The notes below the pieces were generated by a model. It was not told the origin of the DNA and made no database searches. It saw only the letters and a list, made by a program, of their open reading frames with translations. The position numbers and the translations under genes are program-made. Below, one piece after another: positions 1 to 64,000 of a stretch of DNA of 64,000 nucleotides. The DNA comes from Candidatus Faeciplasma pullistercoris. GTDB lineage: Bacteria > Bacillota > Clostridia > Oscillospirales > Ruminococcaceae. Positions within the stretch are counted from its first letter, which is position 1. Each line of letters starts with the position of its first letter. Location of the stretch: contig DVLL01000001.1 in NCBI GenBank assembly GCA_018715525.1, forward strand, positions 1 to 64,000, in the 5' to 3' direction.

Positions 1-534
1 CACCGTCATTATCCATATCGCCATCTGCTTCGTCGCCGTCAGCGGTGGAGTCGGTGTCCTCGGTCTGAGCCTCGCCGTCATCCTGTGCATCGTCGATGTC
101 GTCACCGTCTTCGGTGTCGGCTTCGGTATCATTCTCAACATCGTCGGGTTCACCGTCATTATCCATATCGCCATCGGCTTCGTCGCCGTCAGCGGTGGAG
201 TCGGTGTCCTCGGTCTGAGCCTCGCCGTCATCCTGTGCATCGTCGATGTCGTCACCGTCTTCGGTGTCAGATTCGGTATCAACCTCAGTACCATCGGGTT
301 CACCGTCGTTATCCATATCGCCATCGGCTTCATCGCCGTCAGCGGTGGAGTCGGTGTCCTCGGTCTGAGCCTCGCCGTCATCCTGTGCATCATCGGTGCT
401 ATCATCAAGGGAGTCTTCGTCAGAGTAATCTTCGGGTTCTCCTACATCTTCATCCTCTTGGTTCTCCCAATCATCGTCGATGTCGTCACCATCTTCGGTG
501 TCGGCTTCGGTATCAGCCTCAGTACCATCGGGTT
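1..534. repeat. In-frame 150-bp tandem repeats inside the acidic gene
   Basis: The plus-strand string beginning CACCGTCATTATCCATATCG recurs at 1, 151 and 301 (period 150 bp). A further copy begins at 535 after an extra 84 bp. All periods are multiples of three, so copy-number changes keep the frame. The copies are almost identical at the DNA level, which suggests recent expansion or homogenisation. Confidence 0.9.
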
Positions 535-1243
535 CACCGTTATTATCCATATCGCCATCGGCTTCGTCGCCGTCAGCGGTGGAGTCGGTGTCCTCGGTCT
601 GAGCCTCGCCATCATCCTGTACATCGTCGATGTTATCATTGTTTTCGGTACTATCATCGAGGGATTCTTCGTCAGAATAATCCTCGGTTTCACCTATGTC
701 TTCGTCTTCTTGGTCATCCCAATCGGACTCGGAGGATTCATCCTCATAATCATTGGGTTCGTCAAACGATTCATCATTATCCTCGTCCATAGGTGAATCA
801 GAAGAATCTGTATCGCTATCAGCATCAGCATCTTCATCGGTTCCGTCGCTTATATCATCGTCGGAATCGTCAAACCCAACGCCATCTTCATCACCAGAAG
901 ATGTATCATCATTTTCGTAATCAGAGCCGTCATATTGTGAATCGGCATTTTCTACATCGTCACCCTCGGAAAAGCCAACCTCTTGGCTATCATCCGGTTC
1001 TCCCTCGGAATCAGACTCGTCATATTCCTCGGCACTATCTTCGGGAGATTCAGTAGTGTCAGTATCTTCGTCAAAACCGCCAGATTCACCAGCTTCTTCG
1101 GTTGTAGCCTCTTGCGTAGCTTCGGAAGATTCTCCTCCAGTTTCGGCTGCAGAAGTTTCACTCACTTCGGAACTGCTACTAACTTCGCCACTACCGCCAC
1201 CGCTTTCAACGGAGCCACCGCCGCCACCTTCAATTTCTGACAT
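1..1243 (-). CDS. Acidic Asp/Glu-rich tandem-repeat protein (3' end outside window)
   Basis: An open frame on the minus strand starts at an ATG at 1243 preceded by a strong AAGGAGGTG site and stays open to the window edge, so at least 414 codons are present and the C-terminus is missing. The N-terminus is Gly/Ser/Glu-rich (MSEIEGGGGGS), then the protein becomes almost entirely Asp, Glu, Ser, Thr, Gly and Asn. From about residue 230 a 50-residue unit (150 bp) repeats with almost no change, with motifs such as DGDMDNDGEPD, DTEDGDDIDD and AQTEDTDSTADGDEA. There is no signal peptide, membrane segment or Cys. It is the last visible gene of the operon that begins near 7,780. The function is unknown; it is probably disordered and strongly negatively charged. 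A calcium-binding or DNA-mimic role is possible but unsupported. Confidence 0.8.
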   Translation of the reverse strand, partial: MSEIEGGGGGSVESGGGSGEVSSSSEVSETSAAETGGESSEATQEATTEEAGESGGFDEDTDTTESPEDSAEEYDESDSEGEPDDSQEVGFSEGDDVENADSQYDGSDYENDDTSSGDEDGVGFDDSDDDISDGTDEDADADSDTDSSDSPMDEDNDESFDEPNDYEDESSESDWDDQEDEDIGETEDYSDEESLDDSTENNDNIDDVQDDGEAQTEDTDSTADGDEADGDMDNNGEPDGTEADTEADTEDGDDIDDDWENQEDEDVGEPEDYSDEDSLDDSTDDAQDDGEAQTEDTDSTADGDEADGDMDNDGEPDGTEVDTESDTEDGDDIDDAQDDGEAQTEDTDSTADGDEADGDMDNDGEPDDVENDTEADTEDGDDIDDAQDDGEAQTEDTDSTADGDEADGDMDNDG

Positions 1244-1246
1244 TAC

Positions 1247-1441
1247 TTACACCTCCTTGTCTTTTACTTTGCTCTTTTGCTTATCACGAGCTTCTTTTAG
1301 CCACTGACCGTTATCCGTTGGACCATCATCGAATCCCACACCACCACATATAAGGTCAACTTCGATTTGAGTATCTATGGCAGTTTCTCCCCCTGTTTGA
1401 CCGAGTTGTTCAACAGGTGTTTGCTGTTCCAGTCGTTTCAT
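1247..1441 (-). CDS. Small conserved-looking hypothetical protein (64 aa)
   Basis: Short ORF with a good ribosome site (AAGGAGG, 5 nt before ATG at 1441), packed 3 nt from the acidic-repeat gene and 11 nt from the transglutaminase-like gene, so it is very probably translated as part of the same operon. It has Gln/Glu-rich ends and a Gly-rich centre (ICGGVGFDDGP). The string GVGFDD is also found in the acidic protein downstream, hinting at a shared short motif. No known domain was recognised. It may be an adaptor or a processed peptide, but nothing in the sequence decides this. Confidence 0.65.
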   Translation of the reverse strand: MKRLEQQTPVEQLGQTGGETAIDTQIEVDLICGGVGFDDGPTDNGQWLKEARDKQKSKVKDKEV

Positions 1442-1452
1442 GTTCGTCCTCC

Positions 1453-2466
1453 TTATCTATAGCAGTAATCGGGCTGAACGAAAAACGTGAGCTGTTCGGG
1501 TACTCCACCGTAACGGAACGTGGGAACAGAAATGTGTTTGCAACGGTTGGCAGCTCTCTGGATGCTGTCTGTTAAACAACCGTTTATTTCTCGTTCCAGG
1601 ACGCTTCCACGCACAACACGGAACATAATAAATTCTTCTTCCATCTGGAGACTGTTGTACAGCATATTTTCCAACTGAGCCTTACTATCAATCAAAGCAT
1701 TGTTCACTCTGAAATAGTTATATGGAGAAGATGGACATTCGGGATAGTGCTTTCTATTCCAGGTGTGGTCTTTTGCAATTTCATCGTCGCTCAAATTCAT
1801 ATAGCCATAGTTTGGTACGGCTGACGAATCTGAATATTGGTTATCCCAAGTAACATCAACGTGGTGGTAATATCCGTTTATTCTTACAATGTTCCATGCG
1901 TGAGGACCGGCACCGATTGAACTGCTACCTTTACCGGAAACAACCCAACACTCTAAACCGATTTTGTCACACAAGAACTTAAATGCTTTTGCAAAGCCCT
2001 CACATACACACTTGTTTTTCAAAAGTGCACCAATTATGTTATGGGCTTCTGCGATATTACGCTCATTAGGTCTATGACTGGCTGCAGCAACAGTATCGTA
2101 CTCCAGGTTGCTTTTTAGGTAGTCATGTAGAGAACGAACCTTATCATAATCAGATTGATGGTCGTTGATATGCTCACTAATAATAGTCTGAGCAGCAGCA
2201 TCTAATTGATTGCGAATCTTCACAGACTCAGCAGGAGAGTATAGATAAACAGGCATTATATCTCTCCGCATCAAACTCGACATAACACGAAATTCTTGAC
2301 CTACATAGAAAATTTCTGGATGGTCATTCAAAACTTCGATAGCCAATTCAGCCGCCGGAATTGAACCGGTAACAGGAAAACTCTTTCCTCTATTTTGAAA
2401 GCATTGGAGGGCAGCATCATATATCCGTTTATTAGCCCCCAAGTTGTTGTAATACACGCTCTGCAC
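1453..2466 (-). CDS. Transglutaminase-like cysteine protease/peptide-bond enzyme
   Basis: 337 residues starting at GTG (2466), with GGAGG 8 nt upstream. Residues ~105-210 look like a transglutaminase-like (papain-fold) core: LHDYLKSNLEYD, then Cys155 in NKCVCEGFAKAF, His189 in GPHAWNIV and Asp204 in HHVDVTWD, giving the Cys-His-Asp triad in the expected order and spacing. The N-terminal ~100 residues and the C-terminal ~80 are not recognised. There is no signal peptide, so it should act in the cytoplasm. It lies 22 nt after the Ig-like gene and 11 nt before the 64-aa gene. In this family such domains cut or cross-link proteins; the target here is unknown, and operon partners such as the acidic-repeat protein are natural candidates (inference). 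Confidence 0.8.
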   Translation of the reverse strand: MQSVYYNNLGANKRIYDAALQCFQNRGKSFPVTGSIPAAELAIEVLNDHPEIFYVGQEFRVMSSLMRRDIMPVYLYSPAESVKIRNQLDAAAQTIISEHINDHQSDYDKVRSLHDYLKSNLEYDTVAAASHRPNERNIAEAHNIIGALLKNKCVCEGFAKAFKFLCDKIGLECWVVSGKGSSSIGAGPHAWNIVRINGYYHHVDVTWDNQYSDSSAVPNYGYMNLSDDEIAKDHTWNRKHYPECPSSPYNYFRVNNALIDSKAQLENMLYNSLQMEEEFIMFRVVRGSVLEREINGCLTDSIQRAANRCKHISVPTFRYGGVPEQLTFFVQPDYCYR

Positions 2467-2488
2467 TCAGCTCACCTCCAATCTGTAA

Positions 2489-4060
2489 TTACCAAAACTT
2501 TTTGCTTTTCTTTACCGAGACCTTTAATTCTCGGCTTACAGAACCACTTTGGTTCTTAATATAAATCTTGCACTCACCTAAACCTCTACCTAACACATAA
2601 CCGCCTCGGTACTCGGCTACATTTTTGTCGCTACTTACAGCTCTCAAAAAATCTTTGCCGTAAGCATTTTCTGGAACAAGTTGATATTTCCATTCTTTCT
2701 GCTCACCGACACCAAGTTCAAGAAAACTGCAAGGACAAATTATATCTTCGATTTCCGGTTGTACTTCAAGAGAGATTGTTTTTGAAACTTCTTGGGTATA
2801 AGCAGTTATGCAACAACGCCCACAATCTATTGCAGTAATAACACCGGAAGAAAAATCCACGTTTGCTACAGAGTGGTCATCGCAGCTCCAGCGAATTTCG
2901 TCTTTATTTTCGGCGTTTTCGGGAATGATTGTTAATGTTAATTCGCTTGTTCCACCTACCGGCATATAAAGAGCAGAGGGGAACAGCGTAATGTCGGTTA
3001 TTAAATTACGTTGCCGAACTTTTATGACTTCTGTTGCAACCGGATATGGGTCATCCCCGATATACACGGCTATTTCAGCCGTGCCTGCAGCACGAGGATA
3101 TAAGGTGCAACCATCAACATCCACGATGTCACTTGAATCTGTTACAACTCGCAAAGCAACATCACTATCGGCGGGGAAAATATGTACATCCAGTTCTACG
3201 GTACGTCCAACATCACAAACTTGCGGAAGTGTAACAGTACACATAGGCGATGCTTGACATACAAGCTCTAAATCTTCTTTTTCACTTTCTGTTAAGAACT
3301 CTTTTTCATGAGCAGGAAAGTCGTAGCTTAACTGAGAAAGGAACGGACACAAAGCTTCTTCTTCGATGATACCTAAAAGAAGTTTTCCGATGTCATCGGG
3401 GTCAACGCTGAAATATAGTTTGGTCCCTTGCCGCTTAATAAAACGTGTTTCGGTTCCCATCACTAAAGCGTATATAGGAGCATCAGTATCTAATCTGATG
3501 TAGTCATCCTCACTTTCGCATAAAGCAATAACAACAGGAGCATCATAAGGAAGCTCGTCATTGGCATCAAAAGTCTTTATTTCAACAGTTGCCAAGGGGC
3601 AATCTGTCCATGTGATACCATCGTCTGAAACATCTTCAAATATGCCTTGCTCCTCCAAAACCTCATAAACGGCTGTAGTCATTTCATCGTTATTGCTTAC
3701 ATTAACGACTGGAATGATTATGCTTTCATCAGCTTCTTCGCCGCCCAACGTTTCCAATTTATCGAGCCTTTCATATACGTTTGCATCCATTGGTAAGGCT
3801 TGGCTCACAAAGGAAATACAATGAGAGTTTCTGTGTGCCAACTCCTCTAACCAGTCACAGGTAAACTCGTTTGAAACACAAAGCATTTCGTAGTCAGAAT
3901 TTACCTCACGGTAGAGTTCTGCAAACAAACAATCAGACCATTTTTCGAGCCTTTGATGCTGAAAACTCATCAAGGAACTATATGGAGATAATTTTTTGCC
4001 GTTTACCGATATTTTAAGTTCGGGCAAAAACGGGTTATAAAATACAACTACTTGATTCAT
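2489..4060 (-). CDS. Cytoplasmic protein with Ig-like (BIG2-type) domains
   Basis: 523 residues whose ATG overlaps the stop of the upstream ATPase gene (ATGA), a sign of translational coupling. The N-terminal ~260 residues are unfamiliar and acidic. From about residue 265 to the end there appear to be three Ig-like beta-sandwich units. The middle one (~350-430) is the clearest BIG2 type: ITDITLFPSALYMPVGG, LTLTIIPENAENKDEIRWSCDD, SGVITAIDCGRCCITAYT. Such domains usually sit on secreted adhesins or intimins, but no signal peptide, membrane segment or sorting signal is seen. The protein is also unusually Cys-rich. It may be a scaffold for the ATPase or for the transglutaminase-like protein; that is inference. 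Confidence 0.75.
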   Translation of the reverse strand: MNQVVVFYNPFLPELKISVNGKKLSPYSSLMSFQHQRLEKWSDCLFAELYREVNSDYEMLCVSNEFTCDWLEELAHRNSHCISFVSQALPMDANVYERLDKLETLGGEEADESIIIPVVNVSNNDEMTTAVYEVLEEQGIFEDVSDDGITWTDCPLATVEIKTFDANDELPYDAPVVIALCESEDDYIRLDTDAPIYALVMGTETRFIKRQGTKLYFSVDPDDIGKLLLGIIEEEALCPFLSQLSYDFPAHEKEFLTESEKEDLELVCQASPMCTVTLPQVCDVGRTVELDVHIFPADSDVALRVVTDSSDIVDVDGCTLYPRAAGTAEIAVYIGDDPYPVATEVIKVRQRNLITDITLFPSALYMPVGGTSELTLTIIPENAENKDEIRWSCDDHSVANVDFSSGVITAIDCGRCCITAYTQEVSKTISLEVQPEIEDIICPCSFLELGVGEQKEWKYQLVPENAYGKDFLRAVSSDKNVAEYRGGYVLGRGLGECKIYIKNQSGSVSRELKVSVKKSKKFW

Positions 4061-7000
4061 TTATTGCCTCTCGCTTTTCCATAGATTCCCTCGTAAATCA
4101 ACTGGTATTTGTTGTAGTTGATTTCCTCAACACGTTTATTGAGAAGCAGGTATCGAAGCACTCTGTTCTTGATGTTTTCGTCAGTTAAAAGAACGTAACT
4201 ATCAAGATGGTCATAAACACGGCTGTGCCAATTTTTGATTGAAGCCATGTCCTTTTTGTCAATGCAATCACGAGTGATTTTAGTCTCGTTCTTATAGTCT
4301 TTTGCAAAGCGAATCGGGAGAGCCTCAAAGAGACCATTACAACTGATAAATTCTGCCAGTTTTGTGGCAAAGCTACCATTAACAGGAGCCTCACGTTCAA
4401 AACACGAGCACCAATCAACCATTGACTGAACAATGTCTTGCTTTTTGGAAGCGTTTATATCGGAACTGTTTATGATTTCTAACAAATCATCCAACTGAAA
4501 ACCTTCTTCCGCAGCAAGTCCTGTTTCATACTGAAAAACAAGTTCAACTGCCAACTGTCCTTTTATCACAGCAAGAGCGTAGTCGTCTGTGATAAGGTCG
4601 GTCTGATGATATTGTTCTTCGCTCTTGTCGATTTGAGTTAAAACAGCTTCGACCCAGTTGTTTTGATATACAACTGCAACACCCATAGGGAATCTGGATA
4701 TTTCTCTTATTTGACTATCATTAAGTCCCATAGAAAGACCTGCAATTTTGCAGTCCTCGTAATCGGGAAGCCTCATAATGATTTTTGTATTTGTGTTCTT
4801 TACAGCAGACACATCAACTGCTGTGGGAGACTGGTCAACGATAATAAAACCTTCTCCGTATGTACGCATTTCTGCAATGGCAGAGCTAATCATTTCTACG
4901 GATTTCGCCTGCACATTTGAACCTTCGCTACCGCCAGTAGGACTGCGCTTCAAAATGTTGTGTGCTTCTTCCATTACGGTTACATGACGAAGCGGTTGAT
5001 TTTCTTCGCTTGTACACATACGGTACTCATTCAATTTGAGTATCAGCACACCCATCAGTAAGCTCTTAGTTTCCAAGGAAGACACTCGGCTAAGGTCAAC
5101 TATAGTGTTTTGGTCAAACAGATATTCTTCATCAATATCATTAACACTACACAGAACTTGACCGGAAATGCCGTTGGTCAGAGACTTAACTCTCGTTACA
5201 AGCGCTCCGGTATAGTCGCCTTTGGAATCTGACGAGTACGAGGAAGAATTGATGATTTCGGGCAATGCTTCCAAAACATCATTAAATGTCGGGAACTTGC
5301 TATGACCGTTAGGAATGTATATGGAGTTTTCCAAATCCCAACCGCATTTTATATACGCTCTCTCAAACGACTCTTTGAGAATAGCGGGCATTGCTGCGTA
5401 TAGCGGCCAACAAGCGTTAAATATTTCAATCAATCTGTCGAGATGTTCAAGGACGTGTATTCCTTGGTTAAAACGGAACGGATTGATGTGAAGCATCGAG
5501 TAATATCGGGGGTTGGTGCAATAAACATGGATTCCAGGCAGCTTGCCATAGTAACGCTTATACTCGCCCTTGGCAGGTTCAACCACCAAAAAAGGAATCT
5601 TGTGTTCAATCATTTCATCCAAAATACGATATGTCGTATTGGATTTACCGGAACCCGTTGAGCCGGTGATAAAGCAGTGCGAACGAAAACTTTCAAGGTC
5701 AAGTTTGACTCTTGCAGTTTCTTTTTCGCCCATGTGGTAAACCTGTCCAAGTTCAACTTTTTTACCACGAGGAGCACCACTTGAAAATCTAACATTACGT
5801 CCAAACTCTGCCATATTTAGAACTGTTACACCGGGGACAGAGTGGCGTGGAAGTCCCATAATAAAGGGCATTTCATTGCCGCTTATTAAGCTGCAAGGAT
5901 TAACAGTCTGGCTTTCAACCTCAAAAAACTGGTCATCACCAGGGATAGAAAAACGAGGATGAATACAGTAACGCAGGTATTCCAAGAGTGCAGGAGTATT
6001 CTCTGTGTTATCCTGCTTCCACACATTGACATAAGAGTTTTCAACGCCGGAATCAAAGCCTGCCATCAAAGCCTTGTATGTACTTGCCGCAACAACGGAA
6101 GTTTGCACGTTTTCAGAAACGAAATAACAAGCAATGTCCCATAATCCAAAAGCTTCGCAGTTCTTAATGCGAGCAAGATGTTGGTCAATTTTTTCAAGGA
6201 TGTATTTTACGGACTTATTTTCGCTCGTTACGGTGATGGTACGGCTATCGCCGGTCGTATCTGTATCAGTCTCAGTTATGGTTTCGCCTTTGGTTTCAGA
6301 TGTTCCACGAGTTACTGCACTTGCCCAGGAGCTACCGGAACTATAACCAGTAGAGGTGCTGCTATTAAAACCGATTCCCAAAAAGCCAAACGAAGTGCCA
6401 TGACTACGAGAGGTGGAACGGCTATTAAAATGGCTCGTTGTATCAGTAAGGCTGTCATTAAGTGTTTTAGAAAAATTCTCACTCATACCTTTAGAAACAG
6501 CCTTGCTGTAGTTCTCACCATAGGAGAGCTGAGTGGAAGCAAAAGGAGAGAGACCGGAATAAATCTTTTGCAAACCTCGCTTGCGTTGTTCAAGGATTTC
6601 TTTATCTAAAGGTTCAGCAATAAATACTGCGGTGTATTCCGAACCCTTCATAGTATCAATAAATTTTTCGATGCCCTGGACAAAGCGTTCTTTGTCTTCG
6701 TCTCTTGTAGAGGGCACGATGGATACCGAAGAAACATTTTGACGAGTGCCAAAACGTCCACTCTTATTTATAGAACCCAAGACCTTTTGAACTTCTTCTT
6801 GGGGGATTGCTTGAATCTGACTTCCAGCGAAATTGCCTTTGAAGCTTTTTTCCAAAATAGCTTCTGCAGTAGAGGTGTTATCAACAGAACGCACACCAAT
6901 GTAAAATCCAAGTGCATTTCTTGTACTCTTGATTACAAGGAGACCTGCAGCTTGAATATTGAAGAAGGCACTATACACACTAATGAGCTTATCGTTAGCG

Positions 7001-7212
7001 TTTTCATCAACGTCGTAAACAATGCGTTCGATTTGATACAGACGAATATATTCATCGGACTTTTCAGCTTCATCAAGCTCGACCAACGGATAACAGTCCA
7101 GATTGATTAAATAATTCTTATTAACGAAAGCATCTGCATACAGCATCCCCTTTTCCAAGGCAGCATTAGCTTGTGCTTCATCTAATATAAGTTCAAATTT
7201 TTCGTTCTCCAT
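4057..7212 (-). CDS. Large HerA/DUF87-type P-loop ATPase
   Basis: 1051 residues from ATG at 7212, chosen because AGGAGG stands 6 nt upstream; an in-frame codon 7 positions earlier has no ribosome site. The N-terminal ~200 residues are unknown, followed by a Ser/Thr-rich low-complexity stretch (~240-330). The ATPase core has Walker A GSTGSGKS at ~517-524, then VEPAKGEYKRYYG, Walker B VTVMEEAH at ~746-751 and the HerA-like stretch IIVDQSPTAVDVSAVKNTNTK ending in IIMRLPDYEDC. HerA/FtsK/VirB4-class ATPases form hexameric pumps that move DNA or proteins. No NurA, Sir2 or relaxase partner is visible; the neighbours are Ig-like, transglutaminase-like and acidic proteins. It is probably the motor of an uncharacterised module carried by the mobile element. 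Confidence 0.85.
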   Translation of the reverse strand: MENEKFELILDEAQANAALEKGMLYADAFVNKNYLINLDCYPLVELDEAEKSDEYIRLYQIERIVYDVDENANDKLISVYSAFFNIQAAGLLVIKSTRNALGFYIGVRSVDNTSTAEAILEKSFKGNFAGSQIQAIPQEEVQKVLGSINKSGRFGTRQNVSSVSIVPSTRDEDKERFVQGIEKFIDTMKGSEYTAVFIAEPLDKEILEQRKRGLQKIYSGLSPFASTQLSYGENYSKAVSKGMSENFSKTLNDSLTDTTSHFNSRSTSRSHGTSFGFLGIGFNSSTSTGYSSGSSWASAVTRGTSETKGETITETDTDTTGDSRTITVTSENKSVKYILEKIDQHLARIKNCEAFGLWDIACYFVSENVQTSVVAASTYKALMAGFDSGVENSYVNVWKQDNTENTPALLEYLRYCIHPRFSIPGDDQFFEVESQTVNPCSLISGNEMPFIMGLPRHSVPGVTVLNMAEFGRNVRFSSGAPRGKKVELGQVYHMGEKETARVKLDLESFRSHCFITGSTGSGKSNTTYRILDEMIEHKIPFLVVEPAKGEYKRYYGKLPGIHVYCTNPRYYSMLHINPFRFNQGIHVLEHLDRLIEIFNACWPLYAAMPAILKESFERAYIKCGWDLENSIYIPNGHSKFPTFNDVLEALPEIINSSSYSSDSKGDYTGALVTRVKSLTNGISGQVLCSVNDIDEEYLFDQNTIVDLSRVSSLETKSLLMGVLILKLNEYRMCTSEENQPLRHVTVMEEAHNILKRSPTGGSEGSNVQAKSVEMISSAIAEMRTYGEGFIIVDQSPTAVDVSAVKNTNTKIIMRLPDYEDCKIAGLSMGLNDSQIREISRFPMGVAVVYQNNWVEAVLTQIDKSEEQYHQTDLITDDYALAVIKGQLAVELVFQYETGLAAEEGFQLDDLLEIINSSDINASKKQDIVQSMVDWCSCFEREAPVNGSFATKLAEFISCNGLFEALPIRFAKDYKNETKITRDCIDKKDMASIKNWHSRVYDHLDSYVLLTDENIKNRVLRYLLLNKRVEEINYNKYQLIYEGIYGKARGNK

Positions 7213-7253
7213 TAGTGTCCTCCTGTCGCACAAAGCCGTGCTGTATATGTTAA

Positions 7254-7292
7254 TTTGAAACGGTTCAATGCCTCACGGGACACCGTTTCAAA
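7254..7292. promoter_or_regulatory. 10-bp perfect inverted repeat before the ATPase gene
   Basis: TTTGAAACGG (7254-7263) and CCGTTTCAAA (7283-7292) are exact inverted copies separated by 19 nt, in the 90-nt gap between the XRE gene and the ATPase gene. No U-run follows on either strand, so a simple terminator is unlikely. It may be an operator or an RNA processing hairpin. Confidence 0.5.
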
Positions 7293-7302
7293 GCTGTTCT
7301 AA

Positions 7303-7779
7303 TTATTTTGCTATCCCACTAAGTGTTTTGATTACCTCATCATTTGAGATGGACTTGCATCTTGTATATTCCATCATTACAACCGCACGAATGGCTCCCT
7401 TAGCTTGTTCGTCTAAATCTTCGATGATTTCCGAAGACTTCTTGCCGAGAAAGGAGCTGATTTCATAGTCAGAATAATCGACCCCATCGTTAAAGCGAAT
7501 AATCAGCTCTTTCGGGAAAATGGACAACTGGCGAATCATTTTATGAGTTTTTTGATTGTGGTCATAGAAAAGAACTAACGACAAATACGTACTCCACGCC
7601 ATCCTTCTTACTTTTCTTTCGATAGCACTGTACGTTTGCCTGGAAACACCAATCAAATTGGCGAGTTCTTCCTGTGATATTTCAGCTTTGGTTCTTAGCA
7701 CGGTTAGGTTTGGGGTTAGCGTGGCTATAAAGCTGTCTTTTTCTTCATCAGTCAGCAACCATTTTGATTCAAATTCCAT
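7303..7779 (-). CDS. XRE-family helix-turn-helix regulator
   Basis: 158 residues, ATG at 7779 with GAGGAG upstream. Residues ~20-75 form a Cro/C1-type HTH: LRTKAEISQEELANLIGVSRQTYSAIE. The C-terminal half has no recognised domain and may dimerise or sense a signal. It is the first gene of the minus-strand operon that includes the HerA-type ATPase, so it most likely controls that operon, perhaps through the 19-bp repeat at 7816-7834 in its own upstream region or the inverted repeat at 7254-7292. Target sites are inference. Confidence 0.8.
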   Translation of the reverse strand: MEFESKWLLTDEEKDSFIATLTPNLTVLRTKAEISQEELANLIGVSRQTYSAIERKVRRMAWSTYLSLVLFYDHNQKTHKMIRQLSIFPKELIIRFNDGVDYSDYEISSFLGKKSSEIIEDLDEQAKGAIRAVVMMEYTRCKSISNDEVIKTLSGIAK

Positions 7780-7815
7780 CCAATAGCTCCTCTCTGTAAA
7801 ATTATCAAAATAAAT

Positions 7816-7834
7816 TTTCGTAAAGTATATAACT
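7816..7834 (+). repeat. 19-bp repeat, copy A (inverted partner at 9241-9259)
   Basis: TTTCGTAAAGTATATAACT here is identical to the reverse complement of 9241-9259. This copy lies upstream of the XRE gene and downstream of the integrase terminator. Together the copies flank the integrase gene. Confidence 0.85.
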
Positions 7835-7840
7835 CAACGA

Positions 7841-7886
7841 AAAAAAGACCGAAGTCTTTGTAATTACTAAGGTCTTCGGTCTTTTT
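7841..7886 (-). terminator. Rho-independent terminator of the integrase gene
   Basis: AAAAAGACCGAAG pairs with CTTCGGTCTTTTT across a ~19-nt loop, giving a strong stem with T-runs on both strands, just after the integrase stop. Confidence 0.85.
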
Positions 7887-7905
7887 CGACGATAATTTTG
7901 ACGGC

Positions 7906-9030
7906 TTATACAGAGAAATTCAATTTGTTCATATTGGAGCATTTTAGCTCAAAGGAAGAATGAACATAACGATTTAGCGTGATATTCACATTAGCGTGTC
8001 CAAGCACTTCACTCAAGCTTTTAATCTCAAACCCCACCTCTACGCAGCGAGTAGCAAAAGTGTGGCGGAGAGCATGGAAATTAGCATCGGAGATGCCACT
8101 ATCTTTTACATAAGATTTGAAACGGTTTTGCATTGTGCGAGGCTCAATATAACGGTCATTTCCCGTTAAAATATAGGCTTTTGGGTTTGCAATAAATTTC
8201 TGTGCTATATCTACAACAAATGTCGGTAACGGTATTTCACGCACTGAGCATTGGCTTTTAGGCTCCGTTATAACTATTTTTGTTTTTGAAAATGCTCCAT
8301 TCCCAGTATCTTGTATGCGTTGCATTGTCTTTCTGATTTTTAGAGTAGTCTGAGCGAGGTTAAAATCTTCCCACTGCAAAGCACACAGTTCACCAACACG
8401 GATTCCGGTATATAGGGACAAGAACACTCCAAACTTATACAAATCCATATCATCTATAAGAACACCGATTAAAGCATCTTGCTCTGCCTGTGTTAAAACA
8501 CGCATTTCTTTTTCCTTTTTCTTGATAGTGAGCTTTCCAAGATTGCATATAACAGGCAAGCCTTTATAACGAGCGTATTCCATTGTGCTTTTTACGATGG
8601 TTAAAATGTCGGTGACAGTTTTTGGTGCTAAGCCACCGGTATTATCTAAACGTCCTTCAGTAAGTTGAAATTCAACGAAGCTCTCAATGATATCGGTCGA
8701 AAGCATCGAAAGCTGATACTTTCCTAATTGTGGTTTGATGTGAGTATTGATTAAATGAGCATATCGAGCGTAAGTTGACTCTTTTGTGTTTAGTTGAGAT
8801 GAATGAAGCCATGAATCCAGAAGCTCATTGTATGTTAATGAACTTTTGGGTGTTGTTCTTTCTTTTTTGGGGCTGCTACGGTCATCGGTGAGTTTTTGTT
8901 TGACCTCACTGTATGTCTTTCCGTAAACATAAGCATACTTAGCTTTGTTTTGTGCATCATAGCTGCAAATATATCTTCCTTCCCATCTGCCGTCCTTTCT
9001 CTTGTAAATGTTTTCGCCTTTTCTTGGCAT
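7906..9030 (-). CDS. Tyrosine site-specific integrase
   Basis: 374 residues from ATG at 9030 (MPRKGENIYKRKDGRW), chosen because AGAGGAGG stands just upstream; the frame extends 68 codons further without a ribosome site. It has an N-terminal arm-binding region, a SAM-like core-binding domain (~70-160), and a catalytic domain with Arg in TGIRVGELCALQWEDF, His-x-x-Arg in HALRHTFATR, His in LGHANVNITLNRY and the final Tyr nucleophile. Size and order match Tn916-like/phage integrases. It catalyses excision and insertion of an element by strand exchange at att sites. It is distinct from the three serine recombinases at 15-20 kb, so the window carries two integration systems. No excisionase gene was identified. 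Confidence 0.92.
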   Translation of the reverse strand: MPRKGENIYKRKDGRWEGRYICSYDAQNKAKYAYVYGKTYSEVKQKLTDDRSSPKKERTTPKSSLTYNELLDSWLHSSQLNTKESTYARYAHLINTHIKPQLGKYQLSMLSTDIIESFVEFQLTEGRLDNTGGLAPKTVTDILTIVKSTMEYARYKGLPVICNLGKLTIKKKEKEMRVLTQAEQDALIGVLIDDMDLYKFGVFLSLYTGIRVGELCALQWEDFNLAQTTLKIRKTMQRIQDTGNGAFSKTKIVITEPKSQCSVREIPLPTFVVDIAQKFIANPKAYILTGNDRYIEPRTMQNRFKSYVKDSGISDANFHALRHTFATRCVEVGFEIKSLSEVLGHANVNITLNRYVHSSFELKCSNMNKLNFSV

Positions 9031-9112
9031 AGTTATTACCTCCTCTCTGAATGATGTTGACGGAGATTTTGACGGCGAATAAGAATCGAAATATCGCAAA
9101 TCAAGGGGTTTC

Positions 9113-9215
9113 CGTGTAAAATTCGCTATCATAAAGTCGATTTCGTAAATATTTTTCGACCTTTTTCTCGTATATATTGACAAATTCGGCAACATCGTGT
9201 ATAATTTTACACGAT
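9113..9215. promoter_or_regulatory. Operator-like palindrome and extra half-site at the integrase control region
   Basis: ATCGTGTA (9194-9201) and TACACGAT (9208-9215) form a palindrome covering the -10 box of the plus-strand promoter. CGTGTAAAATT at 9113-9123 repeats one arm of it (reverse complement of 9203-9213) on the integrase side. The layout fits a repressor controlling divergent transcription; the binder is not known. Confidence 0.5.
9177..9205 (+). promoter_or_regulatory. Consensus sigma-A promoter for a small RNA
   Basis: TTGACA (9177-9182), 17-nt spacer, TATAAT (9200-9205): a perfect consensus pair on the plus strand with no plus-strand gene downstream before a terminator. Transcription would start near 9212. 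Confidence 0.75.
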
Positions 9216-9301
9216 ACTTTTCGCAAAGTGTCATACTTCAAGTTATATACTTTACGAAATAAACGACGATTTAGTGGGCTGAAAATGCCCGCTTTTTTAT
9301 T
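9212..9301 (+). ncRNA. Candidate ~85-90-nt small RNA
   Basis: Bounded by the consensus promoter at 9177-9205 and a terminator hairpin GTGGGC-TGAAAAT-GCCCGC followed by six T (about 9274-9298). It contains one copy of the 19-bp repeat (9241-9259). It holds no convincing ORF. The 3' end touches the stop codon of the converging SLOG gene, so an antisense effect on that mRNA end is possible. Confidence 0.5.
9241..9259 (-). repeat. 19-bp repeat, copy B (inverted partner at 7816-7834)
   Basis: AGTTATATACTTTACGAAA is the exact reverse complement of copy A, placing the two in inverted orientation around the tyrosine integrase gene. The shorter string TTTCGTAAA also occurs at about 9141-9149. Confidence 0.85.
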
Positions 9302-9770
9302 TTTCTGCAGCGTTAATTACAAGCAATTTTTTTCTTTTTGCATACTCAACTGTGTATGCGGTTCCACCTATGTTTTGGGTTAGGTAGCAAACGCAAACAC
9401 TGCTGTTATCGACCAAATGGCGGTTGCGCTTGTGCATACATCCCCTGGAGTATTCTTGGGAAGTGTAAACCACTTTATCTGCTTGCCGCTTTATGACCTC
9501 GTAGATTTCAATATCACGAGAATTCCATCCGTTTGTCTGCGACAAGCACGGGAGAACCAAGATGAGCTTTATCTGAGGGTAATCTGACTTCAAATCAAGT
9601 ACAGTCTGTGCTACGAGTGTATCGAACCCCAATGCGCCACCTGTACCGAAATATATATATTCGTTATCAATCAACTCAATAAGGATTTCTTTGAGCCGCC
9701 GGGCGAGTGCAGTCATTCGTTCCTGCGGTATTTTTCTATGTCCGGTGAAGCATACAGTCCGATTTTTCAG
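9297..9770 (-). CDS. SLOG-family (DUF1273/YpsA-like) protein, probable CTG start
   Basis: The first ATG (9716) would give 139 residues and cut off the family's N-terminal nucleotide-binding motif. The frame continues upstream through KNRTVCFTGHRKIPQER to an in-frame TAG; the only start-like codon in that stretch is CTG at 9770, preceded by an AGGGAG sequence ~10 nt away. With this start the protein has 157 residues and the canonical CFTGHR opening, followed by FGTGGALGFDTLVAQTV, KLILVLPCLSQTNGW and a C-terminal GGTAYTVEYAKRK. SLOG proteins bind nucleotides or nucleotide-derived signals through a Rossmann-like fold; small ones are common on mobile elements. Exact role unknown. It is transcribed towards the integrase. 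Confidence 0.8.
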   Translation of the reverse strand: MKNRTVCFTGHRKIPQERMTALARRLKEILIELIDNEYIYFGTGGALGFDTLVAQTVLDLKSDYPQIKLILVLPCLSQTNGWNSRDIEIYEVIKRQADKVVYTSQEYSRGCMHKRNRHLVDNSSVCVCYLTQNIGGTAYTVEYAKRKKLLVINAAEK

Positions 9771-9912
9771 TTTCTACAGCTCCCTATATCAACACTAAAA
9801 GTATCGAAATTCTAATTATAATACTTATAGTGTAGCATAGTCAAGAATAAATATCAATAGTCTGTGGGAAAACAGCAACAATATTTATAGACTATATATA
9901 GGAGGATGTAAT

Positions 9913-10248
9913 ATGAGCGAAATATCTAAATTTATCGGACAACGTATCCGTAATTATAGAACCCAAAAGAATTTAAGCCAGGAAAAATTGGCAGAAGCCG
10001 CAGGCTGTCACCCGACTTACATCGGGCAAGTAGAACGTGGTGAGAAAAACGCAACGCTTGAAAGCATCGAAAAGATTGCATCGGCATTGAATATCCCGCT
10101 TTCTCAACTCTTTGAAAAACTTGGCGATGGAGAAACGGCTGACAGTATTCCTCTCAAATGTTATGAGTTCTTATCAGCAAAGACCAAGACGGAACAGGAG
10201 CATCTTTATCGTATGCTCATTGAGATGGACAAGTACAAGAGCAAATGA
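9913..10248 (+). CDS. XRE-family HTH regulator (111 aa)
   Basis: ATG with AGGAGG upstream. Residues 5-65 are a typical Cro/C1 domain: IRNYRTQKNLSQEKLAEAAGCHPTYIGQVERGEKNATLESIEKIASALNI. The remaining ~40 residues are short and charged. It is divergent from the SLOG gene and ends with its own terminator. A regulator of element functions is likely; the target is not visible. Confidence 0.85.
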   Translation: MSEISKFIGQRIRNYRTQKNLSQEKLAEAAGCHPTYIGQVERGEKNATLESIEKIASALNIPLSQLFEKLGDGETADSIPLKCYEFLSAKTKTEQEHLYRMLIEMDKYKSK

Positions 10249-10261
10249 CAATCAAGACAGT

Positions 10262-10312
10262 AAAAGACCGTAGTGGTATGGCAGATAGCCAACAACCATT
10301 ACGGTCTTTTTT
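10262..10312 (+). terminator. Rho-independent terminator
   Basis: AAAAGACCGTA pairs with TACGGTCTTTT, followed by T residues, just after the 111-aa regulator; it can act for both converging genes. Confidence 0.8.
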
Positions 10313-10334
10313 GCTTTGAACCTCGTCAGCTTAT

Positions 10335-10565
10335 TCATTGGGAGGCGTTTTCGTCTGCATCACTCTCTCGGATGAAACTTACAATATCTCCCGCATCACA
10401 ATCCAGTACATCAGCAATCTTCATAAGGATTGAAAGGGCGACTTCTTGATTTTTGCGGAGCTTTGTAAAAGTGGCAGGAGCGATACCGGCGAGCTTACGC
10501 AACTCCACCTTGCTCATTTCTCGTTCAGCAAGCATTACCCATAGTTTTTTGTAACTGACTTTCAT
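10335..10565 (-). CDS. Small Cro/C1-type HTH protein (76 aa)
   Basis: ATG at 10565 with an AGGTG site; 25 further upstream codons in frame lack a ribosome site. Almost the whole protein is one HTH domain: MKVSYKKLWVMLAEREMSKVELRKLAGIAPATFTKL, then a helix rich in Ala/Ile/Leu and an acidic tail. Very similar single-domain regulators are standard in Firmicutes conjugative elements. Divergent from the 104-aa regulator, with about 380 nt of control DNA between them. Confidence 0.8.
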   Translation of the reverse strand: MKVSYKKLWVMLAEREMSKVELRKLAGIAPATFTKLRKNQEVALSILMKIADVLDCDAGDIVSFIRESDADENASQ

Positions 10566-10610
10566 TATCAACACCTCACAGACAGTAGGTTTTATTTTGC
10601 TTGTCCATAC

Positions 10611-10640
10611 ATTATAACACAAAAAAGCCCGATGCAACAA
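10611..10640 (-). promoter_or_regulatory. Promoter of the 76-aa HTH gene
   Basis: On the minus strand TTGTTG, 18-nt spacer, then TGTTATAAT (extended -10), about 45 nt before the ATG. Confidence 0.55.
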
Positions 10641-10813
10641 TGGAATTGCGAAATAATTCGTGTAATTATATCTATAATTTCGAGAAGTTGAACTAAAATC
10701 GTGCTATAATATTATTTGAGGCGTTTGCGGTGGATGGGCTTATCCATAATCGTCTCGCAGTATGCAAGAAAAAAACGTTTGCAACACAAAATATGACCCT
10801 TAATAACTTCTCA

Positions 10814-10883
10814 TTTACGCTAAAAACATAGAATTATTGCATAAAGCGTAAAATCCTGTAATATCCTGTCGGATTAAGCGTAA
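10814..10883. promoter_or_regulatory. Three AGCGTAA operator-like repeats
   Basis: TTTACGCT (10814-10821), AGCGTAAA (10845-10852) and AGCGTAA (10877-10883) stand upstream of the 104-aa regulator, one inverted and two direct. The rest of the 10,641-10,946 gap is AT-rich and holds an extended -10 like element (TGCTATAAT near 10,703) but no gene. Confidence 0.45.
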
Positions 10884-10946
10884 GCCCTTGGGTTATTGAA
10901 ACCGCCTTTTCGCCTACGATATATAGTGGCAAGGTGGTGAGGCAAA

Positions 10947-11261
10947 ATGGACACTAAGTTTATCCGAGATAGGATTACACAACTACGGATGCAGAAAGGT
11001 GTATCCGAATACAAAATGAGCTATGACCTGGGACATAGCCGCAGTTACATATACAATATTTCTTCCGGTAAATCTTTGCCTCCGATGGCAGAGTTCCTTG
11101 AAATTTGTGAGTACCTTGGCGTAACGCCAAGCGAGTTTTTCAACGACAAATTTGAGAACCCTATTTTGGTTCAATCTGCAGTTGAGGAAATTCAAAAACT
11201 TGACGACGATGATTTGATGCTTGTGATAAGCAATGTACGTCGGCTCAATAGAGACAAATAA
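10947..11261 (+). CDS. XRE-family HTH regulator (104 aa)
   Basis: Preceded by AAGGTGGTGAGGC and starting at ATG. HTH core at residues ~4-62: IRDRITQLRMQKGVSEYKMSYDLGHSRSYIYNISSGKSLPPMAEFLEICEYLGV. The C-terminal ~40 residues are acidic. Together with the neighbouring small HTH proteins it forms the control cluster of the element. It may bind the AGCGTAA repeats upstream (inference). Confidence 0.82.
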   Translation: MDTKFIRDRITQLRMQKGVSEYKMSYDLGHSRSYIYNISSGKSLPPMAEFLEICEYLGVTPSEFFNDKFENPILVQSAVEEIQKLDDDDLMLVISNVRRLNRDK

Positions 11262-11298
11262 CCCATCTTATTTGCCGACATTTCAAAAATATTTGAAA

Positions 11299-11346
11299 GA
11301 CCGCAAAGCGTTCGGCATAATTCCCGAAGTTTTGCGGTCGTTTTCA
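11299..11346 (+). terminator. Rho-independent terminator
   Basis: GACCGCAAA pairs with TTTGCGGTC with an inner TTCGG/CCGAA stem, then GTTTTCATTT. Confidence 0.75.
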
Positions 11347-11390
11347 TTTATAATATAGGTAAAAAACAAAAAATGGAGGATATTACGCCT

Positions 11391-12803
11391 ATGCAGCAAT
11401 TCATTAGTGGCTCTTTCAAGCAAATTGAAAAGCCGCAATCCGTTCATCCCCCGTCGATTCCGGTGGACTTGTCTCAGTACGATGAGGAGTATATTACATA
11501 CTGCATCGAGCAGGAGCAAAGCATCAGCGAATTGGAGGCAGGGTTACACACCAACGACGACCCTGCGGAAATCGCAAAGAAAGCACTCGTAACAGCGTGT
11601 GCGTTTTACGATGCAGATTGGGCAGGTGTTATCGAGCTTGACCTGGAACTCAACATTTGGGCTTCAAGTTGGTGGCATAACATCGACCCTGCCGTTAAGG
11701 AACTGGAAAAGATGCAGGAGTTTGAAAACCTTATGGTTATGCCCAGCATCATCGAAGCAATCAAAAAGCAGAAGCCCATCATCTTTTCTGATGTTGAGGA
11801 TATTGCGAAAACCTCACCTAAAGAATACCAAGTCTATAAGCGGCTTGAAGTTCATTCCGTTATGGCTGTGCCTTTCGGACCCAAGCCTATGGGCTTCCTT
11901 GTTGTCCGAAATCTCAAAAAGTATCACAACCGGACAAGCACTCTCAATACGCTTGCTTACGTTATTCATCGTGCGATTGCACAGAAGAATACTATGGAAA
12001 GGGTCAGAATGGCTCTTACGCCGGATGAAATCAAGACCGACAATGACGTGATAATTAACTTCTTCGGTGGTATGGAAATCACCACATCTGCAGGTGTATG
12101 GAAAGAACAGGATTTTAACTCTCCCAAAAGCAGCCGTGCAGTTGCTTACATTATGATGCACAGAAAGAAAGCACACTCGCCGTTGGCGATTGCCGATGCC
12201 TTATACCCCGAAGATGGCTCAGACATCGACACTATCAATAAGAACATTCGTGGTTATATATACCGCTTTAGAAAGTCGTTTGAGCCAATTTGCAAAAGCA
12301 AACTGATTGAATATACCACAAACGGCTATAGATTAAGCCCATCAGCGAACGTGATGAGCGACCTGCAGAAGTTTGAAAAGCTCTGGAATCAGACACGGAA
12401 GGACATTCCCATTCCGCAAAAAGTACACGCCTTGAAACACGCTATCAAGCTGTATAAGGGGCACGTCCTGGGAGCTGCCTGTGATGACCATTGGATTGTA
12501 GGAACGGCGACAGAATACAAGATGAAGTACATCGCTATGGTGGACGAGCTATTGACCATTTTCTCCGAGTTTGAGGACTACGACGGTATTCATCATTTTG
12601 CATCAAAGGCGGTGAGCCTTATTCCCGAAAACGTCAAAGCTCAGTATTGGCTTGTCTATTCCATTTACCATTCCGGTGTGGTAGCTCTCGCCAAGAGGGA
12701 GATTGAAAAGGCAAAATGCCGTCTGACTTCGGAGGAATTTGATACTCTCCAGAAGTTCATTTGCAAGGATAACTCACTTCCATACGGACAGCTTTTTGAG
12801 TAA
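11391..12803 (+). CDS. GAF plus winged-helix/BTAD (SARP-like) regulator
   Basis: 470 residues from ATG at 11391; an ATG six codons earlier overlaps the GGAGG and lacks its own ribosome site. Residues ~60-195 resemble a GAF sensor domain (KKALVTACAFYDADWAGVIELD ... MAVPFGPKPMGFLVVRN). Residues ~210-310 are an OmpR-like winged helix (INFFGGMEITTSAG, HSPLAIADALYPEDG). Residues ~315-465 are helical, with the pattern of a bacterial transcriptional activator domain (BTAD). This order makes a signal-responsive DNA-binding regulator. It ends at a strong terminator 84 nt before five iterated repeats, which could be its binding sites, as SARP-class regulators bind spaced direct repeats (inference). Confidence 0.75.
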   Translation: MQQFISGSFKQIEKPQSVHPPSIPVDLSQYDEEYITYCIEQEQSISELEAGLHTNDDPAEIAKKALVTACAFYDADWAGVIELDLELNIWASSWWHNIDPAVKELEKMQEFENLMVMPSIIEAIKKQKPIIFSDVEDIAKTSPKEYQVYKRLEVHSVMAVPFGPKPMGFLVVRNLKKYHNRTSTLNTLAYVIHRAIAQKNTMERVRMALTPDEIKTDNDVIINFFGGMEITTSAGVWKEQDFNSPKSSRAVAYIMMHRKKAHSPLAIADALYPEDGSDIDTINKNIRGYIYRFRKSFEPICKSKLIEYTTNGYRLSPSANVMSDLQKFEKLWNQTRKDIPIPQKVHALKHAIKLYKGHVLGAACDDHWIVGTATEYKMKYIAMVDELLTIFSEFEDYDGIHHFASKAVSLIPENVKAQYWLVYSIYHSGVVALAKREIEKAKCRLTSEEFDTLQKFICKDNSLPYGQLFE

Positions 12804-12824
12804 AAAACAAGCTGTTTTCTCGAT

Positions 12825-12868
12825 AGAGGGTACGAACCCCTAAAAAGGTTCGTACCCTCTATTTTTTT
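12825..12868 (+). terminator. Strong Rho-independent terminator
   Basis: A perfect 14-bp stem, AGAGGGTACGAACC with GGTTCGTACCCTCT, loop of 8, then seven T. Confidence 0.92.
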
Positions 12869-12886
12869 GTCGAAAAACGCCCATTT

Positions 12887-13007
12887 GACTCTCGTGCGAC
12901 ACTATAAACGACTCTCGTGCGACACCTCTTTTTCTCATTTGACTCTCGTGCGACGCAAACGGGGGTCATTTGACTCTCGTGCGACTCCCATACGACTTTC
13001 GTGCGAC
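12887..13007 (+). repeat. Five iterated 14-bp repeats (iteron-like)
   Basis: GACTCTCGTGCGAC occurs exactly at 12887, 12910, 12941 and 12972, and once with a single change (GACTTTCGTGCGAC) at 12994. Start-to-start distances are 23, 31, 31 and 22 bp, close to two and three DNA helical turns, so the copies face roughly the same side of the helix. Three copies are preceded by CATTT. No coding frame explains them. Possible roles are a replication or transfer origin, or an activator-binding array. Confidence 0.85.
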
Positions 13008-13088
13008 ACCCGTAAGGTAGCCTTTAAGGGCAGAAGCTCTTAAAACTAAATTACGGGGGTTTACATTTTGAAGAAAAACATCCTTATG

Positions 13089-13148
13089 AGGGGTGCTTTT
13101 GCAAAACGCAGAAGCACTCCTTATTTTTTTACCCTCTGCCGTAGGGTA
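13089..13148 (+). promoter_or_regulatory. Attenuator-like leader of the sigma-like gene
   Basis: AGGGGTGCTT (13089-13098) pairs with AAGCACTCCT (13112-13121) and is followed by a seven-T run, forming a terminator inside the leader. A second hairpin TACCCT/AGGGTA (13130-13148) starts in the T-run. A short frame beginning TTG at 13068 (MKKNILMRGAFAKRR...) reads through it. Together this looks like transcription attenuation, possibly with a leader peptide. Confidence 0.55.
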
Positions 13149-13225
13149 CAGCGTTCCCGTGCTCCTCCGCTTGGATTTTTGACTTTAACCCAAAATCAAA
13201 AATTCAAAATCACGGAGGAACCAAT

Positions 13226-13699
13226 ATGTACAAGAAAGACAGCCTTTATTCCATTAACAAGAAGAATCCCGATGCCATCGTTTACAAGTTCGCTACCGGC
13301 GAGCAGCACGAGGTCACTCGTGCAGACTTTCCAAGCGAGGAAGAATTTCTCGCTTTTAAGGCGTGGTCGGACGAGGACCTCCACACCGAGGACAAGCGTG
13401 ACGTGCTGGCGGGCATTCGCCAAGTTTCCATTGACGACCTTTCCGAAGCTGCTATCGCTGTGCCTGCCATCGACGTTGTGATGGATCGGCAACAGCAGAG
13501 AGCCGACCAGCACCGTAAAGCATCCGATATGGTCGTAAAGCTCAAGGACAAGCTGACAGAAACACAGTTCCGCAGACTTTGGATGTATTACGTTGATGAA
13601 ATGTCTGAGGAAGAGATTGCAAGCGTTGAGGGTTCAAGCCAACAGGCAATTTCGCTCTCCTTGCTTGCCGCAGAGAAAAAAATAAAAAAATTTTTCTGA
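13226..13699 (+). CDS. Sigma-70 region-4-like protein of the mobile element
   Basis: 157 residues, ATG with CGGAGG upstream; chosen over an overlapping frame at 13068 that lacks a ribosome site and a protein-like composition. The N-terminal ~60 residues are typical of small sigma-like proteins of conjugative elements (YSINKKNPDAIVYKF). The C-terminal end carries an HTH: TETQFRRLWMYYVDEMSEEEIASVEGSSQQAISLSLLAAEKKIKKFF, the pattern of sigma region 4. No sigma region 2 is visible, so it is probably an accessory regulator rather than a complete sigma factor. Confidence 0.75.
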   Translation: MYKKDSLYSINKKNPDAIVYKFATGEQHEVTRADFPSEEEFLAFKAWSDEDLHTEDKRDVLAGIRQVSIDDLSEAAIAVPAIDVVMDRQQQRADQHRKASDMVVKLKDKLTETQFRRLWMYYVDEMSEEEIASVEGSSQQAISLSLLAAEKKIKKFF

Positions 13700-13739
13700 T
13701 TTGAGCCAAAACACCTTGTAAAAACGCCCCCAAATTTAT

Positions 13740-14147
13740 GTTAGGTGAAGGGACAAATCATAAAGCTCCTTTCTCCATATCGGACGGTAACAGTTTAATC
13801 CCTGCCGATATGAAGGCTCCTTGACAACTTCATAGCTTTAATCAGATAACGAACTCTCTTGTAAGAGCCGAGCCAGAGGATACGCCAAGACCACCGCAAG
13901 GTGCGAGCGAGAAATATCAGCTCTGGGAAAGTCGGGTAGCTCCCGATTGGCGACGAGGACGGAGAGGTGCTACTCCCCACCAGGGACAGTCCGAGCGTGC
14001 TAACAACCGTCGCAGGCAATCCGGTGAGAGGTCGTGTAAGTTAATCACGAGCGTGGAAGCGAGTGCCAAGAGCGTAAGGCAGTCTGAATGAGGCATTAAC
14101 GATAAAACCTAACGAGGCGGCTTTGGCTTTTGTTAGAGCCGCCTTTT
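13740..14147 (+). ncRNA. Candidate ~400-nt ornate structured RNA
   Basis: No protein-like frame fits this segment, but nested complementary pairs do: GTTAGGT 13740-13746 with ACCTAAC 14107-14113 (closes the whole domain); TAAAGCT 13761-13767 with AGCTTTA 13834-13840; CATATCGG 13776-13783 with CCGATATG 13805-13812; GCCAGAG 13872-13878 with CTCTGG 13921-13926; CACC-GCAA-GGTG 13892-13903 (GNRA tetraloop); TCGGG/CCCGA 13932-13946; GCGACG 13950-13955 with CGTCGC 14008-14013; GTTAAT 14040-14045 with ATTAAC 14095-14100; TGCC/GGCA 14064-14081. None of them cross. A terminator ends it. It is not RNase P, tmRNA, a tRNA or a group II domain V that I can recognise. Confidence 0.7.
14116..14147 (+). terminator. 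Terminator of the structured RNA
   Basis: GGCGGCT (14116-14122) pairs with AGCCGCC (14137-14143), followed by TTTT. Confidence 0.85.
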
Positions 14148-14183
14148 ACATATCCGAACAGGAGTGTAGAAAGGAACAGCTTT

Positions 14184-14543
14184 ATGAAAGACACTTGGTT
14201 ATATCGCCGTGGTGACATTTACCTCGTTGACCTTGGTAAGCACTTCGGCTCCGAGCAAGGGGGCTGCAGACCTGTTCTTCTTATACAGAATAATGTAGGA
14301 AACTACTACGGTCCCACGCTAATCGTAGCCCCCATTACATCTCGGTATCTCAAAAAGGCGAAACAGCCTACCCATTTTGCCCTTGTAGGGGTTGATAATC
14401 TCGTCAGCCCGTCTGTCGTACTTACAGAACAGATTCTTACCATTGATAAATCAAGGGTAATTAAATATGTAGGAAAGATTTCCGACGAGCAGATGCGTTC
14501 TGTTGACAAGGCGATTAAGGTCAGCCTTGGACTTGACGTTTGA
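14184..14543 (+). CDS. PemK/MazF-family toxin-like endoribonuclease
   Basis: 119 residues from ATG at 14184, with AAAGGA upstream (the frame opens earlier, inside the terminator of the RNA gene). MazF fold motifs: YRRGDIYLVDLG, GGCRPVLLIQNNVGN, TLIVAPITSR, PSVVLTEQILTIDKSRV. Family members cut mRNA at short sites and are normally held by a small antitoxin. No classical MazE-type antitoxin is next to it; the 75-aa protein downstream is a candidate partner only by position. It may help to maintain the element. Confidence 0.88.
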   Translation: MKDTWLYRRGDIYLVDLGKHFGSEQGGCRPVLLIQNNVGNYYGPTLIVAPITSRYLKKAKQPTHFALVGVDNLVSPSVVLTEQILTIDKSRVIKYVGKISDEQMRSVDKAIKVSLGLDV

Positions 14544-14616
14544 TGCTCGTTTTCTTTTCCCACAGCATAAAAAGGAAAGTTCTGGCTAATAATAAGTATC
14601 GAAAGGCGGTGCAAGT

Positions 14617-14844
14617 ATGATTGATAAAACCCAGACTCACAAAGATTTGCTCGCTTCTCTCGTTGACATCCGTGATGTCAAGATAGACCGTTCGCTCCCC
14701 ATTGAGGAAAGAGTGAAGTCCTATGTAGAGCAAGTAAAGAACCCTTATATGTTCAAAGTCGGCAACACCGTTGTCCGTGTATCATACGCAGACACCAACC
14801 GAACGATGAACGACAACTTCGTGAATATGATAGCAGCTATGTGA
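14617..14844 (+). CDS. Small conserved protein found near serine recombinases (75 aa)
   Basis: ATG preceded by GAAAGGCGGTG. Sequence features: a DIRDVKIDRSLPIEERVKSYVEQVKNPY segment, then a beta-rich GNTVVRVSYADTNRTMNDNF. I recall similar small proteins (annotated as domains of unknown function) beside large serine recombinases in Clostridia, but cannot verify the family here. It may be a recombination directionality factor or an antitoxin; neither is shown. Confidence 0.6.
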   Translation: MIDKTQTHKDLLASLVDIRDVKIDRSLPIEERVKSYVEQVKNPYMFKVGNTVVRVSYADTNRTMNDNFVNMIAAM

Positions 14845-14881
14845 TGGAAAAAATTACACGGCTGCTTCTTTTCCGACAAAC

Positions 14882-14910
14882 TGGATTTTCGCAGAAAGAT
14901 ATAGTATAAT
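14882..14910 (+). promoter_or_regulatory. Possible promoter of the recombinase operon
   Basis: TATAAT at 14905-14910 with a weak -35 (TGGATT, 17-nt spacer), 77 nt before the first recombinase ATG. Confidence 0.4.
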
Positions 14911-14986
14911 AATGACGGACAAAAAATCAGCGAAGCTCCGTTTGCTGGAGAGGCTTGACCTCAAAAATAAAAGGAGTGGCGCAGTT

Positions 14987-16720
14987 ATGCAAAAACTGAA
15001 TGATAAACTATATCGTGCCGCCATCTACCTAAGATTATCGCAGGAAGATGGCGACATTTCTGTTTCTGGCAAAAACGAGAGTAATAGTATCTCAACTCAG
15101 CGTGACCTCATTCACGCCTACCTGCAGAAACAGCCCGACATTATGTACGTTACAGAGTTCTGTGACGATGGTTACACCGGAACCAATTTTGACAGACCGG
15201 ACTTTGAAAAGATGATGACCGCCGTTCGTGAGAAAAAGGTCGATTGCATTGTTGTAAAAGACCTCTCCCGTTTCGGTCGTGACTACATCGAAGCAGGCAA
15301 ATACATTCAAAAGATTTTCCCGATGCTCGGTATTCGCTTCATAGCAATCAATGACGGCTATGACTCTGCTGACACCGGAAATCAGACTAACGATTTCGTT
15401 CTTCCTTTCAAGAACCTAATCAACGATTCCTACTGCCGAGACATTTCTATCAAGTCTCGTACCAATCTGGAAGTGAAGCGAAGGAACGGAGAGTTCGTAA
15501 ACAACTTTGCTGTTTATGGCTATATGCGTTCTCCCGACGATAAGCACAAGCTGATTGTCGATGAAGAAGCTGCCGTTGTCGTTCGTAACATCTTTAACTG
15601 GAAACAGGACGGATGGAACGCTCTGCAGATAGCCAACCACCTTAACAAGCTCCACGTTCCGTCTCCGATGGAATATAAGAGAAAGTGCGGTCAGAATTAT
15701 CGCACGGGCTTCAAGACCAAAACCACCGCACAATGGAGTGCCGTTGCGGTTCTCCGTATTCTCAAAAATGCGGTCTATACTGGTGTGTTGGAGCAAGGCA
15801 AGACCACGACCCCAAACTATAAAGTAAAAATGAGGGTTTACAAGGATGAGTCCAAATGGGCACGAGTTGAAAACGCTCACGAGGCTATCATCACCCCTGC
15901 ACAGTTTGAACTTGTTCAGCAGGTGCTCGGAATGGACACCTGCAGAGCTGAGAGCAACGATGAAATCTATCCGTTCTCCGGTTTGATTTACTGTGCCGAT
16001 TGTCAAAACCCTATGCTCCACCGCACAGCGACCACAAGCGGCAAAAAGTATCACTATTATGTGTGTTCCGGTAACAAGCGTGACAAGAATAGCTGTACGA
16101 CCCATAATATTAGATGCGACTTGGTTGAATCCGTAGTCCTCGCAACCGTTCAAGCTCACATCAATCTGGCAATCGACATTGACGATGCTATGAGCCAAAT
16201 GGAAGCTCTCGATTGGGAGCAGAGAGAGGTTCGTAAAATCAATGCTCAGATTTCCGCTATGGAGCTTGACGTGGAGAAATATAGCCGTATCAAGTTAGAA
16301 CTTTACGAGGACTTGAAAGGCGGTTTGATTTCCAAAGAGGAGTATCATTCTTTCAAAGAAGATTATTACCTCCGTATCCAATCCATCAAGCAGCAGGTTT
16401 CCCACCTTGTAAGTCAGCGCAACGCCATTGAGGGCGGCTTGACGAGTGCCCAGGGGTGGTTCGCACAGTTCCGACAGTATGAAAACATAGAAAAGCTGAC
16501 CCGCAACACCATTGTCAGCTTGATAGAGCGTGTTGAGGTTGACGACAACAAAGACATTAACGTAAAGTTCCGACACGCTGACCAATTTGCCGCAGCTCTT
16601 GAATATCTGGAACTGCAGAAGCAAAGGCAAAGCAAAATAATCACGATAAAGGAGGCTGGCTGGTATGGCAAGAACATCCCGCAAACAGCAAATTCCGTCG
16701 CTCAGTCAGTCTCGTACTGA
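14987..16720 (+). CDS. Large serine recombinase 1
   Basis: 577 residues from ATG at 14987 with AAAGGAG ~10 nt upstream; the frame extends 25 codons further without a good site. Resolvase domain ~8-160 with the catalytic Ser18 in YLRLSQED, Arg in KDLSRFGRDY; 'recombinase' DNA-binding domain ~170-300 (GYMRSPDDKHKLIVDEEA); zinc ribbon at CADCQNPMLHR...CSGNKRDKNSC; then a long coiled coil. Large serine recombinases integrate and excise elements at short att sites without host factors. It overlaps the second recombinase gene by 56 nt, so the two are translationally linked. Confidence 0.95.
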   Translation: MQKLNDKLYRAAIYLRLSQEDGDISVSGKNESNSISTQRDLIHAYLQKQPDIMYVTEFCDDGYTGTNFDRPDFEKMMTAVREKKVDCIVVKDLSRFGRDYIEAGKYIQKIFPMLGIRFIAINDGYDSADTGNQTNDFVLPFKNLINDSYCRDISIKSRTNLEVKRRNGEFVNNFAVYGYMRSPDDKHKLIVDEEAAVVVRNIFNWKQDGWNALQIANHLNKLHVPSPMEYKRKCGQNYRTGFKTKTTAQWSAVAVLRILKNAVYTGVLEQGKTTTPNYKVKMRVYKDESKWARVENAHEAIITPAQFELVQQVLGMDTCRAESNDEIYPFSGLIYCADCQNPMLHRTATTSGKKYHYYVCSGNKRDKNSCTTHNIRCDLVESVVLATVQAHINLAIDIDDAMSQMEALDWEQREVRKINAQISAMELDVEKYSRIKLELYEDLKGGLISKEEYHSFKEDYYLRIQSIKQQVSHLVSQRNAIEGGLTSAQGWFAQFRQYENIEKLTRNTIVSLIERVEVDDNKDINVKFRHADQFAAALEYLELQKQRQSKIITIKEAGWYGKNIPQTANSVAQSVSY

Positions 16721-18368
16721 GCAAACAAAACTCTATAATGTAGCAATTTACGCTCGTCTGTCCGTAGAGGATAACGGAAAGGACTCCGACTCTATCGAAA
16801 GTCAGATTGAGTATTTGGAGGACTATATCGCAAACGACCCCACAATGCGTAAGGCTGCCGTGTTCATCGACAACGGCTTCACCGGCACAAACTTTATGAG
16901 ACCCGAATTTCAGCGTATGATAGATGCGGCTCGTCTCGGTGACATCAACTGTGTTGTGGTAAAAGACCTTTCTCGTCTTGGCAGAAACTATGTTGAGACA
17001 GGAGAGTTCTTGGAAAAGGTCTGTCCGTTCATCGGTCTGCGATTTATCGCCGTAAACGACAACTACGACTCCGAGGGTGTAACAAACAACTCCCATCTGG
17101 CAGCATCTCTCTCCAATATCATCAACGATTTCTACGCAAGAGACATTTCCCGTAAAGTCTTTTCTGCCTTGAAAACGAAGATGGAGAACGGCGAGTATAT
17201 CGGTGCTTGGGAAAAGTATGGCTATCTTAAAGACCCCGATAATAAAAACAAGCTCATCGTGAACCCCGAAACTGCTCCTATCGTCAAGCAGATTTTCCTT
17301 TGGAGAAGTGAAGGTATGAGCTATATGGGTATCAATAAGAAACTCAACGAAATGGGCGTACTCTCACCTGGGCAGTACAAAGCGGAGCGTGGTATTGTTA
17401 CCAACAATAATAAGAAATCTCGTGTTATCCTTTGGAACAAGCACGTCGTTACGGACATTTTGAAAGACATTACCTATATCGGGCATCTGGCACAGCGTAA
17501 GACCACTCAATGCCTTTATGCAGGCGTTCAATACAGCCGTGTGGATGAAAATGATTGGGTGATTGCATACAACACCCACGAACCGATTATCGACCAGGAC
17601 TTGTTTGACAAGGTACAGGAAATCAATCGTGCCACCTTGGAGAGAACGAAAGCCAACAGCGGCAAGTACGACCATCTTCCCAAGGCAAAGAACATCTACG
17701 GTGCAAAGCTCGTCTGTGCCGATTGCGGTGCGAGAATTAAGCTCCATCGTTCTTTCAGCACAAAGAAAGATAAGGTGTATTTTACCTTTAATTGTCCGAC
17801 CTACGGAGAGCACGGCAAAACCGGATGCACAAGTAGAGTGAAGCGCAAGGCGGAACTGGACGAGGCGGTTGTCCATTCAATCCGAACTCAAATGGATATG
17901 TTTATGGACTCTGCTCATATCATCAAAAGTCTGCTTGCACAAAAACAGGCTATCAACAAGGGGGCTTCTCGTAAGAGACAAAAGACCTCCTTGAATGTCA
18001 AAATCAAAAATCTTCGCTCTGCAATATCCACGCTCTACGTTGATATGAAAGACGGGCTTTTGACCGACGAAGAATATCTGATGCAGAAAGAAAAGTACCA
18101 AGCCGAGATAGCCGAGCTTGAACATACTTTAGGCGAGCTGAACCGTGACGATAGCGACACGGAGGAACAGCTCATCGGTACAAAACGCTGGGCGGCTATC
18201 GTTGAGGAATATTCCGAAGCGACAGAGCTAACCGAAGGTATGCTGAACGCTTGTGTGGAGCTGATAAGGGTTCACGCAGACGGTTCACTTGAAATCACGT
18301 TTAACTATATGGAGGAGTTCAAAGAGCTGCTTCAAACGACAGAACGGCTTAGAAAGGAGGTGGCATAA
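16665..18368 (+). CDS. Large serine recombinase 2
   Basis: 567 residues starting inside the end of gene 1, with AAAGGAGG upstream. Catalytic Ser33 in YARLSVED, Arg in KDLSRLGRNY, recombinase domain with YGYLKDPDNKNKLIVNPETA, zinc ribbon CADCGARIKLHR...CPTYGEHGKTGC, and a C-terminal coiled coil (~440-500). It is clearly related to its neighbours but not a recent duplicate. Triplets of serine recombinases are known at the end of several Firmicutes integrative and conjugative elements, where all three may be needed for recombination. Confidence 0.95.
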   Translation: MARTSRKQQIPSLSQSRTEQTKLYNVAIYARLSVEDNGKDSDSIESQIEYLEDYIANDPTMRKAAVFIDNGFTGTNFMRPEFQRMIDAARLGDINCVVVKDLSRLGRNYVETGEFLEKVCPFIGLRFIAVNDNYDSEGVTNNSHLAASLSNIINDFYARDISRKVFSALKTKMENGEYIGAWEKYGYLKDPDNKNKLIVNPETAPIVKQIFLWRSEGMSYMGINKKLNEMGVLSPGQYKAERGIVTNNNKKSRVILWNKHVVTDILKDITYIGHLAQRKTTQCLYAGVQYSRVDENDWVIAYNTHEPIIDQDLFDKVQEINRATLERTKANSGKYDHLPKAKNIYGAKLVCADCGARIKLHRSFSTKKDKVYFTFNCPTYGEHGKTGCTSRVKRKAELDEAVVHSIRTQMDMFMDSAHIIKSLLAQKQAINKGASRKRQKTSLNVKIKNLRSAISTLYVDMKDGLLTDEEYLMQKEKYQAEIAELEHTLGELNRDDSDTEEQLIGTKRWAAIVEEYSEATELTEGMLNACVELIRVHADGSLEITFNYMEEFKELLQTTERLRKEVA

Positions 18369-19939
18369 TGCCGAAAGCAGTAGCAATCTATTTGAGACTT
18401 TCCCAAGAGGATGTCGATGTTCGGCGTAATGCCGCCAAGGACGAGAGCAACAGTATCTCGGCACAGCGTAATCTGATAACGAGACACCTCGACCAAAACC
18501 CCGAACTTGCAGAGCTTCCTCGCTTGGAGTTCTGCGACGACGGCTTCTCCGGTACGAATTTTGAGAGACCCGAATTTCAGCGTATGATTGAGCTTGCCAA
18601 GCAAGGTGAAATCTGCTGTATCGTCGTAAAAGACCTCTCCCGTTTTGGTCGTGACTATCTGGAGGTTGGCGACTACCTGGAGCACATCTTTCCGTTCCTC
18701 GGTATCCGCTTCAAGTCCATCAACGACCATTACGACAGCAAGAACCACGACGGCAAGACTATCGGTATGGACGTGGCGTTCCGTAACCTCGTCTATGACT
18801 ATTACAGCAAAGACCTCTCCTCTAAAGTCAAGACAGCGATGCGCTCCAAACAGGAAAAGGGCGAGTTTATCACTTGCTTTACTTACGGCTATAAACCCTC
18901 ACCGGAGAATAAGCATAAGATGATTATTGACGAGCCTGCAGCAGAGATTGTCCGTGAGATTTTCGATGCGGTTATTGCAGGCAAGACCACGAGTGAGATT
19001 GCCGCAGACCTCAACACAAGAGGCGTTCCTACGCCACAGGCTCACAAGGGCGTGAAGCGTAGATTCGAGACCATCCCTCAATGGACTCACCCTCGTATCG
19101 TCTATATGATACGCAATATTAAGTACACGGGCGTAATGACCAACCATACACGAGAGAGCCGTCATATCCGAGATAAGAACCAAAGACGAGTTCCCGTAGA
19201 GGAATGGATTATCCACCCCGATGCACACGAAGCTATTATCCCTCGTGACAAATGGGAGCTTGCGAACGAAATGCTCCGCAACCCCAAGAAAGTAAAAAAG
19301 GCTGTCCTTGAACAGCCCGACAGAGTTTATTATTGTGCTCATTGTGGCAGAAAGCTCCGCAAGACCTACGGTTCAGACCAGTATTATTCCTGTGTTTCTT
19401 CCAAGTATCAACAAGACAGCGTGTGTTCCGACATTCGCCTCAAAAGAAGCGAAATGGAAGATATTCTCGTTGAAGCACTTCGGGCACAGATAAACTTTAT
19501 TAAGCAGAACACACCTACCGAAAAGAAGGAAAAGCGTTCTGCAAGCGTGGAGTGCTACAAGGCAATCACGCAAATCGAAAAAGAGATTGCACAGCTTCCC
19601 AATAAGAAACTGGAACGCTATGAAGCCTATCGCTCCGGTGAAATCAGCCGTGAGGATTTCATCAAATCAAAGGATGCACTTTCTGTAAAAGCCGACGAAC
19701 TCACGGCAAAGAAGGAACAGCTTGAAAAGGAATACCAAGCTCTGCTCAAAGCCAAACAGCAAGAGGCTGAAACGGAGTCAGAGGTTGCCCAGGCTGAACA
19801 GGTTCTTGCCGACTTCGATGCAGGTTTGCGTGAGCATCTGTACGAAGCAATCGAGCGAGTAATCGTAACCTCAAACGAGCAAATCGAGATTGAATGGGTA
19901 TTTGCAGACATCTTCACTCAGAAGGAAGAATACTGCTGA
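18368..19939 (+). CDS. Large serine recombinase 3
   Basis: 523 residues; its ATG overlaps the TAA of gene 2 by one base. Catalytic Ser12 in YLRLSQED, Arg in KDLSRFGRDY, recombinase domain with YGYKPSPENKHKMIIDEPA, zinc ribbon CAHCGRKLRK...CVSSKYQQDSVC and a Lys/Glu-rich coiled coil (~400-480). It is the terminal gene of the element; the stop lies ~150 bp from the junction with spoVT, the usual place for an element integrase. Confidence 0.95.
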   Translation: MPKAVAIYLRLSQEDVDVRRNAAKDESNSISAQRNLITRHLDQNPELAELPRLEFCDDGFSGTNFERPEFQRMIELAKQGEICCIVVKDLSRFGRDYLEVGDYLEHIFPFLGIRFKSINDHYDSKNHDGKTIGMDVAFRNLVYDYYSKDLSSKVKTAMRSKQEKGEFITCFTYGYKPSPENKHKMIIDEPAAEIVREIFDAVIAGKTTSEIAADLNTRGVPTPQAHKGVKRRFETIPQWTHPRIVYMIRNIKYTGVMTNHTRESRHIRDKNQRRVPVEEWIIHPDAHEAIIPRDKWELANEMLRNPKKVKKAVLEQPDRVYYCAHCGRKLRKTYGSDQYYSCVSSKYQQDSVCSDIRLKRSEMEDILVEALRAQINFIKQNTPTEKKEKRSASVECYKAITQIEKEIAQLPNKKLERYEAYRSGEISREDFIKSKDALSVKADELTAKKEQLEKEYQALLKAKQQEAETESEVAQAEQVLADFDAGLREHLYEAIERVIVTSNEQIEIEWVFADIFTQKEEYC

Positions 19940-20020
19940 TTTTGAGCAAAATGAAGGTTTTGCCCCTATTATAACACGAGCACCCCACCAAGACCGCACC
20001 TGTCGAGAGAAGTCGAAAAC

Positions 20021-20054
20021 GGTCAAAACCCTTGCGAAATCAAAGGTTTTGACC
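20021..20054. repeat. Inverted repeat near the right end of the element
   Basis: GGTCAAAACC (20021-20030) and GGTTTTGACC (20045-20054) are exact inverted copies 14 nt apart, between the last recombinase and the spoVT junction. They may be a recombinase-binding or terminator structure. Confidence 0.55.
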
Positions 20055-20079
20055 AAATGTAAATTTTTTTGCTTCTCTC

Positions 20080-20601
20080 TTGACACGTCGAGATGATTTA
20101 GGCAGGGTCGTCATCCCGAAGGAAATACGCCGCACCATGCGTATAAGGGAGGGCGACCCTCTTGAGATATATACAAACAGCGACGGCGAGGTAATATTCA
20201 AGAAATATTCGCCGATAAACGAGATGTCCCGAAGCGCAGGCTCGGCGGCAGACGTGATACACAAGCTCGGCGGCACGCCGGTCGTGATATTCGACAGGGA
20301 TCATGTGGTTGCGGTGTCCGGAATGCAGCGCAGGGAGTACGCTGAAAGAAGGATATCGCCCGCGCTCGAGGAGCTGCTCGAAAGGCGAAAAAGCTGGCTT
20401 TATGACGGCGACGGAAAGCCGATACTGCCGGTGGAGGGAGTGCAAAAAAACGCGCTTGCGATAGCTCCGATAATTGCTTCCGGAGACATTGCCGGCGCTG
20501 TATGCTTTATGGCCGGAGACACTCCCTCAAAAGGTACCCAGCTTCAGCTTACGCTCGCTCAGACGGCGGCAATGTTCCTCGCAAGGCAGCTTGAGGAATA
20601 G
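20080..20601 (+). pseudogene. spoVT: spoVT interrupted at its 5' end by the element
   Basis: Stage V sporulation protein T, an AbrB-type DNA-binding regulator with a GAF-like C-terminal domain that controls forespore sigma-G genes. The AbrB half (DDLGRVVIPKEIRRTMRIREGDPLEI) and the GAF-like half (to AMFLARQLEE) are intact, and the body matches the usual ~180-residue protein. However, the first ~10 codons, promoter and ribosome site are replaced by element DNA. A TTG at 20080 keeps frame (xTRRDDLGR) but has no Shine-Dalgarno and gives one residue fewer than the normal VRRIDDLGR. It is therefore probably silent while the element is present, and restored by precise excision. Confidence 0.85.
20084..20097. 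mobile_element. Right junction (attR) of the mobile element in spoVT
   Basis: To the right, the DNA codes for DDLGRVVIPKEIRR, the invariant start of the SpoVT AbrB domain. To the left, the expected MKATGIVRRI codons and ribosome site are absent and element DNA (recombinase operon) begins. The break lies at or just before GATGATTTAGG (20087-20097). TCGAGA occurs at the break (20084-20089) and also at 20003-20008. The left junction lies outside the window. The exact core dinucleotide cannot be set without the empty site. Confidence 0.75.
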
Positions 20602-20693
20602 CTGGATTATAAGCATTGCCATTGGCATTGCCTTTGGCGTGGAGAGCGCAAGAGCGTTAGAATATATAGCAAGCTAAAAGCAAGCAGAACATT

Positions 20694-20736
20694 AAGCCTC
20701 CTGCCTGACCGCTTTATTCGGTCTGACAGGAGGCTT
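20694..20736. terminator. Bidirectional terminator between spoVT and pgsA
   Basis: AAGCCTCCTG...CTGACCG pairs with CGGTCTGACAGGAGGCTT across a 7-nt loop, with short A/T runs on both sides; the two genes converge here. Confidence 0.85.
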
Positions 20737-20765
20737 TGCCCGTTTATATATATTTATTTTCAGGA

Positions 20766-21335
20766 TCACTCGTTCGGGTCTATCGCCTTTCTGTACGCCC
20801 AGAGGTACTGAATACCCGAGCCGGCGGTAAGAGCAGCGCTTATCCATATGAGAACAGCGTCTGATATCGCGAGTACATCGCCCGAAATCTCCAGCCCTGC
20901 CATATCTATGCCGTGTGTGAAAAGTATCAGACATATGGCTATCATTGAAAACGCGGTCTTAAGCTTGCCGAACCATCCCGCAGCGACAACTATGCCGTCT
21001 CCAGACTTGACCACAAGCCTGAGCGCGGAGACCATGAACTCTCTGAAAAGTATTATCATCACCGGCACCGAGCCTACCCATCCGAGCTCAACAAAGACCA
21101 GCAGAGCAGCCATAACCAGCGCCTTGTCGGCCAGAGGGTCTAAAAATTTGCCGAAGTTGGTGATGAGGTGGCGGCTTCTCGCTATTTTTCCGTCTAACAT
21201 GTCTGTCAGAGACGCGAGCGCGAAGATGAGGAGCGCTATAAGCAGGTTGTATTCCCAAAAATGCCAAAGCGCGAAAAGAACGAATGCCGGTATCATAAAT
21301 ACCCTTAAAAGGGTGAGTTTGTTGGGCAGATTCAC
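20766..21335 (-). CDS. pgsA: CDP-diacylglycerol-glycerol-3-phosphate 3-phosphatidyltransferase
   Basis: 189 residues, integral membrane protein with several hydrophobic segments. It carries the CDP-alcohol phosphotransferase motif D-G-x2-A-R-x8-G-x3-D-x3-D as LDGKIARSRHLITNFGKFLDPLADK. It makes phosphatidylglycerophosphate, the first committed step to phosphatidylglycerol. It follows rimO by 16 nt, the common Firmicutes order recA-recX-rimO-pgsA. Confidence 0.93.
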   Translation of the reverse strand: MNLPNKLTLLRVFMIPAFVLFALWHFWEYNLLIALLIFALASLTDMLDGKIARSRHLITNFGKFLDPLADKALVMAALLVFVELGWVGSVPVMIILFREFMVSALRLVVKSGDGIVVAAGWFGKLKTAFSMIAICLILFTHGIDMAGLEISGDVLAISDAVLIWISAALTAGSGIQYLWAYRKAIDPNE

Positions 21336-21351
21336 GGTTTCTCCTCCCTGA

Positions 21352-22692
21352 TTACGGCTGCTTCGCCGAATATTCTACCTCTCCCAAGAGGTCATAGTCC
21401 ATTATGTCTGTGATTTTTACCATGAGGTATTCGCCGACAGTCGGCTTAACCGCCGCGGTGAAGAATATCTTCCCGTCTATCTCGGGAACCTCTCCTTCGC
21501 TCCTGCCGTACCAGCACTCTGCGTACCTGTCAAAGCCCTCCACGACAACCTCAAGCGTCCTGCCTATCTGCTTGGCGATGAGCTCATCGTTAATGAGCAT
21601 CTGCTCCTGCATGACTATGTCCGCGCGGCGGGCTTTTTCATCCTCGTCGAGCTGATCGGAAAGCCGAGCCGCCGGGGTGCCCTCCTCGCAGGAGTAGGCG
21701 AAGCAGCCGAGCCGGTCAAACTTCATTTCCTTGACAAACTCGCAAAGCTTCTCAAACTGCTCCTCGGTCTCGCCCGGGAAACCCGCTATAAGCGTTGTCC
21801 TTATGATTATGCCGGGTATTTTTTTCCTCAGCTTGGCTATCAGAGCCCTTATCTCAGCCTCGGAGGAGAGGCGGTTCATTCTTTTGAGTACCTCGTCGCA
21901 GCAATGCTGGATAGGTATGTCGAGATACTTGACGCACTTTGGCTCGGAGGCGATTACTTCTATCAGCTCGTCGGTTATCCTCTCCGGGTAGGAGTACAGC
22001 GTCCTTATCCACTTGAGTCCGTCGATTTTGCAAAGCTCTCTTAAAAGCTCGGGCAGCATTCCCTTGCCGTATATATCCTCGCCGTAGCGAGTGGTATCCT
22101 GCGCCACAAGGATTATTTCCTTGAAGCCGACCTTGGCGAGCCATTTCGCCTCGTCAATGACGCTTTCCATTTTTCTCGAGCGGTACTTTCCCCTGATGTA
22201 GGGTATAGCGCAGTAGGTGCAGTGGTTTGAGCAGCCCTCGGCTATTTTTATGTAGGCGTAGGTCTCGGTGGATATTATCCTCCTCGAGTCTATCACCAGC
22301 GAGTACTTGTCCCCGTAGAAGTTCACCTTCTCGCCTGAATACACCCTTTTTATTATCTCGCCGAGGAGCTCGTTTGCTCCGAGCCCCAAAACCGCGTCCA
22401 CCTCGGGAATTTCCTTTGATATCTCGTCGCGATATCTTTCGCTGAGGCAGCCTGTCACGATGATGCTTTTTATCCTGCCCTCGTTTTTCAGCGTGACAAA
22501 CTCCAAAATCGTGTCTATCGCTTCCTGCTTGGCTGATTCTATAAATCCGCAGGTGTTTATGATAACTACCTCGGCAAGAGCGGCGTCAGGCTCTATCTCA
22601 TAACCCTCCTCGCGGAGGTTGTAAAGCATGTGCTCGGCGTCCACCTGGTTCTTGGGGCAGCCCAGAGACACCATTCCAACGCGAATGGCCAT
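21352..22692 (-). CDS. rimO: Ribosomal protein S12 methylthiotransferase RimO
   Basis: 446 residues. N-terminal UPF0004 domain with MVSLGCPKNQVDAEHML and NTCGFIESAKQEAID (three cluster cysteines), radical-SAM CxxxCxxC as EGCSNHCTYCAIPYIRGKYRSR, and a C-terminal TRAM domain (~375-440). It is a two-cluster radical SAM enzyme that methylthiolates an Asp of ribosomal protein S12. The CPKN and YRSR motifs separate it from MiaB. Confidence 0.95.
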   Translation of the reverse strand: MAIRVGMVSLGCPKNQVDAEHMLYNLREEGYEIEPDAALAEVVIINTCGFIESAKQEAIDTILEFVTLKNEGRIKSIIVTGCLSERYRDEISKEIPEVDAVLGLGANELLGEIIKRVYSGEKVNFYGDKYSLVIDSRRIISTETYAYIKIAEGCSNHCTYCAIPYIRGKYRSRKMESVIDEAKWLAKVGFKEIILVAQDTTRYGEDIYGKGMLPELLRELCKIDGLKWIRTLYSYPERITDELIEVIASEPKCVKYLDIPIQHCCDEVLKRMNRLSSEAEIRALIAKLRKKIPGIIIRTTLIAGFPGETEEQFEKLCEFVKEMKFDRLGCFAYSCEEGTPAARLSDQLDEDEKARRADIVMQEQMLINDELIAKQIGRTLEVVVEGFDRYAECWYGRSEGEVPEIDGKIFFTAAVKPTVGEYLMVKITDIMDYDLLGEVEYSAKQP

Positions 22693-22716
22693 ACATAAGT
22701 CACTCCTTATTGCAAT

Positions 22717-23325
22717 TTATTCCGTAGTCAGCCGCTTTATAGCGGAGTTGATCTCGTCATAGGAGTAGCCGAGCCGCAAAAGACCGGCTCTGAGCCTTCG
22801 CTCTCCCTTTTCGTCGCCGATACAGCCGGGGTACTTTTTTTCGATAACCTCGAGGATACGGCAGTCTGAGCCCTCCTCATACTCCGCAAGCGCCTCGTCT
22901 ATCAGCTCCCGGGGTATTCCCCGCCTTTTGAGCTCCTCCTGCGCGCGGTACAAGCCGTATTTCTTGGCAAGGCAGAGCTGCTCGGCAAGGTGCTTGGCGT
23001 ATCTTCTGTCGTCGATGCAGCCGAGCTCACAAAGCCGGTTTACGACCTCGTAGCATATGTCCTCCGGGTAGCTCGCCTCAAGCTTTTTATACAGCTCGAC
23101 ATAGGAGTAGTCCCGCGAGTCAAGAAGATAAAGAGCTCTCTCCTTGGCTTTTCTGAGGGTGTTTGCCGTTATCGCCTCGGAAACTCTTTCATAGGAAAGC
23201 TCCGTTCCCTCGAGCAGCCCGTATTCCGCCGCAACGCCGGAGTCAATAAACACCGGCTCGCCCTCGGAGAGGGTTATTCTGACGGTTTTGCCCTTGTACG
23301 GCTCGACACTCAAGACGGTAACCAT
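22717..23325 (-). CDS. recX: Regulatory protein RecX
   Basis: 202 residues, beginning 3 nt after the recA stop. It has the usual three-helix repeats: ALYLLDSRDYSYVELYKKLEASYPEDICYEVVNRLCELGCIDDRRYAKHLAE, and KKYGLYRAQEELKRRGIPRELIDEAL. It binds RecA filaments and limits recombinase activity. The N-terminal ~60 residues (VEPYKGKTVRITLSEGEPVFID) are the extension seen in Firmicutes RecX. Confidence 0.93.
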   Translation of the reverse strand: MVTVLSVEPYKGKTVRITLSEGEPVFIDSGVAAEYGLLEGTELSYERVSEAITANTLRKAKERALYLLDSRDYSYVELYKKLEASYPEDICYEVVNRLCELGCIDDRRYAKHLAEQLCLAKKYGLYRAQEELKRRGIPRELIDEALAEYEEGSDCRILEVIEKKYPGCIGDEKGERRLRAGLLRLGYSYDEINSAIKRLTTE

Positions 23326-23328
23326 CCG

Positions 23329-24543
23329 TTATCCCTCTGCCGGGGCAAACTCGTCAAAGTCCTCGTCGTCCGGCTCTACCGTCACCGACGGCTTGGGAGC
23401 GCCGGACTGTCCGGATGTCCCCGAGGATGCGGCTCCGGAAGAGGCTGCCGCAGACGCGGCTTCTCCGAGCGCGGCTGCCTTCTTGTTCTTTCTTGACGCC
23501 ATGACGAGGCTGTCCTTCTGCTCCTTGACCTTAGCCTCTATTTCAGCCAGCAGCTCAGGATTGGAGGAAAGATAATCCTTTGTGTTGTCTCTTCCCTGAC
23601 CTATCTTGTTGCCCTCATAGCTGAACCACGCGCCCGCCTTGTGGATGATATCCAGCTCGGCGGCGATATCAAGTATCTCGCCGACGCGGGATATTCCCTT
23701 GCCGTACATAATATCGAACTCGGCTTCCTTGAAGGGTGGAGCCACCTTGTTCTTGACCACCTTGCACCTTGTGCGGTTGCCTATCACCTCGGCGCCGTTC
23801 TTTATCGCCTCTCCGCGCCTTACCTCTATCCTGACAGAGGCGTAGAATTTAAGCGCTCTGCCGCCGGGAGTGGTCTCGGGGTTGCCGTATACCACGCCGA
23901 TCTTCTCTCTTATCTGGTTTATGAATATTGCGACGCAGTTTGACTTGGATATGACGGCGGTGAGCTTTCTCATTGCCTGAGACATCAGCCTTGCGAGCTG
24001 TCCGACGTGGTTGTCTCCCATCTCTCCGTCGATTTCCGCCTTGGTGACCATTGCTGCGACCGAGTCGAGGACTATCACGTCTATCGCTCCTGAGCGCACC
24101 AGCGCCTCGGCTATTTCAAGAGCCTGCTCGCCGGAGTCGGGCTGGGAAACGAGCATCGAGTCTATATCCACGCCGAGCTGTGAGGCGTATACCGGGTCGA
24201 GGGCGTGCTCCACGTCTATAAACGCCACATCTCCGCCCATTTTCTGAGCCTCTGCGAGGATGTGGAGCGCGACGGTTGTTTTTCCGGAGCTCTCGGGACC
24301 GTATATCTCTACGATTCTTCCCCTCGGCACTCCGCCTATTCCCAAGGCCATGTCGAGGTTGAGCGAGCCGGTTGGTATGGCTTCGACATTCATTGTAGAG
24401 TTCTGACCCAGACGCATTACAGCGCCCGCACCGTACGCCTTTTCTATCTGGGCAATAGCGGTTTCAAGCGCCTTCCTCTTTTCTTCCTTTGACTGCGAGT
24501 TGTCGGGAACGCTCTTCTTGTCGACATTTTTCTTGATTGCCAT
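23329..24543 (-). CDS. recA: Recombinase RecA
   Basis: 404 residues; ATG with AGGAGG 9 nt upstream. Walker [10 protein letters not shown], Walker [12 protein letters not shown], loop L2 region [26 protein letters not shown], and the C-terminal domain ([18 protein letters not shown]). The last ~70 residues are a low-complexity Ala/Ser/Gly tail ending in an acidic [13 protein letters not shown]. It drives homologous recombination and SOS signalling. Its own promoter and two palindromes lie upstream. Confidence 0.97.
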
Positions 24544-24584
24544 ATTGACAGACCTCCTGATTCAAGCTTGTATACTAAGCGTGC

Positions 24585-24681
24585 GAATATGCATATGCAT
24601 ATTCATATGAGATATTTTCATACTGCAATTATACCTCGCGGTGACGCGGATGTACAGCCTTTAGTGTACAAATATTTGTAC
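24585..24681 (-). promoter_or_regulatory. recA promoter region with two perfect palindromes
   Basis: Minus-strand -10 TATAAT at 24628-24633 with a weak -35 (TGTACA, 17-nt spacer). GTACAAATATTTGTAC (24666-24681) is a perfect 16-bp palindrome just upstream of the -35, and GAATATGCATATGCATATTC (24585-24604) is a perfect 20-bp palindrome in the leader. Neither matches the classical CGAAC-N4-GTTCG SOS box, but both are placed as recA operators would be. Confidence 0.5.
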
Positions 24682-24699
24682 GGCTTGCGGCGAATACGG

Positions 24700-25560
24700 C
24701 TATTTTCCGGCTATTTTCGCTCTTCCCACAGCCACTCTGTCCTTGCCGGCTGCGTCTTTGAGCACCTTTATTTCGTCAAAGCCCGCGCCGGCGAGAATTT
24801 TTTTTAGATCATCCGCCTGCGACGCTCCGATTTCGTAAATTATATATCCTCCCGGCTTGAGAGAGTCATGCCACAGTACTGATATTGCCCTGTAGTAGTC
24901 TAACCCGTCCTGACCGCCGTAAAGCGCGGACCGGGGCTCGAAGCTTACCTCCCTCTGCATACACGCCATGTCGTCGCCTGACAGGTAGGGCGGGTTGCAG
25001 GTTATGATATCAAGACCGCGAAACTCTGCCGCAGAGCTCTCGGCCAAAGCGTCTATCATGTGCGGGATAACCCGGCTGCGATGCTTCAAGATGTTTTTTT
25101 CAAGGTAGGAATAAGCCTCGGGGTAAAGCTCTGCCGCGTGTACCTCGGCAAAGGGGATAAGCCTCGAGAGGGTTATCGGTATGCAGCCGGTGCCGCTGCA
25201 CAGATCGAGTATTTTGGGACTGTCCAAGCCCGAGCAGAGCCTTACCGCCTCGTCGATAAGCGTTTCGGTGTCCTGTCTGGGAATCAAAACGCCTTTTCCG
25301 ACAAGAAAATCCTCGCCGTAAAACTCCCACTCGCCGATTATATACTGAAGAGGCTCTCCCCCGAGCCTGCGCGAAAGCATTTGGCTGAGCTTAGCTTTCT
25401 CCTCATCAGACAAATCCCTGTCCAGTCTGCCGGCAAGCAGGTCAAGGTAAAAGCTTCGGGAAAATACAGTCTCGAAAATGACCCGTGCTTCAAAAAGATA
25501 ATCCTCGACGCCGGCGCTTTTGAGCGTCGCCGCCGCGGCGTCAAGCTCGGATTTTACCAT
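24700..25560 (-). CDS. prmC: Release factor glutamine methyltransferase
   Basis: 286 residues overlapping the DUF1385 gene by 7 nt. N-terminal helical domain, SAM-binding VLDLCSGTG-like motif (ILDLCSGTGCIPITL) and the diagnostic NPPY in DIITCNPPYLSGDD. It methylates the GGQ glutamine of peptide-chain release factors. In many Firmicutes it follows a DUF1385 gene as here. Confidence 0.93.
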   Translation of the reverse strand: MVKSELDAAAATLKSAGVEDYLFEARVIFETVFSRSFYLDLLAGRLDRDLSDEEKAKLSQMLSRRLGGEPLQYIIGEWEFYGEDFLVGKGVLIPRQDTETLIDEAVRLCSGLDSPKILDLCSGTGCIPITLSRLIPFAEVHAAELYPEAYSYLEKNILKHRSRVIPHMIDALAESSAAEFRGLDIITCNPPYLSGDDMACMQREVSFEPRSALYGGQDGLDYYRAISVLWHDSLKPGGYIIYEIGASQADDLKKILAGAGFDEIKVLKDAAGKDRVAVGRAKIAGK

Positions 25561-26519
25561 CTGTCCTGTTCCTTGTCCTCCGGGATGCAGGGAATGAACG
25601 CGGCGAGCGCGACCTCTATCTGACTGTCGTCCGGCTCGCGGGTAGTAAGCCTTTGTATCCAGAGACCGGGAGCAGAGATTATCTTTGTGATAATGTTGTC
25701 ATACTTGCCGTTGAGCTTGATTACCTCATAGGCTATCGAGACTATTATCGGCAGCACGCAGAGCTTGAGAAGCGCTCTGAGCCAGACCTGCTCCCAAGGG
25801 AGCATGAAGAGAGTATTCACTATTATAGAGATGAAAAGCACGAGGAAAATGAAGGAGGTGCCGCAGCGGGGGTGGAAGCGGGTGTGCTTTTTTACGTTCT
25901 CGACGGTGAGCTCGTCTCCCGCCTCATAGCAGGCTATGGTCTTATGCTCCGCTCCGTGGTATTCATAGGTTCTTCTTATGTCCTTCAGGAGGCTGGTGAG
26001 CCAGATGTAGAGTATGAATATGCCTATCTTGATGACTCCCTCGATGACATTTTTAAGTATATAGATGTCGTCAAGCCCGGGGAAGAGCATCGCAAGACCT
26101 CTTGTCGCCAGAGCGGGCAGGTATATGAACAGAGCCAGCGCCAAAGCTACGCCCAGCACTCCGGATATGAACATGACCGCGCTCATAAGCTTGTCGCCGA
26201 GCTTTTCCTCGAGCCATTTCTCAAGCTTCGAGGGGTTCTCGTTTTCCTCCTGGAGCGACTTGTCTGCCGACTTGGAGAGGCACTTGTAGCCGTCTATCAG
26301 GGTGGTGACGAAATTTACGGGACCTCTGACAAACGGCGTCTTCTGGTACCATTTCGCCTTCGGGAGCTTCCACTGCTCAAGGTCTATGCTTCCGTCGGGC
26401 AGCCTTACAGCCATCGCCTCGGTGTCAATGCCCCTCATCATTATTCCCTCGATAAGAGCCTGACCGCCTATTTTTGACTTGAATTTGCAGCCGCCCTTGC
26501 AGCTATTTTTATCTGACAT
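25554..26519 (-). CDS. DUF1385 (YqhQ-like) membrane protein
   Basis: 321 residues from ATG at 26519, best placed for the AAGGA site; two start codons lie within 9 nt upstream. Opening GGQALIEGIMMRG is the family signature. Several hydrophobic segments at ~115-260 (SAVMFISGVLGVALALALFIYL, IGIFILYIWLTSL, FIFLVLFISIIVNTLFML) predict a membrane protein, with HGAEHKTIACYEAGDELTVENV between them. The biochemical role is unknown; the family is conserved beside prmC/prfA in Clostridia. Confidence 0.88.
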   Translation of the reverse strand: MSDKNSCKGGCKFKSKIGGQALIEGIMMRGIDTEAMAVRLPDGSIDLEQWKLPKAKWYQKTPFVRGPVNFVTTLIDGYKCLSKSADKSLQEENENPSKLEKWLEEKLGDKLMSAVMFISGVLGVALALALFIYLPALATRGLAMLFPGLDDIYILKNVIEGVIKIGIFILYIWLTSLLKDIRRTYEYHGAEHKTIACYEAGDELTVENVKKHTRFHPRCGTSFIFLVLFISIIVNTLFMLPWEQVWLRALLKLCVLPIIVSIAYEVIKLNGKYDNIITKIISAPGLWIQRLTTREPDDSQIEVALAAFIPCIPEDKEQDRW

Positions 26520-26552
26520 TTGCATCAATCCTTCTTTCTAACGCTAAAGCGC

Positions 26553-27965
26553 TCAGCTTTCCGTCATTCCGGGGAGGGTGATCATTACCGTCGTGCCCTT
26601 GCCCAGAACGCTGTTTATAATAAGGCTTCCACCGTGCATTTCTACTATCTCGTTGGCGACAGCGAGTCCGATTCCGGAGCCGCGCCGCGTGTGATTAGCC
26701 TTATAGAACTTAGTTTTTACCTTTGGAAGATCGTCTGGGGATATGCCCACTCCGGTGTCCGAGACCAAAACCACGATGTCTCCCTTTTGCTCATACGCCT
26801 CCACCGATACCGTTCCGCCCGGGTTGGAGTACTTTACGGCGTTGTCTATAATGTTTATAAACACCTGTCTGAGCCTTGCCCTGTCGCCGTATACGAAGGG
26901 GAGCATCTGAGGCTCGTAGTACTTGAGCTCAAGCTCCAATGATTTTGCCCTCTCGGTATAGATAAGCACCGCCTCTCCCAGCTCGGCAAGTATGTCGCAG
27001 GTTTCCTTTCTGAGGGTAAACCGTCCGTCCTGAATCCTCGAGAAGTCAAGAAGCTCCTCTACCATTTCGGAAAGCCTCTGAGTCTCGCCGGTTATGACTC
27101 TCATCGCCTTCTGGACGGTTTCCGGGTCGTCCGGCATCTCAAGAGCGGTCTCGCTCCAGCCCTTTATCGCCGTGAGCGGGGTTCTGAGCTCGTGCGATAC
27201 CGAGGAAATGAACTCGTTTTTCACCTTGTCCGAGTTTTCAAGCTCGGTAGCCATGTAGTTTATCGCGTCGGCAAGCTCGCCTATCTCGTCCTCCTTGGTT
27301 TTTTCTATCCTCTCCCTGAAATCACCGGAGGCATAGTTGTGTGCTATCGAGCACATCTGACGCACCGGTATCACGATAGAGCGGACAAAGTACATTCCGG
27401 AGAAGAGCATCAAAAGCACTATGCCTAAAAGCACCGCAGACAGCATGATGCCAAGCCTGAGCAGCTGTCCTCTGACTCCGTCGAGCGAGGTCATAATCCT
27501 CATAGCGCTGTATTCCTCGACAGGCCCCGGGAGCATCACCGTGTATACCATGACGTGCTCTCCGCTTTTAAGCGTTGTCTCGCTGAGGCTTGTACCCGTC
27601 TCGGAGCTTTTTGCCGCCTCGTAGTCGCCGAGGTCCATCCATTCTGAGGGCTGAAAGCCGGAGCTGGTGAGAGTAGTGCTCCCGGACGAGCCGATAGTCA
27701 TCAGCTCGAATTTCTCCTTTTCGGGAAAGCTTTCGACAAGGCTCCTGACCTCTGCGCTGTAGCCGGCTGAGGACTGATAGTTTTTCAGCTCGGCGGATAT
27801 GCCTTCGAGAGTGGATACAAGGCTCTGACGGATTGCCGAGCTGTAGTAGTTGTCCGCGAGGATAAGAGCTAATATCTCCACCACAATCAGCACCGCTACT
27901 ACTATGCCCATCGAGTTTATAAGCCACCGCCTGGTTATGCTCTGCTTTTTGAATAGATCAAGCAT
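26553..27965 (-). CDS. Sensor histidine kinase
   Basis: 470 residues: N-terminal membrane segment (~12-35), extracytoplasmic sensor (~36-165), second membrane segment (~167-190), HAMP (~192-245), HisKA with FISSVSHELRTPLTAIKGW, and HATPase with NIIDNAVKYSN, DTGVGI and GSGIGLAVA. It is a membrane-bound kinase that phosphorylates the adjacent OmpR-type regulator 15 nt upstream. The preceding lipoprotein may be part of the same signalling unit (inference from gene order). Confidence 0.93.
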   Translation of the reverse strand: MLDLFKKQSITRRWLINSMGIVVAVLIVVEILALILADNYYSSAIRQSLVSTLEGISAELKNYQSSAGYSAEVRSLVESFPEKEKFELMTIGSSGSTTLTSSGFQPSEWMDLGDYEAAKSSETGTSLSETTLKSGEHVMVYTVMLPGPVEEYSAMRIMTSLDGVRGQLLRLGIMLSAVLLGIVLLMLFSGMYFVRSIVIPVRQMCSIAHNYASGDFRERIEKTKEDEIGELADAINYMATELENSDKVKNEFISSVSHELRTPLTAIKGWSETALEMPDDPETVQKAMRVITGETQRLSEMVEELLDFSRIQDGRFTLRKETCDILAELGEAVLIYTERAKSLELELKYYEPQMLPFVYGDRARLRQVFINIIDNAVKYSNPGGTVSVEAYEQKGDIVVLVSDTGVGISPDDLPKVKTKFYKANHTRRGSGIGLAVANEIVEMHGGSLIINSVLGKGTTVMITLPGMTES

Positions 27966-27980
27966 CTATAACTCTCCCGG

Positions 27981-28682
27981 TCAGTCTCCGGAGTTCCATT
28001 TGTAGCCGTAGCCCCAGATAGTGATTATATACTTGGGGTTGGACGGCTCGTCCTCTATCTTCATTCTGATCCTTCTTATGTTTACATCGACTATCTTTTC
28101 CTCGCCGTAGTAGCTTTCGCCCCAGATATGCCTGAGGATACTCACCCTGTCGAGCGCGGTGTTCTGGTTCTTAAGAAAATACTCCATTATCTGGTATTCC
28201 ACCTGCGTCAGGTCTATAGGAACGCCGTTTTTTGTCACCACTCTGCTCTTGAAGTTGATGGTGAACGGTCCCGAGCTGGCGACATTCTGTTTGTCGGCTT
28301 TTGAGTCCACAAGGCTCACCCTGCGGCAGATGGCGTCCACCCTTGCTATAAGCTCGGATATCGAAAACGGCTTGGTGATATAGTCGTCCGCGCCAATCAT
28401 CAGGGAGGATACCTTGTCCATTTCCTGAGACTTGGCGCTCAGCATTATTATGCCTATATTATCGCTTCTTTCCCTAAGCTGGCGGCAGACCGCGAACCCG
28501 TCGATACCCGGCATCATTATGTCCAGAAGAACGGCGTCAAAGGCTCCGTCGGCGTCGTCAAACGCCTTTATTGCGTCCTCGCCGCAGCTTACGTCGACAA
28601 CATCATAGCCGCTTCTTTTGAGGTTGAGAACAACGAACTCCCTTATGGAGTCCTCGTCCTCGCAAACAAGTATACGCTTCAT
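27981..28682 (-). CDS. OmpR-family response regulator
   Basis: 233 residues. Receiver domain ~1-118 with acidic pocket (CEDED), phospho-acceptor Asp in VLLDIMMPGIDG, and conserved Lys in YITKPFS. Winged-helix output ~130-230 (LTQVEYQIMEYFLKNQNTALDRVSILRHIWG). Partner of the histidine kinase downstream. Confidence 0.95.
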   Translation of the reverse strand: MKRILVCEDEDSIREFVVLNLKRSGYDVVDVSCGEDAIKAFDDADGAFDAVLLDIMMPGIDGFAVCRQLRERSDNIGIIMLSAKSQEMDKVSSLMIGADDYITKPFSISELIARVDAICRRVSLVDSKADKQNVASSGPFTINFKSRVVTKNGVPIDLTQVEYQIMEYFLKNQNTALDRVSILRHIWGESYYGEEKIVDVNIRRIRMKIEDEPSNPKYIITIWGYGYKWNSGD

Positions 28683-28694
28683 CCTTTTTCCCCC

Positions 28695-30017
28695 TTACGG
28701 TGAAATATAGTAAAGATTGCTGGTTATCTCATCCTGAGTCAGGAGCAAGGGCTCGCTTTCGTCTGCGATGCTCTTGATCATGTATATGACGAAGTCGTTT
28801 TCCATTACCGCTTCGTAGCCATTATTTTCGTAGAGCCTTTTGTTTTGCGGATCTATCGCGGCGATGCTCAAAAGCATTTCCATGCTGTCAAGCCCGGAAG
28901 CGGTGTAATCATACTTGAGGAAGGTGACCTCGTTAGTGTCCGGGTTGGTCTTTACCGTGACAAAGTTCTGCCATCTGCTCGGCAGCTTGAATACGAAGCC
29001 GCCCGAAAGGCTGAAGTAGCTTTCCGCCTCTACGACGAAATCACGTGCCTCGCCGTCATAGCTCAGCCACCTTGTGACATACTCCAAGTTTTGCATGGTC
29101 AGGGCGGAATAGCCTAAAAACGGACTTATAACAGGTATTTCAATCACCCCGTCGCCGTCGTAGTCTGCCGACAGGTAGTCTGACGGTCTGCCTGTTGAGA
29201 ACATCAGGTTCTGGTTATCGGAGGTGGGGCAGACTATACCCTCGTCGTCAAGCCATACAACCTCGGTGAAGGCTATCGAATTTTCGTTGACTGCGTCAAT
29301 AAACAGGGCGTTCACATCTCCCCAGAGCCTGCCGAAGCGGCAGCCGGCTATTTGGGAGGCGGATACGCTGAGCGTTCTTTCCTTTGTCGCATAGTCAAGA
29401 CCGTCAAGAGTCTTTATCACGTTGACTGACGCCGATGTCCCGGTTTTTTTGACTATCACCGTTTCATCGGCTCCGCAGCCGTCAAGGTCGAGTCTGAGCA
29501 GCTCGGAGTAGGTGCCCTTGTATATCGCGGAGAGGGTGCCGCCGGTGTAGCGATAGATGCAGACCTTCTTGTCCTCATACGCCTGCGCGCCGAAGCCTAT
29601 AATGATGTCCACCGCCTCGTCGTAGTCGGCAAGAAAAACGGAGTCGATATAGTTCCCGCTTCCGGCAAGCTCATACATGGCGTACCATCTGCCGCTCTCA
29701 TCCATATCAAGCACGGACACGCGCACGACCTGATCCGATGTCTGTGAGGAAATGGTGTAAAACGCCAAAGCCTCGTCTTCTCCGTCGGCATCAAGATCTG
29801 TTATAATGAACGCGGAGCGGTAATCTCCGGAGCGAGGGTAAGCCGGCGTGACAGACTGTCCCACGCTGTCGATAAGCGCCTGATGTATTGCCGCCTGCTC
29901 GTCCGCGATGCTCGGCGCAGATAGCAGATTGCCGACAGAAAAGCTCAGCGCATCGCAGCCCGACATCGTCAGCGCTGTGCAGATGCAGGTGAGCATAGCT
30001 ATTATCAGTTTTTTCAA
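28695..30017 (-). CDS. Predicted lipoprotein co-transcribed with the two-component system
   Basis: 440 residues from TTG at 30017, chosen because GGAGG lies 5 nt before it and because the resulting N-terminus (KKLIIAMLTCICTALTMSGC) is a clean lipoprotein signal with lipobox LTMSGC. The mature protein has repeated short D-x-D-x-D-G-x-x-E stretches (TDLDADGEDEALAFY, LDLDGCGADETVIV, ADYDGDGVIEIPVI), like FG-GAP/VCBS calcium-binding propeller repeats. It probably sits on the outer face of the membrane. The response regulator begins 12 nt downstream, so it may sense or tune that pathway (inference). Confidence 0.82.
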   Translation of the reverse strand: MKKLIIAMLTCICTALTMSGCDALSFSVGNLLSAPSIADEQAAIHQALIDSVGQSVTPAYPRSGDYRSAFIITDLDADGEDEALAFYTISSQTSDQVVRVSVLDMDESGRWYAMYELAGSGNYIDSVFLADYDEAVDIIIGFGAQAYEDKKVCIYRYTGGTLSAIYKGTYSELLRLDLDGCGADETVIVKKTGTSASVNVIKTLDGLDYATKERTLSVSASQIAGCRFGRLWGDVNALFIDAVNENSIAFTEVVWLDDEGIVCPTSDNQNLMFSTGRPSDYLSADYDGDGVIEIPVISPFLGYSALTMQNLEYVTRWLSYDGEARDFVVEAESYFSLSGGFVFKLPSRWQNFVTVKTNPDTNEVTFLKYDYTASGLDSMEMLLSIAAIDPQNKRLYENNGYEAVMENDFVIYMIKSIADESEPLLLTQDEITSNLYYISP

Positions 30018-30145
30018 GGCTTCCTCCATATTGAGATCGGCGTGGCTGATAATACCACGCACACGGTTCTGTTTAGAACAAAAAGAGCTGAACAGCCTCG
30101 CGGGCTGCGTAGGCTGAGTCTGAAAATAAAAAAGTATAACAGACT

Positions 30146-30178
30146 CCCATAGAGGCATGGAAAATCTGCCTCTATGGG
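30146..30178. promoter_or_regulatory. Perfect 12-bp hairpin at the lipoprotein transcript start
   Basis: CCCATAGAGGCA (30146-30157) and TGCCTCTATGGG (30167-30178) with a 9-nt loop. It lies immediately after the minus-strand promoter, so the mRNA would begin with this hairpin; it may stabilise the 5' end or act as an operator. No adjacent U-run. Confidence 0.6.
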
Positions 30179-30182
30179 CTCT

Positions 30183-30211
30183 ATTATACTACGCATTCAA
30201 TATTCTTGCAA
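30183..30211 (-). promoter_or_regulatory. Promoter of the lipoprotein / two-component operon
   Basis: Minus strand TTGCAA, 17-nt spacer, TATAAT, downstream of the citrate synthase gene. Confidence 0.65.
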
Positions 30212-30237
30212 GTAAATTTAGCGTATTTGGGGTGAAA

Positions 30238-31596
30238 TCAGGATCTGTCAGCCAGATCCACATACTCGCGCTGGCTTCTTATAGCCTTGTATGCGGGACG
30301 GATGATCCTTGAGCAGGTCATCTTCTCCTCAAATCTGTGCGCGCACCAGCCTGCCATTCTGGAAACAGCGAAGAGCGCGGTGGCAAGCTCCTCCGGGATG
30401 CTGAGCATTCTGTAGCAAAGACCGGAGTACATGTCTACATTGGCGCAAAGCGCCTTTTCGTTTCCTGTGACCTCCTTGAAGACTATGGGTGAAAGCCTTT
30501 CTATGCTGTTAAGGAGCTCAAACTGCGCCTCGTACTCGGTACCCTTTGCCATTTCAAACGCGGTCTTCTTGAGTATGACCGCTCTCGGATCGGAGAGGGT
30601 GTATACCGCGTGACCCATGCCGTAGATCAGGCCGGCGCGGTCCGAGGCTTCCTTGGCGAGTATTTTTTTAAGCATGTCGCATATCTCTCCGTCGTCCGAC
30701 CAGTTGCGCACGTTCGCCTTGATGTAATCGAGCTGCTCGAGCACCTTGAGGTTCGCGCCGCCGTGTCTGGGACCCTTTAGCGAGCCTACCGCGGCGGAAT
30801 ATGCGGAATATGGGTCCGTTCCGGAGGATGTGAGAACTCGGCAGGTGAAGGTGGAGTTGTTTCCGCCTCCGTGCTCGGCGTGGAGCATGAGTATGAGGTC
30901 GAGAAGCTTCGCCTCTTCATAGGTATACGCTCTGTCAGGTCTGAGAAGCGAGAGTATGGTCTCGGCTGTCGATTCCTCGGGACGGAGCTGATGCATATAC
31001 ATGCTCATGTTGTCATAGAATCTGCGCTTTACCTGATAGGCGTCAGCCATGATTACAGGTAATTTTGCGAGAATGGATACGGCGGTGTACAGCTCCTGCT
31101 CGGGGGTTCTCGCCTCCGGGTTTTCCGCGTAGGAGTAGAGCGCGAGGATAGATCTTGCCAGCTTGTTCATTATGTTTTTCGAGGGCGCCTTGAGTATCAT
31201 GTCCTCAAAGAAGCCTGCGGGGAGCTCGCGGTTCTGGGCTAAAATGCGGTTGAAGCCGGCAAGCTCGTGCAGAGAGGGAAGCTTGCCCATGAGAAGAAGG
31301 TACGCCACCTCTTCATAGCCGAACCTATCCGAGCTTTCCACACCGTTTACGAGGTCGTAGATGCTGTAGCCCCTGAAGTAGAGCTCTCCGTCGATATTCT
31401 GCTTTTCTCCCTCGTTCATGATGTAGCCGTGTACGTTGCATATATTTGTAAGTCCGGCAAGGACTCCCGTTCCGTCGGCGTTCCTGAGTCCGCGCTTTAC
31501 ATCATATCTTTGATAAAATTTCGGGTCGATGGTGTTGCTCTGCAAAAATTCCTCTCTGATTTCGTTTCGAATATTGTCGTCGATGTTAAGTTTCAC
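30238..31596 (-). CDS. gltA: Citrate synthase
   Basis: 452 residues from GTG at 31596 (GAGGA upstream). Citrate synthase motifs: DGELYFRGYSIYDLV, the His region LMLHAEHGGGNNSTFTCRV, SLKGPRHGGAN, and GMGHAVYTLSDPRA with the catalytic His; Asp in ALCANVDMYSGLCY. It condenses oxaloacetate and acetyl-CoA. The N-terminal ~45-residue extension is common in clostridial forms. In an anaerobe it most likely supplies 2-oxoglutarate for glutamate rather than a full cycle (inference). Confidence 0.93.
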   Translation of the reverse strand: MKLNIDDNIRNEIREEFLQSNTIDPKFYQRYDVKRGLRNADGTGVLAGLTNICNVHGYIMNEGEKQNIDGELYFRGYSIYDLVNGVESSDRFGYEEVAYLLLMGKLPSLHELAGFNRILAQNRELPAGFFEDMILKAPSKNIMNKLARSILALYSYAENPEARTPEQELYTAVSILAKLPVIMADAYQVKRRFYDNMSMYMHQLRPEESTAETILSLLRPDRAYTYEEAKLLDLILMLHAEHGGGNNSTFTCRVLTSSGTDPYSAYSAAVGSLKGPRHGGANLKVLEQLDYIKANVRNWSDDGEICDMLKKILAKEASDRAGLIYGMGHAVYTLSDPRAVILKKTAFEMAKGTEYEAQFELLNSIERLSPIVFKEVTGNEKALCANVDMYSGLCYRMLSIPEELATALFAVSRMAGWCAHRFEEKMTCSRIIRPAYKAIRSQREYVDLADRS

Positions 31597-31632
31597 GGCG
31601 CAGTCCTCGCTTTTTTGGTGGTATTTCCTTTC

Positions 31633-31661
31633 ATTTTAACACCTTGCCGCAGATATGTCAA
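31633..31661 (-). promoter_or_regulatory. Promoter of citrate synthase gene
   Basis: Minus strand TTGACA, 17-nt spacer, TAAAAT, 36 nt before the GTG. The remaining DNA to 31789 shows no further gene. Confidence 0.75.
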
Positions 31662-31789
31662 CCAATAGCGATAATAAAATGAATCACATTTACCTTTACT
31701 ATTCAAATATTTCAGAATACAGCCCCCAAGTGCCGCAAATAACGGCGGAATATTGCAGGAGAACCGAGGCTGCAAATTCATTTTTGCTT

Positions 31790-33790
31790 TTAGCTCTGAT
31801 TCTCCCCATTCGTAATTATGTAGTAGGTATAGAAATTGTAGATGTTAAGCTCCGGGCAGTCGTAACGCTTCGCCCTGTTGTTCCATATTATAAACGGGTC
31901 GTAATATCCCCATGTGTTCATCGCAGGGGTGATCTCGGAGACGTCTTTTATAAGCTGCTGCTCTCTTGAGAGGGGTATGCCGGCGTATTCAAGGGTCTTG
32001 ATGCCAAGGAAGTTCGGGCTGACTATCCCGAGATCGTTTTTGGTTTCGCCGGTGTCATAATTAGACCAGATCAGGAACGGAGTCTGGTACCTTGTAAGAT
32101 AGCTGTTTACAAAGGTATCCCTGTTGGGAGCTATTTTGTCGAACAGCTCCTCCTCAAGACTCGGCTGGTGATCTCCGAAAAAGACTATGAGCGTCTTTTC
32201 GTCCACTCCCTCAAAGTACTCTATCAGCTCGCCCAAGGCCTCGTCGGAGAGCTTCATCAGGCTCAAAAACTGCTCTGCCCGCGGATAATTTCCCTCCGGA
32301 TCGGTTATCCTGACGTCGTTGACAAAGTCGCCGCCGTCATACTCGTAGCCTGAGTGGTTTTGTATCGTGACGCCGAAGATGAATATTCTGTCAGAAGATC
32401 TGTTCTCGAACTCTTCTATTACCCTGTCGTAGAAATAGCTGTCGCTTATAAAGTTTCTCACATACTCTACATCGCTGCCGAAGCCTTTCTCGAAGAGGCT
32501 TTCCGAGGTGAATCTTCCCTCGTCGGCGCTCATGTCCTCGCCGCTGACAAAGTCGTCAAATCCCATGAGGCTGTAGACCGAGTTGCGCTTCCAGCATATC
32601 TCGAAAAAGGGGTGCATGGCTACCGTCTCATAGCCGAACTCCTTGAGGTATGACGCCATCGAGGGAAGCTCCCGGGTGACATGCTGCATATAGGCGTAGC
32701 TGCCTGAGGGCATATTCATCATCGAGAGCCATGTAAGGTACTCGAACTCGGTGTTGCAGGTGCCTCCTCCGAGGGAGGATACCAAGAGCCTTCCGTGAGG
32801 AAACTCCCGGGCGAGGCGGTCATAATTTTCGAGGTAGTCCTTGTCCGTCTTTATTTTTCCGACAAAATCAAGGTCGGAAAAGCTTTCGTTCATTATGACT
32901 ATTATGTTTGGCAGCTCGCTTTCCGGTACGGACAGCTTATCGTCCTCGTACCTTTCAAGGTAGCTCTCAAGGACTTCCTCGGAGTAGCCGGCAGGCGGGT
33001 TGAACTCAGATTTTCTCAGGTTTATGTAAAAGCTTAGAACCACTCCGTTAAGCTGGTTCGCACCCTGCGGATCAAAGGCGGAGGTTACATAGCCGTCGTA
33101 ATCTATATCGAGTATGTACACCGCTCCTCCAAACGCTATAGCCAGCGAGCAGAGCACAGGGACTATCCTTTTCCACGCGGCTTTCAGGCTAAGCTTTGGC
33201 AGCCTCAGCTTAAGCTTGAGCGCCGCGGCGCAAAGAAGGGCGAACCCCGAGGTGCCTACAAGCAGCGGCAGGTCAAAATGCCACTGGTCGGGAGAGGTGA
33301 CGCTCATGGCGGTGTTGATAACGAGCAGGTCGGTGGGCACAAGCGGCGTGCTTCTTACAAGCAGGATTATCTGGTTTGCGGCGTGAAGAACAAAGCTGAC
33401 CGTGAACTCGGCTATCAGGGCAAGCTTCGCGGACTGGGTCACGCCGAAGATAAAGGACTGAAAAACGGCGTAAAACACAAGATTGTCAAAATATATTTTC
33501 GCCGGATAGAGCGGTGCGCCGACAAGAGCCCGCACCACCTCGAAGCATAAAACCGGAGCCGCCGCAAAAAATAACCACGAGAGCGCCTTTTCGGTCTTTT
33601 CGCCGAGACTGACGTCGGTGAGCATCACAAGGGCGGCGAGCGCCGTCGCTGACAGGTATTTAATGACGCCATTGATATCTATCGCCCCGTCGCTGAGGAA
33701 CGCGCCGAGATTGGCTGCTCCCAAAGCAAGCAGGGCAGCCAGACATAATATTGGTGCGGCAAGCCTTTTGCCGAATTTGAGCGTAATCAA
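31790..33790 (-). CDS. LTA-synthase-like membrane sulfatase-fold protein
   Basis: 666 residues from TTG at 33790, where AAGGCGG is well placed and the first membrane segment follows directly; the frame opens 18 codons earlier at another TTG without a ribosome site. About five hydrophobic segments in the first ~190 residues are followed by an extracellular alkaline-phosphatase/sulfatase domain: NIIVIMNESFSDLDFVG, Thr-containing GGGTCNTEFEYL (nucleophile region), FFGDHQPSLEEELF and a late GVTIQNHSGYEYDG. This matches LtaS-like phosphoglycerol transferases, which build lipoteichoic acid or modify membrane glycans outside the cell. The exact polymer cannot be told from sequence. Confidence 0.88.
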   Translation of the reverse strand: MITLKFGKRLAAPILCLAALLALGAANLGAFLSDGAIDINGVIKYLSATALAALVMLTDVSLGEKTEKALSWLFFAAAPVLCFEVVRALVGAPLYPAKIYFDNLVFYAVFQSFIFGVTQSAKLALIAEFTVSFVLHAANQIILLVRSTPLVPTDLLVINTAMSVTSPDQWHFDLPLLVGTSGFALLCAAALKLKLRLPKLSLKAAWKRIVPVLCSLAIAFGGAVYILDIDYDGYVTSAFDPQGANQLNGVVLSFYINLRKSEFNPPAGYSEEVLESYLERYEDDKLSVPESELPNIIVIMNESFSDLDFVGKIKTDKDYLENYDRLAREFPHGRLLVSSLGGGTCNTEFEYLTWLSMMNMPSGSYAYMQHVTRELPSMASYLKEFGYETVAMHPFFEICWKRNSVYSLMGFDDFVSGEDMSADEGRFTSESLFEKGFGSDVEYVRNFISDSYFYDRVIEEFENRSSDRIFIFGVTIQNHSGYEYDGGDFVNDVRITDPEGNYPRAEQFLSLMKLSDEALGELIEYFEGVDEKTLIVFFGDHQPSLEEELFDKIAPNRDTFVNSYLTRYQTPFLIWSNYDTGETKNDLGIVSPNFLGIKTLEYAGIPLSREQQLIKDVSEITPAMNTWGYYDPFIIWNNRAKRYDCPELNIYNFYTYYIITNGENQS

Positions 33791-33847
33791 AATTTCACCC
33801 GCCTTGTGAGTATTTAGGGCTTCGCGCGAAGCAAAAGTATGCAAAAG

Positions 33848-33876
33848 TTGACATAAAAGCGCCTACGGAGTATTAT
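33848..33876 (+). promoter_or_regulatory. Promoter of the YitT-family gene
   Basis: TTGACA, 17-nt spacer, TATTAT, about 47 nt before the start codon. Confidence 0.7.
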
Positions 33877-33922
33877 ACTATTATATATTGCTCATCATAA
33901 TTTTGCAAGGAGTAGCACCAAG

Positions 33923-34792
33923 ATGAAAAACGACATAAAGCGGATACTCTGGGACTACGCGCTAATATCTATCGGCTCGATTATTTTCGCGATAGCGATA
34001 GGGCTTTTTCTAGACCCTAACGGCATAGTTCCCGGAGGCTTTACCGGAATAGCGATGATAATCGGTCACTTTTTTCCGGGGCTTAAGACAGGCACTGTCG
34101 TGCTCATACTCAATGTCCCGATAATCGCGCTCGGCATCTGGAAGTTCGGCTTCAAATTTCTGTTTTCGACCATATATTCGATAGTTTTGTCCTCGCTTCT
34201 TATGAATTTTCTGGAGGCAAGGTTCGACCCATTGACTACAGACCCGCTTTTGTCCTGCGTTGCGGGAGGCTGCCTTATGGCGGTGGGACTGGAGCTCGTG
34301 CTCCTGCACGGAGCGACGACCGGCGGCACGGACATAATAGTAAAGCTGCTCAGGCTGAAATTCAGGGGTCTGTCCACCGGAACCATGTTTTTTGCCGTTG
34401 ACGGGATCGTGGTGCTCTGCGCGGCGGTAGTTTCCGGAAATATTGACGACGGACTCTATGCGGCGCTCTGCATAATAGTCTCCGCCACGGTAATAGACAG
34501 GATCATGAACGGAAGCAACGAGGCAAAGATGATTATTCTTGTCAGCGACAAGCATGAGGAGATAACCGGACGGCTGATGACCGAGCTGGACGCCGGAGTC
34601 ACGCTGTTAAACGGAACAGGAGCGTATTCCGGACAGGATAAGCGTGTCGTGCTCTGCGTCATAAAGAAATCGCTGGTCTCAAAGGCACTCAGGCTTATAA
34701 AAAATGTTGACAGCAGTTCGTTTGCCATAATCACCACCGCAAACGAGGTATTCGGCGAGGGCTACAAGCTCCACGGCGAAAGCGGCTTTTAA
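33923..34792 (+). CDS. YitT-family (DUF161/DUF2179) membrane protein
   Basis: 289 residues, ATG with AAGGAG upstream. Five to six hydrophobic segments in the first ~190 residues, with the family signatures DPNGIVPGGFTGIAMII and LLHGATTGGTDIIVKLL, and a C-terminal cytoplasmic DUF2179 domain (~200-285: GVTLLNGTGAYSGQDKRVVLCVI). Transport or sensing roles have been suggested for this family, but no substrate is established. Confidence 0.9.
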   Translation: MKNDIKRILWDYALISIGSIIFAIAIGLFLDPNGIVPGGFTGIAMIIGHFFPGLKTGTVVLILNVPIIALGIWKFGFKFLFSTIYSIVLSSLLMNFLEARFDPLTTDPLLSCVAGGCLMAVGLELVLLHGATTGGTDIIVKLLRLKFRGLSTGTMFFAVDGIVVLCAAVVSGNIDDGLYAALCIIVSATVIDRIMNGSNEAKMIILVSDKHEEITGRLMTELDAGVTLLNGTGAYSGQDKRVVLCVIKKSLVSKALRLIKNVDSSSFAIITTANEVFGEGYKLHGESGF

Positions 34793-34801
34793 GCGGCGGG
34801 C

Positions 34802-34858
34802 AGGACTTTTCCGCAAGGGACTCGCCTCGGGATGCGCCCGGCGAAAAGTCCTGTTTTT
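34802..34858 (+). terminator. Terminator after the YitT gene
   Basis: AGGACTTTTC pairs with GAAAAGTCCT, followed by GTTTTT. The DNA from here to 35055 has GC-rich short repeats (CTGCGCTGCCGCAGG) and no gene that I can support. Confidence 0.8.
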
Positions 34859-35055
34859 CATGCTTTTGCCAAGCCGGAGCCGCGCTGCCCGCGCATGAGC
34901 CTGCGCTGCCGCAGGCATACTATATAATAAGGTGCGGTGCGGACGTCGGCTTGGTTAAAAATTACAATAATTTCAGCGCCGTGAAAATGCTTAAAATTTC
35001 ACTATTTTTTGTCCTGAAAAGGGAATAACAGCTTTATACGCCGCGTTTTTGGGCA

Positions 35056-35104
35056 TAAAAAGCCCGCCGGACAGGCTAAAATCCTCGAAAGCCCGCCCGG
35101 CGGA
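35056..35104 (-). terminator. Terminator of the galactose mutarotase gene
   Basis: On the minus strand CCGCCGGG... pairs with a CCGGCGGGC stretch that runs into TTTTT, just past the stop at 35129. Confidence 0.7.
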
Positions 35105-35128
35105 CGTATGCGTGATTACCGACAGCCG

Positions 35129-36178
35129 TCAGCCCTGTACGGAAAAGCTGTACACGGTGACATGGTGGTATTTTTCCCCTGCTCTGAGCACCGGCTGCTC
35201 AAAGTTCCGGTGCTTCATGGCGTTGGGATAGAACTGTGTCTCAAGGCAAAGACCCGTCCTCTTCTCGATCGGCTTTCCTCCCTTGCCGTAGGGCGCGGTT
35301 CCGTCAAGGAAGTTTCCGCTGTAGAACTGTATTCCGGGGAGGTCTGAGTAGACGTCCATTACTATTCCGCTCTTTGCCGCCTTAAGGGTCGCGACCTGTC
35401 GCATGCCCTTGCCGTCAGGACAGAAGTTGTGGTCATATCCGCCAGCGAATATGAGCTGCTCGTACTTTTCTCCTATCCTCTCACCGATGGTGTGGAAGTC
35501 GGTAAAGTCAAGCGGAGTTCCCTCGACCTTGGCGACATATCCCGTGGGCAGGCATTCCGAGTTTCCGACGGTGAAATGGGTGGCGTTTATCTTGAGGGAA
35601 TGCTCAAGTATGCTTCCCGAAGCCTGACCGTCAAGGTTAAAGTAGCAGTGGTTGGTGAGGTTGCACAGGGTGTCGGCGTCGCTTTCCGCCTTGTAGTCGA
35701 TAATAAGGGCGTTGTCCTCCGTAAACGAGTATCTGACGGTGACGTCGAGGTTCCCCGGGAAGCCCTCCTCGCCGTCCTCGGAGCGATAGCTCAAAACAAG
35801 CGTCTCGCCGTCTGTTTCGCCATGCCAAAGCCGCTTGTCAAAGCCCTTCGGGCCGCTGTGGAGGTTGTTTCTTCCGTCGTTCTTGGCAAGCGTGTATACC
35901 TTTCTGCCGAGCTTGAATTTTGCGTCCTCCACTCTGTTGCCGTGGCGGCCGATAAGAGCGCCGATGTACTTGTCCTGGCTCACATAGCTGCCGAGGTCGT
36001 CATACCCCAGCGCCACGTCCACAAGCGCTCCCTCGCTGTCCGGGACGACTATAGAGCGAATGGCTCCGCCGAACTCGATTACCTCAAGATACGCGCCTTT
36101 TGAGTTGGTCAGCTTGTAGGAGTAGACCGGTTTGCCGCAGGAAAGGCTGCCGAACTGCTGTTTGGTGATGTTTGTCAT
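35129..36178 (-). CDS. galM: Galactose mutarotase (aldose 1-epimerase)
   Basis: 349 residues from ATG at 36178, with GAGGGAG upstream; 38 extra upstream codons in frame are non-coding. Family motifs: GRHGNRVEDAKFKL, NLHSGPKGFDKRLWH, LTNHCYFNLDGQ with the catalytic His, GGYDHNFC and the catalytic Glu region LCLETQFYPNAMKH. It interconverts the alpha and beta anomers of galactose or glucose. Monocistronic here, with its own terminator; no other galactose genes are nearby. Confidence 0.93.
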   Translation of the reverse strand: MTNITKQQFGSLSCGKPVYSYKLTNSKGAYLEVIEFGGAIRSIVVPDSEGALVDVALGYDDLGSYVSQDKYIGALIGRHGNRVEDAKFKLGRKVYTLAKNDGRNNLHSGPKGFDKRLWHGETDGETLVLSYRSEDGEEGFPGNLDVTVRYSFTEDNALIIDYKAESDADTLCNLTNHCYFNLDGQASGSILEHSLKINATHFTVGNSECLPTGYVAKVEGTPLDFTDFHTIGERIGEKYEQLIFAGGYDHNFCPDGKGMRQVATLKAAKSGIVMDVYSDLPGIQFYSGNFLDGTAPYGKGGKPIEKRTGLCLETQFYPNAMKHRNFEQPVLRAGEKYHHVTVYSFSVQG

Positions 36179-36318
36179 GAATAAAATCTCCCTCGAAAAC
36201 AAATTATTATATAGCTGCAATATTTGAGCAATGATAATTGTATTACAAGTGTAACACCACTGCGATAAAATTTCAACAAAAATTAAGGACATTTATTTAT
36301 TAAAAACTGATTTTTGTA

Positions 36319-36347
36319 TTTACAAAAGAAAATATTGGTGTTATAAT
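36319..36347 (+). promoter_or_regulatory. Promoter of the Fn3-repeat protein gene
   Basis: TTTACA, 17-nt spacer, TATAAT with an upstream TG (extended -10), 32 nt before the ATG. Confidence 0.75.
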
Positions 36348-36378
36348 GAGACTAACAAAATGAAAAGGAGTGTCAAAA

Positions 36379-39027
36379 ATGACTAAAAGAATTTTGGCAA
36401 TTGTTTTGGCAGTTGTTCTTGTAGTCACGTCGCTTGCAATTCCGACGTTTGCGGCGGACAACGGCGGCTTGCCTGCAATTAACAGCATTGCGCTTAACAA
36501 GAACGAAAATAATATTTCTGCGTCTTGGGATAAAGTCGATGGCGCAGACTATTACACCGTTCAGGTACTGAAGGACGGAAGTGCGTTCGGAAGTGTTGCC
36601 AGGGTTACATCCGCGTCCTACACAATTACACCGAACGGAGCAGGAACTTACTCTGTTCAGATAGCTGCTTATAAGGATAGCATAATGGTAGCAAGTGCAA
36701 CCGGCGGAAGTGCTGTCTGGAGCGTAACAACGAGCGGCTCGGGCAGCATAAACATGAGCGTTTCCGTTGGATCCAATATCGTGGTAAAATGGAAGGATAA
36801 CGGCTATTACACCGGCTATGTTGTCGAAGTCTTAAAGAAGGATAATTCCAAGTCTGTCGCATATGTTCCAAAGCAGGGATCCGGACAAGAACTTAGCTAC
36901 ATTTATACCGGTTCTTCGAGCGACGTAACAAAGATCAATATTTATCACGGTTCGTCAACTACTGATTATGTCAATCAGGTTCTCGGCACATGGACCAATA
37001 CCGGTTCTTCTACCGGCGGACAGACCGGCACTGTTACCGGCAACGGCATAAGTGCTACAATCTACGGCAGCTATGTGGTTGTCAGCTGGAACGCTGTTCC
37101 CAACGCGAGTTACTATCAGGTAATCTACAGGAACAGCACATCATCCAACTATGTTTCCTCACAGAAAATAACCGGCACCTCATATCAGTTCGGATACACC
37201 CCCGGTCTCTATTATGAGATCCGTGTGGCTGCATTTGTCAACGGATCGTGGAAGGAGTTCGGCTCCGCTATTATTAACGGCTCGTCCTCCGGAACGATCG
37301 GCAACACCGTAGTAGCAACCAGAAACAGCATGTGGGATACCAACGTCACCGTAAGATGGAACGGCAACGTAGGTTCGTACTTCGTTCAGTGCTATTCCAA
37401 CAACTCTTTGATCGGCACGGTGCCCACGAGCTATCCCTATGCTACTGTAACTAATCTCAATCCTTATACAACCTACACCTTTGTAGTTGTTAATGCGCAG
37501 ACTAATCAGCAGATAGGCTCAGCTACGCTTGCCGCGGGCGCTGTCTCCAGCACCGGCACAGGTACAGGCATAGGCACCGGCACCGGCGGTATCAGCGTTA
37601 CCAGAAGCGGCAACACCTCTGTGGTAACATGGCCCGCTGTTTCCGGAGCGTCAGGCTACTTTGTCAACCACAGGCGTATCACCAGCGTAAACTCTACTCA
37701 GTCGTTCGTAACGACTACTCAGTTTGTCACTAACGATTACAACGCAAACGAAAGCTGGACTGTAAGCATCCAGGCGATTGTCGGCTCCAGCCTTGTCACA
37801 GTAGGCACTGCCACCGTGACTCCGAGCGGAGTCGTTCAGGGCGGAACTACAACCGGCGGAAACGTAACTCAGGGCAACAACTGCACAGCTACCAGCTATG
37901 CTAACTACGCTGTCCTCAACTGGAACGCAACCGGCGCAGCTCCCTACACCGTAATCTACTACCTCAATAACGACTCCTCTCAGGGACAGGTTCGAAGCGG
38001 CATCTACACCACGTCTGTTCAGCTTCCGATAGCTAATTCTTACAGCTACACCGCTTATGTCTTCGCTACCGGCAGCAACTCTCCTATCGCGACTGTTTCC
38101 GTCAGAGCTCAGTCCGCCGGAACAGGAACAGGCAGCACCGACTACGACAAGACTCAGATAGTCAACCTTACCTTGACTCCTAAGAACGGCTGGACAACCA
38201 CCCTTTCGTGGGAGAAGAAGAGCAGCGCTCTTTCTTACCTCATAACCTATGGTCCTCTTGAGGGCTCGGCGGGCGAGCAGGGTCTGTCCTACACCAACAG
38301 CTTTGATCTCCCCTACGGTTCTTCAAAGGCATATCAGGCATATGTTTACGCTCTTACCTCTGACGGCAGAACCTCTTTGGTAGGATACGTCATCAACGTT
38401 CCCGGCACAACAGCTGAAGGCGGCAGCACTTCCGGTGATTCCGCCAAGGATTATCCCACCAGCTTCAAGGCGACATCAGGCAACGAGAAGGTAACACTTT
38501 CTTGGGACGCTGTTGAGGATGCAGGCAAGTACACCATTTACTACAGAAGAGCTACCTCTAACACATGGCTCAGGGCTGGTACGACCTCCAGAGTTGCAGT
38601 TAACATCACCGGTCTTGAAAACGGTATACGCTACGAGTTCAAGGTATCTGTAAACGGAAAGGATTCCGGAGTTGTTAAGATAGCTCCTTCCGCATCCAGC
38701 TCCACTACCGTTACAGCTCCTGATCCGGAGGGCGATGATGTAGTTATCAGCGATGAGATCAGGCTCACCTCCGTAACCAGCACATCCAGGGGAACGATCA
38801 CCGCTTCCTGGACTGCTGTATCCGGCGCTACCTCCTATGAGGTATATGTAGCTGAGGGCTCAAGCTCCACCTACAAGAAGAAGGGCGAGTACACCGGTAC
38901 AACTGCCGTAATCAGCGGTCTGACTTCCGGACAGAAGTACAAGGTAAGAATCCTTGTTAACCCTTACGAGGGCTCTAAGGCTTCCGCTCTTTCTAACTGC
39001 GAGTATATGCAGGTAACAGTAAAATAA
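36379..39027 (+). CDS. Secreted protein with about nine fibronectin type III-like repeats
   Basis: 882 residues from ATG at 36379, with AAAGGAG 8 nt upstream. Signal peptide: KRILAIVLAVVLVVTSLAIPTFA, with cleavage expected after TFA. The rest is a chain of beta-sandwich units of ~80-100 residues with recurring cores such as ISASWDKVDGADYYTVQVL, VVVSWNAVPNASYYQVIY, VTLSWDAVEDAGKYTIYY and ITASWTAVSGATSYEVYV, joined by Gly/Thr/Ser-rich linkers (STGTGTGIGTGTGG). No LPXTG motif, dockerin, SLH or membrane anchor is present, so it should be released or held non-covalently. No enzyme domain is seen; it may be a surface or matrix adhesin. Confidence 0.88.
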   Translation: MTKRILAIVLAVVLVVTSLAIPTFAADNGGLPAINSIALNKNENNISASWDKVDGADYYTVQVLKDGSAFGSVARVTSASYTITPNGAGTYSVQIAAYKDSIMVASATGGSAVWSVTTSGSGSINMSVSVGSNIVVKWKDNGYYTGYVVEVLKKDNSKSVAYVPKQGSGQELSYIYTGSSSDVTKINIYHGSSTTDYVNQVLGTWTNTGSSTGGQTGTVTGNGISATIYGSYVVVSWNAVPNASYYQVIYRNSTSSNYVSSQKITGTSYQFGYTPGLYYEIRVAAFVNGSWKEFGSAIINGSSSGTIGNTVVATRNSMWDTNVTVRWNGNVGSYFVQCYSNNSLIGTVPTSYPYATVTNLNPYTTYTFVVVNAQTNQQIGSATLAAGAVSSTGTGTGIGTGTGGISVTRSGNTSVVTWPAVSGASGYFVNHRRITSVNSTQSFVTTTQFVTNDYNANESWTVSIQAIVGSSLVTVGTATVTPSGVVQGGTTTGGNVTQGNNCTATSYANYAVLNWNATGAAPYTVIYYLNNDSSQGQVRSGIYTTSVQLPIANSYSYTAYVFATGSNSPIATVSVRAQSAGTGTGSTDYDKTQIVNLTLTPKNGWTTTLSWEKKSSALSYLITYGPLEGSAGEQGLSYTNSFDLPYGSSKAYQAYVYALTSDGRTSLVGYVINVPGTTAEGGSTSGDSAKDYPTSFKATSGNEKVTLSWDAVEDAGKYTIYYRRATSNTWLRAGTTSRVAVNITGLENGIRYEFKVSVNGKDSGVVKIAPSASSSTTVTAPDPEGDDVVISDEIRLTSVTSTSRGTITASWTAVSGATSYEVYVAEGSSSTYKKKGEYTGTTAVISGLTSGQKYKVRILVNPYEGSKASALSNCEYMQVTVK

Positions 39028-39049
39028 GGACACTCCTTAAAAATTGACG

Positions 39050-39085
39050 GATTCCCCCCTTCCGCTATGTCGGAAGGGGGGATTC
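39050..39085 (+). terminator. Terminator after the Fn3 gene
   Basis: Perfect 15-bp stem GATTCCCCCCTTCCG with its complement, 6-nt loop, weak T-run. Confidence 0.8.
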
Positions 39086-39133
39086 TCGCTTTAGGCACGC
39101 TTAAAAATATACCCGAAAAGATGTGCTAAGCAC

Positions 39134-39162
39134 TTGACTGTTTCAAATTACCGTGATAAAAT
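39134..39162 (+). promoter_or_regulatory. Promoter P1 of the RNA upstream of spo0A
   Basis: TTGACT, 17-nt spacer, TAAAAT. It shares the context CCGAAAA...GC..AG...CACTTGA with P2 at 39485, suggesting a duplicated promoter module. Confidence 0.65.
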
Positions 39163-39168
39163 ATACGC

Positions 39169-39456
39169 CGTGATTATTCGGCATAATATTAAATAATGTA
39201 CATAGGCTGTGCACCGGCAGGTTGTTGCTGCAATATTTTGCAAATTTGCGGCTTGGTCTGCATATTCTTATAAGGTTTGTCAGTATGCTTTGGTTTGCCG
39301 GAGCGCAGTCTCAAATTACAACCGGGTTTTTACCTCTTGAATTTCGAAGCGGCGGATTAGTTGTATAAAAACAGCTCTGAAGCACTTTTTTGATCGCTTT
39401 TTCCATATTTATGCAATTTTCGACACGCCGGTTGATAAATTCAACCGGTGTTTTTG
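39169..39456 (+). ncRNA. Candidate ~290-nt structured RNA upstream of spo0A
   Basis: Bounded by promoter P1 and a perfect terminator hairpin (CGCCGGTTGA / TCAACCGGTG, 39426-39450, then TTTTT). No convincing ORF. The 5' half folds as nested helices: CTGTGC 39207-39212 with GCGCAG 39303-39308; CCGGCA 39214-39219 with TGCCGG 39296-39301 (opposed single A at 39213 and 39302); GCTGCAA 39227-39233 with TTGCGGC 39246-39252; GCATA 39260-39264 with TATGC 39284-39288. It is not a class I recognise; it might be a 6S-like or riboswitch-type RNA, or the leader of spo0A. Confidence 0.55.
39417..39425 (-). promoter_or_regulatory. Spo0A-binding box (0A box)
   Basis: TGTCGAAAA on the minus strand matches the 0A-box core TGTCGAA. 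It lies between the two promoters upstream of spo0A, consistent with autoregulation. Confidence 0.55.
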
Positions 39457-39484
39457 TGTATCTATCCGAAAATGCGCAAGGCAC

Positions 39485-39513
39485 TTGATTAATGAATCCA
39501 ATTATGTTAAAAT
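39485..39513 (+). promoter_or_regulatory. Promoter P2, proximal spo0A promoter
   Basis: TTGATT, 17-nt spacer, TAAAAT, about 75 nt before the spo0A ATG. Confidence 0.65.
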
Positions 39514-39587
39514 ATGGAAAAAGGCTGATAGATTATTGAGTCAAACGCCTTAGATTATGTTAATATAATAGGATAAGGAGAATGTAC

Positions 39588-40370
39588 ATGACAAAAAAGC
39601 TGAAGATACTCATAGGTGACGATAGCGAGGAGTACGGTCAGAGATGCGCGCAGGAATTGCGCAGTATGGGATTTTTCTGCATCATAAGACCTAAAGACGG
39701 AGAGGTTATACTTGAGGCGATCAAGGATGAGGTGCCCGACGTAGTAGTCACTGACCTTTGGATGCCCAGATATGACGCCATTGAGCTTATACGCAGGACA
39801 AATAAGTCGGCGTCAAGCAAGCCAGTATTTATAGTGGCTGCTTCCTTCGACAATGAGTTTTCACTCCGTCAGGTGCTTCGCGAGGGCGCGGCGTACTGTA
39901 TGGTAAAGCCGTTTGATTTTCGGATGCTGGGCGACAGAATAAATCAGATCATGGGATATGATTTATTTGAGGAGCCTGCGCTTCCGTCGTCGGTTCACAA
40001 TACTGCTCCCGACCTCGAGGTCATAGTTACTGAAATGATCCATCAGCTTGGCGTTCCCGCGCATATCAAGGGCTACCATTATCTCAGAATGGCTATCATG
40101 TATTCGGTTCAGGATCCTGAGATGCTTGAGAGTGTTACAAAGCTGATGTATCCGACTGTCGCCAAGCAGTTTTCCACCACTCCATCAAGAGTTGAGCGTG
40201 CGATTCGCCACGCGATAGAGATTGCGTGGGACAGAGGAGACATTGACATACTTAATTCCTTCTTCGGATATACTGTAAACACGGGCAAGGGCAAGCCTAC
40301 AAATTCCGAGTTTATAGCTCTGATTGTCGATAAGATAAAGCTCAGATACAAAAAGACGGTTGCTGTTTGA
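39588..40370 (+). CDS. spo0A: Sporulation master regulator Spo0A
   Basis: 260 residues from ATG at 39588 (AAGGAG 7 nt upstream; an ATG two codons earlier is too close to the site). Receiver domain ~1-122: GDDSEE acidic pocket, phospho-acceptor Asp in VVVTDLWMPRYD, Lys in MVKPFDF. The C-terminal Spo0A domain is unmistakable: MIHQLGVPAHIKGYHYLR, LMYPTVAKQFSTTPSRVERAIRHAIEIAW, FFGYTVNTGKGKPTNSEFIALI. It is the phosphorylation-controlled switch for entry to sporulation. Within this window it stands alone, not beside spoIVB. Confidence 0.96.
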   Translation: MTKKLKILIGDDSEEYGQRCAQELRSMGFFCIIRPKDGEVILEAIKDEVPDVVVTDLWMPRYDAIELIRRTNKSASSKPVFIVAASFDNEFSLRQVLREGAAYCMVKPFDFRMLGDRINQIMGYDLFEEPALPSSVHNTAPDLEVIVTEMIHQLGVPAHIKGYHYLRMAIMYSVQDPEMLESVTKLMYPTVAKQFSTTPSRVERAIRHAIEIAWDRGDIDILNSFFGYTVNTGKGKPTNSEFIALIVDKIKLRYKKTVAV

Positions 40371-40613
40371 GCTCATAGTGAAGGAGAATATTTACGCTTA
40401 TGCCATAGCGCTCTCGGAATATTTTCGGGGGCGCATTTGTAATGTGAAATCAAGAAAGGTCTTAGCGTTATTAGCTGAAAAAATCGGCATGCAGCGGATA
40501 AAATTAAATATTTGGGCAATATACACTAATGACGACTGCATATATGGTGAAAAATGTACATCGGGCGGAAGATTTTTTTGTTATTAGGGTAGCTTTTTAT
40601 ATTTTGATTGTGC

Positions 40614-40705
40614 TATAATAACGTCAGAGAGTCGCTCTTGGCTCTGTTCATGGGGCAGAACATGCGGATTCAGGAACGATTGTTAATAGATAAATGTTTT
40701 ATCTA
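40614..40705 (+). promoter_or_regulatory. adhE promoter and leader hairpin
   Basis: -10 TATAAT at 40614-40619 (no good -35). The leader contains an 8-bp hairpin TAGATAAA/TTTATCTA (40687-40705). The rest of 40,371-40,756 shows no supported gene. Confidence 0.5.
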
Positions 40706-40756
40706 TAAAGGTCAGATTGAATTTTAGTCTTTAATTTTTCATTTATGGAGGTTAAC

Positions 40757-43462
40757 ATGACTGGTGAAAGAAAGAGTGTAGAAAGTGTCGAGAGACTCGA
40801 AGAAGTGATTGCGAGCGTAAGGGAGGCTCAGCGCAAGTACGCGACCTATACGCAGGAGCAGGTAGACAAGATTTTCCTTGCCGCCGCAACAGCAGCAAAC
40901 AAGCAGAGAATACCTCTTGCGAAGCTCGCGGTAGAGGAAACCGGAATGGGCGTAGTAGAGGATAAGGTCATCAAGAACAACTACGCATCCGAGTACATCT
41001 ACAATGCTTACAAGAACACCAAGACCTGCGGCGTAATCGAGGAGAACAAGGAGTACGGAATCAAGAAGGTAGCGGAGCCTATCGGCGTAATAGCTGCAGT
41101 AATCCCCACCACCAACCCGACCTCAACCGCCATATTTAAGTGCCTTATCGCACTCAAGACAAGAAACGCCATCATCATCAGCCCTCACCCCAGAGCAAAG
41201 AAGTGCACCATAGAGGCAGCGAAGATAGTTCTCGAGGCAGCTATCGAGGCAGGCGCTCCCGAGGGACTTATCGAGTGGATAGATGTTCCTTCCCTTGACA
41301 TGACCAACACCCTCATGAAGGAGGCGGATATCATCCTTGCTACCGGAGGACCCGGAATGGTAAAGGCTGCTTATTCCTCAGGCAAGCCCGCCCTCGGCGT
41401 CGGCGCAGGAAACACTCCCGCAATAATCGACGACACCGCAGACGTAATCCTTGCCGTAAACTCCATCATTCACTCCAAGACCTTCGACAACGGAATGATA
41501 TGCGCATCAGAGCAGTCGGTAATCGCGGTTGACAGCATATACGACGCCGTCAAGAGAGAGTTTGCCTACAGAGGCTGCTATTTCCTCAAGGGCGATGAGC
41601 TGGATAAGGTAAGAAAGACAATAATCATCAACGGCTCTGTTAATGCAAAGATAGTCGGTCAGCCCGCAGCCAAGATAGCCGAGATATGCGGAATTACAGT
41701 TCCCGAGGGAACAAAGATCCTCATCGGCGAGGTTGAGAGCGTTGACATAAGCGAGGAGTTCGCTCACGAGAAGCTTTCTCCTGTACTTGCTATGTACCAT
41801 GCTGCCGACTTTGAGGACGCTCTTTCCAAGGCAGAGCACCTTATTGCTGACGGCGGCTATGGACACACCTCGTCGGTTTACCTCAACGTAACCACCTGCC
41901 AGGACAAGATCCACGAGTTCTATGAGAGAATGAAGACCTGCAGAGTCCTCATCAACACACCCTCGTCTCAGGGCGGTATAGGCGACCTGTACAACTTCAA
42001 GCTTACTCCCTCGCTCACACTCGGCTGCGGCTCATGGGGCGGCAACTCGGTCAGCGAGAACGTAGGAGTAAAGCACCTTTTGAACATCAAGACGGTAGCC
42101 GAGAGGAGAGAGAATATGCTTTGGTTCAGAGCACCTGAGAAGGTATATATCAAGAAGGGCTGCCTGCCTGTAGCGCTTGACGAGCTCAAGACTGTAATGG
42201 GCAAGAAGAGAGCCTTCATAGTAACTGACAGCTTCCTGTATCAGAACGGCTACACCAAGCCGATAACAGACAAGCTTGACGAGATGGGAATAGTACACAC
42301 AACCTTCTTCGATGTAGCCCCCGATCCGACGCTCGCCAGCGCTAAGGCTGGAGCTGAGCAGATGAAGTCCTTTAAGCCCGACTGCATCATAGCTCTCGGC
42401 GGCGGAAGCGCTATGGACGCCGGCAAGATCATGTGGGTCCTTTACGAGCATCCCGAGGCTGACTTCATGGATATGGCGATGAGATTCATGGATATCCGCA
42501 AGAGAGTTTACACCTTCCCGAAGATGGGCGAAAAGGCTTACTTCATAGCTGTTCCCACATCTGCCGGTACCGGTTCAGAGGTAACTCCTTTCGCGGTCAT
42601 CACCGATGAGAAGAGCGGAGTCAAGTATCCTCTGGCTGATTATGAGCTTCTTCCCAACATGGCGATAATCGACACAGACTTCCATATGTCTGCTCCGAGG
42701 GGACTTACCGCTGCATCAGGTATCGACGCCGTTACCCACGCTCTCGAGGCATACGCTTCCATCATGGCTACCGACTACACCGACGGTCTTGCTATCCAGG
42801 CTCTCAAGAACATCTTCAAGTATCTCCCCGACGCGTATGACAACGGTCAGACCGACGCCATAGCGAGAGAGAAGATGGCGAACGCGGCTACCATGGCCGG
42901 TATGGCGTTTGCAAACGCGTTCCTCGGCGTATGCCACTCCATGGCTCATAAGCTCGGCGCGTTCCACCACCTGCCTCACGGCGTAGCCAACGCTCTTATG
43001 ATTGAAGAGGTCATCAGGTTCAACTCCTGCGAGACTCCCGCAAAGATGGGAACCTTCCCGCAGTATGATCACCCGCACGCAATGGCAAGATATGCCGAGA
43101 TTGCTGACGCTCTCGGACTCGGCGGAAACACCGATGAGGAGAAGGTAGAGGCTCTTATCGGCGCCGTCAACGCTCTCAAGGAGAGAGTCGGCATCAAGAA
43201 GACCATCAAGGATTACGGCATAGACGAGCAGGACTTCCTCGACAGGCTCGACGCGATGACCGAGCAGGCGTTCGACGACCAGTGCACAGGCGCTAACCCG
43301 AGATACCCGCTCATGAGCGAGATCAAGCAGATGTATCTCAACGCTTACTACGGAAAGCACTTCACCGAGAAGAAGATGCCTTATGTAGACGACGAGTTTG
43401 CCAGCGCCGACGCTGATGCCAGCAAGCAGGCATACGCAAAGTCAAAGAGCAAGAGAAAGTAA
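40757..43462 (+). CDS. adhE: Bifunctional acetaldehyde-CoA/alcohol dehydrogenase
   Basis: 901 residues from ATG at 40757 (GGAGG 5 nt upstream; an ATG at 40745 overlaps the site). N-terminal aldehyde dehydrogenase half (~1-440) with the catalytic Cys in DNGMICASEQS; C-terminal iron-dependent alcohol dehydrogenase half (~450-870) with NAD motif GGGSAMDAGKIMW and metal ligands in GIDAVTHALEAYAS and CHSMAHKLGAFHHLPHGVANALM. It reduces acetyl-CoA to ethanol in two steps, re-oxidising NADH during fermentation; AdhE forms spirosome filaments. Codon use is strongly biased, as in highly expressed genes. Confidence 0.96.
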   Translation: MTGERKSVESVERLEEVIASVREAQRKYATYTQEQVDKIFLAAATAANKQRIPLAKLAVEETGMGVVEDKVIKNNYASEYIYNAYKNTKTCGVIEENKEYGIKKVAEPIGVIAAVIPTTNPTSTAIFKCLIALKTRNAIIISPHPRAKKCTIEAAKIVLEAAIEAGAPEGLIEWIDVPSLDMTNTLMKEADIILATGGPGMVKAAYSSGKPALGVGAGNTPAIIDDTADVILAVNSIIHSKTFDNGMICASEQSVIAVDSIYDAVKREFAYRGCYFLKGDELDKVRKTIIINGSVNAKIVGQPAAKIAEICGITVPEGTKILIGEVESVDISEEFAHEKLSPVLAMYHAADFEDALSKAEHLIADGGYGHTSSVYLNVTTCQDKIHEFYERMKTCRVLINTPSSQGGIGDLYNFKLTPSLTLGCGSWGGNSVSENVGVKHLLNIKTVAERRENMLWFRAPEKVYIKKGCLPVALDELKTVMGKKRAFIVTDSFLYQNGYTKPITDKLDEMGIVHTTFFDVAPDPTLASAKAGAEQMKSFKPDCIIALGGGSAMDAGKIMWVLYEHPEADFMDMAMRFMDIRKRVYTFPKMGEKAYFIAVPTSAGTGSEVTPFAVITDEKSGVKYPLADYELLPNMAIIDTDFHMSAPRGLTAASGIDAVTHALEAYASIMATDYTDGLAIQALKNIFKYLPDAYDNGQTDAIAREKMANAATMAGMAFANAFLGVCHSMAHKLGAFHHLPHGVANALMIEEVIRFNSCETPAKMGTFPQYDHPHAMARYAEIADALGLGGNTDEEKVEALIGAVNALKERVGIKKTIKDYGIDEQDFLDRLDAMTEQAFDDQCTGANPRYPLMSEIKQMYLNAYYGKHFTEKKMPYVDDEFASADADASKQAYAKSKSKRK

Positions 43463-43501
43463 TCAAACGACATCAAAATATGAGGGAGGGTAATTAGTAA
43501 T

Positions 43502-44254
43502 ATGAATCTTACAAATGTGATTGCTGAACGCAAGAATAAAGTTATATACCGTGACGGCGACCTTTGCTACAAGGTGTTCGATTCCGATTATTCCAAGGCT
43601 GATATCCTCAACGAAGCCCTCAACCAGGCAAGAGTAGAGGAGACGGGTCTCAACATCCCCAAGATCAAGAGCATCACCACCGTAGACGGCGGCAAGTGGG
43701 CTATCGTCACCGACTTCATCGAGGGTAAGACGCTTGCCCAGCTTATGGAGGAGGATCCTGACAATAAGGATAAGTATCTTGACTACTTTGTTAACCTTCA
43801 GCTTGACGTATGCTCGAAGAAATGCCCGCTGCTGACCAAGCTCAGGGACAAGATGAACCGCAAGATCAACCTCACCGATTTTGACGCCACCACTCGCTAT
43901 GAGCTTCACACAAGACTTGACGGTATGCCAAAGCACGACAAGCTCTGCCACGGCGACTTCAACCCTTCGAACATCATAATCACCGCAGACGGAGCTCCTT
44001 ATATCCTCGACTGGGCTCACGCGACCCAGGGCAACGCCTCCGCGGACGCCGCGAGGACATATCTTCTGTTCTGGCTCAACGGCGATATCGAAACTGCCAA
44101 GAAGTACCTTGACCTGTTCTGCAAGAAGAGCGATACCGCAAAGCAGTATGTTCAGAAGTGGATGCCTATCGTAGCCGCTTCTCAGTCGGTAAAGGGCAAC
44201 GAGAAGGAAATCGAATTCCTCCGCTCCTGGGTAGACGTAGTAGACTACGAGTAA
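43502..44254 (+). CDS. Aminoglycoside phosphotransferase/choline kinase-family kinase
   Basis: 250 residues, ATG with GAGGGAGGG about 11 nt upstream, 39 nt after adhE. Kinase-like fold with the phosphotransfer loop HGDFNPSNIII (catalytic Asp) and metal-binding Asp in YILDWAHATQGN; an N-terminal lobe Lys/Glu pair (YKVFD ... NEALNQARVEE). Members phosphorylate antibiotics, choline, sugars or other small molecules. This one probably acts on a metabolite; resistance is not implied. Its terminator follows. Confidence 0.85.
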   Translation: MNLTNVIAERKNKVIYRDGDLCYKVFDSDYSKADILNEALNQARVEETGLNIPKIKSITTVDGGKWAIVTDFIEGKTLAQLMEEDPDNKDKYLDYFVNLQLDVCSKKCPLLTKLRDKMNRKINLTDFDATTRYELHTRLDGMPKHDKLCHGDFNPSNIIITADGAPYILDWAHATQGNASADAARTYLLFWLNGDIETAKKYLDLFCKKSDTAKQYVQKWMPIVAASQSVKGNEKEIEFLRSWVDVVDYE

Positions 44255-44314
44255 TCTGCTGTCAGGCGAGACTGAAAATATTCGCTTCGGTCTTTTGAGC
44301 AGCGTATGAAATCG

Positions 44315-44346
44315 GAGCGCTCCGGGGTTTTCCGGGGCGCTCTTTT
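44315..44346 (+). terminator. Terminator after the kinase gene
   Basis: GAGCGCTCCGG pairs with CCGGGGCGCTC, then TTTT. Confidence 0.88.
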
Positions 44347-44380
44347 CGCGGGTTTTCGCTCTTATTTGAGCGAGTGAATG

Positions 44381-44528
44381 TTGACATGGACAGCCTTATC
44401 TGATATAATTTAATCGTCTGAAATTAAGATTTATAGGGGCTTTTCCGCCGCTTCAAGCCGCCTGCGCAGGCTGTATATTTACAGGCGGCGTCAGGCTTAA
44501 CGGCGGCTGACAGTGAGGAGGTTCTCCG
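44381..44528 (+). promoter_or_regulatory. pyr operon promoter and structured leader
   Basis: TTGACA (44381-44386), 17-nt spacer, TATAAT (44404-44409). The ~113-nt leader has nested inverted repeats (CCGCCG..AGCC.GCCTG with CAGGC.GGCT..CGGCGG, about 44451-44508) ending just before the GAGGAGG of pyrC. There is no U-run, so control, if any, would be at translation start. No PyrR-binding consensus was recognised. Confidence 0.7.
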
Positions 44529-45740
44529 ATGCAGTTTTCAAATGTTAAGGCGATATACACCGAATCGATAAAGGATACCGCGCTTGAAATGCTGTCTTGC
44601 GAGGGCTTATTGCCCTCGGAATCAGACGGCTATATTATAGTTCCCGGACTTTGTGATGTTCATGTGCATTTCAGAGAGCCGGGTTTTTCATATAAAGAGA
44701 CGATAAAAACAGGCTCGGCGGCAGCGGCGAGGGGCGGATATACCGCCGTGTGCACAATGCCTAATCTGAATCCCGTGCCGGACAGCCGAGAGCACCTCGA
44801 GACTGAGCTTGAGATAATCAGGCGGGACGCTATGGTGCGGGTGCTGCCCTACGGCGCGATAACTGTGGGCGAAAAGGGCGAGGAGCTTTCCGACATGGAC
44901 GGCGTTGCCGAATACGTCTGCGGATTTTCGGACGACGGCAGGGGAGTGCAGAGCGAGGATATGATGCGCCGCGCGATGATAAAGGCTAAGAGCCTCGGGA
45001 AAATAATAGCCGCGCACTGCGAGGTAAATTCTCTTCTTAACGGCGGATACATACATGACGGAGCCTACGCGAGGGTGCACGGTCACAGGGGAATATCCTC
45101 TGAAAGCGAGTACAGGCAGATAGAAAGGGATCTGAGGCTCGCCAAGGAGACCGGCTGCCGGTATCATGTCTGCCATATATCGGCAAAGGAGAGCGTTGAG
45201 CTGATAAGGCGGGCGAAGCGTGACGGGGTTGACGTCACCTGCGAGACGGGTCCGCACTATCTCACACTCTGCGAGGACGACCTTATGGAGGACGGGCGCT
45301 TCAAGATGAACCCGCCTCTGCGCTCGGCTGAGGACAGAGCGGCGCTCATCGAGGGGATAATCGACGGAACCATAGACATGATAGCGACCGACCATGCTCC
45401 GCACAGCGCGGAGGAAAAGTCACGCGGGCTTGAAAAGAGTCTCATGGGGGTAGTAGGGCTTGAGACGGCGTTCGCCGAGCTTTATACGAGGCTGGTCTGC
45501 GGCGGAGTGATAACGCTTGAAAGACTGGTTGAGCTTATGAGCCTCAACCCGAGGAAGAGGTTCGGGATACCCTCAGGCAGCGATTTCGCCGTGTTTGAGG
45601 CCACAAAGCCCTACCGGGTGGAGCCCCGGGAGTTTTTGTCGATGGGAAGAGCAACGCCGTTTGCGGGCGATACGGTCATGGGAAGATGCGTGATGACGGT
45701 GTGCGGCGGCAGAGCCGTGTACATAGACAAGCGCGGATAA
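44529..45740 (+). CDS. pyrC: Dihydroorotase (class I)
   Basis: 403 residues. Metal-binding DVHVHFREPGF, then CTMPNLNP, AAHCEVNSL, YHVCHISAKESVELI, the ETGPHYLTL and IATDHAPHSAEEK motifs: the binuclear-zinc amidohydrolase set of type I dihydroorotases. It closes carbamoyl aspartate to dihydroorotate. First gene of the pyr operon, 13 nt before pyrK. Confidence 0.95.
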   Translation: MQFSNVKAIYTESIKDTALEMLSCEGLLPSESDGYIIVPGLCDVHVHFREPGFSYKETIKTGSAAAARGGYTAVCTMPNLNPVPDSREHLETELEIIRRDAMVRVLPYGAITVGEKGEELSDMDGVAEYVCGFSDDGRGVQSEDMMRRAMIKAKSLGKIIAAHCEVNSLLNGGYIHDGAYARVHGHRGISSESEYRQIERDLRLAKETGCRYHVCHISAKESVELIRRAKRDGVDVTCETGPHYLTLCEDDLMEDGRFKMNPPLRSAEDRAALIEGIIDGTIDMIATDHAPHSAEEKSRGLEKSLMGVVGLETAFAELYTRLVCGGVITLERLVELMSLNPRKRFGIPSGSDFAVFEATKPYRVEPREFLSMGRATPFAGDTVMGRCVMTVCGGRAVYIDKRG

Positions 45741-45753
45741 ATTCGGAGGAAAG

Positions 45754-46494
45754 ATGAAACAGGTAATTTACACCGTAAAATCAAACGATAAAATAGCTGC
45801 TGACGTTTACAGGATGAGCCTTGCGGGAGACACGTCCGCGCTCAGCACGCCGGGGCAGTTTATCAACATACGCCTTTCGGGCTTTTATTTAAGAAGACCT
45901 ATATCGGTATGCGATTATGACTCGGACGGAATGGTGATCATATACAAGGTCGTAGGAGGCGGCACCGAGGTGATGAGCAGGCTTGCGCCCGGAGCGCAGC
46001 TTGATACGCTGAGCGGTCTTGGAAACGGCTTTGACAGTTCTAAAAGCGGGGACAAGCCTTTGCTTGTCGGAGGAGGAGTAGGAGTGCCTCCGATGTACGG
46101 CTTGTGCCGCAGGCTTGCCGCGGAGGGAAAAAAGCCTACCGTTGTCTTAGGCTTCAACAGCTATGGCGACGTCTTTTACGAGCAGGAGTTCAAGGAGCTG
46201 GGAGCGGATGTGCGCGTAGCGACCGCCGACGGAAGCTGCGGAGCCAAGGGGTTTGTAACCGACGTCATCGGCGGACTGGATTACAGCTTCTTCTACGCCT
46301 GCGGTCCCGAGCCGATGTTCAGGGCTATGAGCAGGGTGATGAAGACAGGCGGGCAGTACAGCTTTGAGGAGAGGATGGGCTGCGGCTTCGGGGCGTGCAT
46401 GGGCTGCTCCTGCAAAACCCTCGCCGGCAACAAGCGTATATGCCGCGAGGGACCGGTCATGAACAGCGAAGAGATAATATGGGACAGGAAATGA
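45754..46494 (+). CDS. pyrK: Dihydroorotate dehydrogenase electron-transfer subunit
   Basis: 246 residues. FAD domain with FYLRRPISVCDYD, NAD domain with PLLVGGGVGVPPMYGLCRRL and YACGPEPMF, and C-terminal [2Fe-2S] ligands in CGFGACMGCSCK...C. It passes electrons from dihydroorotate oxidation to NAD+ in the PyrD(IB)-PyrK complex. 16 nt before pyrD. Confidence 0.95.
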   Translation: MKQVIYTVKSNDKIAADVYRMSLAGDTSALSTPGQFINIRLSGFYLRRPISVCDYDSDGMVIIYKVVGGGTEVMSRLAPGAQLDTLSGLGNGFDSSKSGDKPLLVGGGVGVPPMYGLCRRLAAEGKKPTVVLGFNSYGDVFYEQEFKELGADVRVATADGSCGAKGFVTDVIGGLDYSFFYACGPEPMFRAMSRVMKTGGQYSFEERMGCGFGACMGCSCKTLAGNKRICREGPVMNSEEIIWDRK

Positions 46495-46510
46495 CAAAAG
46501 GAGGCAGGAC

Positions 46511-47428
46511 ATGGACAGACTCAGGGTTAACCTTTGCGGCTTGGAGATAGACAATCCGGTCATTCCCGCGAGCGGCACGTTCGGCTACGGCTACGAGTTC
46601 GCCGAAATTTACGATATAAACATACTCGGCACGTTTTCCTTCAAGGGAACTACCCGCGACCCACGCTTCGGGAATCCGACTCCCCGAATCGCGGAGTGCA
46701 CTGCGGGCATGATAAACGCGGTGGGATTACAGAACCCCGGAGTGGACAAGGTCATCTCGGAGGAGCTTCCGAAGATGAAAAAGGTATTTTCAAAGAAGGT
46801 TATGGCGAACGTAAGCGGCTTTTCGGTGGCGGATTACGCTTACACCTGCCAAAGGCTTGACGAGTGTCCGGAGGTCGGCTGGCTGGAGGTAAATGTGAGC
46901 TGCCCGAATGTCCACGGCGGCGGCATGAGCTTCGGAACAGATCCCGGCTCGGCGGCGGAGGTGACGCGCGCCGTAAAGGCGGTCACAAAAAAGCCGGTCA
47001 TAATCAAGCTTTCTCCGAATGTTACCGACATAGTCCCGATAGCCAAGGCGTGCGAGGACGCGGGAGCTGACGGCATAAGCCTTATAAACACGCTTTTGGG
47101 CATGAGGATAAGCCTAAAGACCAAAAAGCCGATAATAGCCAACAAAATGGGAGGCTTTTCGGGACCGGCGGTGTTCCCGGTAGCGCTGAGAATGGTTTAT
47201 CAGGTCTACGAGGCGGTGAAGATACCGGTAGTAGGCATGGGCGGCGTTTCGAGCGCTGAGGACGTAATAGAGATGATGCTCGCGGGAGCGTCGGCTGTGG
47301 AGGTAGGAGCGGCGAACCTTGTCGAGCCTACGGTATGCCCCAGGATAATAAGCGAGCTGCCCGCAGCTATGGATAAGTACGGAATAAAAAATCTTAAGGA
47401 TATAATAGGAGGAGCGCACAATGGGTAA
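46511..47428 (+). CDS. pyrD: Dihydroorotate dehydrogenase, class 1B catalytic subunit
   Basis: 305 residues. FMN TIM-barrel with NPVIPASGTFGYG, and the class-1 catalytic Cys in EVNVSCPNVHGGGMSFG; GMGGVSSAEDVIEMMLAGASAVEVGAA binds phosphate. Works with PyrK; overlaps pyrF by 8 nt. Confidence 0.95.
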   Translation: MDRLRVNLCGLEIDNPVIPASGTFGYGYEFAEIYDINILGTFSFKGTTRDPRFGNPTPRIAECTAGMINAVGLQNPGVDKVISEELPKMKKVFSKKVMANVSGFSVADYAYTCQRLDECPEVGWLEVNVSCPNVHGGGMSFGTDPGSAAEVTRAVKAVTKKPVIIKLSPNVTDIVPIAKACEDAGADGISLINTLLGMRISLKTKKPIIANKMGGFSGPAVFPVALRMVYQVYEAVKIPVVGMGGVSSAEDVIEMMLAGASAVEVGAANLVEPTVCPRIISELPAAMDKYGIKNLKDIIGGAHNG

Positions 47429-48125
47429 GGACGTAATAGTCGCCTGCGATTTTTCGTCTAAGGAGCAGGTGATGAGCTTTCTTGACAGGTTTGACGGCTG
47501 CGTCAGGAAGCCGTTTGTAAAAATAGGCATGGAGCTTTTCTATGCGGAGGGACCCGGGATAGTCAGGGACATAAAGTCGAGAGGGCATAAGATCTTTCTC
47601 GATTTGAAGCTTCACGATATCCCGAATACGGTCAAGAAGGCGATGAGCGTTTTGTCTGGGCTCGATGTCGATATGTGCAACCTTCACGCCGCGGGAACAA
47701 AGGCGATGATGACCGCCGCTCTGGAGGGACTTACCCGCCCGGACGGCACAAGACCTATTCTCATAGCGGTGACGATGCTCACCTCTACCGACCAGCGTGC
47801 GATGGAGGAGGATCTTCTCATAAAGGAGGATATCGCCGATGTTGTGATGCACTACGCCCGCAACGCTAAGGAGTGCGGACTTGACGGAGTGGTCTGCTCG
47901 CCGCTTGAGGCGCAGAAGGTACACGCCGCCTGCGGCAATGAGTTCCTTACGGTGACTCCCGGAGTCAGGTTCGCTGACTCGGACAAGGGAGACCAGAAGA
48001 GGGTAATGACCCCCGAGGAGGCTAAGAAAATAGGCTCTGACTACATTGTGGTGGGCAGACCTATAACCGCGGCAGCCGACCCGGTGGCTGCGTACGAAAG
48101 ATGCGTAAGAGAATTTGTCGGATGA
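47421..48125 (+). CDS. pyrF: Orotidine 5'-phosphate decarboxylase
   Basis: 234 residues. Signature DLKLHDIPNTVKKAM (catalytic Lys/Asp tetrad), then LTSTD, VTPGVRFADSDKGDQKRVMTP and YIVVGRPITAAADP. It converts OMP to UMP. ATG has GGAGG upstream inside the end of pyrD. Confidence 0.95.
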   Translation: MGKDVIVACDFSSKEQVMSFLDRFDGCVRKPFVKIGMELFYAEGPGIVRDIKSRGHKIFLDLKLHDIPNTVKKAMSVLSGLDVDMCNLHAAGTKAMMTAALEGLTRPDGTRPILIAVTMLTSTDQRAMEEDLLIKEDIADVVMHYARNAKECGLDGVVCSPLEAQKVHAACGNEFLTVTPGVRFADSDKGDQKRVMTPEEAKKIGSDYIVVGRPITAAADPVAAYERCVREFVG

Positions 48126-48153
48126 GCTTTGAGCAAGGAAAGGAAGTTGTAAT

Positions 48154-48801
48154 ATGAACTCAAATGAGATAAAGACCCTTATAGCAAAGGATCTGCTGAA
48201 GATAAAGGCTGTATTTTTCAGACCTGAGGAGCCATTTACATGGGCAAGCGGAATAAAGAGCCCGGTGTACTGCGACAACAGGCTGACGCTTACCGCTCCC
48301 GACGTAAGAAATGATGTCGAAAACGGTCTCACTCAGATAATAAAGGAGAATTATCCCGACGTCGAGGTGCTTATGGGCACTTCTACCGCCGGAATAGCTC
48401 ACGCCGCCATAACAGGACACATCATGGGGCTTCCCATGGGCTATGTCCGCTCCGGCGCAAAGGATCACGGCAGGCAGAACCAGATAGAGGGAAGGCTCGA
48501 AAAGGGTCAGAAGGTAGTTGTCGTAGAGGATCTTATCTCCACCGGCGGAAGCGTGCTCGAGGTGGTAGAGGTCCTGAGAGAAGCGGGCGCGGAGGTACTC
48601 GGAATAGCGAGCATATTTACATACGGCATGAAAAAGGGTCTTGAGAGGCTCGCGGCGGCCAATGTTAAGAATGTAAGCCTTACCGATTTTGACCATATTG
48701 CCGAGGTGGCGGCGGACGAGGGCTATATCAGCAAGGAGGATATCAAGAGGCTTATAGCATTCAGAAACAACCCCTCCGACGAGAGCTGGATAAAGGGCTG
48801 A
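48154..48801 (+). CDS. pyrE: Orotate phosphoribosyltransferase
   Basis: 215 residues. PRPP motif [19 protein letters not shown], and [12 protein letters not shown] and [11 protein letters not shown] loops. It makes OMP from orotate and PRPP; gene order puts it next to its product's decarboxylase. Confidence 0.95.
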
Positions 48802-48827
48802 TGCGGTTTTAGCGGGAGCAACATAAT

Positions 48828-49922
48828 ATGAGACACTTAATTAACATACTTGACCTCTCGGTAGATGAGATAGACAAGCTGATAGATGTAGCTGACGACA
48901 TCATGGCCAACCCCGACAAGTACAACGAGGTTTGCCGCCATAAGATACTTGCCACGCTGTTTTATGAGCCGTCGACAAGGACAAGGCTGAGCTTTGAGTC
49001 GGCGATGATGAGCCTCGGCGGAAACGTCCTTGGCTTCTCCGAGGCGACGTCGAGCTCCGCCTCAAAGGGAGAGACCGTGGCTGATACGATAGAAATGGTC
49101 AGCGGTTACGCGGACATAATAGCTATGCGCCACCCCAAGGAGGGCGCTCCGATAGTAGCCGCCATGCACTCCACCGTGTCTGTGATAAACGCGGGGGACG
49201 GCGGGCACTATCACCCTACCCAGACGCTCACCGACCTCATGACAATCCGCCATGAGAAGGGCAGGTTCGACAATCTGACAATAGGTCTTTGCGGAGACCT
49301 CAAGTTCGGAAGAACGGTACATTCCCTTATAGGAGCGATGGCGAGATACGAGGGAGTGAGGTTCGTGCTCATTTCTCCGGAGGCTTTAAGACTTCCCGGA
49401 TTTGTCAAGCACGAGTACATCACCAGCAAGGGAATATCCTACGAGGAAAGCGAGTCGCTCGAGGAGGTAATAGGCAAGCTTGACATTTTGTACATGACAA
49501 GGATACAGCGGGAGAGGTTTGTGAGCGAGGACGAGTATCTCGCCCTCAAGGACAGCTGCATACTCACCGCCGAGAAGATGAAGTCTGCCAAGCCGGATAT
49601 GATAGTCATGCACCCGCTGCCGAGAGTGAACGAGATAGAGGTGGCGGTTGACTCAGATCAGAGAGCATGCTATTTCAAGCAGGCTCACTACGGCAGATAT
49701 GTGAGAATGGCGCTCATAATGAAGCTTCTGGGGCTGATAGAGAACGACGTTCCGTATACTCCGGCGGAGGATAAAAAGCCGATTGTGTACGGGGTATATA
49801 CCTGCCGCAATCCGAGGTGCATCACGTCTATCGAGCACGAGCTTCCTCAGGCATTCAAGCTTGCTGACAAAGAGAACAGCATTTACCGCTGCGTTTATTG
49901 TGAAACTCGACAAAATCGGTAA
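48828..49922 (+). CDS. pyrB: Aspartate carbamoyltransferase with a fused PyrI-like zinc tail
   Basis: 364 residues. Catalytic domains (~1-305) are complete: [16 protein letters not shown] (carbamoyl phosphate), [22 protein letters not shown], and HPLPRVNEI. After a linker, residues ~318-364 add CRNPRCI...YRCVYCETR, four cysteines in the pattern of the zinc domain of the regulatory chain PyrI. The nucleotide-binding allosteric domain of PyrI is absent. The tail probably bridges catalytic trimers or stabilises the enzyme. Last gene of the pyr operon. Confidence 0.92.
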
Positions 49923-49937
49923 AATTATCTGTGTGTC

Positions 49938-49975
49938 TTGACGAAAAACGGTTTATTTGGTATACTTGAACCGTT
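49938..49975 (+). promoter_or_regulatory. pur operon promoter with an overlapping inverted repeat
   Basis: TTGACG (49938-49943), 17-nt spacer, TATACT (49961-49966). AACGGTT (49947-49953) and AACCGTT (49969-49975) flank the -10 box, so a repressor could sit on it. CGGTTTATTTGG here resembles CCGTTTATTTGG at 54636-54647 before purH. Confidence 0.7.
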
Positions 49976-50048
49976 ACAGGCGGCAGTATAGTGATTGCCG
50001 CTTCTTTTCGTTGCCGTTTTGGTACAGAAGGAAAATAAAACAACGCTT

Positions 50049-50143
50049 TTTGCGACTGACGGATAGATGCGGAGCACCGCAGAGGAACAAAGGGCGTGAT
50101 TTTCAGGGCTGAAGGATTGACCCTGAGCCGACCGTCTGGGCAC
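50049..50143 (+). ncRNA. ZTP (pfl) riboswitch aptamer
   Basis: Shows the pfl-motif marks: GACTGACGG at 50054-50062 near the 5' end, a hairpin CAGGG...CCCTG, then AGCCGACCGTCTGGGCA ending at ~50142. GACGG pairs with CCGTC, replacing the more usual GGCG/CGCC pair, which supports the fold. ZTP riboswitches sense the AICAR derivative ZTP and turn on purine and one-carbon genes. It precedes purE directly. Confidence 0.85.
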
Positions 50144-50177
50144 ACTTGGGTTTTTGGCTGCAAGTGCGCCCTTTTGC
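50138..50177 (+). terminator. Riboswitch-controlled terminator before purE
   Basis: GGGCACACTTG pairs with CAAGTGCGCCC, followed by TTTTGCGTTTTT. Its 5' arm includes the CTGGGCA of the aptamer, so ligand binding should prevent it from forming. Confidence 0.88.
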
Positions 50178-50197
50178 GTTTTTAAGGAGGATTCATT

Positions 50198-50692
50198 ATG
50201 AAAAAAGTAGGACTGGTAATGGGAAGCGACAGCGACCTGCCGGTAATTCAGAAGGCGACAGATATGCTCGATTCGCTCGGCATTCCGTATGAGGTTCATG
50301 TCTATTCCGCTCACCGCACCCCTGACGAGGCGAGAGATTTCGCCAGAGCGGCTGCGGACAACGGCTTCGGAGTGATGATAGCAGCTGCCGGAATGGCTGC
50401 GCACCTCGCGGGAGCGATCGCTGCGAACACGGTGCTTCCGGTCATAGGTATTCCCTGCAAGTCGTCCGTTCTTGACGGCATGGACGCTCTTTTGTCGACT
50501 GTCATGATGCCCTCCGGTATACCGGTGGCAACCGTGGCGATAAACGGCGGAGCGAACGCCGCGCTGCTTGCGGCTCAGATACTTGCCGTGTCCGACGCCG
50601 AGCTTTACGCCAAGCTTGCCGCAAAGAGGGCTGCCGACGGCAAGAAGGTTCTTGAAAAGGACTTGGCGATAAGCGCTCAGTTCAATAAATAA
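50198..50692 (+). CDS. purE: N5-carboxyaminoimidazole ribonucleotide mutase
   Basis: 164 residues, AAGGAGG upstream. Motifs GLVMGSDSDLPVI, YEVHVYSAHRTPDEA, AAAGMAAHLAGAIAANT and MDALLSTVMMPSGIPVATVAI. It shifts the carboxylate in CAIR formation. No purK lies next to it, so CAIR may be formed from CO2 directly (class II type) or purK is elsewhere. Confidence 0.95.
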   Translation: MKKVGLVMGSDSDLPVIQKATDMLDSLGIPYEVHVYSAHRTPDEARDFARAAADNGFGVMIAAAGMAAHLAGAIAANTVLPVIGIPCKSSVLDGMDALLSTVMMPSGIPVATVAINGGANAALLAAQILAVSDAELYAKLAAKRAADGKKVLEKDLAISAQFNK

Positions 50693-50736
50693 TCATAATT
50701 GCGTTTATATAATGCTTTGGAAAGGCAGATAAGCAT

Positions 50737-52161
50737 ATGGGAGGATTTTTCGGAGCGGTCGGAAAGACGGACGTAATATCAGATGTCTTTTTCGGCACGG
50801 ATTATCATTCGCATCTTGGAACAAAGAGCGGAGGTATTGCCGCCTATGATCCGGTAATCGGGCTGCAAAGAAATATACATAACATTGAAAACTCGCCGTT
50901 TAGGACGAAGTTCGAGCATATTTTTGAGGAGATGAAGGGCACGGCGGCAATCGGCGGTATAAATGATACCGACCCTCAGCCGCTTCTTATCCGCTCGGCT
51001 CTCGGAACCTATGCTATTTGCATAGTAGGAATAATAAACAACACCGAAAAGATACTCGACACCTACTTCTCGGTGACCGGCGGGCACTTCAACGCCATGA
51101 CCGGAGGAAAGATAAATTCCACCGAGCTGGTAGCCGCGCTCATAAACCAGAAGTCAAGCTTTGCCGATGGCATAAGGTTTGTACAGGACACCGTTGAGGG
51201 AACAGCATCGATACTTATCCTCAAGGAGGACGGTCACCTTATCGCCGCAAGGGACAATCTCGGCAGGCTGCCCGTTCTTGTCGGCAGGAACGAAAACGGC
51301 TTCTGCGTTTCGTTCGAGTCGTTCGCGAGCTCAAAGCTCGGCTACGCCCCTTACAAGGAGCTGGGTCCCGCAGAAATAGTGGAAATAACCGCCGACGAGG
51401 TAACTGTTTTGCAGCCGCCTAAGGAGAAGATGTGCATCTGCGCCTTCCTGTGGTCATACTACGGCTACCCGACCTCAAGCTACGAGGGCGTGAACGTGGA
51501 GGTAATGCGCTACCGCAACGGCAGCATAATGGCTAAAAACGACAAGGAGAACAATAACCTGCCCGACATCGATTATGTCGGAGGAGTGCCCGACTCAGGC
51601 ACTCCGCACGCCATAGGCTACGCCAACGAGAGCGGGATACCGTTCGCCCGTCCGTTTATCAAGTATACTCCGACATGGCCCCGCAGCTTCATGCCTCAGA
51701 ACCAGCAGCAAAGAAACAAGGTCGCCAAGATGAAGCAGATACCTGTTCACGATCTGATAACCGACAAGGATCTTTTGTTTATAGACGACTCGATAGTAAG
51801 AGGAACGCAGCTTAGGGAAACGGTAGAATTTCTTTCCGAGAACGGCGCAAAGAGCGTGCACATGCGCTCTGCGTGTCCTCCGATAATGTACGGCTGCAAG
51901 TATCTGGGCTTCTCCCGCTCCACAAGCGACCGGGATCTTATCACCATATCGACAATAATAGAGCTTGAGGGCGAAAAGGGGCTTAATCACCTTGAGGAGT
52001 ACAGCGACCCCACAACGGAAAGAGGAAAGAAGATGAGGCAGGCTATCTGCGATAAGCTTCACTTTGCCTCACTTGAGTTCCAGACACTCGAGGGACTTTG
52101 CAAGGCTATAGGAATACCGGAGTGCAAGATTTGCACATACTGCTGGAACGGAAAAGAATAA
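50737..52161 (+). CDS. purF: Amidophosphoribosyltransferase-like protein lacking the N-terminal Cys
   Basis: 474 residues with glutaminase-like and phosphoribosyltransferase domains in PurF order. The PRPP motif DLLFIDDSIVRGTQLRET and GYPTSSYEGVNVEVMRYRNG are present, and Cys residues occur where the iron-sulfur ligands of the B. subtilis enzyme are (CICAF, MYGC, CKICTYC). The protein begins MGGFFGAVGKTD, where the nucleophile Cys of active PurF (CGVFG) should stand, so the glutaminase nucleophile is replaced by Gly. It may use ammonia, have a separate glutaminase partner, or be a regulatory paralogue. The start is supported by AAAGGCAG and by the family alignment. Confidence 0.85.
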   Translation: MGGFFGAVGKTDVISDVFFGTDYHSHLGTKSGGIAAYDPVIGLQRNIHNIENSPFRTKFEHIFEEMKGTAAIGGINDTDPQPLLIRSALGTYAICIVGIINNTEKILDTYFSVTGGHFNAMTGGKINSTELVAALINQKSSFADGIRFVQDTVEGTASILILKEDGHLIAARDNLGRLPVLVGRNENGFCVSFESFASSKLGYAPYKELGPAEIVEITADEVTVLQPPKEKMCICAFLWSYYGYPTSSYEGVNVEVMRYRNGSIMAKNDKENNNLPDIDYVGGVPDSGTPHAIGYANESGIPFARPFIKYTPTWPRSFMPQNQQQRNKVAKMKQIPVHDLITDKDLLFIDDSIVRGTQLRETVEFLSENGAKSVHMRSACPPIMYGCKYLGFSRSTSDRDLITISTIIELEGEKGLNHLEEYSDPTTERGKKMRQAICDKLHFASLEFQTLEGLCKAIGIPECKICTYCWNGKE

Positions 52162-52206
52162 GAGCGATTGTACGGCGCCAAAATAAAAGTAAAGGAAAGT
52201 GTGACT

Positions 52207-53256
52207 ATGAGCATAAACGAAAACTCAAGATCTGACAGCTATGCTGCTGCCGGCGTAGACATCACAGCGGGATATAAAGCGGTGGAGCTTATGAAAAAGC
52301 ACATCGCCAAGACCATGACAAAGGGCGTCTGCTCCGATGTCGGAGGCTTCGGCGGACTTTTTGAGCTTGACCTTGAGGGCATTAAAAAGCCCGTTCTGGT
52401 CAGCGGCACCGACGGAGTGGGAACAAAGCTTAAGATAGCTTTTCTTATGAACAAGCATGACACAGTCGGAATAGACTGCGTGGCAATGTGCGTAAACGAC
52501 ATAATCTGCTGCGGCGCAAAACCGCTGTTCTTCCTTGACTATATCGCCTGCGGCAAGAACTATCCCGAAAAAATAGCCGACATCGTAAAGGGCGTTTGCG
52601 ACGGCTGCGTGCAGTCGGGCGCGGCGCTTATAGGCGGAGAGACGGCGGAGATGCCCGGCTTTTATCCCGAGGACGAGTATGACCTTGCGGGCTTCTCGGT
52701 GGGAGTTGTGGATAAGTCGAAGATCATAGACAACGCAAGTATGTGCGAGGGCGACGTGATGATAGCTCTTCCGTCGAGCGGCGTTCACTCAAACGGCTTC
52801 TCGCTCGTCAGAAAGGTGTTCGACGTCGAAAACGAGGACATAAAGACGCCGGTTGACGCTTTGGGCGGAAAGTCCATAGGCGAGGTTTTGCTCACGCCGA
52901 CAAAGATATACGTCAAGCCCGTGCTTGCACTGCTCGAGAGCGTAAAGGTAAAGGGAATATCCCATATAACAGGCGGCGGCTTCTACGAAAACATTCCGCG
53001 AAGCATTCCGGACGGTCTCGGCGCGCAGATAAAGATGAGCGATGTAAGAGTGCTGCCGATATTCGATCTTATAGCCAAGAAGGGCGGAATAAGCGAGCGC
53101 GACATGTTTAACACCTTCAACATGGGCGTAGGCATGTGCATAGTCGTTTCGCCGGAGGATGCGGACAGGGCTTTGGAGATTTTGCGCGCAAACGGCGAGG
53201 ATGCGTATATCATCGGCAAGACCGTAAAGTCCGACACGAAGATAGACCTTATCTGA
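52207..53256 (+). CDS. purM: Phosphoribosylformylglycinamidine cyclo-ligase
   Basis: 349 residues from ATG at 52207 (AAGGAAAGTG upstream; a TTG-started 13-codon extension is unlikely). Motifs [37 protein letters not shown] and [15 protein letters not shown]. It makes AIR from FGAM with ATP. Confidence 0.95.
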
Positions 53257-53268
53257 CGGAGGCGCGTA

Positions 53269-53892
53269 ATGGAACAAACGGCAAAGATAGCGGTGCTCGT
53301 CTCGGGCGGAGGGACAAACCTTCAGGCGCTTATAGACGCTCAGTCTCAGGGAGTGCTGAAAAGCGGAAAAATAGCTCTTGTCATATCCAACCACAGGGAT
53401 GCGTACGCGCTTACGAGGGCTGAGAATGCCGGCATACGCACCGAGACTGTTACAAAGAGCGAGCTTGGCTCGCAGGAGGCTTTTGAGGACAGGATAATGC
53501 AGCTGCTTGACGGCGAGGGTATAGACCTTATCGTTCTGGCGGGATTTATGAGCATTTTGTCCGAACGGTTCACAAGGCATTATGAAAAAAGGATAATAAA
53601 CGTACACCCTTCGCTCATACCGTCCTTTTGCGGGCAGGGCTTTTACGGACTTAGGGTGCACGAGGCGGCTCTTGCAAGGGGAGTCAAGGTCACCGGAGCC
53701 ACGGTGCATTATGTAAACGAAGTACCGGACGGCGGAGAAATAATAATGCAAAAAGCGGTGAATGTGCGTCCGGACGACACGCCCGAAACCCTTCAAAAGA
53801 GGGTGATGAGGCTTGCCGAGTGGAAGATACTTCCCATGTCAGCCGAAAAAGTCTGCGCAGACATGGTTGTAAATAAGCAAACACATAAATAA
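53269..53892 (+). CDS. purN: Phosphoribosylglycinamide formyltransferase
   Basis: 207 residues. VLVSGGGTNLQALID, catalytic Asn-His-Asp set in NVHPSLIPSF and VPDGGEIIMQ, and GATVHYV. It transfers a formyl group from 10-formyl-THF to GAR. 12 nt after purM. Confidence 0.95.
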   Translation: MEQTAKIAVLVSGGGTNLQALIDAQSQGVLKSGKIALVISNHRDAYALTRAENAGIRTETVTKSELGSQEAFEDRIMQLLDGEGIDLIVLAGFMSILSERFTRHYEKRIINVHPSLIPSFCGQGFYGLRVHEAALARGVKVTGATVHYVNEVPDGGEIIMQKAVNVRPDDTPETLQKRVMRLAEWKILPMSAEKVCADMVVNKQTHK

Positions 53893-53909
53893 AGAAAGGC
53901 GGGAGCAGC

Positions 53910-54629
53910 ATGGATATCTACAAGATAAACGACATAGCCGAGCTTATAAAGGACAACACCTATGTCGGAAGAGGAATAGTAATAGGCAAGTCCCTTGACG
54001 GCAGGAGCGCTGTCAGCGCATACTTCATAATGGGCAGAAGCGCAAACAGCCGCAACAGAATATTTGCCGAGAAGGACGGAGTGATATACACCGAGCCGTT
54101 CGACGCATCTAAGGTTGAGGACCCCAGCCTTATAATTTATGCCGCGGTGAGAAAGTATGAAAACAAGCTCATAGTCACAAACGGCGACCAGACCGACACG
54201 ATTTATGATGGTCTTAAAGCGGGAAAGAGCTTTAGCGAGGCGCTCATGTCCCGAGAGTTTGAGCCGGACAAGCCCAATTTTACCCCCAGAATAAGCGGAA
54301 TGCTCACGTTTGAAAACGGCGATTTCAGCTATGATATGAGCATACTTAAAAGCGCGGACTCCGAGGGAACGGCTTGCAACCGCTATACCTTCTCATACGC
54401 TCCTCTAAGCGGTCTTGGACACTTCATACACACCTATGTCTGCGACGGAAACCCCATACCCACCTTCCAGGGCGAGCCGGAAAGAGTCGGGATACCAAAC
54501 GACATAGACGAGTTCACAAACAAGCTTTGGGACGCGCTCAACGAGGACAACAAGATATCCCTGTATGTAAACTACACCTGCCTGAAGACCGGAGAGCAAA
54601 AGACAAGGATAATCAATAAGAACAAATAA
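53910..54629 (+). CDS. purO: IMP cyclohydrolase of the PurO type
   Basis: 239 residues with AGAAAGGCGGGAG upstream. Opening YVGRGIVIGKSLDGRSAVSAYFIMGRSANSRNR, YAAVRKYENKLIVTNGDQTDTIYD and FEPDKPNFTPRISG match the archaeal-type IMP cyclohydrolase family, related to Ntn hydrolases and unrelated to the PurH cyclohydrolase. It closes FAICAR to IMP. Its place before a PurH that has only the formyltransferase half fits a split final step. Confidence 0.88.
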   Translation: MDIYKINDIAELIKDNTYVGRGIVIGKSLDGRSAVSAYFIMGRSANSRNRIFAEKDGVIYTEPFDASKVEDPSLIIYAAVRKYENKLIVTNGDQTDTIYDGLKAGKSFSEALMSREFEPDKPNFTPRISGMLTFENGDFSYDMSILKSADSEGTACNRYTFSYAPLSGLGHFIHTYVCDGNPIPTFQGEPERVGIPNDIDEFTNKLWDALNEDNKISLYVNYTCLKTGEQKTRIINKNK

Positions 54630-54635
54630 GACAAA

Positions 54636-54647
54636 CCGTTTATTTGG
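54636..54647 (+). promoter_or_regulatory. CCGTTTATTTGG motif before purH
   Basis: Matches 11 of 12 bases with CGGTTTATTTGG in the main pur promoter (49949-49960). The 79-nt gap between purO and purH has no clear promoter or terminator. Possible shared operator. Confidence 0.3.
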
Positions 54648-54708
54648 CGAACAAAATTTTATGTTATAGAAAGGAAGCCCTGCGTTAAGCATAGGCACGG
54701 TGAAAAAA

Positions 54709-55893
54709 ATGAAAGAGTTTGAACTGAAGTACGGCTGTAACCCCAACCAAAAGCCCGCCAAGATATTTATGGCAAACGGCAGCGACCTGCCGATAGAGAT
54801 CCTTTGCGGCAAGCCCGGATACATCAACTTCCTTGATGCGTTCAACAGCTGGCAGCTTGTAAAGGAGCTTAAGGAGGCGACGGGACTTCCCTGCGCCACA
54901 TCATTCAAGCACGTCAGCCCCACGTCTGCCGCAGTCGGCATAAAGCTCTCCGAAAAGCTCAAGAAGGCGTGCTTTGTAGACGACGTGCCGCAGCTTGACG
55001 ATTCTCCGCTCGCATGCGCATACGCAAGAGCCAGAGGAACGGACAGAATGTGCTCCTTCGGCGACTGGGTGGCTTTGTCCGACGTGTGCGACGTGACAAC
55101 CGCAAAGCTCATGAAAAGAGAGGTTTCGGACGGCGTAATAGCTCCCGGATACGAGCCGGAGGCTCTTGAAATCCTCAAGACAAAGCGCAAGGGCAGCTAC
55201 AATATAGTAAAAATCGATCCCGACTACGTCCCCGACCCGATAGAGCATAAGCAGGTGTTCGGCGTGACCTTTGAGCAGGGCAGAAACAACTTTAAAATCG
55301 ACCGCTCCCTGCTCACAAACATAGTTACCGAGAACAAAAACCTCCCTGAGGAGGCGGTAAGAGACCTCATCATATCCTTAATAACCCTTAAATACACCCA
55401 GTCCAACTCGGTGTGCTTTGCATACGACGGACAGGCTATAGGCGTAGGCGCGGGACAGCAGTCGAGAATCCACTGCACACGTTTGGCAGGCTCAAAAGCC
55501 GACACATGGTTCTTGCGCCAGTGCGACAAGGTTTTAAACCTTCCCTTCAAGGACGGAATAGGCAGACCCGACCGCGACAACGTCATAGACGGCTACATAA
55601 ACAAGAACGAGGAGGACGTGTGCGCGGGCGGAATCTGGCAGAAGTACTTCACCACACAGCCTGAGCCGCTCACCGCAGAGGAGGCAAGGGCGTACCTTGA
55701 CACAATCACCGGCGTGTCCTTAGGTTCCGATGCGTTCTTCCCGTTTGACGACAATATAGAAAGAGCGCACCGCAGCGGCGTGATGTACGTTGCGGAGCCG
55801 GGCGGCTCGATAAGAGACGATGTTTGCATAGAACGCTGCAACAAGTACGGCATGGTAATGGCGTTCACCGGCATGCGTCTGTTCCACCACTAA
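54709..55893 (+). CDS. purH: AICAR formyltransferase (stand-alone PurH C-domain)
   Basis: 394 residues from ATG at 54709 (MKEFELKYGCNPNQ, the usual family start; GTG three codons earlier is possible). It has the transformylase motif CATSFKHVSPTSAAVG with the Lys-His catalytic pair and QSRIHCTRLAGSKADTWFLRQ, but no N-terminal IMP cyclohydrolase (MGS-like) domain, so it is about 120-130 residues shorter than fused PurH. It formylates AICAR; PurO then closes the ring. Confidence 0.92.
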   Translation: MKEFELKYGCNPNQKPAKIFMANGSDLPIEILCGKPGYINFLDAFNSWQLVKELKEATGLPCATSFKHVSPTSAAVGIKLSEKLKKACFVDDVPQLDDSPLACAYARARGTDRMCSFGDWVALSDVCDVTTAKLMKREVSDGVIAPGYEPEALEILKTKRKGSYNIVKIDPDYVPDPIEHKQVFGVTFEQGRNNFKIDRSLLTNIVTENKNLPEEAVRDLIISLITLKYTQSNSVCFAYDGQAIGVGAGQQSRIHCTRLAGSKADTWFLRQCDKVLNLPFKDGIGRPDRDNVIDGYINKNEEDVCAGGIWQKYFTTQPEPLTAEEARAYLDTITGVSLGSDAFFPFDDNIERAHRSGVMYVAEPGGSIRDDVCIERCNKYGMVMAFTGMRLFHH

Positions 55894-55899
55894 ACCGCC

Positions 55900-57186
<1,287 letters not shown>

Positions 57187-57218
57187 AATAAGCTTTGCCA
57201 GGAAAGGTATTGATGTAA

Positions 57219-60200
57219 ATGGTATATAGAGTTTATGTTGAAAAGAAGAAAGAGCTTGCGCAGGAGGCAAAGACGCTTCTGTCCGACGCTCATGCATTCT
57301 TAGGCATTTCTTCCCTCAGCGACGTGAGGGTTATAAACCGCTACGACGCGGAAAACATCTCATCGGAGCTTTTTAACTACGCAAAAAAGACGGTGTTCTC
57401 AGAGCCGCAGCTCGACATTGTATGTGACGAGCCGGAGCTTGAGGGAGCATACGTGTTTGCGGTAGAGTATCTGCCCGGACAGTTTGACCAGCGTGCAGAC
57501 TCCGCCGCACAGTGCATACAGATAATATCGCAGGGCGAAAGGCCTCTCATACGCACCGCAAAGGTGTACGCACTTTACGGCGACCTCAGCGACAGCGACA
57601 TCGCAGAGATTAAAAAGTACGTCATAAATCCGGTTGAGGCGAGAGAGGCGTCGCTTGATAAGCCGCAGACCCTGCACATCAAGTACGACATCCCCACCGA
57701 GGTAAAAACCCTCGACGGCTTTACAAAGCTCGACAGAGAGGGACTTGAGGCGTTTGTAAACGAGTACAGCCTTGCAATGGACGCCGACGACATAGCGTTC
57801 TGCCAGGATTACTTCAAGTCGGAGAATCGCGACCCTACTATCACCGAAATAAGAATGATAGACACATATTGGTCCGACCACTGCCGACACACCACCTTCT
57901 TAACGCAGATAGACAGCGTGAGCTTTGAGGATGAGCTTTTGCAGCAGGCGTATGACGAGTATATCTCCGTGAGAAAGGAGCTTGGACGCACAAAGCCCGT
58001 ATGCCTTATGGACATAGCCACCCTTGCGGCAAAGTATCTTAAAAAGCAGGGCAAGCTCGATAAGCTCGACGAGTCGGAGGAGATAAACGCCTGCACCGTA
58101 AAGATAGACGTGAACGTGGACGGCGTAAAAGAGCCGTGGCTGCTACTGTTCAAGAACGAGACGCATAACCATCCGACGGAAATAGAGCCGTTCGGAGGCG
58201 CTGCCACATGTATAGGCGGAGCTATAAGAGACCCGCTTTCGGGAAGGTCTTACGTGTACGGCGCGATGAGAGTCACCGGAGCCGCCGACCCCTTAAAGCC
58301 GATAAGCGAGACCATAAAGGGCAAGCTCCCTCAAAGAAAGATTGTGACAACCGCTGCGGCGGGATACTCTTCGTACGGCAACCAGATAGGACTTGCCACC
58401 GGCATAGTCGATGAAATATACCATCCCGGATACGCCGCAAAGAGAATGGAGATAGGCGCTGTAATAGCTGCCACCCCCGCCGAAAACGTAAGGCGCGAGG
58501 TGCCCGCTCCGGGAGATGTCGTGATACTCCTTGGCGGAAGTACGGGACGCGACGGCTGCGGCGGAGCAACCGGTTCCTCAAAGTCTCACACCGCAAAGTC
58601 GCTTGAGACATGCGGCGCAGAGGTTCAAAAGGGAAATGCCCCCGAGGAGAGAAAGCTTCAAAGGCTGTTCAGAAATAAGCAGGCGTGCCTGATGATCAAG
58701 CGCTGCAACGACTTCGGCGCGGGAGGCGTATCGGTGGCAATAGGCGAGCTTGCGGACGGCTTGGAAATAGACCTCAACGCCGTTCCCAAAAAGTATGAGG
58801 GACTTGACGGCACGGAGCTTGCAATAAGCGAATCTCAGGAGAGAATGGCTGTTGTTGTGGAGCCGCAGAACGTGTCAAAGTTTTTGGAGCTTGCAAAAAC
58901 CGAAAACCTTCAGGCGTGCCCTGTAGCTGTGGTCAAGCAGGAGCCGAGACTTAAAATGAACTGGAACGGCAAAACCATAGTTAATATAAGCCGCGAGTTC
59001 TTAAATTCAAACGGCGCGCCTAAGCATATAGACATCGCACCCGCTGCCCCCGACGACATATCAAAGACGGTTTCGGGCAGCTTTACGGATAACTACACAG
59101 CCTGCGCTCAGGATCTGAACATGTGCTCAAAGAGAGGACTTTCGGAGCGCTTTGACTCTACCATAGGCGCGGGAACTGTTTTGATGCCGTTCGGCGGAAA
59201 GAATCAGCTCACCCCCATTCAGGCGATGGTTCAAAAGATATCCGTCGAGAAAAAACACACCGACGACTGCTCGCTCATGTCCTTCGGATATAACCCCTTT
59301 ATAACCGAAATAAGCCCTTACCACGGCTCATACCTTGCAGTTGTCGAGTCGGTCTGCAAGCTCATAGCTTCCGGCGCAGACTTTAAGGATGTATACCTGA
59401 CCTTCCAGGAGTACTTTGAGCACCCCAACCGCGACCCCAAGCGCTGGGGAAAGCCTTTGGCTGCGCTTTTGGGCGCATTTAAGGCTCAGCTCGAGCTTGG
59501 CATAGGCGCTATAGGCGGAAAGGACTCAATGAGCGGAACGTTTGAGGACCTTGACGTTCCTCCTACGCTCGTGTCATTTGCCGTGACAACCTCCACCACC
59601 GACAGGATAGTGTCTAACGACTTCAAGGGCGCAGGACATAAGGTAGCGATACTTCGCCCCGAGTTTGATGGAAACGGACTTCCCGCCACAAGCTCGCTTG
59701 TGGAGCTTATGAACAGGGTCAGCGGACTGCTCAGGGAAAAGAAGGCGGTTTCATGCTATACACCCGGCATGGGCGGAATAGCAGAGGCGGTCATGAAGGC
59801 TTGCTTAGGAAACGGCTTGGGCTTTAAGTACGACGACAAGATGACCGTCGAAAAGATATTCGGCTACAGCTACGGCTGCTTCCTGCTTGAGATGGCGGAC
59901 GGCGAAAACATCGACGCCGAGCTTGTGGGAACCACAACCGACGACGGACAGATAAGCTACAAGGATGAGACGCTTGCAATCGGCAAGCTGCTGTCGCTGT
60001 ATGAGGACAAGCTCGAAAGCGTCTACAGCTGCAACATCAAAAACAGCGGCACAAAGTTTGAAAACTTCTCTTACAGCGTCCAAAGCCACAAGACAGCCGC
60101 AGTAAAGTGCGCGCGTCCTAAGGTCTTAATACCCGCATTCCCGGGAACAAACTGCGAGTACGACAGCGCAAAAGCCGTTTCGGACGCAGGAGCGGAGCCT

Positions 60201-60911
60201 GAAATACTTGTCATAAACAACTTAAGCGCAGACGGCATAAGCGCAAGCGTCGACCGCTTTGCAAAGCTTTTGAAGGACGCTCAGATGGTGTTCATCCCCG
60301 GCGGATTCTCCGGCGGAGACGAGCCTGACGGAAGCGGCAAGTTCATAACCGCATTCTTCCGCAACGCCGCAATAAAAGAAGGCGTGACGGAGCTGCTTGA
60401 GCAAAGAGACGGACTTATGTGCGGCATATGCAACGGATTCCAGGCTCTTATCAAACTCGGACTCGTTCCCTACGGAAAGATAATCGACACCGACGAAAAC
60501 TGCCCCACACTCACCTTCAACACCATAGGCAGACACCAGTCGAGAATAGTGAGAACGAGAATAGCCTCCAACAAGTCCCCGTGGCTCAGCCTGATGAACG
60601 TGGGCGACATAGTAAGCGTGCCGATTTCTCACGGCGAGGGCAGGTTCTTAGCAAGCGATGAGCTGATAGCAAAGCTTGCCCAAAACGGTCAGATAGCCAC
60701 CCAGTACGTAGACTTTGACGGCAACGCCACCGGCGACATTCACTTCAACCCCAACGACTCCGCATACGCCATTGAGGGCATAACCTCCCCCGACGGCAGA
60801 GTGTTCGGAAAGATGGGACACAGCGAAAGAGTCGGCTCCGGTCTTTATAAGAACGTCCCCGGCAACTACAATATCAGAATGTTTGAGGCGGCAGTAAAGT
60901 ACTTTAAGTGA
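57219..60911 (+). CDS. purL: Phosphoribosylformylglycinamidine synthase, single chain
   Basis: 1230 residues. The fused large form: linker and PurS-like N-terminal region, two PurM-like halves (NETHNHPTEIEPFGGAATCIGG, NDFGAGGVSVAIGELADG, GGKDSMSGTFEDLDVPPTL), and a C-terminal class I glutaminase (VLIPAFPGTNCEYDSA, nucleophile Cys in MCGICNGFQAL, His in SHGEGRF). It makes FGAM from FGAR, glutamine and ATP. Last gene of the pur operon. Confidence 0.95.
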   Translation: MVYRVYVEKKKELAQEAKTLLSDAHAFLGISSLSDVRVINRYDAENISSELFNYAKKTVFSEPQLDIVCDEPELEGAYVFAVEYLPGQFDQRADSAAQCIQIISQGERPLIRTAKVYALYGDLSDSDIAEIKKYVINPVEAREASLDKPQTLHIKYDIPTEVKTLDGFTKLDREGLEAFVNEYSLAMDADDIAFCQDYFKSENRDPTITEIRMIDTYWSDHCRHTTFLTQIDSVSFEDELLQQAYDEYISVRKELGRTKPVCLMDIATLAAKYLKKQGKLDKLDESEEINACTVKIDVNVDGVKEPWLLLFKNETHNHPTEIEPFGGAATCIGGAIRDPLSGRSYVYGAMRVTGAADPLKPISETIKGKLPQRKIVTTAAAGYSSYGNQIGLATGIVDEIYHPGYAAKRMEIGAVIAATPAENVRREVPAPGDVVILLGGSTGRDGCGGATGSSKSHTAKSLETCGAEVQKGNAPEERKLQRLFRNKQACLMIKRCNDFGAGGVSVAIGELADGLEIDLNAVPKKYEGLDGTELAISESQERMAVVVEPQNVSKFLELAKTENLQACPVAVVKQEPRLKMNWNGKTIVNISREFLNSNGAPKHIDIAPAAPDDISKTVSGSFTDNYTACAQDLNMCSKRGLSERFDSTIGAGTVLMPFGGKNQLTPIQAMVQKISVEKKHTDDCSLMSFGYNPFITEISPYHGSYLAVVESVCKLIASGADFKDVYLTFQEYFEHPNRDPKRWGKPLAALLGAFKAQLELGIGAIGGKDSMSGTFEDLDVPPTLVSFAVTTSTTDRIVSNDFKGAGHKVAILRPEFDGNGLPATSSLVELMNRVSGLLREKKAVSCYTPGMGGIAEAVMKACLGNGLGFKYDDKMTVEKIFGYSYGCFLLEMADGENIDAELVGTTTDDGQISYKDETLAIGKLLSLYEDKLESVYSCNIKNSGTKFENFSYSVQSHKTAAVKCARPKVLIPAFPGTNCEYDSAKAVSDAGAEPEILVINNLSADGISASVDRFAKLLKDAQMVFIPGGFSGGDEPDGSGKFITAFFRNAAIKEGVTELLEQRDGLMCGICNGFQALIKLGLVPYGKIIDTDENCPTLTFNTIGRHQSRIVRTRIASNKSPWLSLMNVGDIVSVPISHGEGRFLASDELIAKLAQNGQIATQYVDFDGNATGDIHFNPNDSAYAIEGITSPDGRVFGKMGHSERVGSGLYKNVPGNYNIRMFEAAVKYFK

Positions 60912-61101
60912 TAATTTTTCGTCCGCAGCAGGGCACACTTTGCATGCCGCCCGCTGCGGATGAATATAATGTGCATATGTATGCATAGGGCTCATAGGGC
61001 GCACCGCGGTGTACGGCTGTAGGCAAAATCGCCAATAGCTGCGCGCGTTTTTGCGGGTTTTTGTTCAGGCGTACGAATTGAGAAGATTTCATGCAAAGCT
61101 A

Positions 61102-61130
61102 TTGAATATTTATTCACCGTGTGATATATT
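61102..61130 (+). promoter_or_regulatory. arg operon promoter overlapped by a perfect ARG box
   Basis: TTGAAT (61102-61107), 17-nt spacer, TATATT (61125-61130). TGAATATTTATTCA (61103-61116) is a perfect ArgR operator half-array covering the -35. A weaker TATATTTATA palindrome lies ~30 nt downstream (about 61148-61157). DNA from 60912 to 61101 has a GC-rich hairpin after purL (CCGCAGC/GCTGCGG) and no gene. Confidence 0.8.
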
Positions 61131-61213
61131 TTTCTCGATAAAAATGTATATTTATAAATCCCGCGGCAGTCATGCAGGGCGATGAGCGGGAATCGAAAGG
61201 CGAGGAATTAAGC

Positions 61214-62443
61214 ATGAAGAAAGAAAACATCAAAAAGATCGTTTTGGCATATTCCGGCGGACTTGATACATCAATAATCATCCCGTGGCTGAAGGAAAAC
61301 TACAACAATCCCGAGATAATAGCCGTTTCGGGAAACGTAGGACAGGCAGGCGAGCTTGAGGGACTTGAAGAGAAGGCGTTAAAGACCGGTGCGTCCAAGA
61401 TATACATCGAGGATCTCACTAAGGAGTTTTTGGAGGACTACGTGTTCCCCTGCGTTCAGGCGGGAGCGCTTTATGAGGACTATATGCTCGGAACGGCGTT
61501 TGCACGTCCTCCGATAGCAAAGAGAATAGCGGAGATCGCCATTGCCGAAGGGGCGGACGCCATTTGCCACGGCTGCACCGGAAAGGGCAACGACCAAGTT
61601 AGGTTCGAGCTTGCCATAAAGGCGTTTGCGCCCGACATGCCGATAATCGCACCTTGGAGAGAGTGGAACATCAGATCCCGCGACGAGGAGATAGACTACG
61701 CCGAGGCGCACAACGTTCCCCTCAAAATCAGCCGCGAGACCAACTACTCAAAGGACAAGAACATTTGGCACCTTTCGCACGAGGGACTTGACCTTGAGGA
61801 CCCCGCAAACGAGCCTCAGTACAACAAGCCCGGATTCCTCGAGATGGGCGTGTCCCCCGAGATGGCTCCCGACAAGCCGACATACGTCAAGATTCACTTT
61901 GAGCAGGGAATACCCACCGCAATAGACGGCAGGCAGATGGACTCGGTAGAGCTTGTGTCAACTCTTAATAAGCTCGGCGGCGAAAACGGCATAGGACTTT
62001 TGGACATTGTTGAAAACCGCCTTGTCGGCATGAAGTGCCGCGGCGTTTACGAGACCCCCGGCGGAGCTATCCTCTACAAGGCGCACAAGGTTTTGGAGAC
62101 CATATGCCTTGACAAGGAGACCGCACACTTCAAGTCGCATGTTGCGCAGAAGCTTGCGGAGCTTGTCTACAACGCTCAGTGGTTCACACCTCTCACAGAG
62201 GCTATACTCAGCTTTGTAAAGACTACTCAAAAGACCGTCACCGGCGACGTCACCCTAAAGCTTTATAAGGGCAACATGATAAACGCAGGCGTTACATCCC
62301 CGTACTCGCTTTACGATTCCGAGATTGCCACATTTGACGAGGACGAGGTATACAACCAGGCCGACTCCGCCGGATTCATAAACCTTTACGGCTTGCCGAT
62401 AAAGGTGTACGCTAAGATGAAGGAAAAGAACGGCTTAAAGTAA
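61214..62443 (+). CDS. argG: Argininosuccinate synthase
   Basis: 409 residues from ATG at 61214 (AAAGGCGAGG upstream; earlier in-frame codons lie in the leader). ATP-pyrophosphatase P-loop [38 protein letters not shown] and [12 protein letters not shown]. It condenses citrulline and aspartate. First gene of argG-argH-argF, under ArgR control by the box upstream. Confidence 0.96.
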
Positions 62444-62468
62444 TTCACAACATTTTCAGCGAGAAAAA

Positions 62469-62501
62469 GTCCCTCATTTATAAGGCTTATAAGTGGGGGA
62501 C
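62469..62501 (+). promoter_or_regulatory. Long hairpin between argG and argH
   Basis: GTCCCTCATTTATAA can pair over about 14 bp with TTATAAGTGGGGGAC (two G-U pairs), followed within 6 nt by GATTTTTA. It may be a partial terminator or an mRNA processing hairpin that sets the argG to argH ratio. Confidence 0.5.
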
Positions 62502-62534
62502 ACTTGATTTTTATCGGTTAAAGGTGGTTTAGCT

Positions 62535-63926
62535 ATGGAAAAGATGTGGGCAGGAAGAACAAGCGGCGAGACAGACGCCGTAGCGGATGATTTTAACTCA
62601 TCCATACGCTTTGATTCGAGGATGTACCGCCAGGACATAACGGGAAGCATCGCTCATGCGCAGATGCTCGGCGCATGCGGCATAATAACCCCCGAGGAGG
62701 CTGACGGGCTTACCGCCGGACTTGCGGGAATACTTGACGACCTCGAGAGCGGCAAGCTCAAAATAGACTACGGCTGCGAGGATATACACATGTTTGTCGA
62801 GCAGGTATTGACCCAAAGAACAGGCGATCTCGGCAAGAAGCTTCACACAGCAAGAAGCCGCAACGACCAGGTTGCACTCGACACGAGAATGTATCTGCGG
62901 GACGAAACGGACGAAATAATCAAGCTTTTAAAGGAGCTTGTCGGCGTCGTGACCGACCGCGCCGAGGAGTACAAGAGCTGCGTCATGCCGGGATACACTC
63001 ACCTTCAAAGAGCACAGCCGATAACCTTCGGGCATCACCTCATGGCGTATTCCATGATGCTTTTGCGCGATATAGACAGACTTACGGACTCAAGAAGAAG
63101 GCTGAACGTCTCGCCTATAGGCTCCTGCGCACTTGCAGGAACAACATACATGACAAACCGCGCGTTTGAGGCTGAAAAGCTCGGCTTTGACGGCGTGTGC
63201 ATGAACAGCATAGACGGCGTGTCGGACAGGGACTTCTGCGCGGAGCTTCTTGGCGATATAGCGATAATCATGATGCACCTTTCGAGATTTTCGGAGGAGA
63301 TAGTGCTGTGGTCGAGCTGGGAGTTTAAGTTCATAGAGCTTTCGGACAGCTTCACAACCGGCTCTTCAATCATGCCGCAAAAGAAAAACCCCGACATGGC
63401 AGAGCTTGTCAGGGGAAAGACGGGACGAGTGTACGGTGACCTTATGTCGCTGCTCACCGTTCTCAAGGGCTTGCCTTTGGCATATAACAAGGATATGCAG
63501 GAGGACAAGGAAGGCGTGTTTGACTCCTGCGACACGGTCAAGATGTGCCTTAAGGTGTTTATAGGAATGATAAGAACCTTTAAGGCTCTGCCGGAAAACA
63601 TGATAAAAGCCGCACAAAAAGGCTTTATAAACGCCACAGACCTTGCGGACTACCTTGTGAGAAAGGGACTTCCGTTCAGAACGGCGTACAAAATCTGCGG
63701 TCAGATTGTAGCTGAGTGCATAGAGCGGGGATGCGTGCTTGAAAATCTGCCGCTTGAGCGGTACAAGAGCGCATGCGAGCTGTTTGATAAGGATTTGTAT
63801 GACGATATAAGCCTTGCTAAGTGCGTGGAGAAAAGAATAAGCTACGGCGGAACGTCTGTAGCTTCTGTCGAGGCTCAGATAGCCTCAGTCAGAAGCGCGC
63901 TCAATACGCCTGATATTCTCAAATAA
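62535..63926 (+). CDS. argH: Argininosuccinate lyase
   Basis: 463 residues. MWAGRTSGETD opening, TARSRNDQVALDTRMYLRD, PGYTHLQRAQPITFGHHL and the fumarase/aspartase signature GSSIMPQKKNPDMAE with the catalytic Ser loop. It splits argininosuccinate to arginine and fumarate. Confidence 0.96.
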   Translation: MEKMWAGRTSGETDAVADDFNSSIRFDSRMYRQDITGSIAHAQMLGACGIITPEEADGLTAGLAGILDDLESGKLKIDYGCEDIHMFVEQVLTQRTGDLGKKLHTARSRNDQVALDTRMYLRDETDEIIKLLKELVGVVTDRAEEYKSCVMPGYTHLQRAQPITFGHHLMAYSMMLLRDIDRLTDSRRRLNVSPIGSCALAGTTYMTNRAFEAEKLGFDGVCMNSIDGVSDRDFCAELLGDIAIIMMHLSRFSEEIVLWSSWEFKFIELSDSFTTGSSIMPQKKNPDMAELVRGKTGRVYGDLMSLLTVLKGLPLAYNKDMQEDKEGVFDSCDTVKMCLKVFIGMIRTFKALPENMIKAAQKGFINATDLADYLVRKGLPFRTAYKICGQIVAECIERGCVLENLPLERYKSACELFDKDLYDDISLAKCVEKRISYGGTSVASVEAQIASVRSALNTPDILK

Positions 63927-63954
63927 CTTGGTGCAGATAACGGAGGACAAAGAT

Positions 63955-64000
63955 ATGAACTTAAAGGGAAGAGACTTTTTAAAGCTTCTTGATTTTACAC
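63955..64000 (+). CDS. argF: Ornithine carbamoyltransferase, N-terminal fragment (cut by window end)
   Basis: ATG with GGAGG 6 nt upstream, 28 nt after argH. The 15 visible codons (MNLKGRDFLKLLDFT) match the start of ornithine carbamoyltransferase, which fits the arg operon. The rest lies outside the window. Confidence 0.8.
   Translation, partial: MNLKGRDFLKLLDFT

Follow-up and report, generated by a model that had tools for sequence, protein, structure and literature searches.

A divergent pemK-type RNA in a mobile element of Candidatus Faeciplasma pullistercoris and its relation to the Tn916 antiterminator canT

Introduction

Rfam family RF02913, the pemK RNA motif, reportedly goes back to a 2017 paper. 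Its family name comes from a PemK gene; its covariance model has 61 positions and treats the core of the RNA as an insert. BoxA is the name of a block of the rRNA operons that binds NusB and S10. Antitermination in rRNA operons is described as needing NusB and NusE on BoxA (PMC4807359).

An antiterminator of the mobile element Tn916 was described in 2024. In that study, canT of Tn916 is a cis-acting RNA between orf8 and xis that causes processive antitermination in an orientation-specific manner; it lets RNA polymerase pass terminators, and the Tn916 genes are read after the element has left the chromosome (PMC11658703). No other Tn916 gene is needed, several foreign terminators in a row are passed, and a canT mutant was not complemented when canT was supplied elsewhere; the predicted fold was one that the authors had difficulty interpreting (PMC11658703). 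The put RNA of phage HK022, the EAR element of the B. subtilis eps operon and lambda nut likewise modify the polymerase in cis as part of the nascent transcript (PMC11658703).

Here we consider a 64,000-nt stretch of the Candidatus Faeciplasma pullistercoris genome (contig DVLL01000001.1, positions 1 to 64,000; 'the window'). An earlier note on its letters had proposed a structured RNA of about 400 nt in a mobile element at 13740-14147 for which no known class could be named. By sequence comparison, this RNA is a divergent subtype ('type B') of pemK RNA with seven members found, and we consider it likely, by analogy, that it is a cis-acting antiterminator working like canT. The comparison brings together an RNA family named after a neighbour gene, a proven antiterminator and an rRNA-type boxA, which were separate in the literature searched.

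Fold and extent of the RNA

For 13740-14147 the + strand had a folding energy of -138.5 kcal/mol (z -2.66), and none of 100 shuffles was equally stable; the minus strand was unremarkable (z -0.99, 17 of 100 shuffles). The nested helices that had been proposed are present at their coordinates in the + strand fold, as are the GCAA-loop hairpin, which also has comparative support, and the terminator directly 3′ of the RNA (Table 1). The outermost helix GTTAGGT/ACCTAAC, which would join the two ends, is perfect in the window; it remains a candidate helix, because by-eye inspection of the three readable close relatives (L146, L130 and L179) gave a possible counterpart in L146 only. The RNA proper probably runs from ~13740 to ~14090.

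Table 1. Coordinates of the RNA, its parts and the surrounding element in the window
Feature	Position	Strand	Evidence
Strong terminator-like hairpin, upstream of sigma-like gene	12822..12863	+	17-pair stem and T run
Second strong terminator-like hairpin, upstream of sigma-like gene	13086..13124	+	17-pair stem and T run
Sigma-70 region-4-like gene, commonest upstream neighbour type	13226..13699	+	Sigma70_r4_2, E 4.7e-5, 23.4 bits (cut-off 25.7)
Hairpin H1	13747..13773	+	fold; type B cells 87.5% paired, 0 double changes; weak support
Hairpin H2, directly 5′ of boxA, conserved apical GGTAACAGTTTAATCCC	13776..13812	+	covariation
rrn-type boxA (GCTCCTTGACAACTTCATA)	13816..13834	+	match to rRNA-operon block; in place in 50/67 representatives
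Hairpin with GCAA loop, conserved CGCCAAGAC and GAGCGA on its two sides	13892..13903	+	half-swapping test
Hairpin TCGGG-TAGC-TCCCGA	13932..13946	+	alignment A5; missing in 2/6 type B sequences
Helix P1 (13978-13981 with 14023-14026) around core CAGTCCGAGCG...CCGTCGCAGGCAAT (13987-14020)	13978..14026	+	invariant in type B
Hairpin P2, loop TAAGTTAAT	14032..14050	+	5/5 pairs doubly changed, 100% paired (seven sequences)
Hairpin P3	14061..14084	+	3/6 pairs doubly changed, 97.1% of cells paired (seven sequences)
Intrinsic terminator directly after RNA	14114..14147	+	-23.8 kcal/mol, z -6.8
PemK/MazF-like toxin gene	14184..14543	+	Pfam PemK_toxin, E 1.7e-31
DUF6870 gene	14617..14844	+	Pfam, E 3.8e-26
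Three large serine recombinase genes (14912-16720, 16665-18368, 18368-19939)	14912..19939	+	Pfam Resolvase, Recombinase
Element right end, inside spoVT codon 11	20080..20093	+	spoVT split between contigs C6 and C24

Relation to pemK RNAs

At the gathering score, the Rfam comparison named in the earlier note gave no match on the segment; the one match in the whole 64-kb window was a ZMP/ZTP riboswitch (50042-50148, 56.2 bits), far from the RNA. At E up to 10 the segment gave three chance-level matches (E 3.4, 7.9 and 8.1), far below the cut-offs and none of them pemK. Group I and II introns, RNase P, tmRNA, 6S, HEARO and IS605-orfB RNAs were likewise absent from the matches at this threshold. 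The large fold, the location in a mobile element and a 3′ end that looked intron-like at first reading could be taken as signs of a decayed group II intron or another ribozyme remnant; no intron, HEARO or IS605 model is among the three matches, however, and the RNA is conserved, with covariation, in other elements, so that we give this origin practically no weight.

A search with the segment in 99 genomes found matches in eight, the window's own genome and seven others. All eight places outside the window stop at window position 14020, and all (L002-L009) carry an RF02913 pemK RNA of 51.8 to 62.5 bits. The idea of a truncation, or of a piece inserted at 14020, was dropped; relatives with the same 3′ half revealed the subtype described below. 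The whole segment gave no blastn match among plasmid and phage records. Near the canonical pemK RNA of one of the eight loci (L008, 1658-1709) lies a Na+ riboswitch aptamer (RF03071).

The pattern of the shared core occurs in at least 118 stretches of the genome collection, and in 22 of viral contigs; loci found in this way share the exact core pattern, and the conservation of their core is therefore not independent evidence. Altogether 150 places were collected: 136 with at least 300 nt upstream and 133 with both flanks, the latter reduced to 67 representatives at 85% identity. The place in a gammaproteobacterial record (L042) may be a chance match.

A profile built from 63 canonical representatives, leaving out the window and its closest kin, gave a single match in the window, at 13819-14020 (E 3.3e-22). 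With the core that had been used for selection removed, a profile of the 5′ domain alone still matched 13744-13981 (E 7.2e-15); the same profile found nothing in the reversed window. As far as sequence can tell, the window RNA is almost certainly homologous to the pemK/canT group. The earlier impression of an RNA without known relatives is not supported, given the canonical-only profile, the pemK RNAs at all eight outside places and the coincidence of the Tn916 copy with canT (see below). What stands is that the mobile element carries a large structured RNA which Rfam misses; as for a new class, we find a new subtype of a known kind.

The window RNA resembles RF02913 in the homologous core and in the three-helix layout, and it likewise has a PemK gene downstream. 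Compared with RF02913, the consensus start AUAAUGAUACU, the AGAAC loop of P2 and the GGGGUGAAAUUCCC of P3 differ in the window, with the order P1-P2-P3 kept. None of the seven type B members, the window and six other loci, reached the RF02913 gathering score of 34.8 bits in cmscan. Because the window RNA lies below this cut-off and departs from these parts of the consensus, it is not filed in RF02913; the present model misses one subtype. The window RNA is also larger than the model: a block that matches boxA begins ~200 nt upstream, and both boxA and the 5′ domain are outside the 61 modelled positions.

A divergent subtype

Besides the window, type B RNA was found at L146, L130, L138 (with a near-copy, L141), L179, L036 and L180. 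With one mismatch at most, the pattern of the type B 3′ half turned up in two of the 394 genomes searched within the order, one of them the window's own. The P2 loop and P3 of this subtype are unlike those of canonical pemK RNAs; the core at 13987-14020 is common to the window, the canonical RNAs and canT of Tn916.

The covariation that the earlier note proposed to look for in homologues is seen in P2, P3 and H2, in a sample of seven sequences for P1-P3 and five for H2. In the seven-sequence alignment, which was fitted to its structure, 99.2% of the cells of the model structure are paired, against 30-43% in slid structures, and eight pairs are doubly changed against a shuffled mean of 3.7; one of five measures, that of further pair types, was no higher than in shuffles. 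All six pairs of H2 are formed in each of its five sequences (100% paired), and four of the six are changed on both sides; this number was reached by 27 of 500 shuffles and exceeded by the +3-slid version, with five, while the percentage paired was equalled by none of the slid versions. The inner pairs of P3 have gaps in two of the seven sequences. The pairs of P1 and the core are invariant and thus carry no covariation information. The weak support for H1 is due in part to a misaligned row of the type B alignment; the single inner pair tested pairs in one of four sequences.

Exchanging halves between sequences identified the GCAA-type hairpin as a stem whose sequence varies. Both flanks were located in 42 of 69 sequences, and in these the mean stem was 4.8 bp, against 2.7 bp after the exchange.

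A model of type B (R1) found all eight canonical loci not used in its building, canT of Tn916 among them (48 bits, E 1.1e-12). It scored 151 bits in the window's own genome and 51 in the next best; at E up to 0.001 it matched 23 of the 245 genomes sampled in the class, the own genome included, which suggests antitermination control of transfer genes in many Bacillota mobile elements.

Correspondence with canT of Tn916

Ten plasmid records, including pCF10, match one of the loci with a canonical pemK RNA (L005) at 100% identity over 401 nt; some of these records annotate a Tn916 excisionase. In the Tn916-type element of pCF10 (L150) the RF02913 match occupies +283 to +383 after the orf8-equivalent gene. 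Two canT mutants bear on this position: the inactivating canT(delta162) deletes +229 to +390 after orf8, and canT(S3) is a 3-nt mutation that replaces ATA at +283 to +285 (PMC11658703). The triplet at +283 in pCF10 is ATA, and published and present coordinates therefore agree. Thus placed, the RF02913 match falls inside canT; delta162 takes out all of it and S3 alters its first three consensus positions.

The published fragments can be read against the same scale. The active 452-bp canT fragment begins at +126 (PMC11658703), within the boxA block, which is cut after GTTCT. Activity was kept by some shorter fragments, S3 had little effect in one 400-bp fragment, and a 291-nt fragment that includes what the mutants had deleted or changed was inactive (PMC11658703); the pemK core is therefore insufficient alone. 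On these data boxA may be dispensable for canT activity; taken together, the published fragments neither prove nor exclude a role of boxA. The words 'pemK' and 'boxA' do not occur in the main text of that study (PMC11658703), and among the papers listed in literature searches none ties pemK RNA/RF02913 or boxA to canT or Tn916.

Like the window RNA, canT is sited between a sigma-like/HTH gene pair and recombination genes, starts with a boxA-like block and continues with the core CAGTCCGAGCGTG..CCGTCGCAGGCAAT and the order P1-P3; in both elements a terminator stands at the other end. The two RNAs are ~37% identical over the aligned region, gaps counted. They differ in the P2 loop, in P3 and in the presence of H1 and H2 ahead of boxA in the window RNA; the recombinases of the window element are of the serine type, unlike those of Tn916. 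Upstream of the sigma-like gene in pCF10 (L150, 1195-1424) there is a second cis-regulatory RNA, Rfam SQ2397 (RF03532).

A boxA block upstream of the core

Among the 136 loci whose upstream sequence spans at least 300 nt, 120 have the motif TTGA[AC]AA there, usually 180-280 nt ahead of the core's end; in mononucleotide shuffles the motif was found in 6.8%. It forms part of a longer block; where this is in place among the representatives, G(-5) is found in 92%, C(-2) in 90% and Y(-1) in 96%. Where several copies of the motif occurred, the one following two pyrimidines was preferred, a choice that slightly favours C(-2) and Y(-1) and leaves G(-5) unaffected. Of the 17 of 67 representatives that lack TTGA[AC]AA in place, four have TTGATAA.

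Of seven loci fetched for the block, five, from four genomes with RNAs of this group, have it (e.g. GCACCTTGAAAACTGAATA) in the 16S-23S spacer or immediately ahead of 23S; these rRNA-operon loci were chosen for having the block in several copies. The other two (L176 and L177) come from the window's own genome, where the look-up gave near-matches, and had no adjoining rRNA. The rRNA-operon boxA of the Nus complex has the block GYWCYTTGAMAA in common with the window RNA; unlike it, the window RNA has a large structured domain following boxA and lies in a mobile element.

TTGACA is also the consensus of a -35 box, and a weak Pxis promoter is mentioned in the Tn916 study (PMC11658703); one could therefore read the block as the -35 of a Pxis-like promoter, with the RNA starting downstream of it. 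This we regard as rather improbable. A -10-like hexamer at a spacing of 16-18 from the block was found in none of 50 representatives, the conserved positions G(-5), C(-2) and Y(-1) are not part of the hexamer, and the block recurs in rRNA operons. Moreover, two type B loci, L036 and L180, have a TTGACx-17-TATAAT promoter further upstream, at a distance of 138 and 63 nt from the block, respectively, so that the block would be transcribed; a strong promoter no more than 250 nt ahead of the block was seen in four of 57 sequences.

With the block read as boxA, we lean slightly towards a part for boxA and Nus factors in the mechanism. To our knowledge, put RNA needs no boxA.

Neighbouring genes and terminators

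Among 63 upstream proteins (E up to 0.01), Sigma70_r4_2 was found in 34 and HTH_16 in 10. Downstream (n = 64) there were HTH_17 (21), resolvase (11), Tn916-Xis (10), PemK (7), TnpW (4) and phage integrase (3) domains; the classes overlap, and the genes were called mechanically, some of them spuriously. PemK is thus a minority neighbour of this RNA group. A script detected a terminator in the 260 nt that follow the core in 10 of 69 sequences, against four of 138 shuffles, and strong ones followed the core in the window and L138 only.

These counts bear on the possibility that the RNA is a cis-acting leader of the PemK gene, i.e. a ligand- or protein-sensing attenuator that switches its own terminator at 14114-14147. 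In the window the RNA, the terminator and the PemK gene are consecutive, and Rfam, besides naming RF02913 after this gene, types the family as Cis-reg. A conserved terminator, as the expression platform of a riboswitch or attenuator would have, is not what the 10 of 69 sequences present, and this number speaks against a general attenuator; PemK follows in seven of 64 cases, and canT of Tn916 works on several foreign terminators in series (PMC11658703). Such a leader is unlikely.

A free small RNA of ~400 nt, ending at 14147 and acting in trans, would account for the compact fold and for the strong terminator right after it. The terminator is not conserved, however, canT provided in trans did not rescue the Tn916 mutant (PMC11658703), and the promoter scan of the + strand at 11321-15189 listed no sigma-70-like promoter; we hold a trans-acting RNA to be very unlikely.

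Proposed mechanism

In the canT-like mechanism that we favour, transcription would come from upstream, and the nascent RNA would present boxA together with the folded domain (H1, H2, the GCAA hairpin and P1-P3). Host NusB and S10 would bind boxA as they do in rRNA operons; the boxA complex and the folded domain would remain with the polymerase during elongation and render it terminator-resistant. RNA polymerase could then pass the terminator at 14114-14147 and read pemK and the three recombinase genes; after excision and closure of the circle it would cross the joint, pass the left-end terminator and reach the ParB-like gene and further genes. Points that count against this reading are the lack of a listed sigma-70-like promoter on the + strand at 11321-15189, the divergent P2 loop and P3 of type B, and the representatives that lack TTGA[AC]AA in place. 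The covarying helices and the boxA block offer a testable answer to the question of how a canT-like RNA works.

One could extend this to the whole group. RF02913, canT and the window RNA may form one widespread class of mobile-element antiterminators that opens with a copy of the host boxA of rRNA operons, through which it borrows the ribosomal Nus machinery, the window RNA being a second structural subtype with H2 directly before boxA; here, flanking terminators and a promoter formed by circularisation only would couple expression to excision. We see the chances of this wider reading as evenly balanced.

The mobile element

Behind the two terminator-like hairpins, the window has, in order, the sigma-like gene and the RNA with its terminator, then the genes for PemK, DUF6870 and three serine recombinases, and the right end within spoVT. 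This sporulation gene (window 20089-20601 and L202) is split near its start by the element; in a sister species it is uninterrupted at the insertion point. On contig C24 (L202) element DNA, with a gene for a protein with ParB domains, follows immediately after the start of spoVT, and before this gene there is a hairpin (-25.6 kcal/mol, then TTTT; z -6.6), which takes the place of terminator T1 in Tn916. The terminator pattern scan did not list this left-end terminator, perhaps owing to its loop limit and a bulge. The placement is like that of canT, with a sigma-like gene on one side, recombination genes on the other and a terminator at the other end, the two ends being on separate contigs that are linked by the split spoVT.

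Joining of the ends after excision would bring a TTGACA of the right end to a 17-nt spacing from a left-end TATAAT, making a perfect promoter towards the ParB-like gene. Tn4451 has a similar junction promoter. The junction promoter may drive the left-end genes by itself, which would be a complication for the antitermination model or an addition to it; transcripts that start there would lack this RNA. A boxA-like CCTTGAAAAC (L202, ~1442-1465, minus strand) follows closely on the putative junction promoter, ahead of the left-end terminator.

Between the two terminator-like hairpins upstream of the sigma-like gene, at 12887-13007, we observed five copies of GACTCTCGTGCGAC, one of them mismatched, within ~120 nt, with 0.02 expected in the window; iterons or an operator are possible interpretations. 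Elsewhere in the window, at 4057-9234, the minus strand has genes for a tyrosine integrase (7906-9234) and a HerA-like protein (4057-7233), which suggest a second element, nested or neighbouring.
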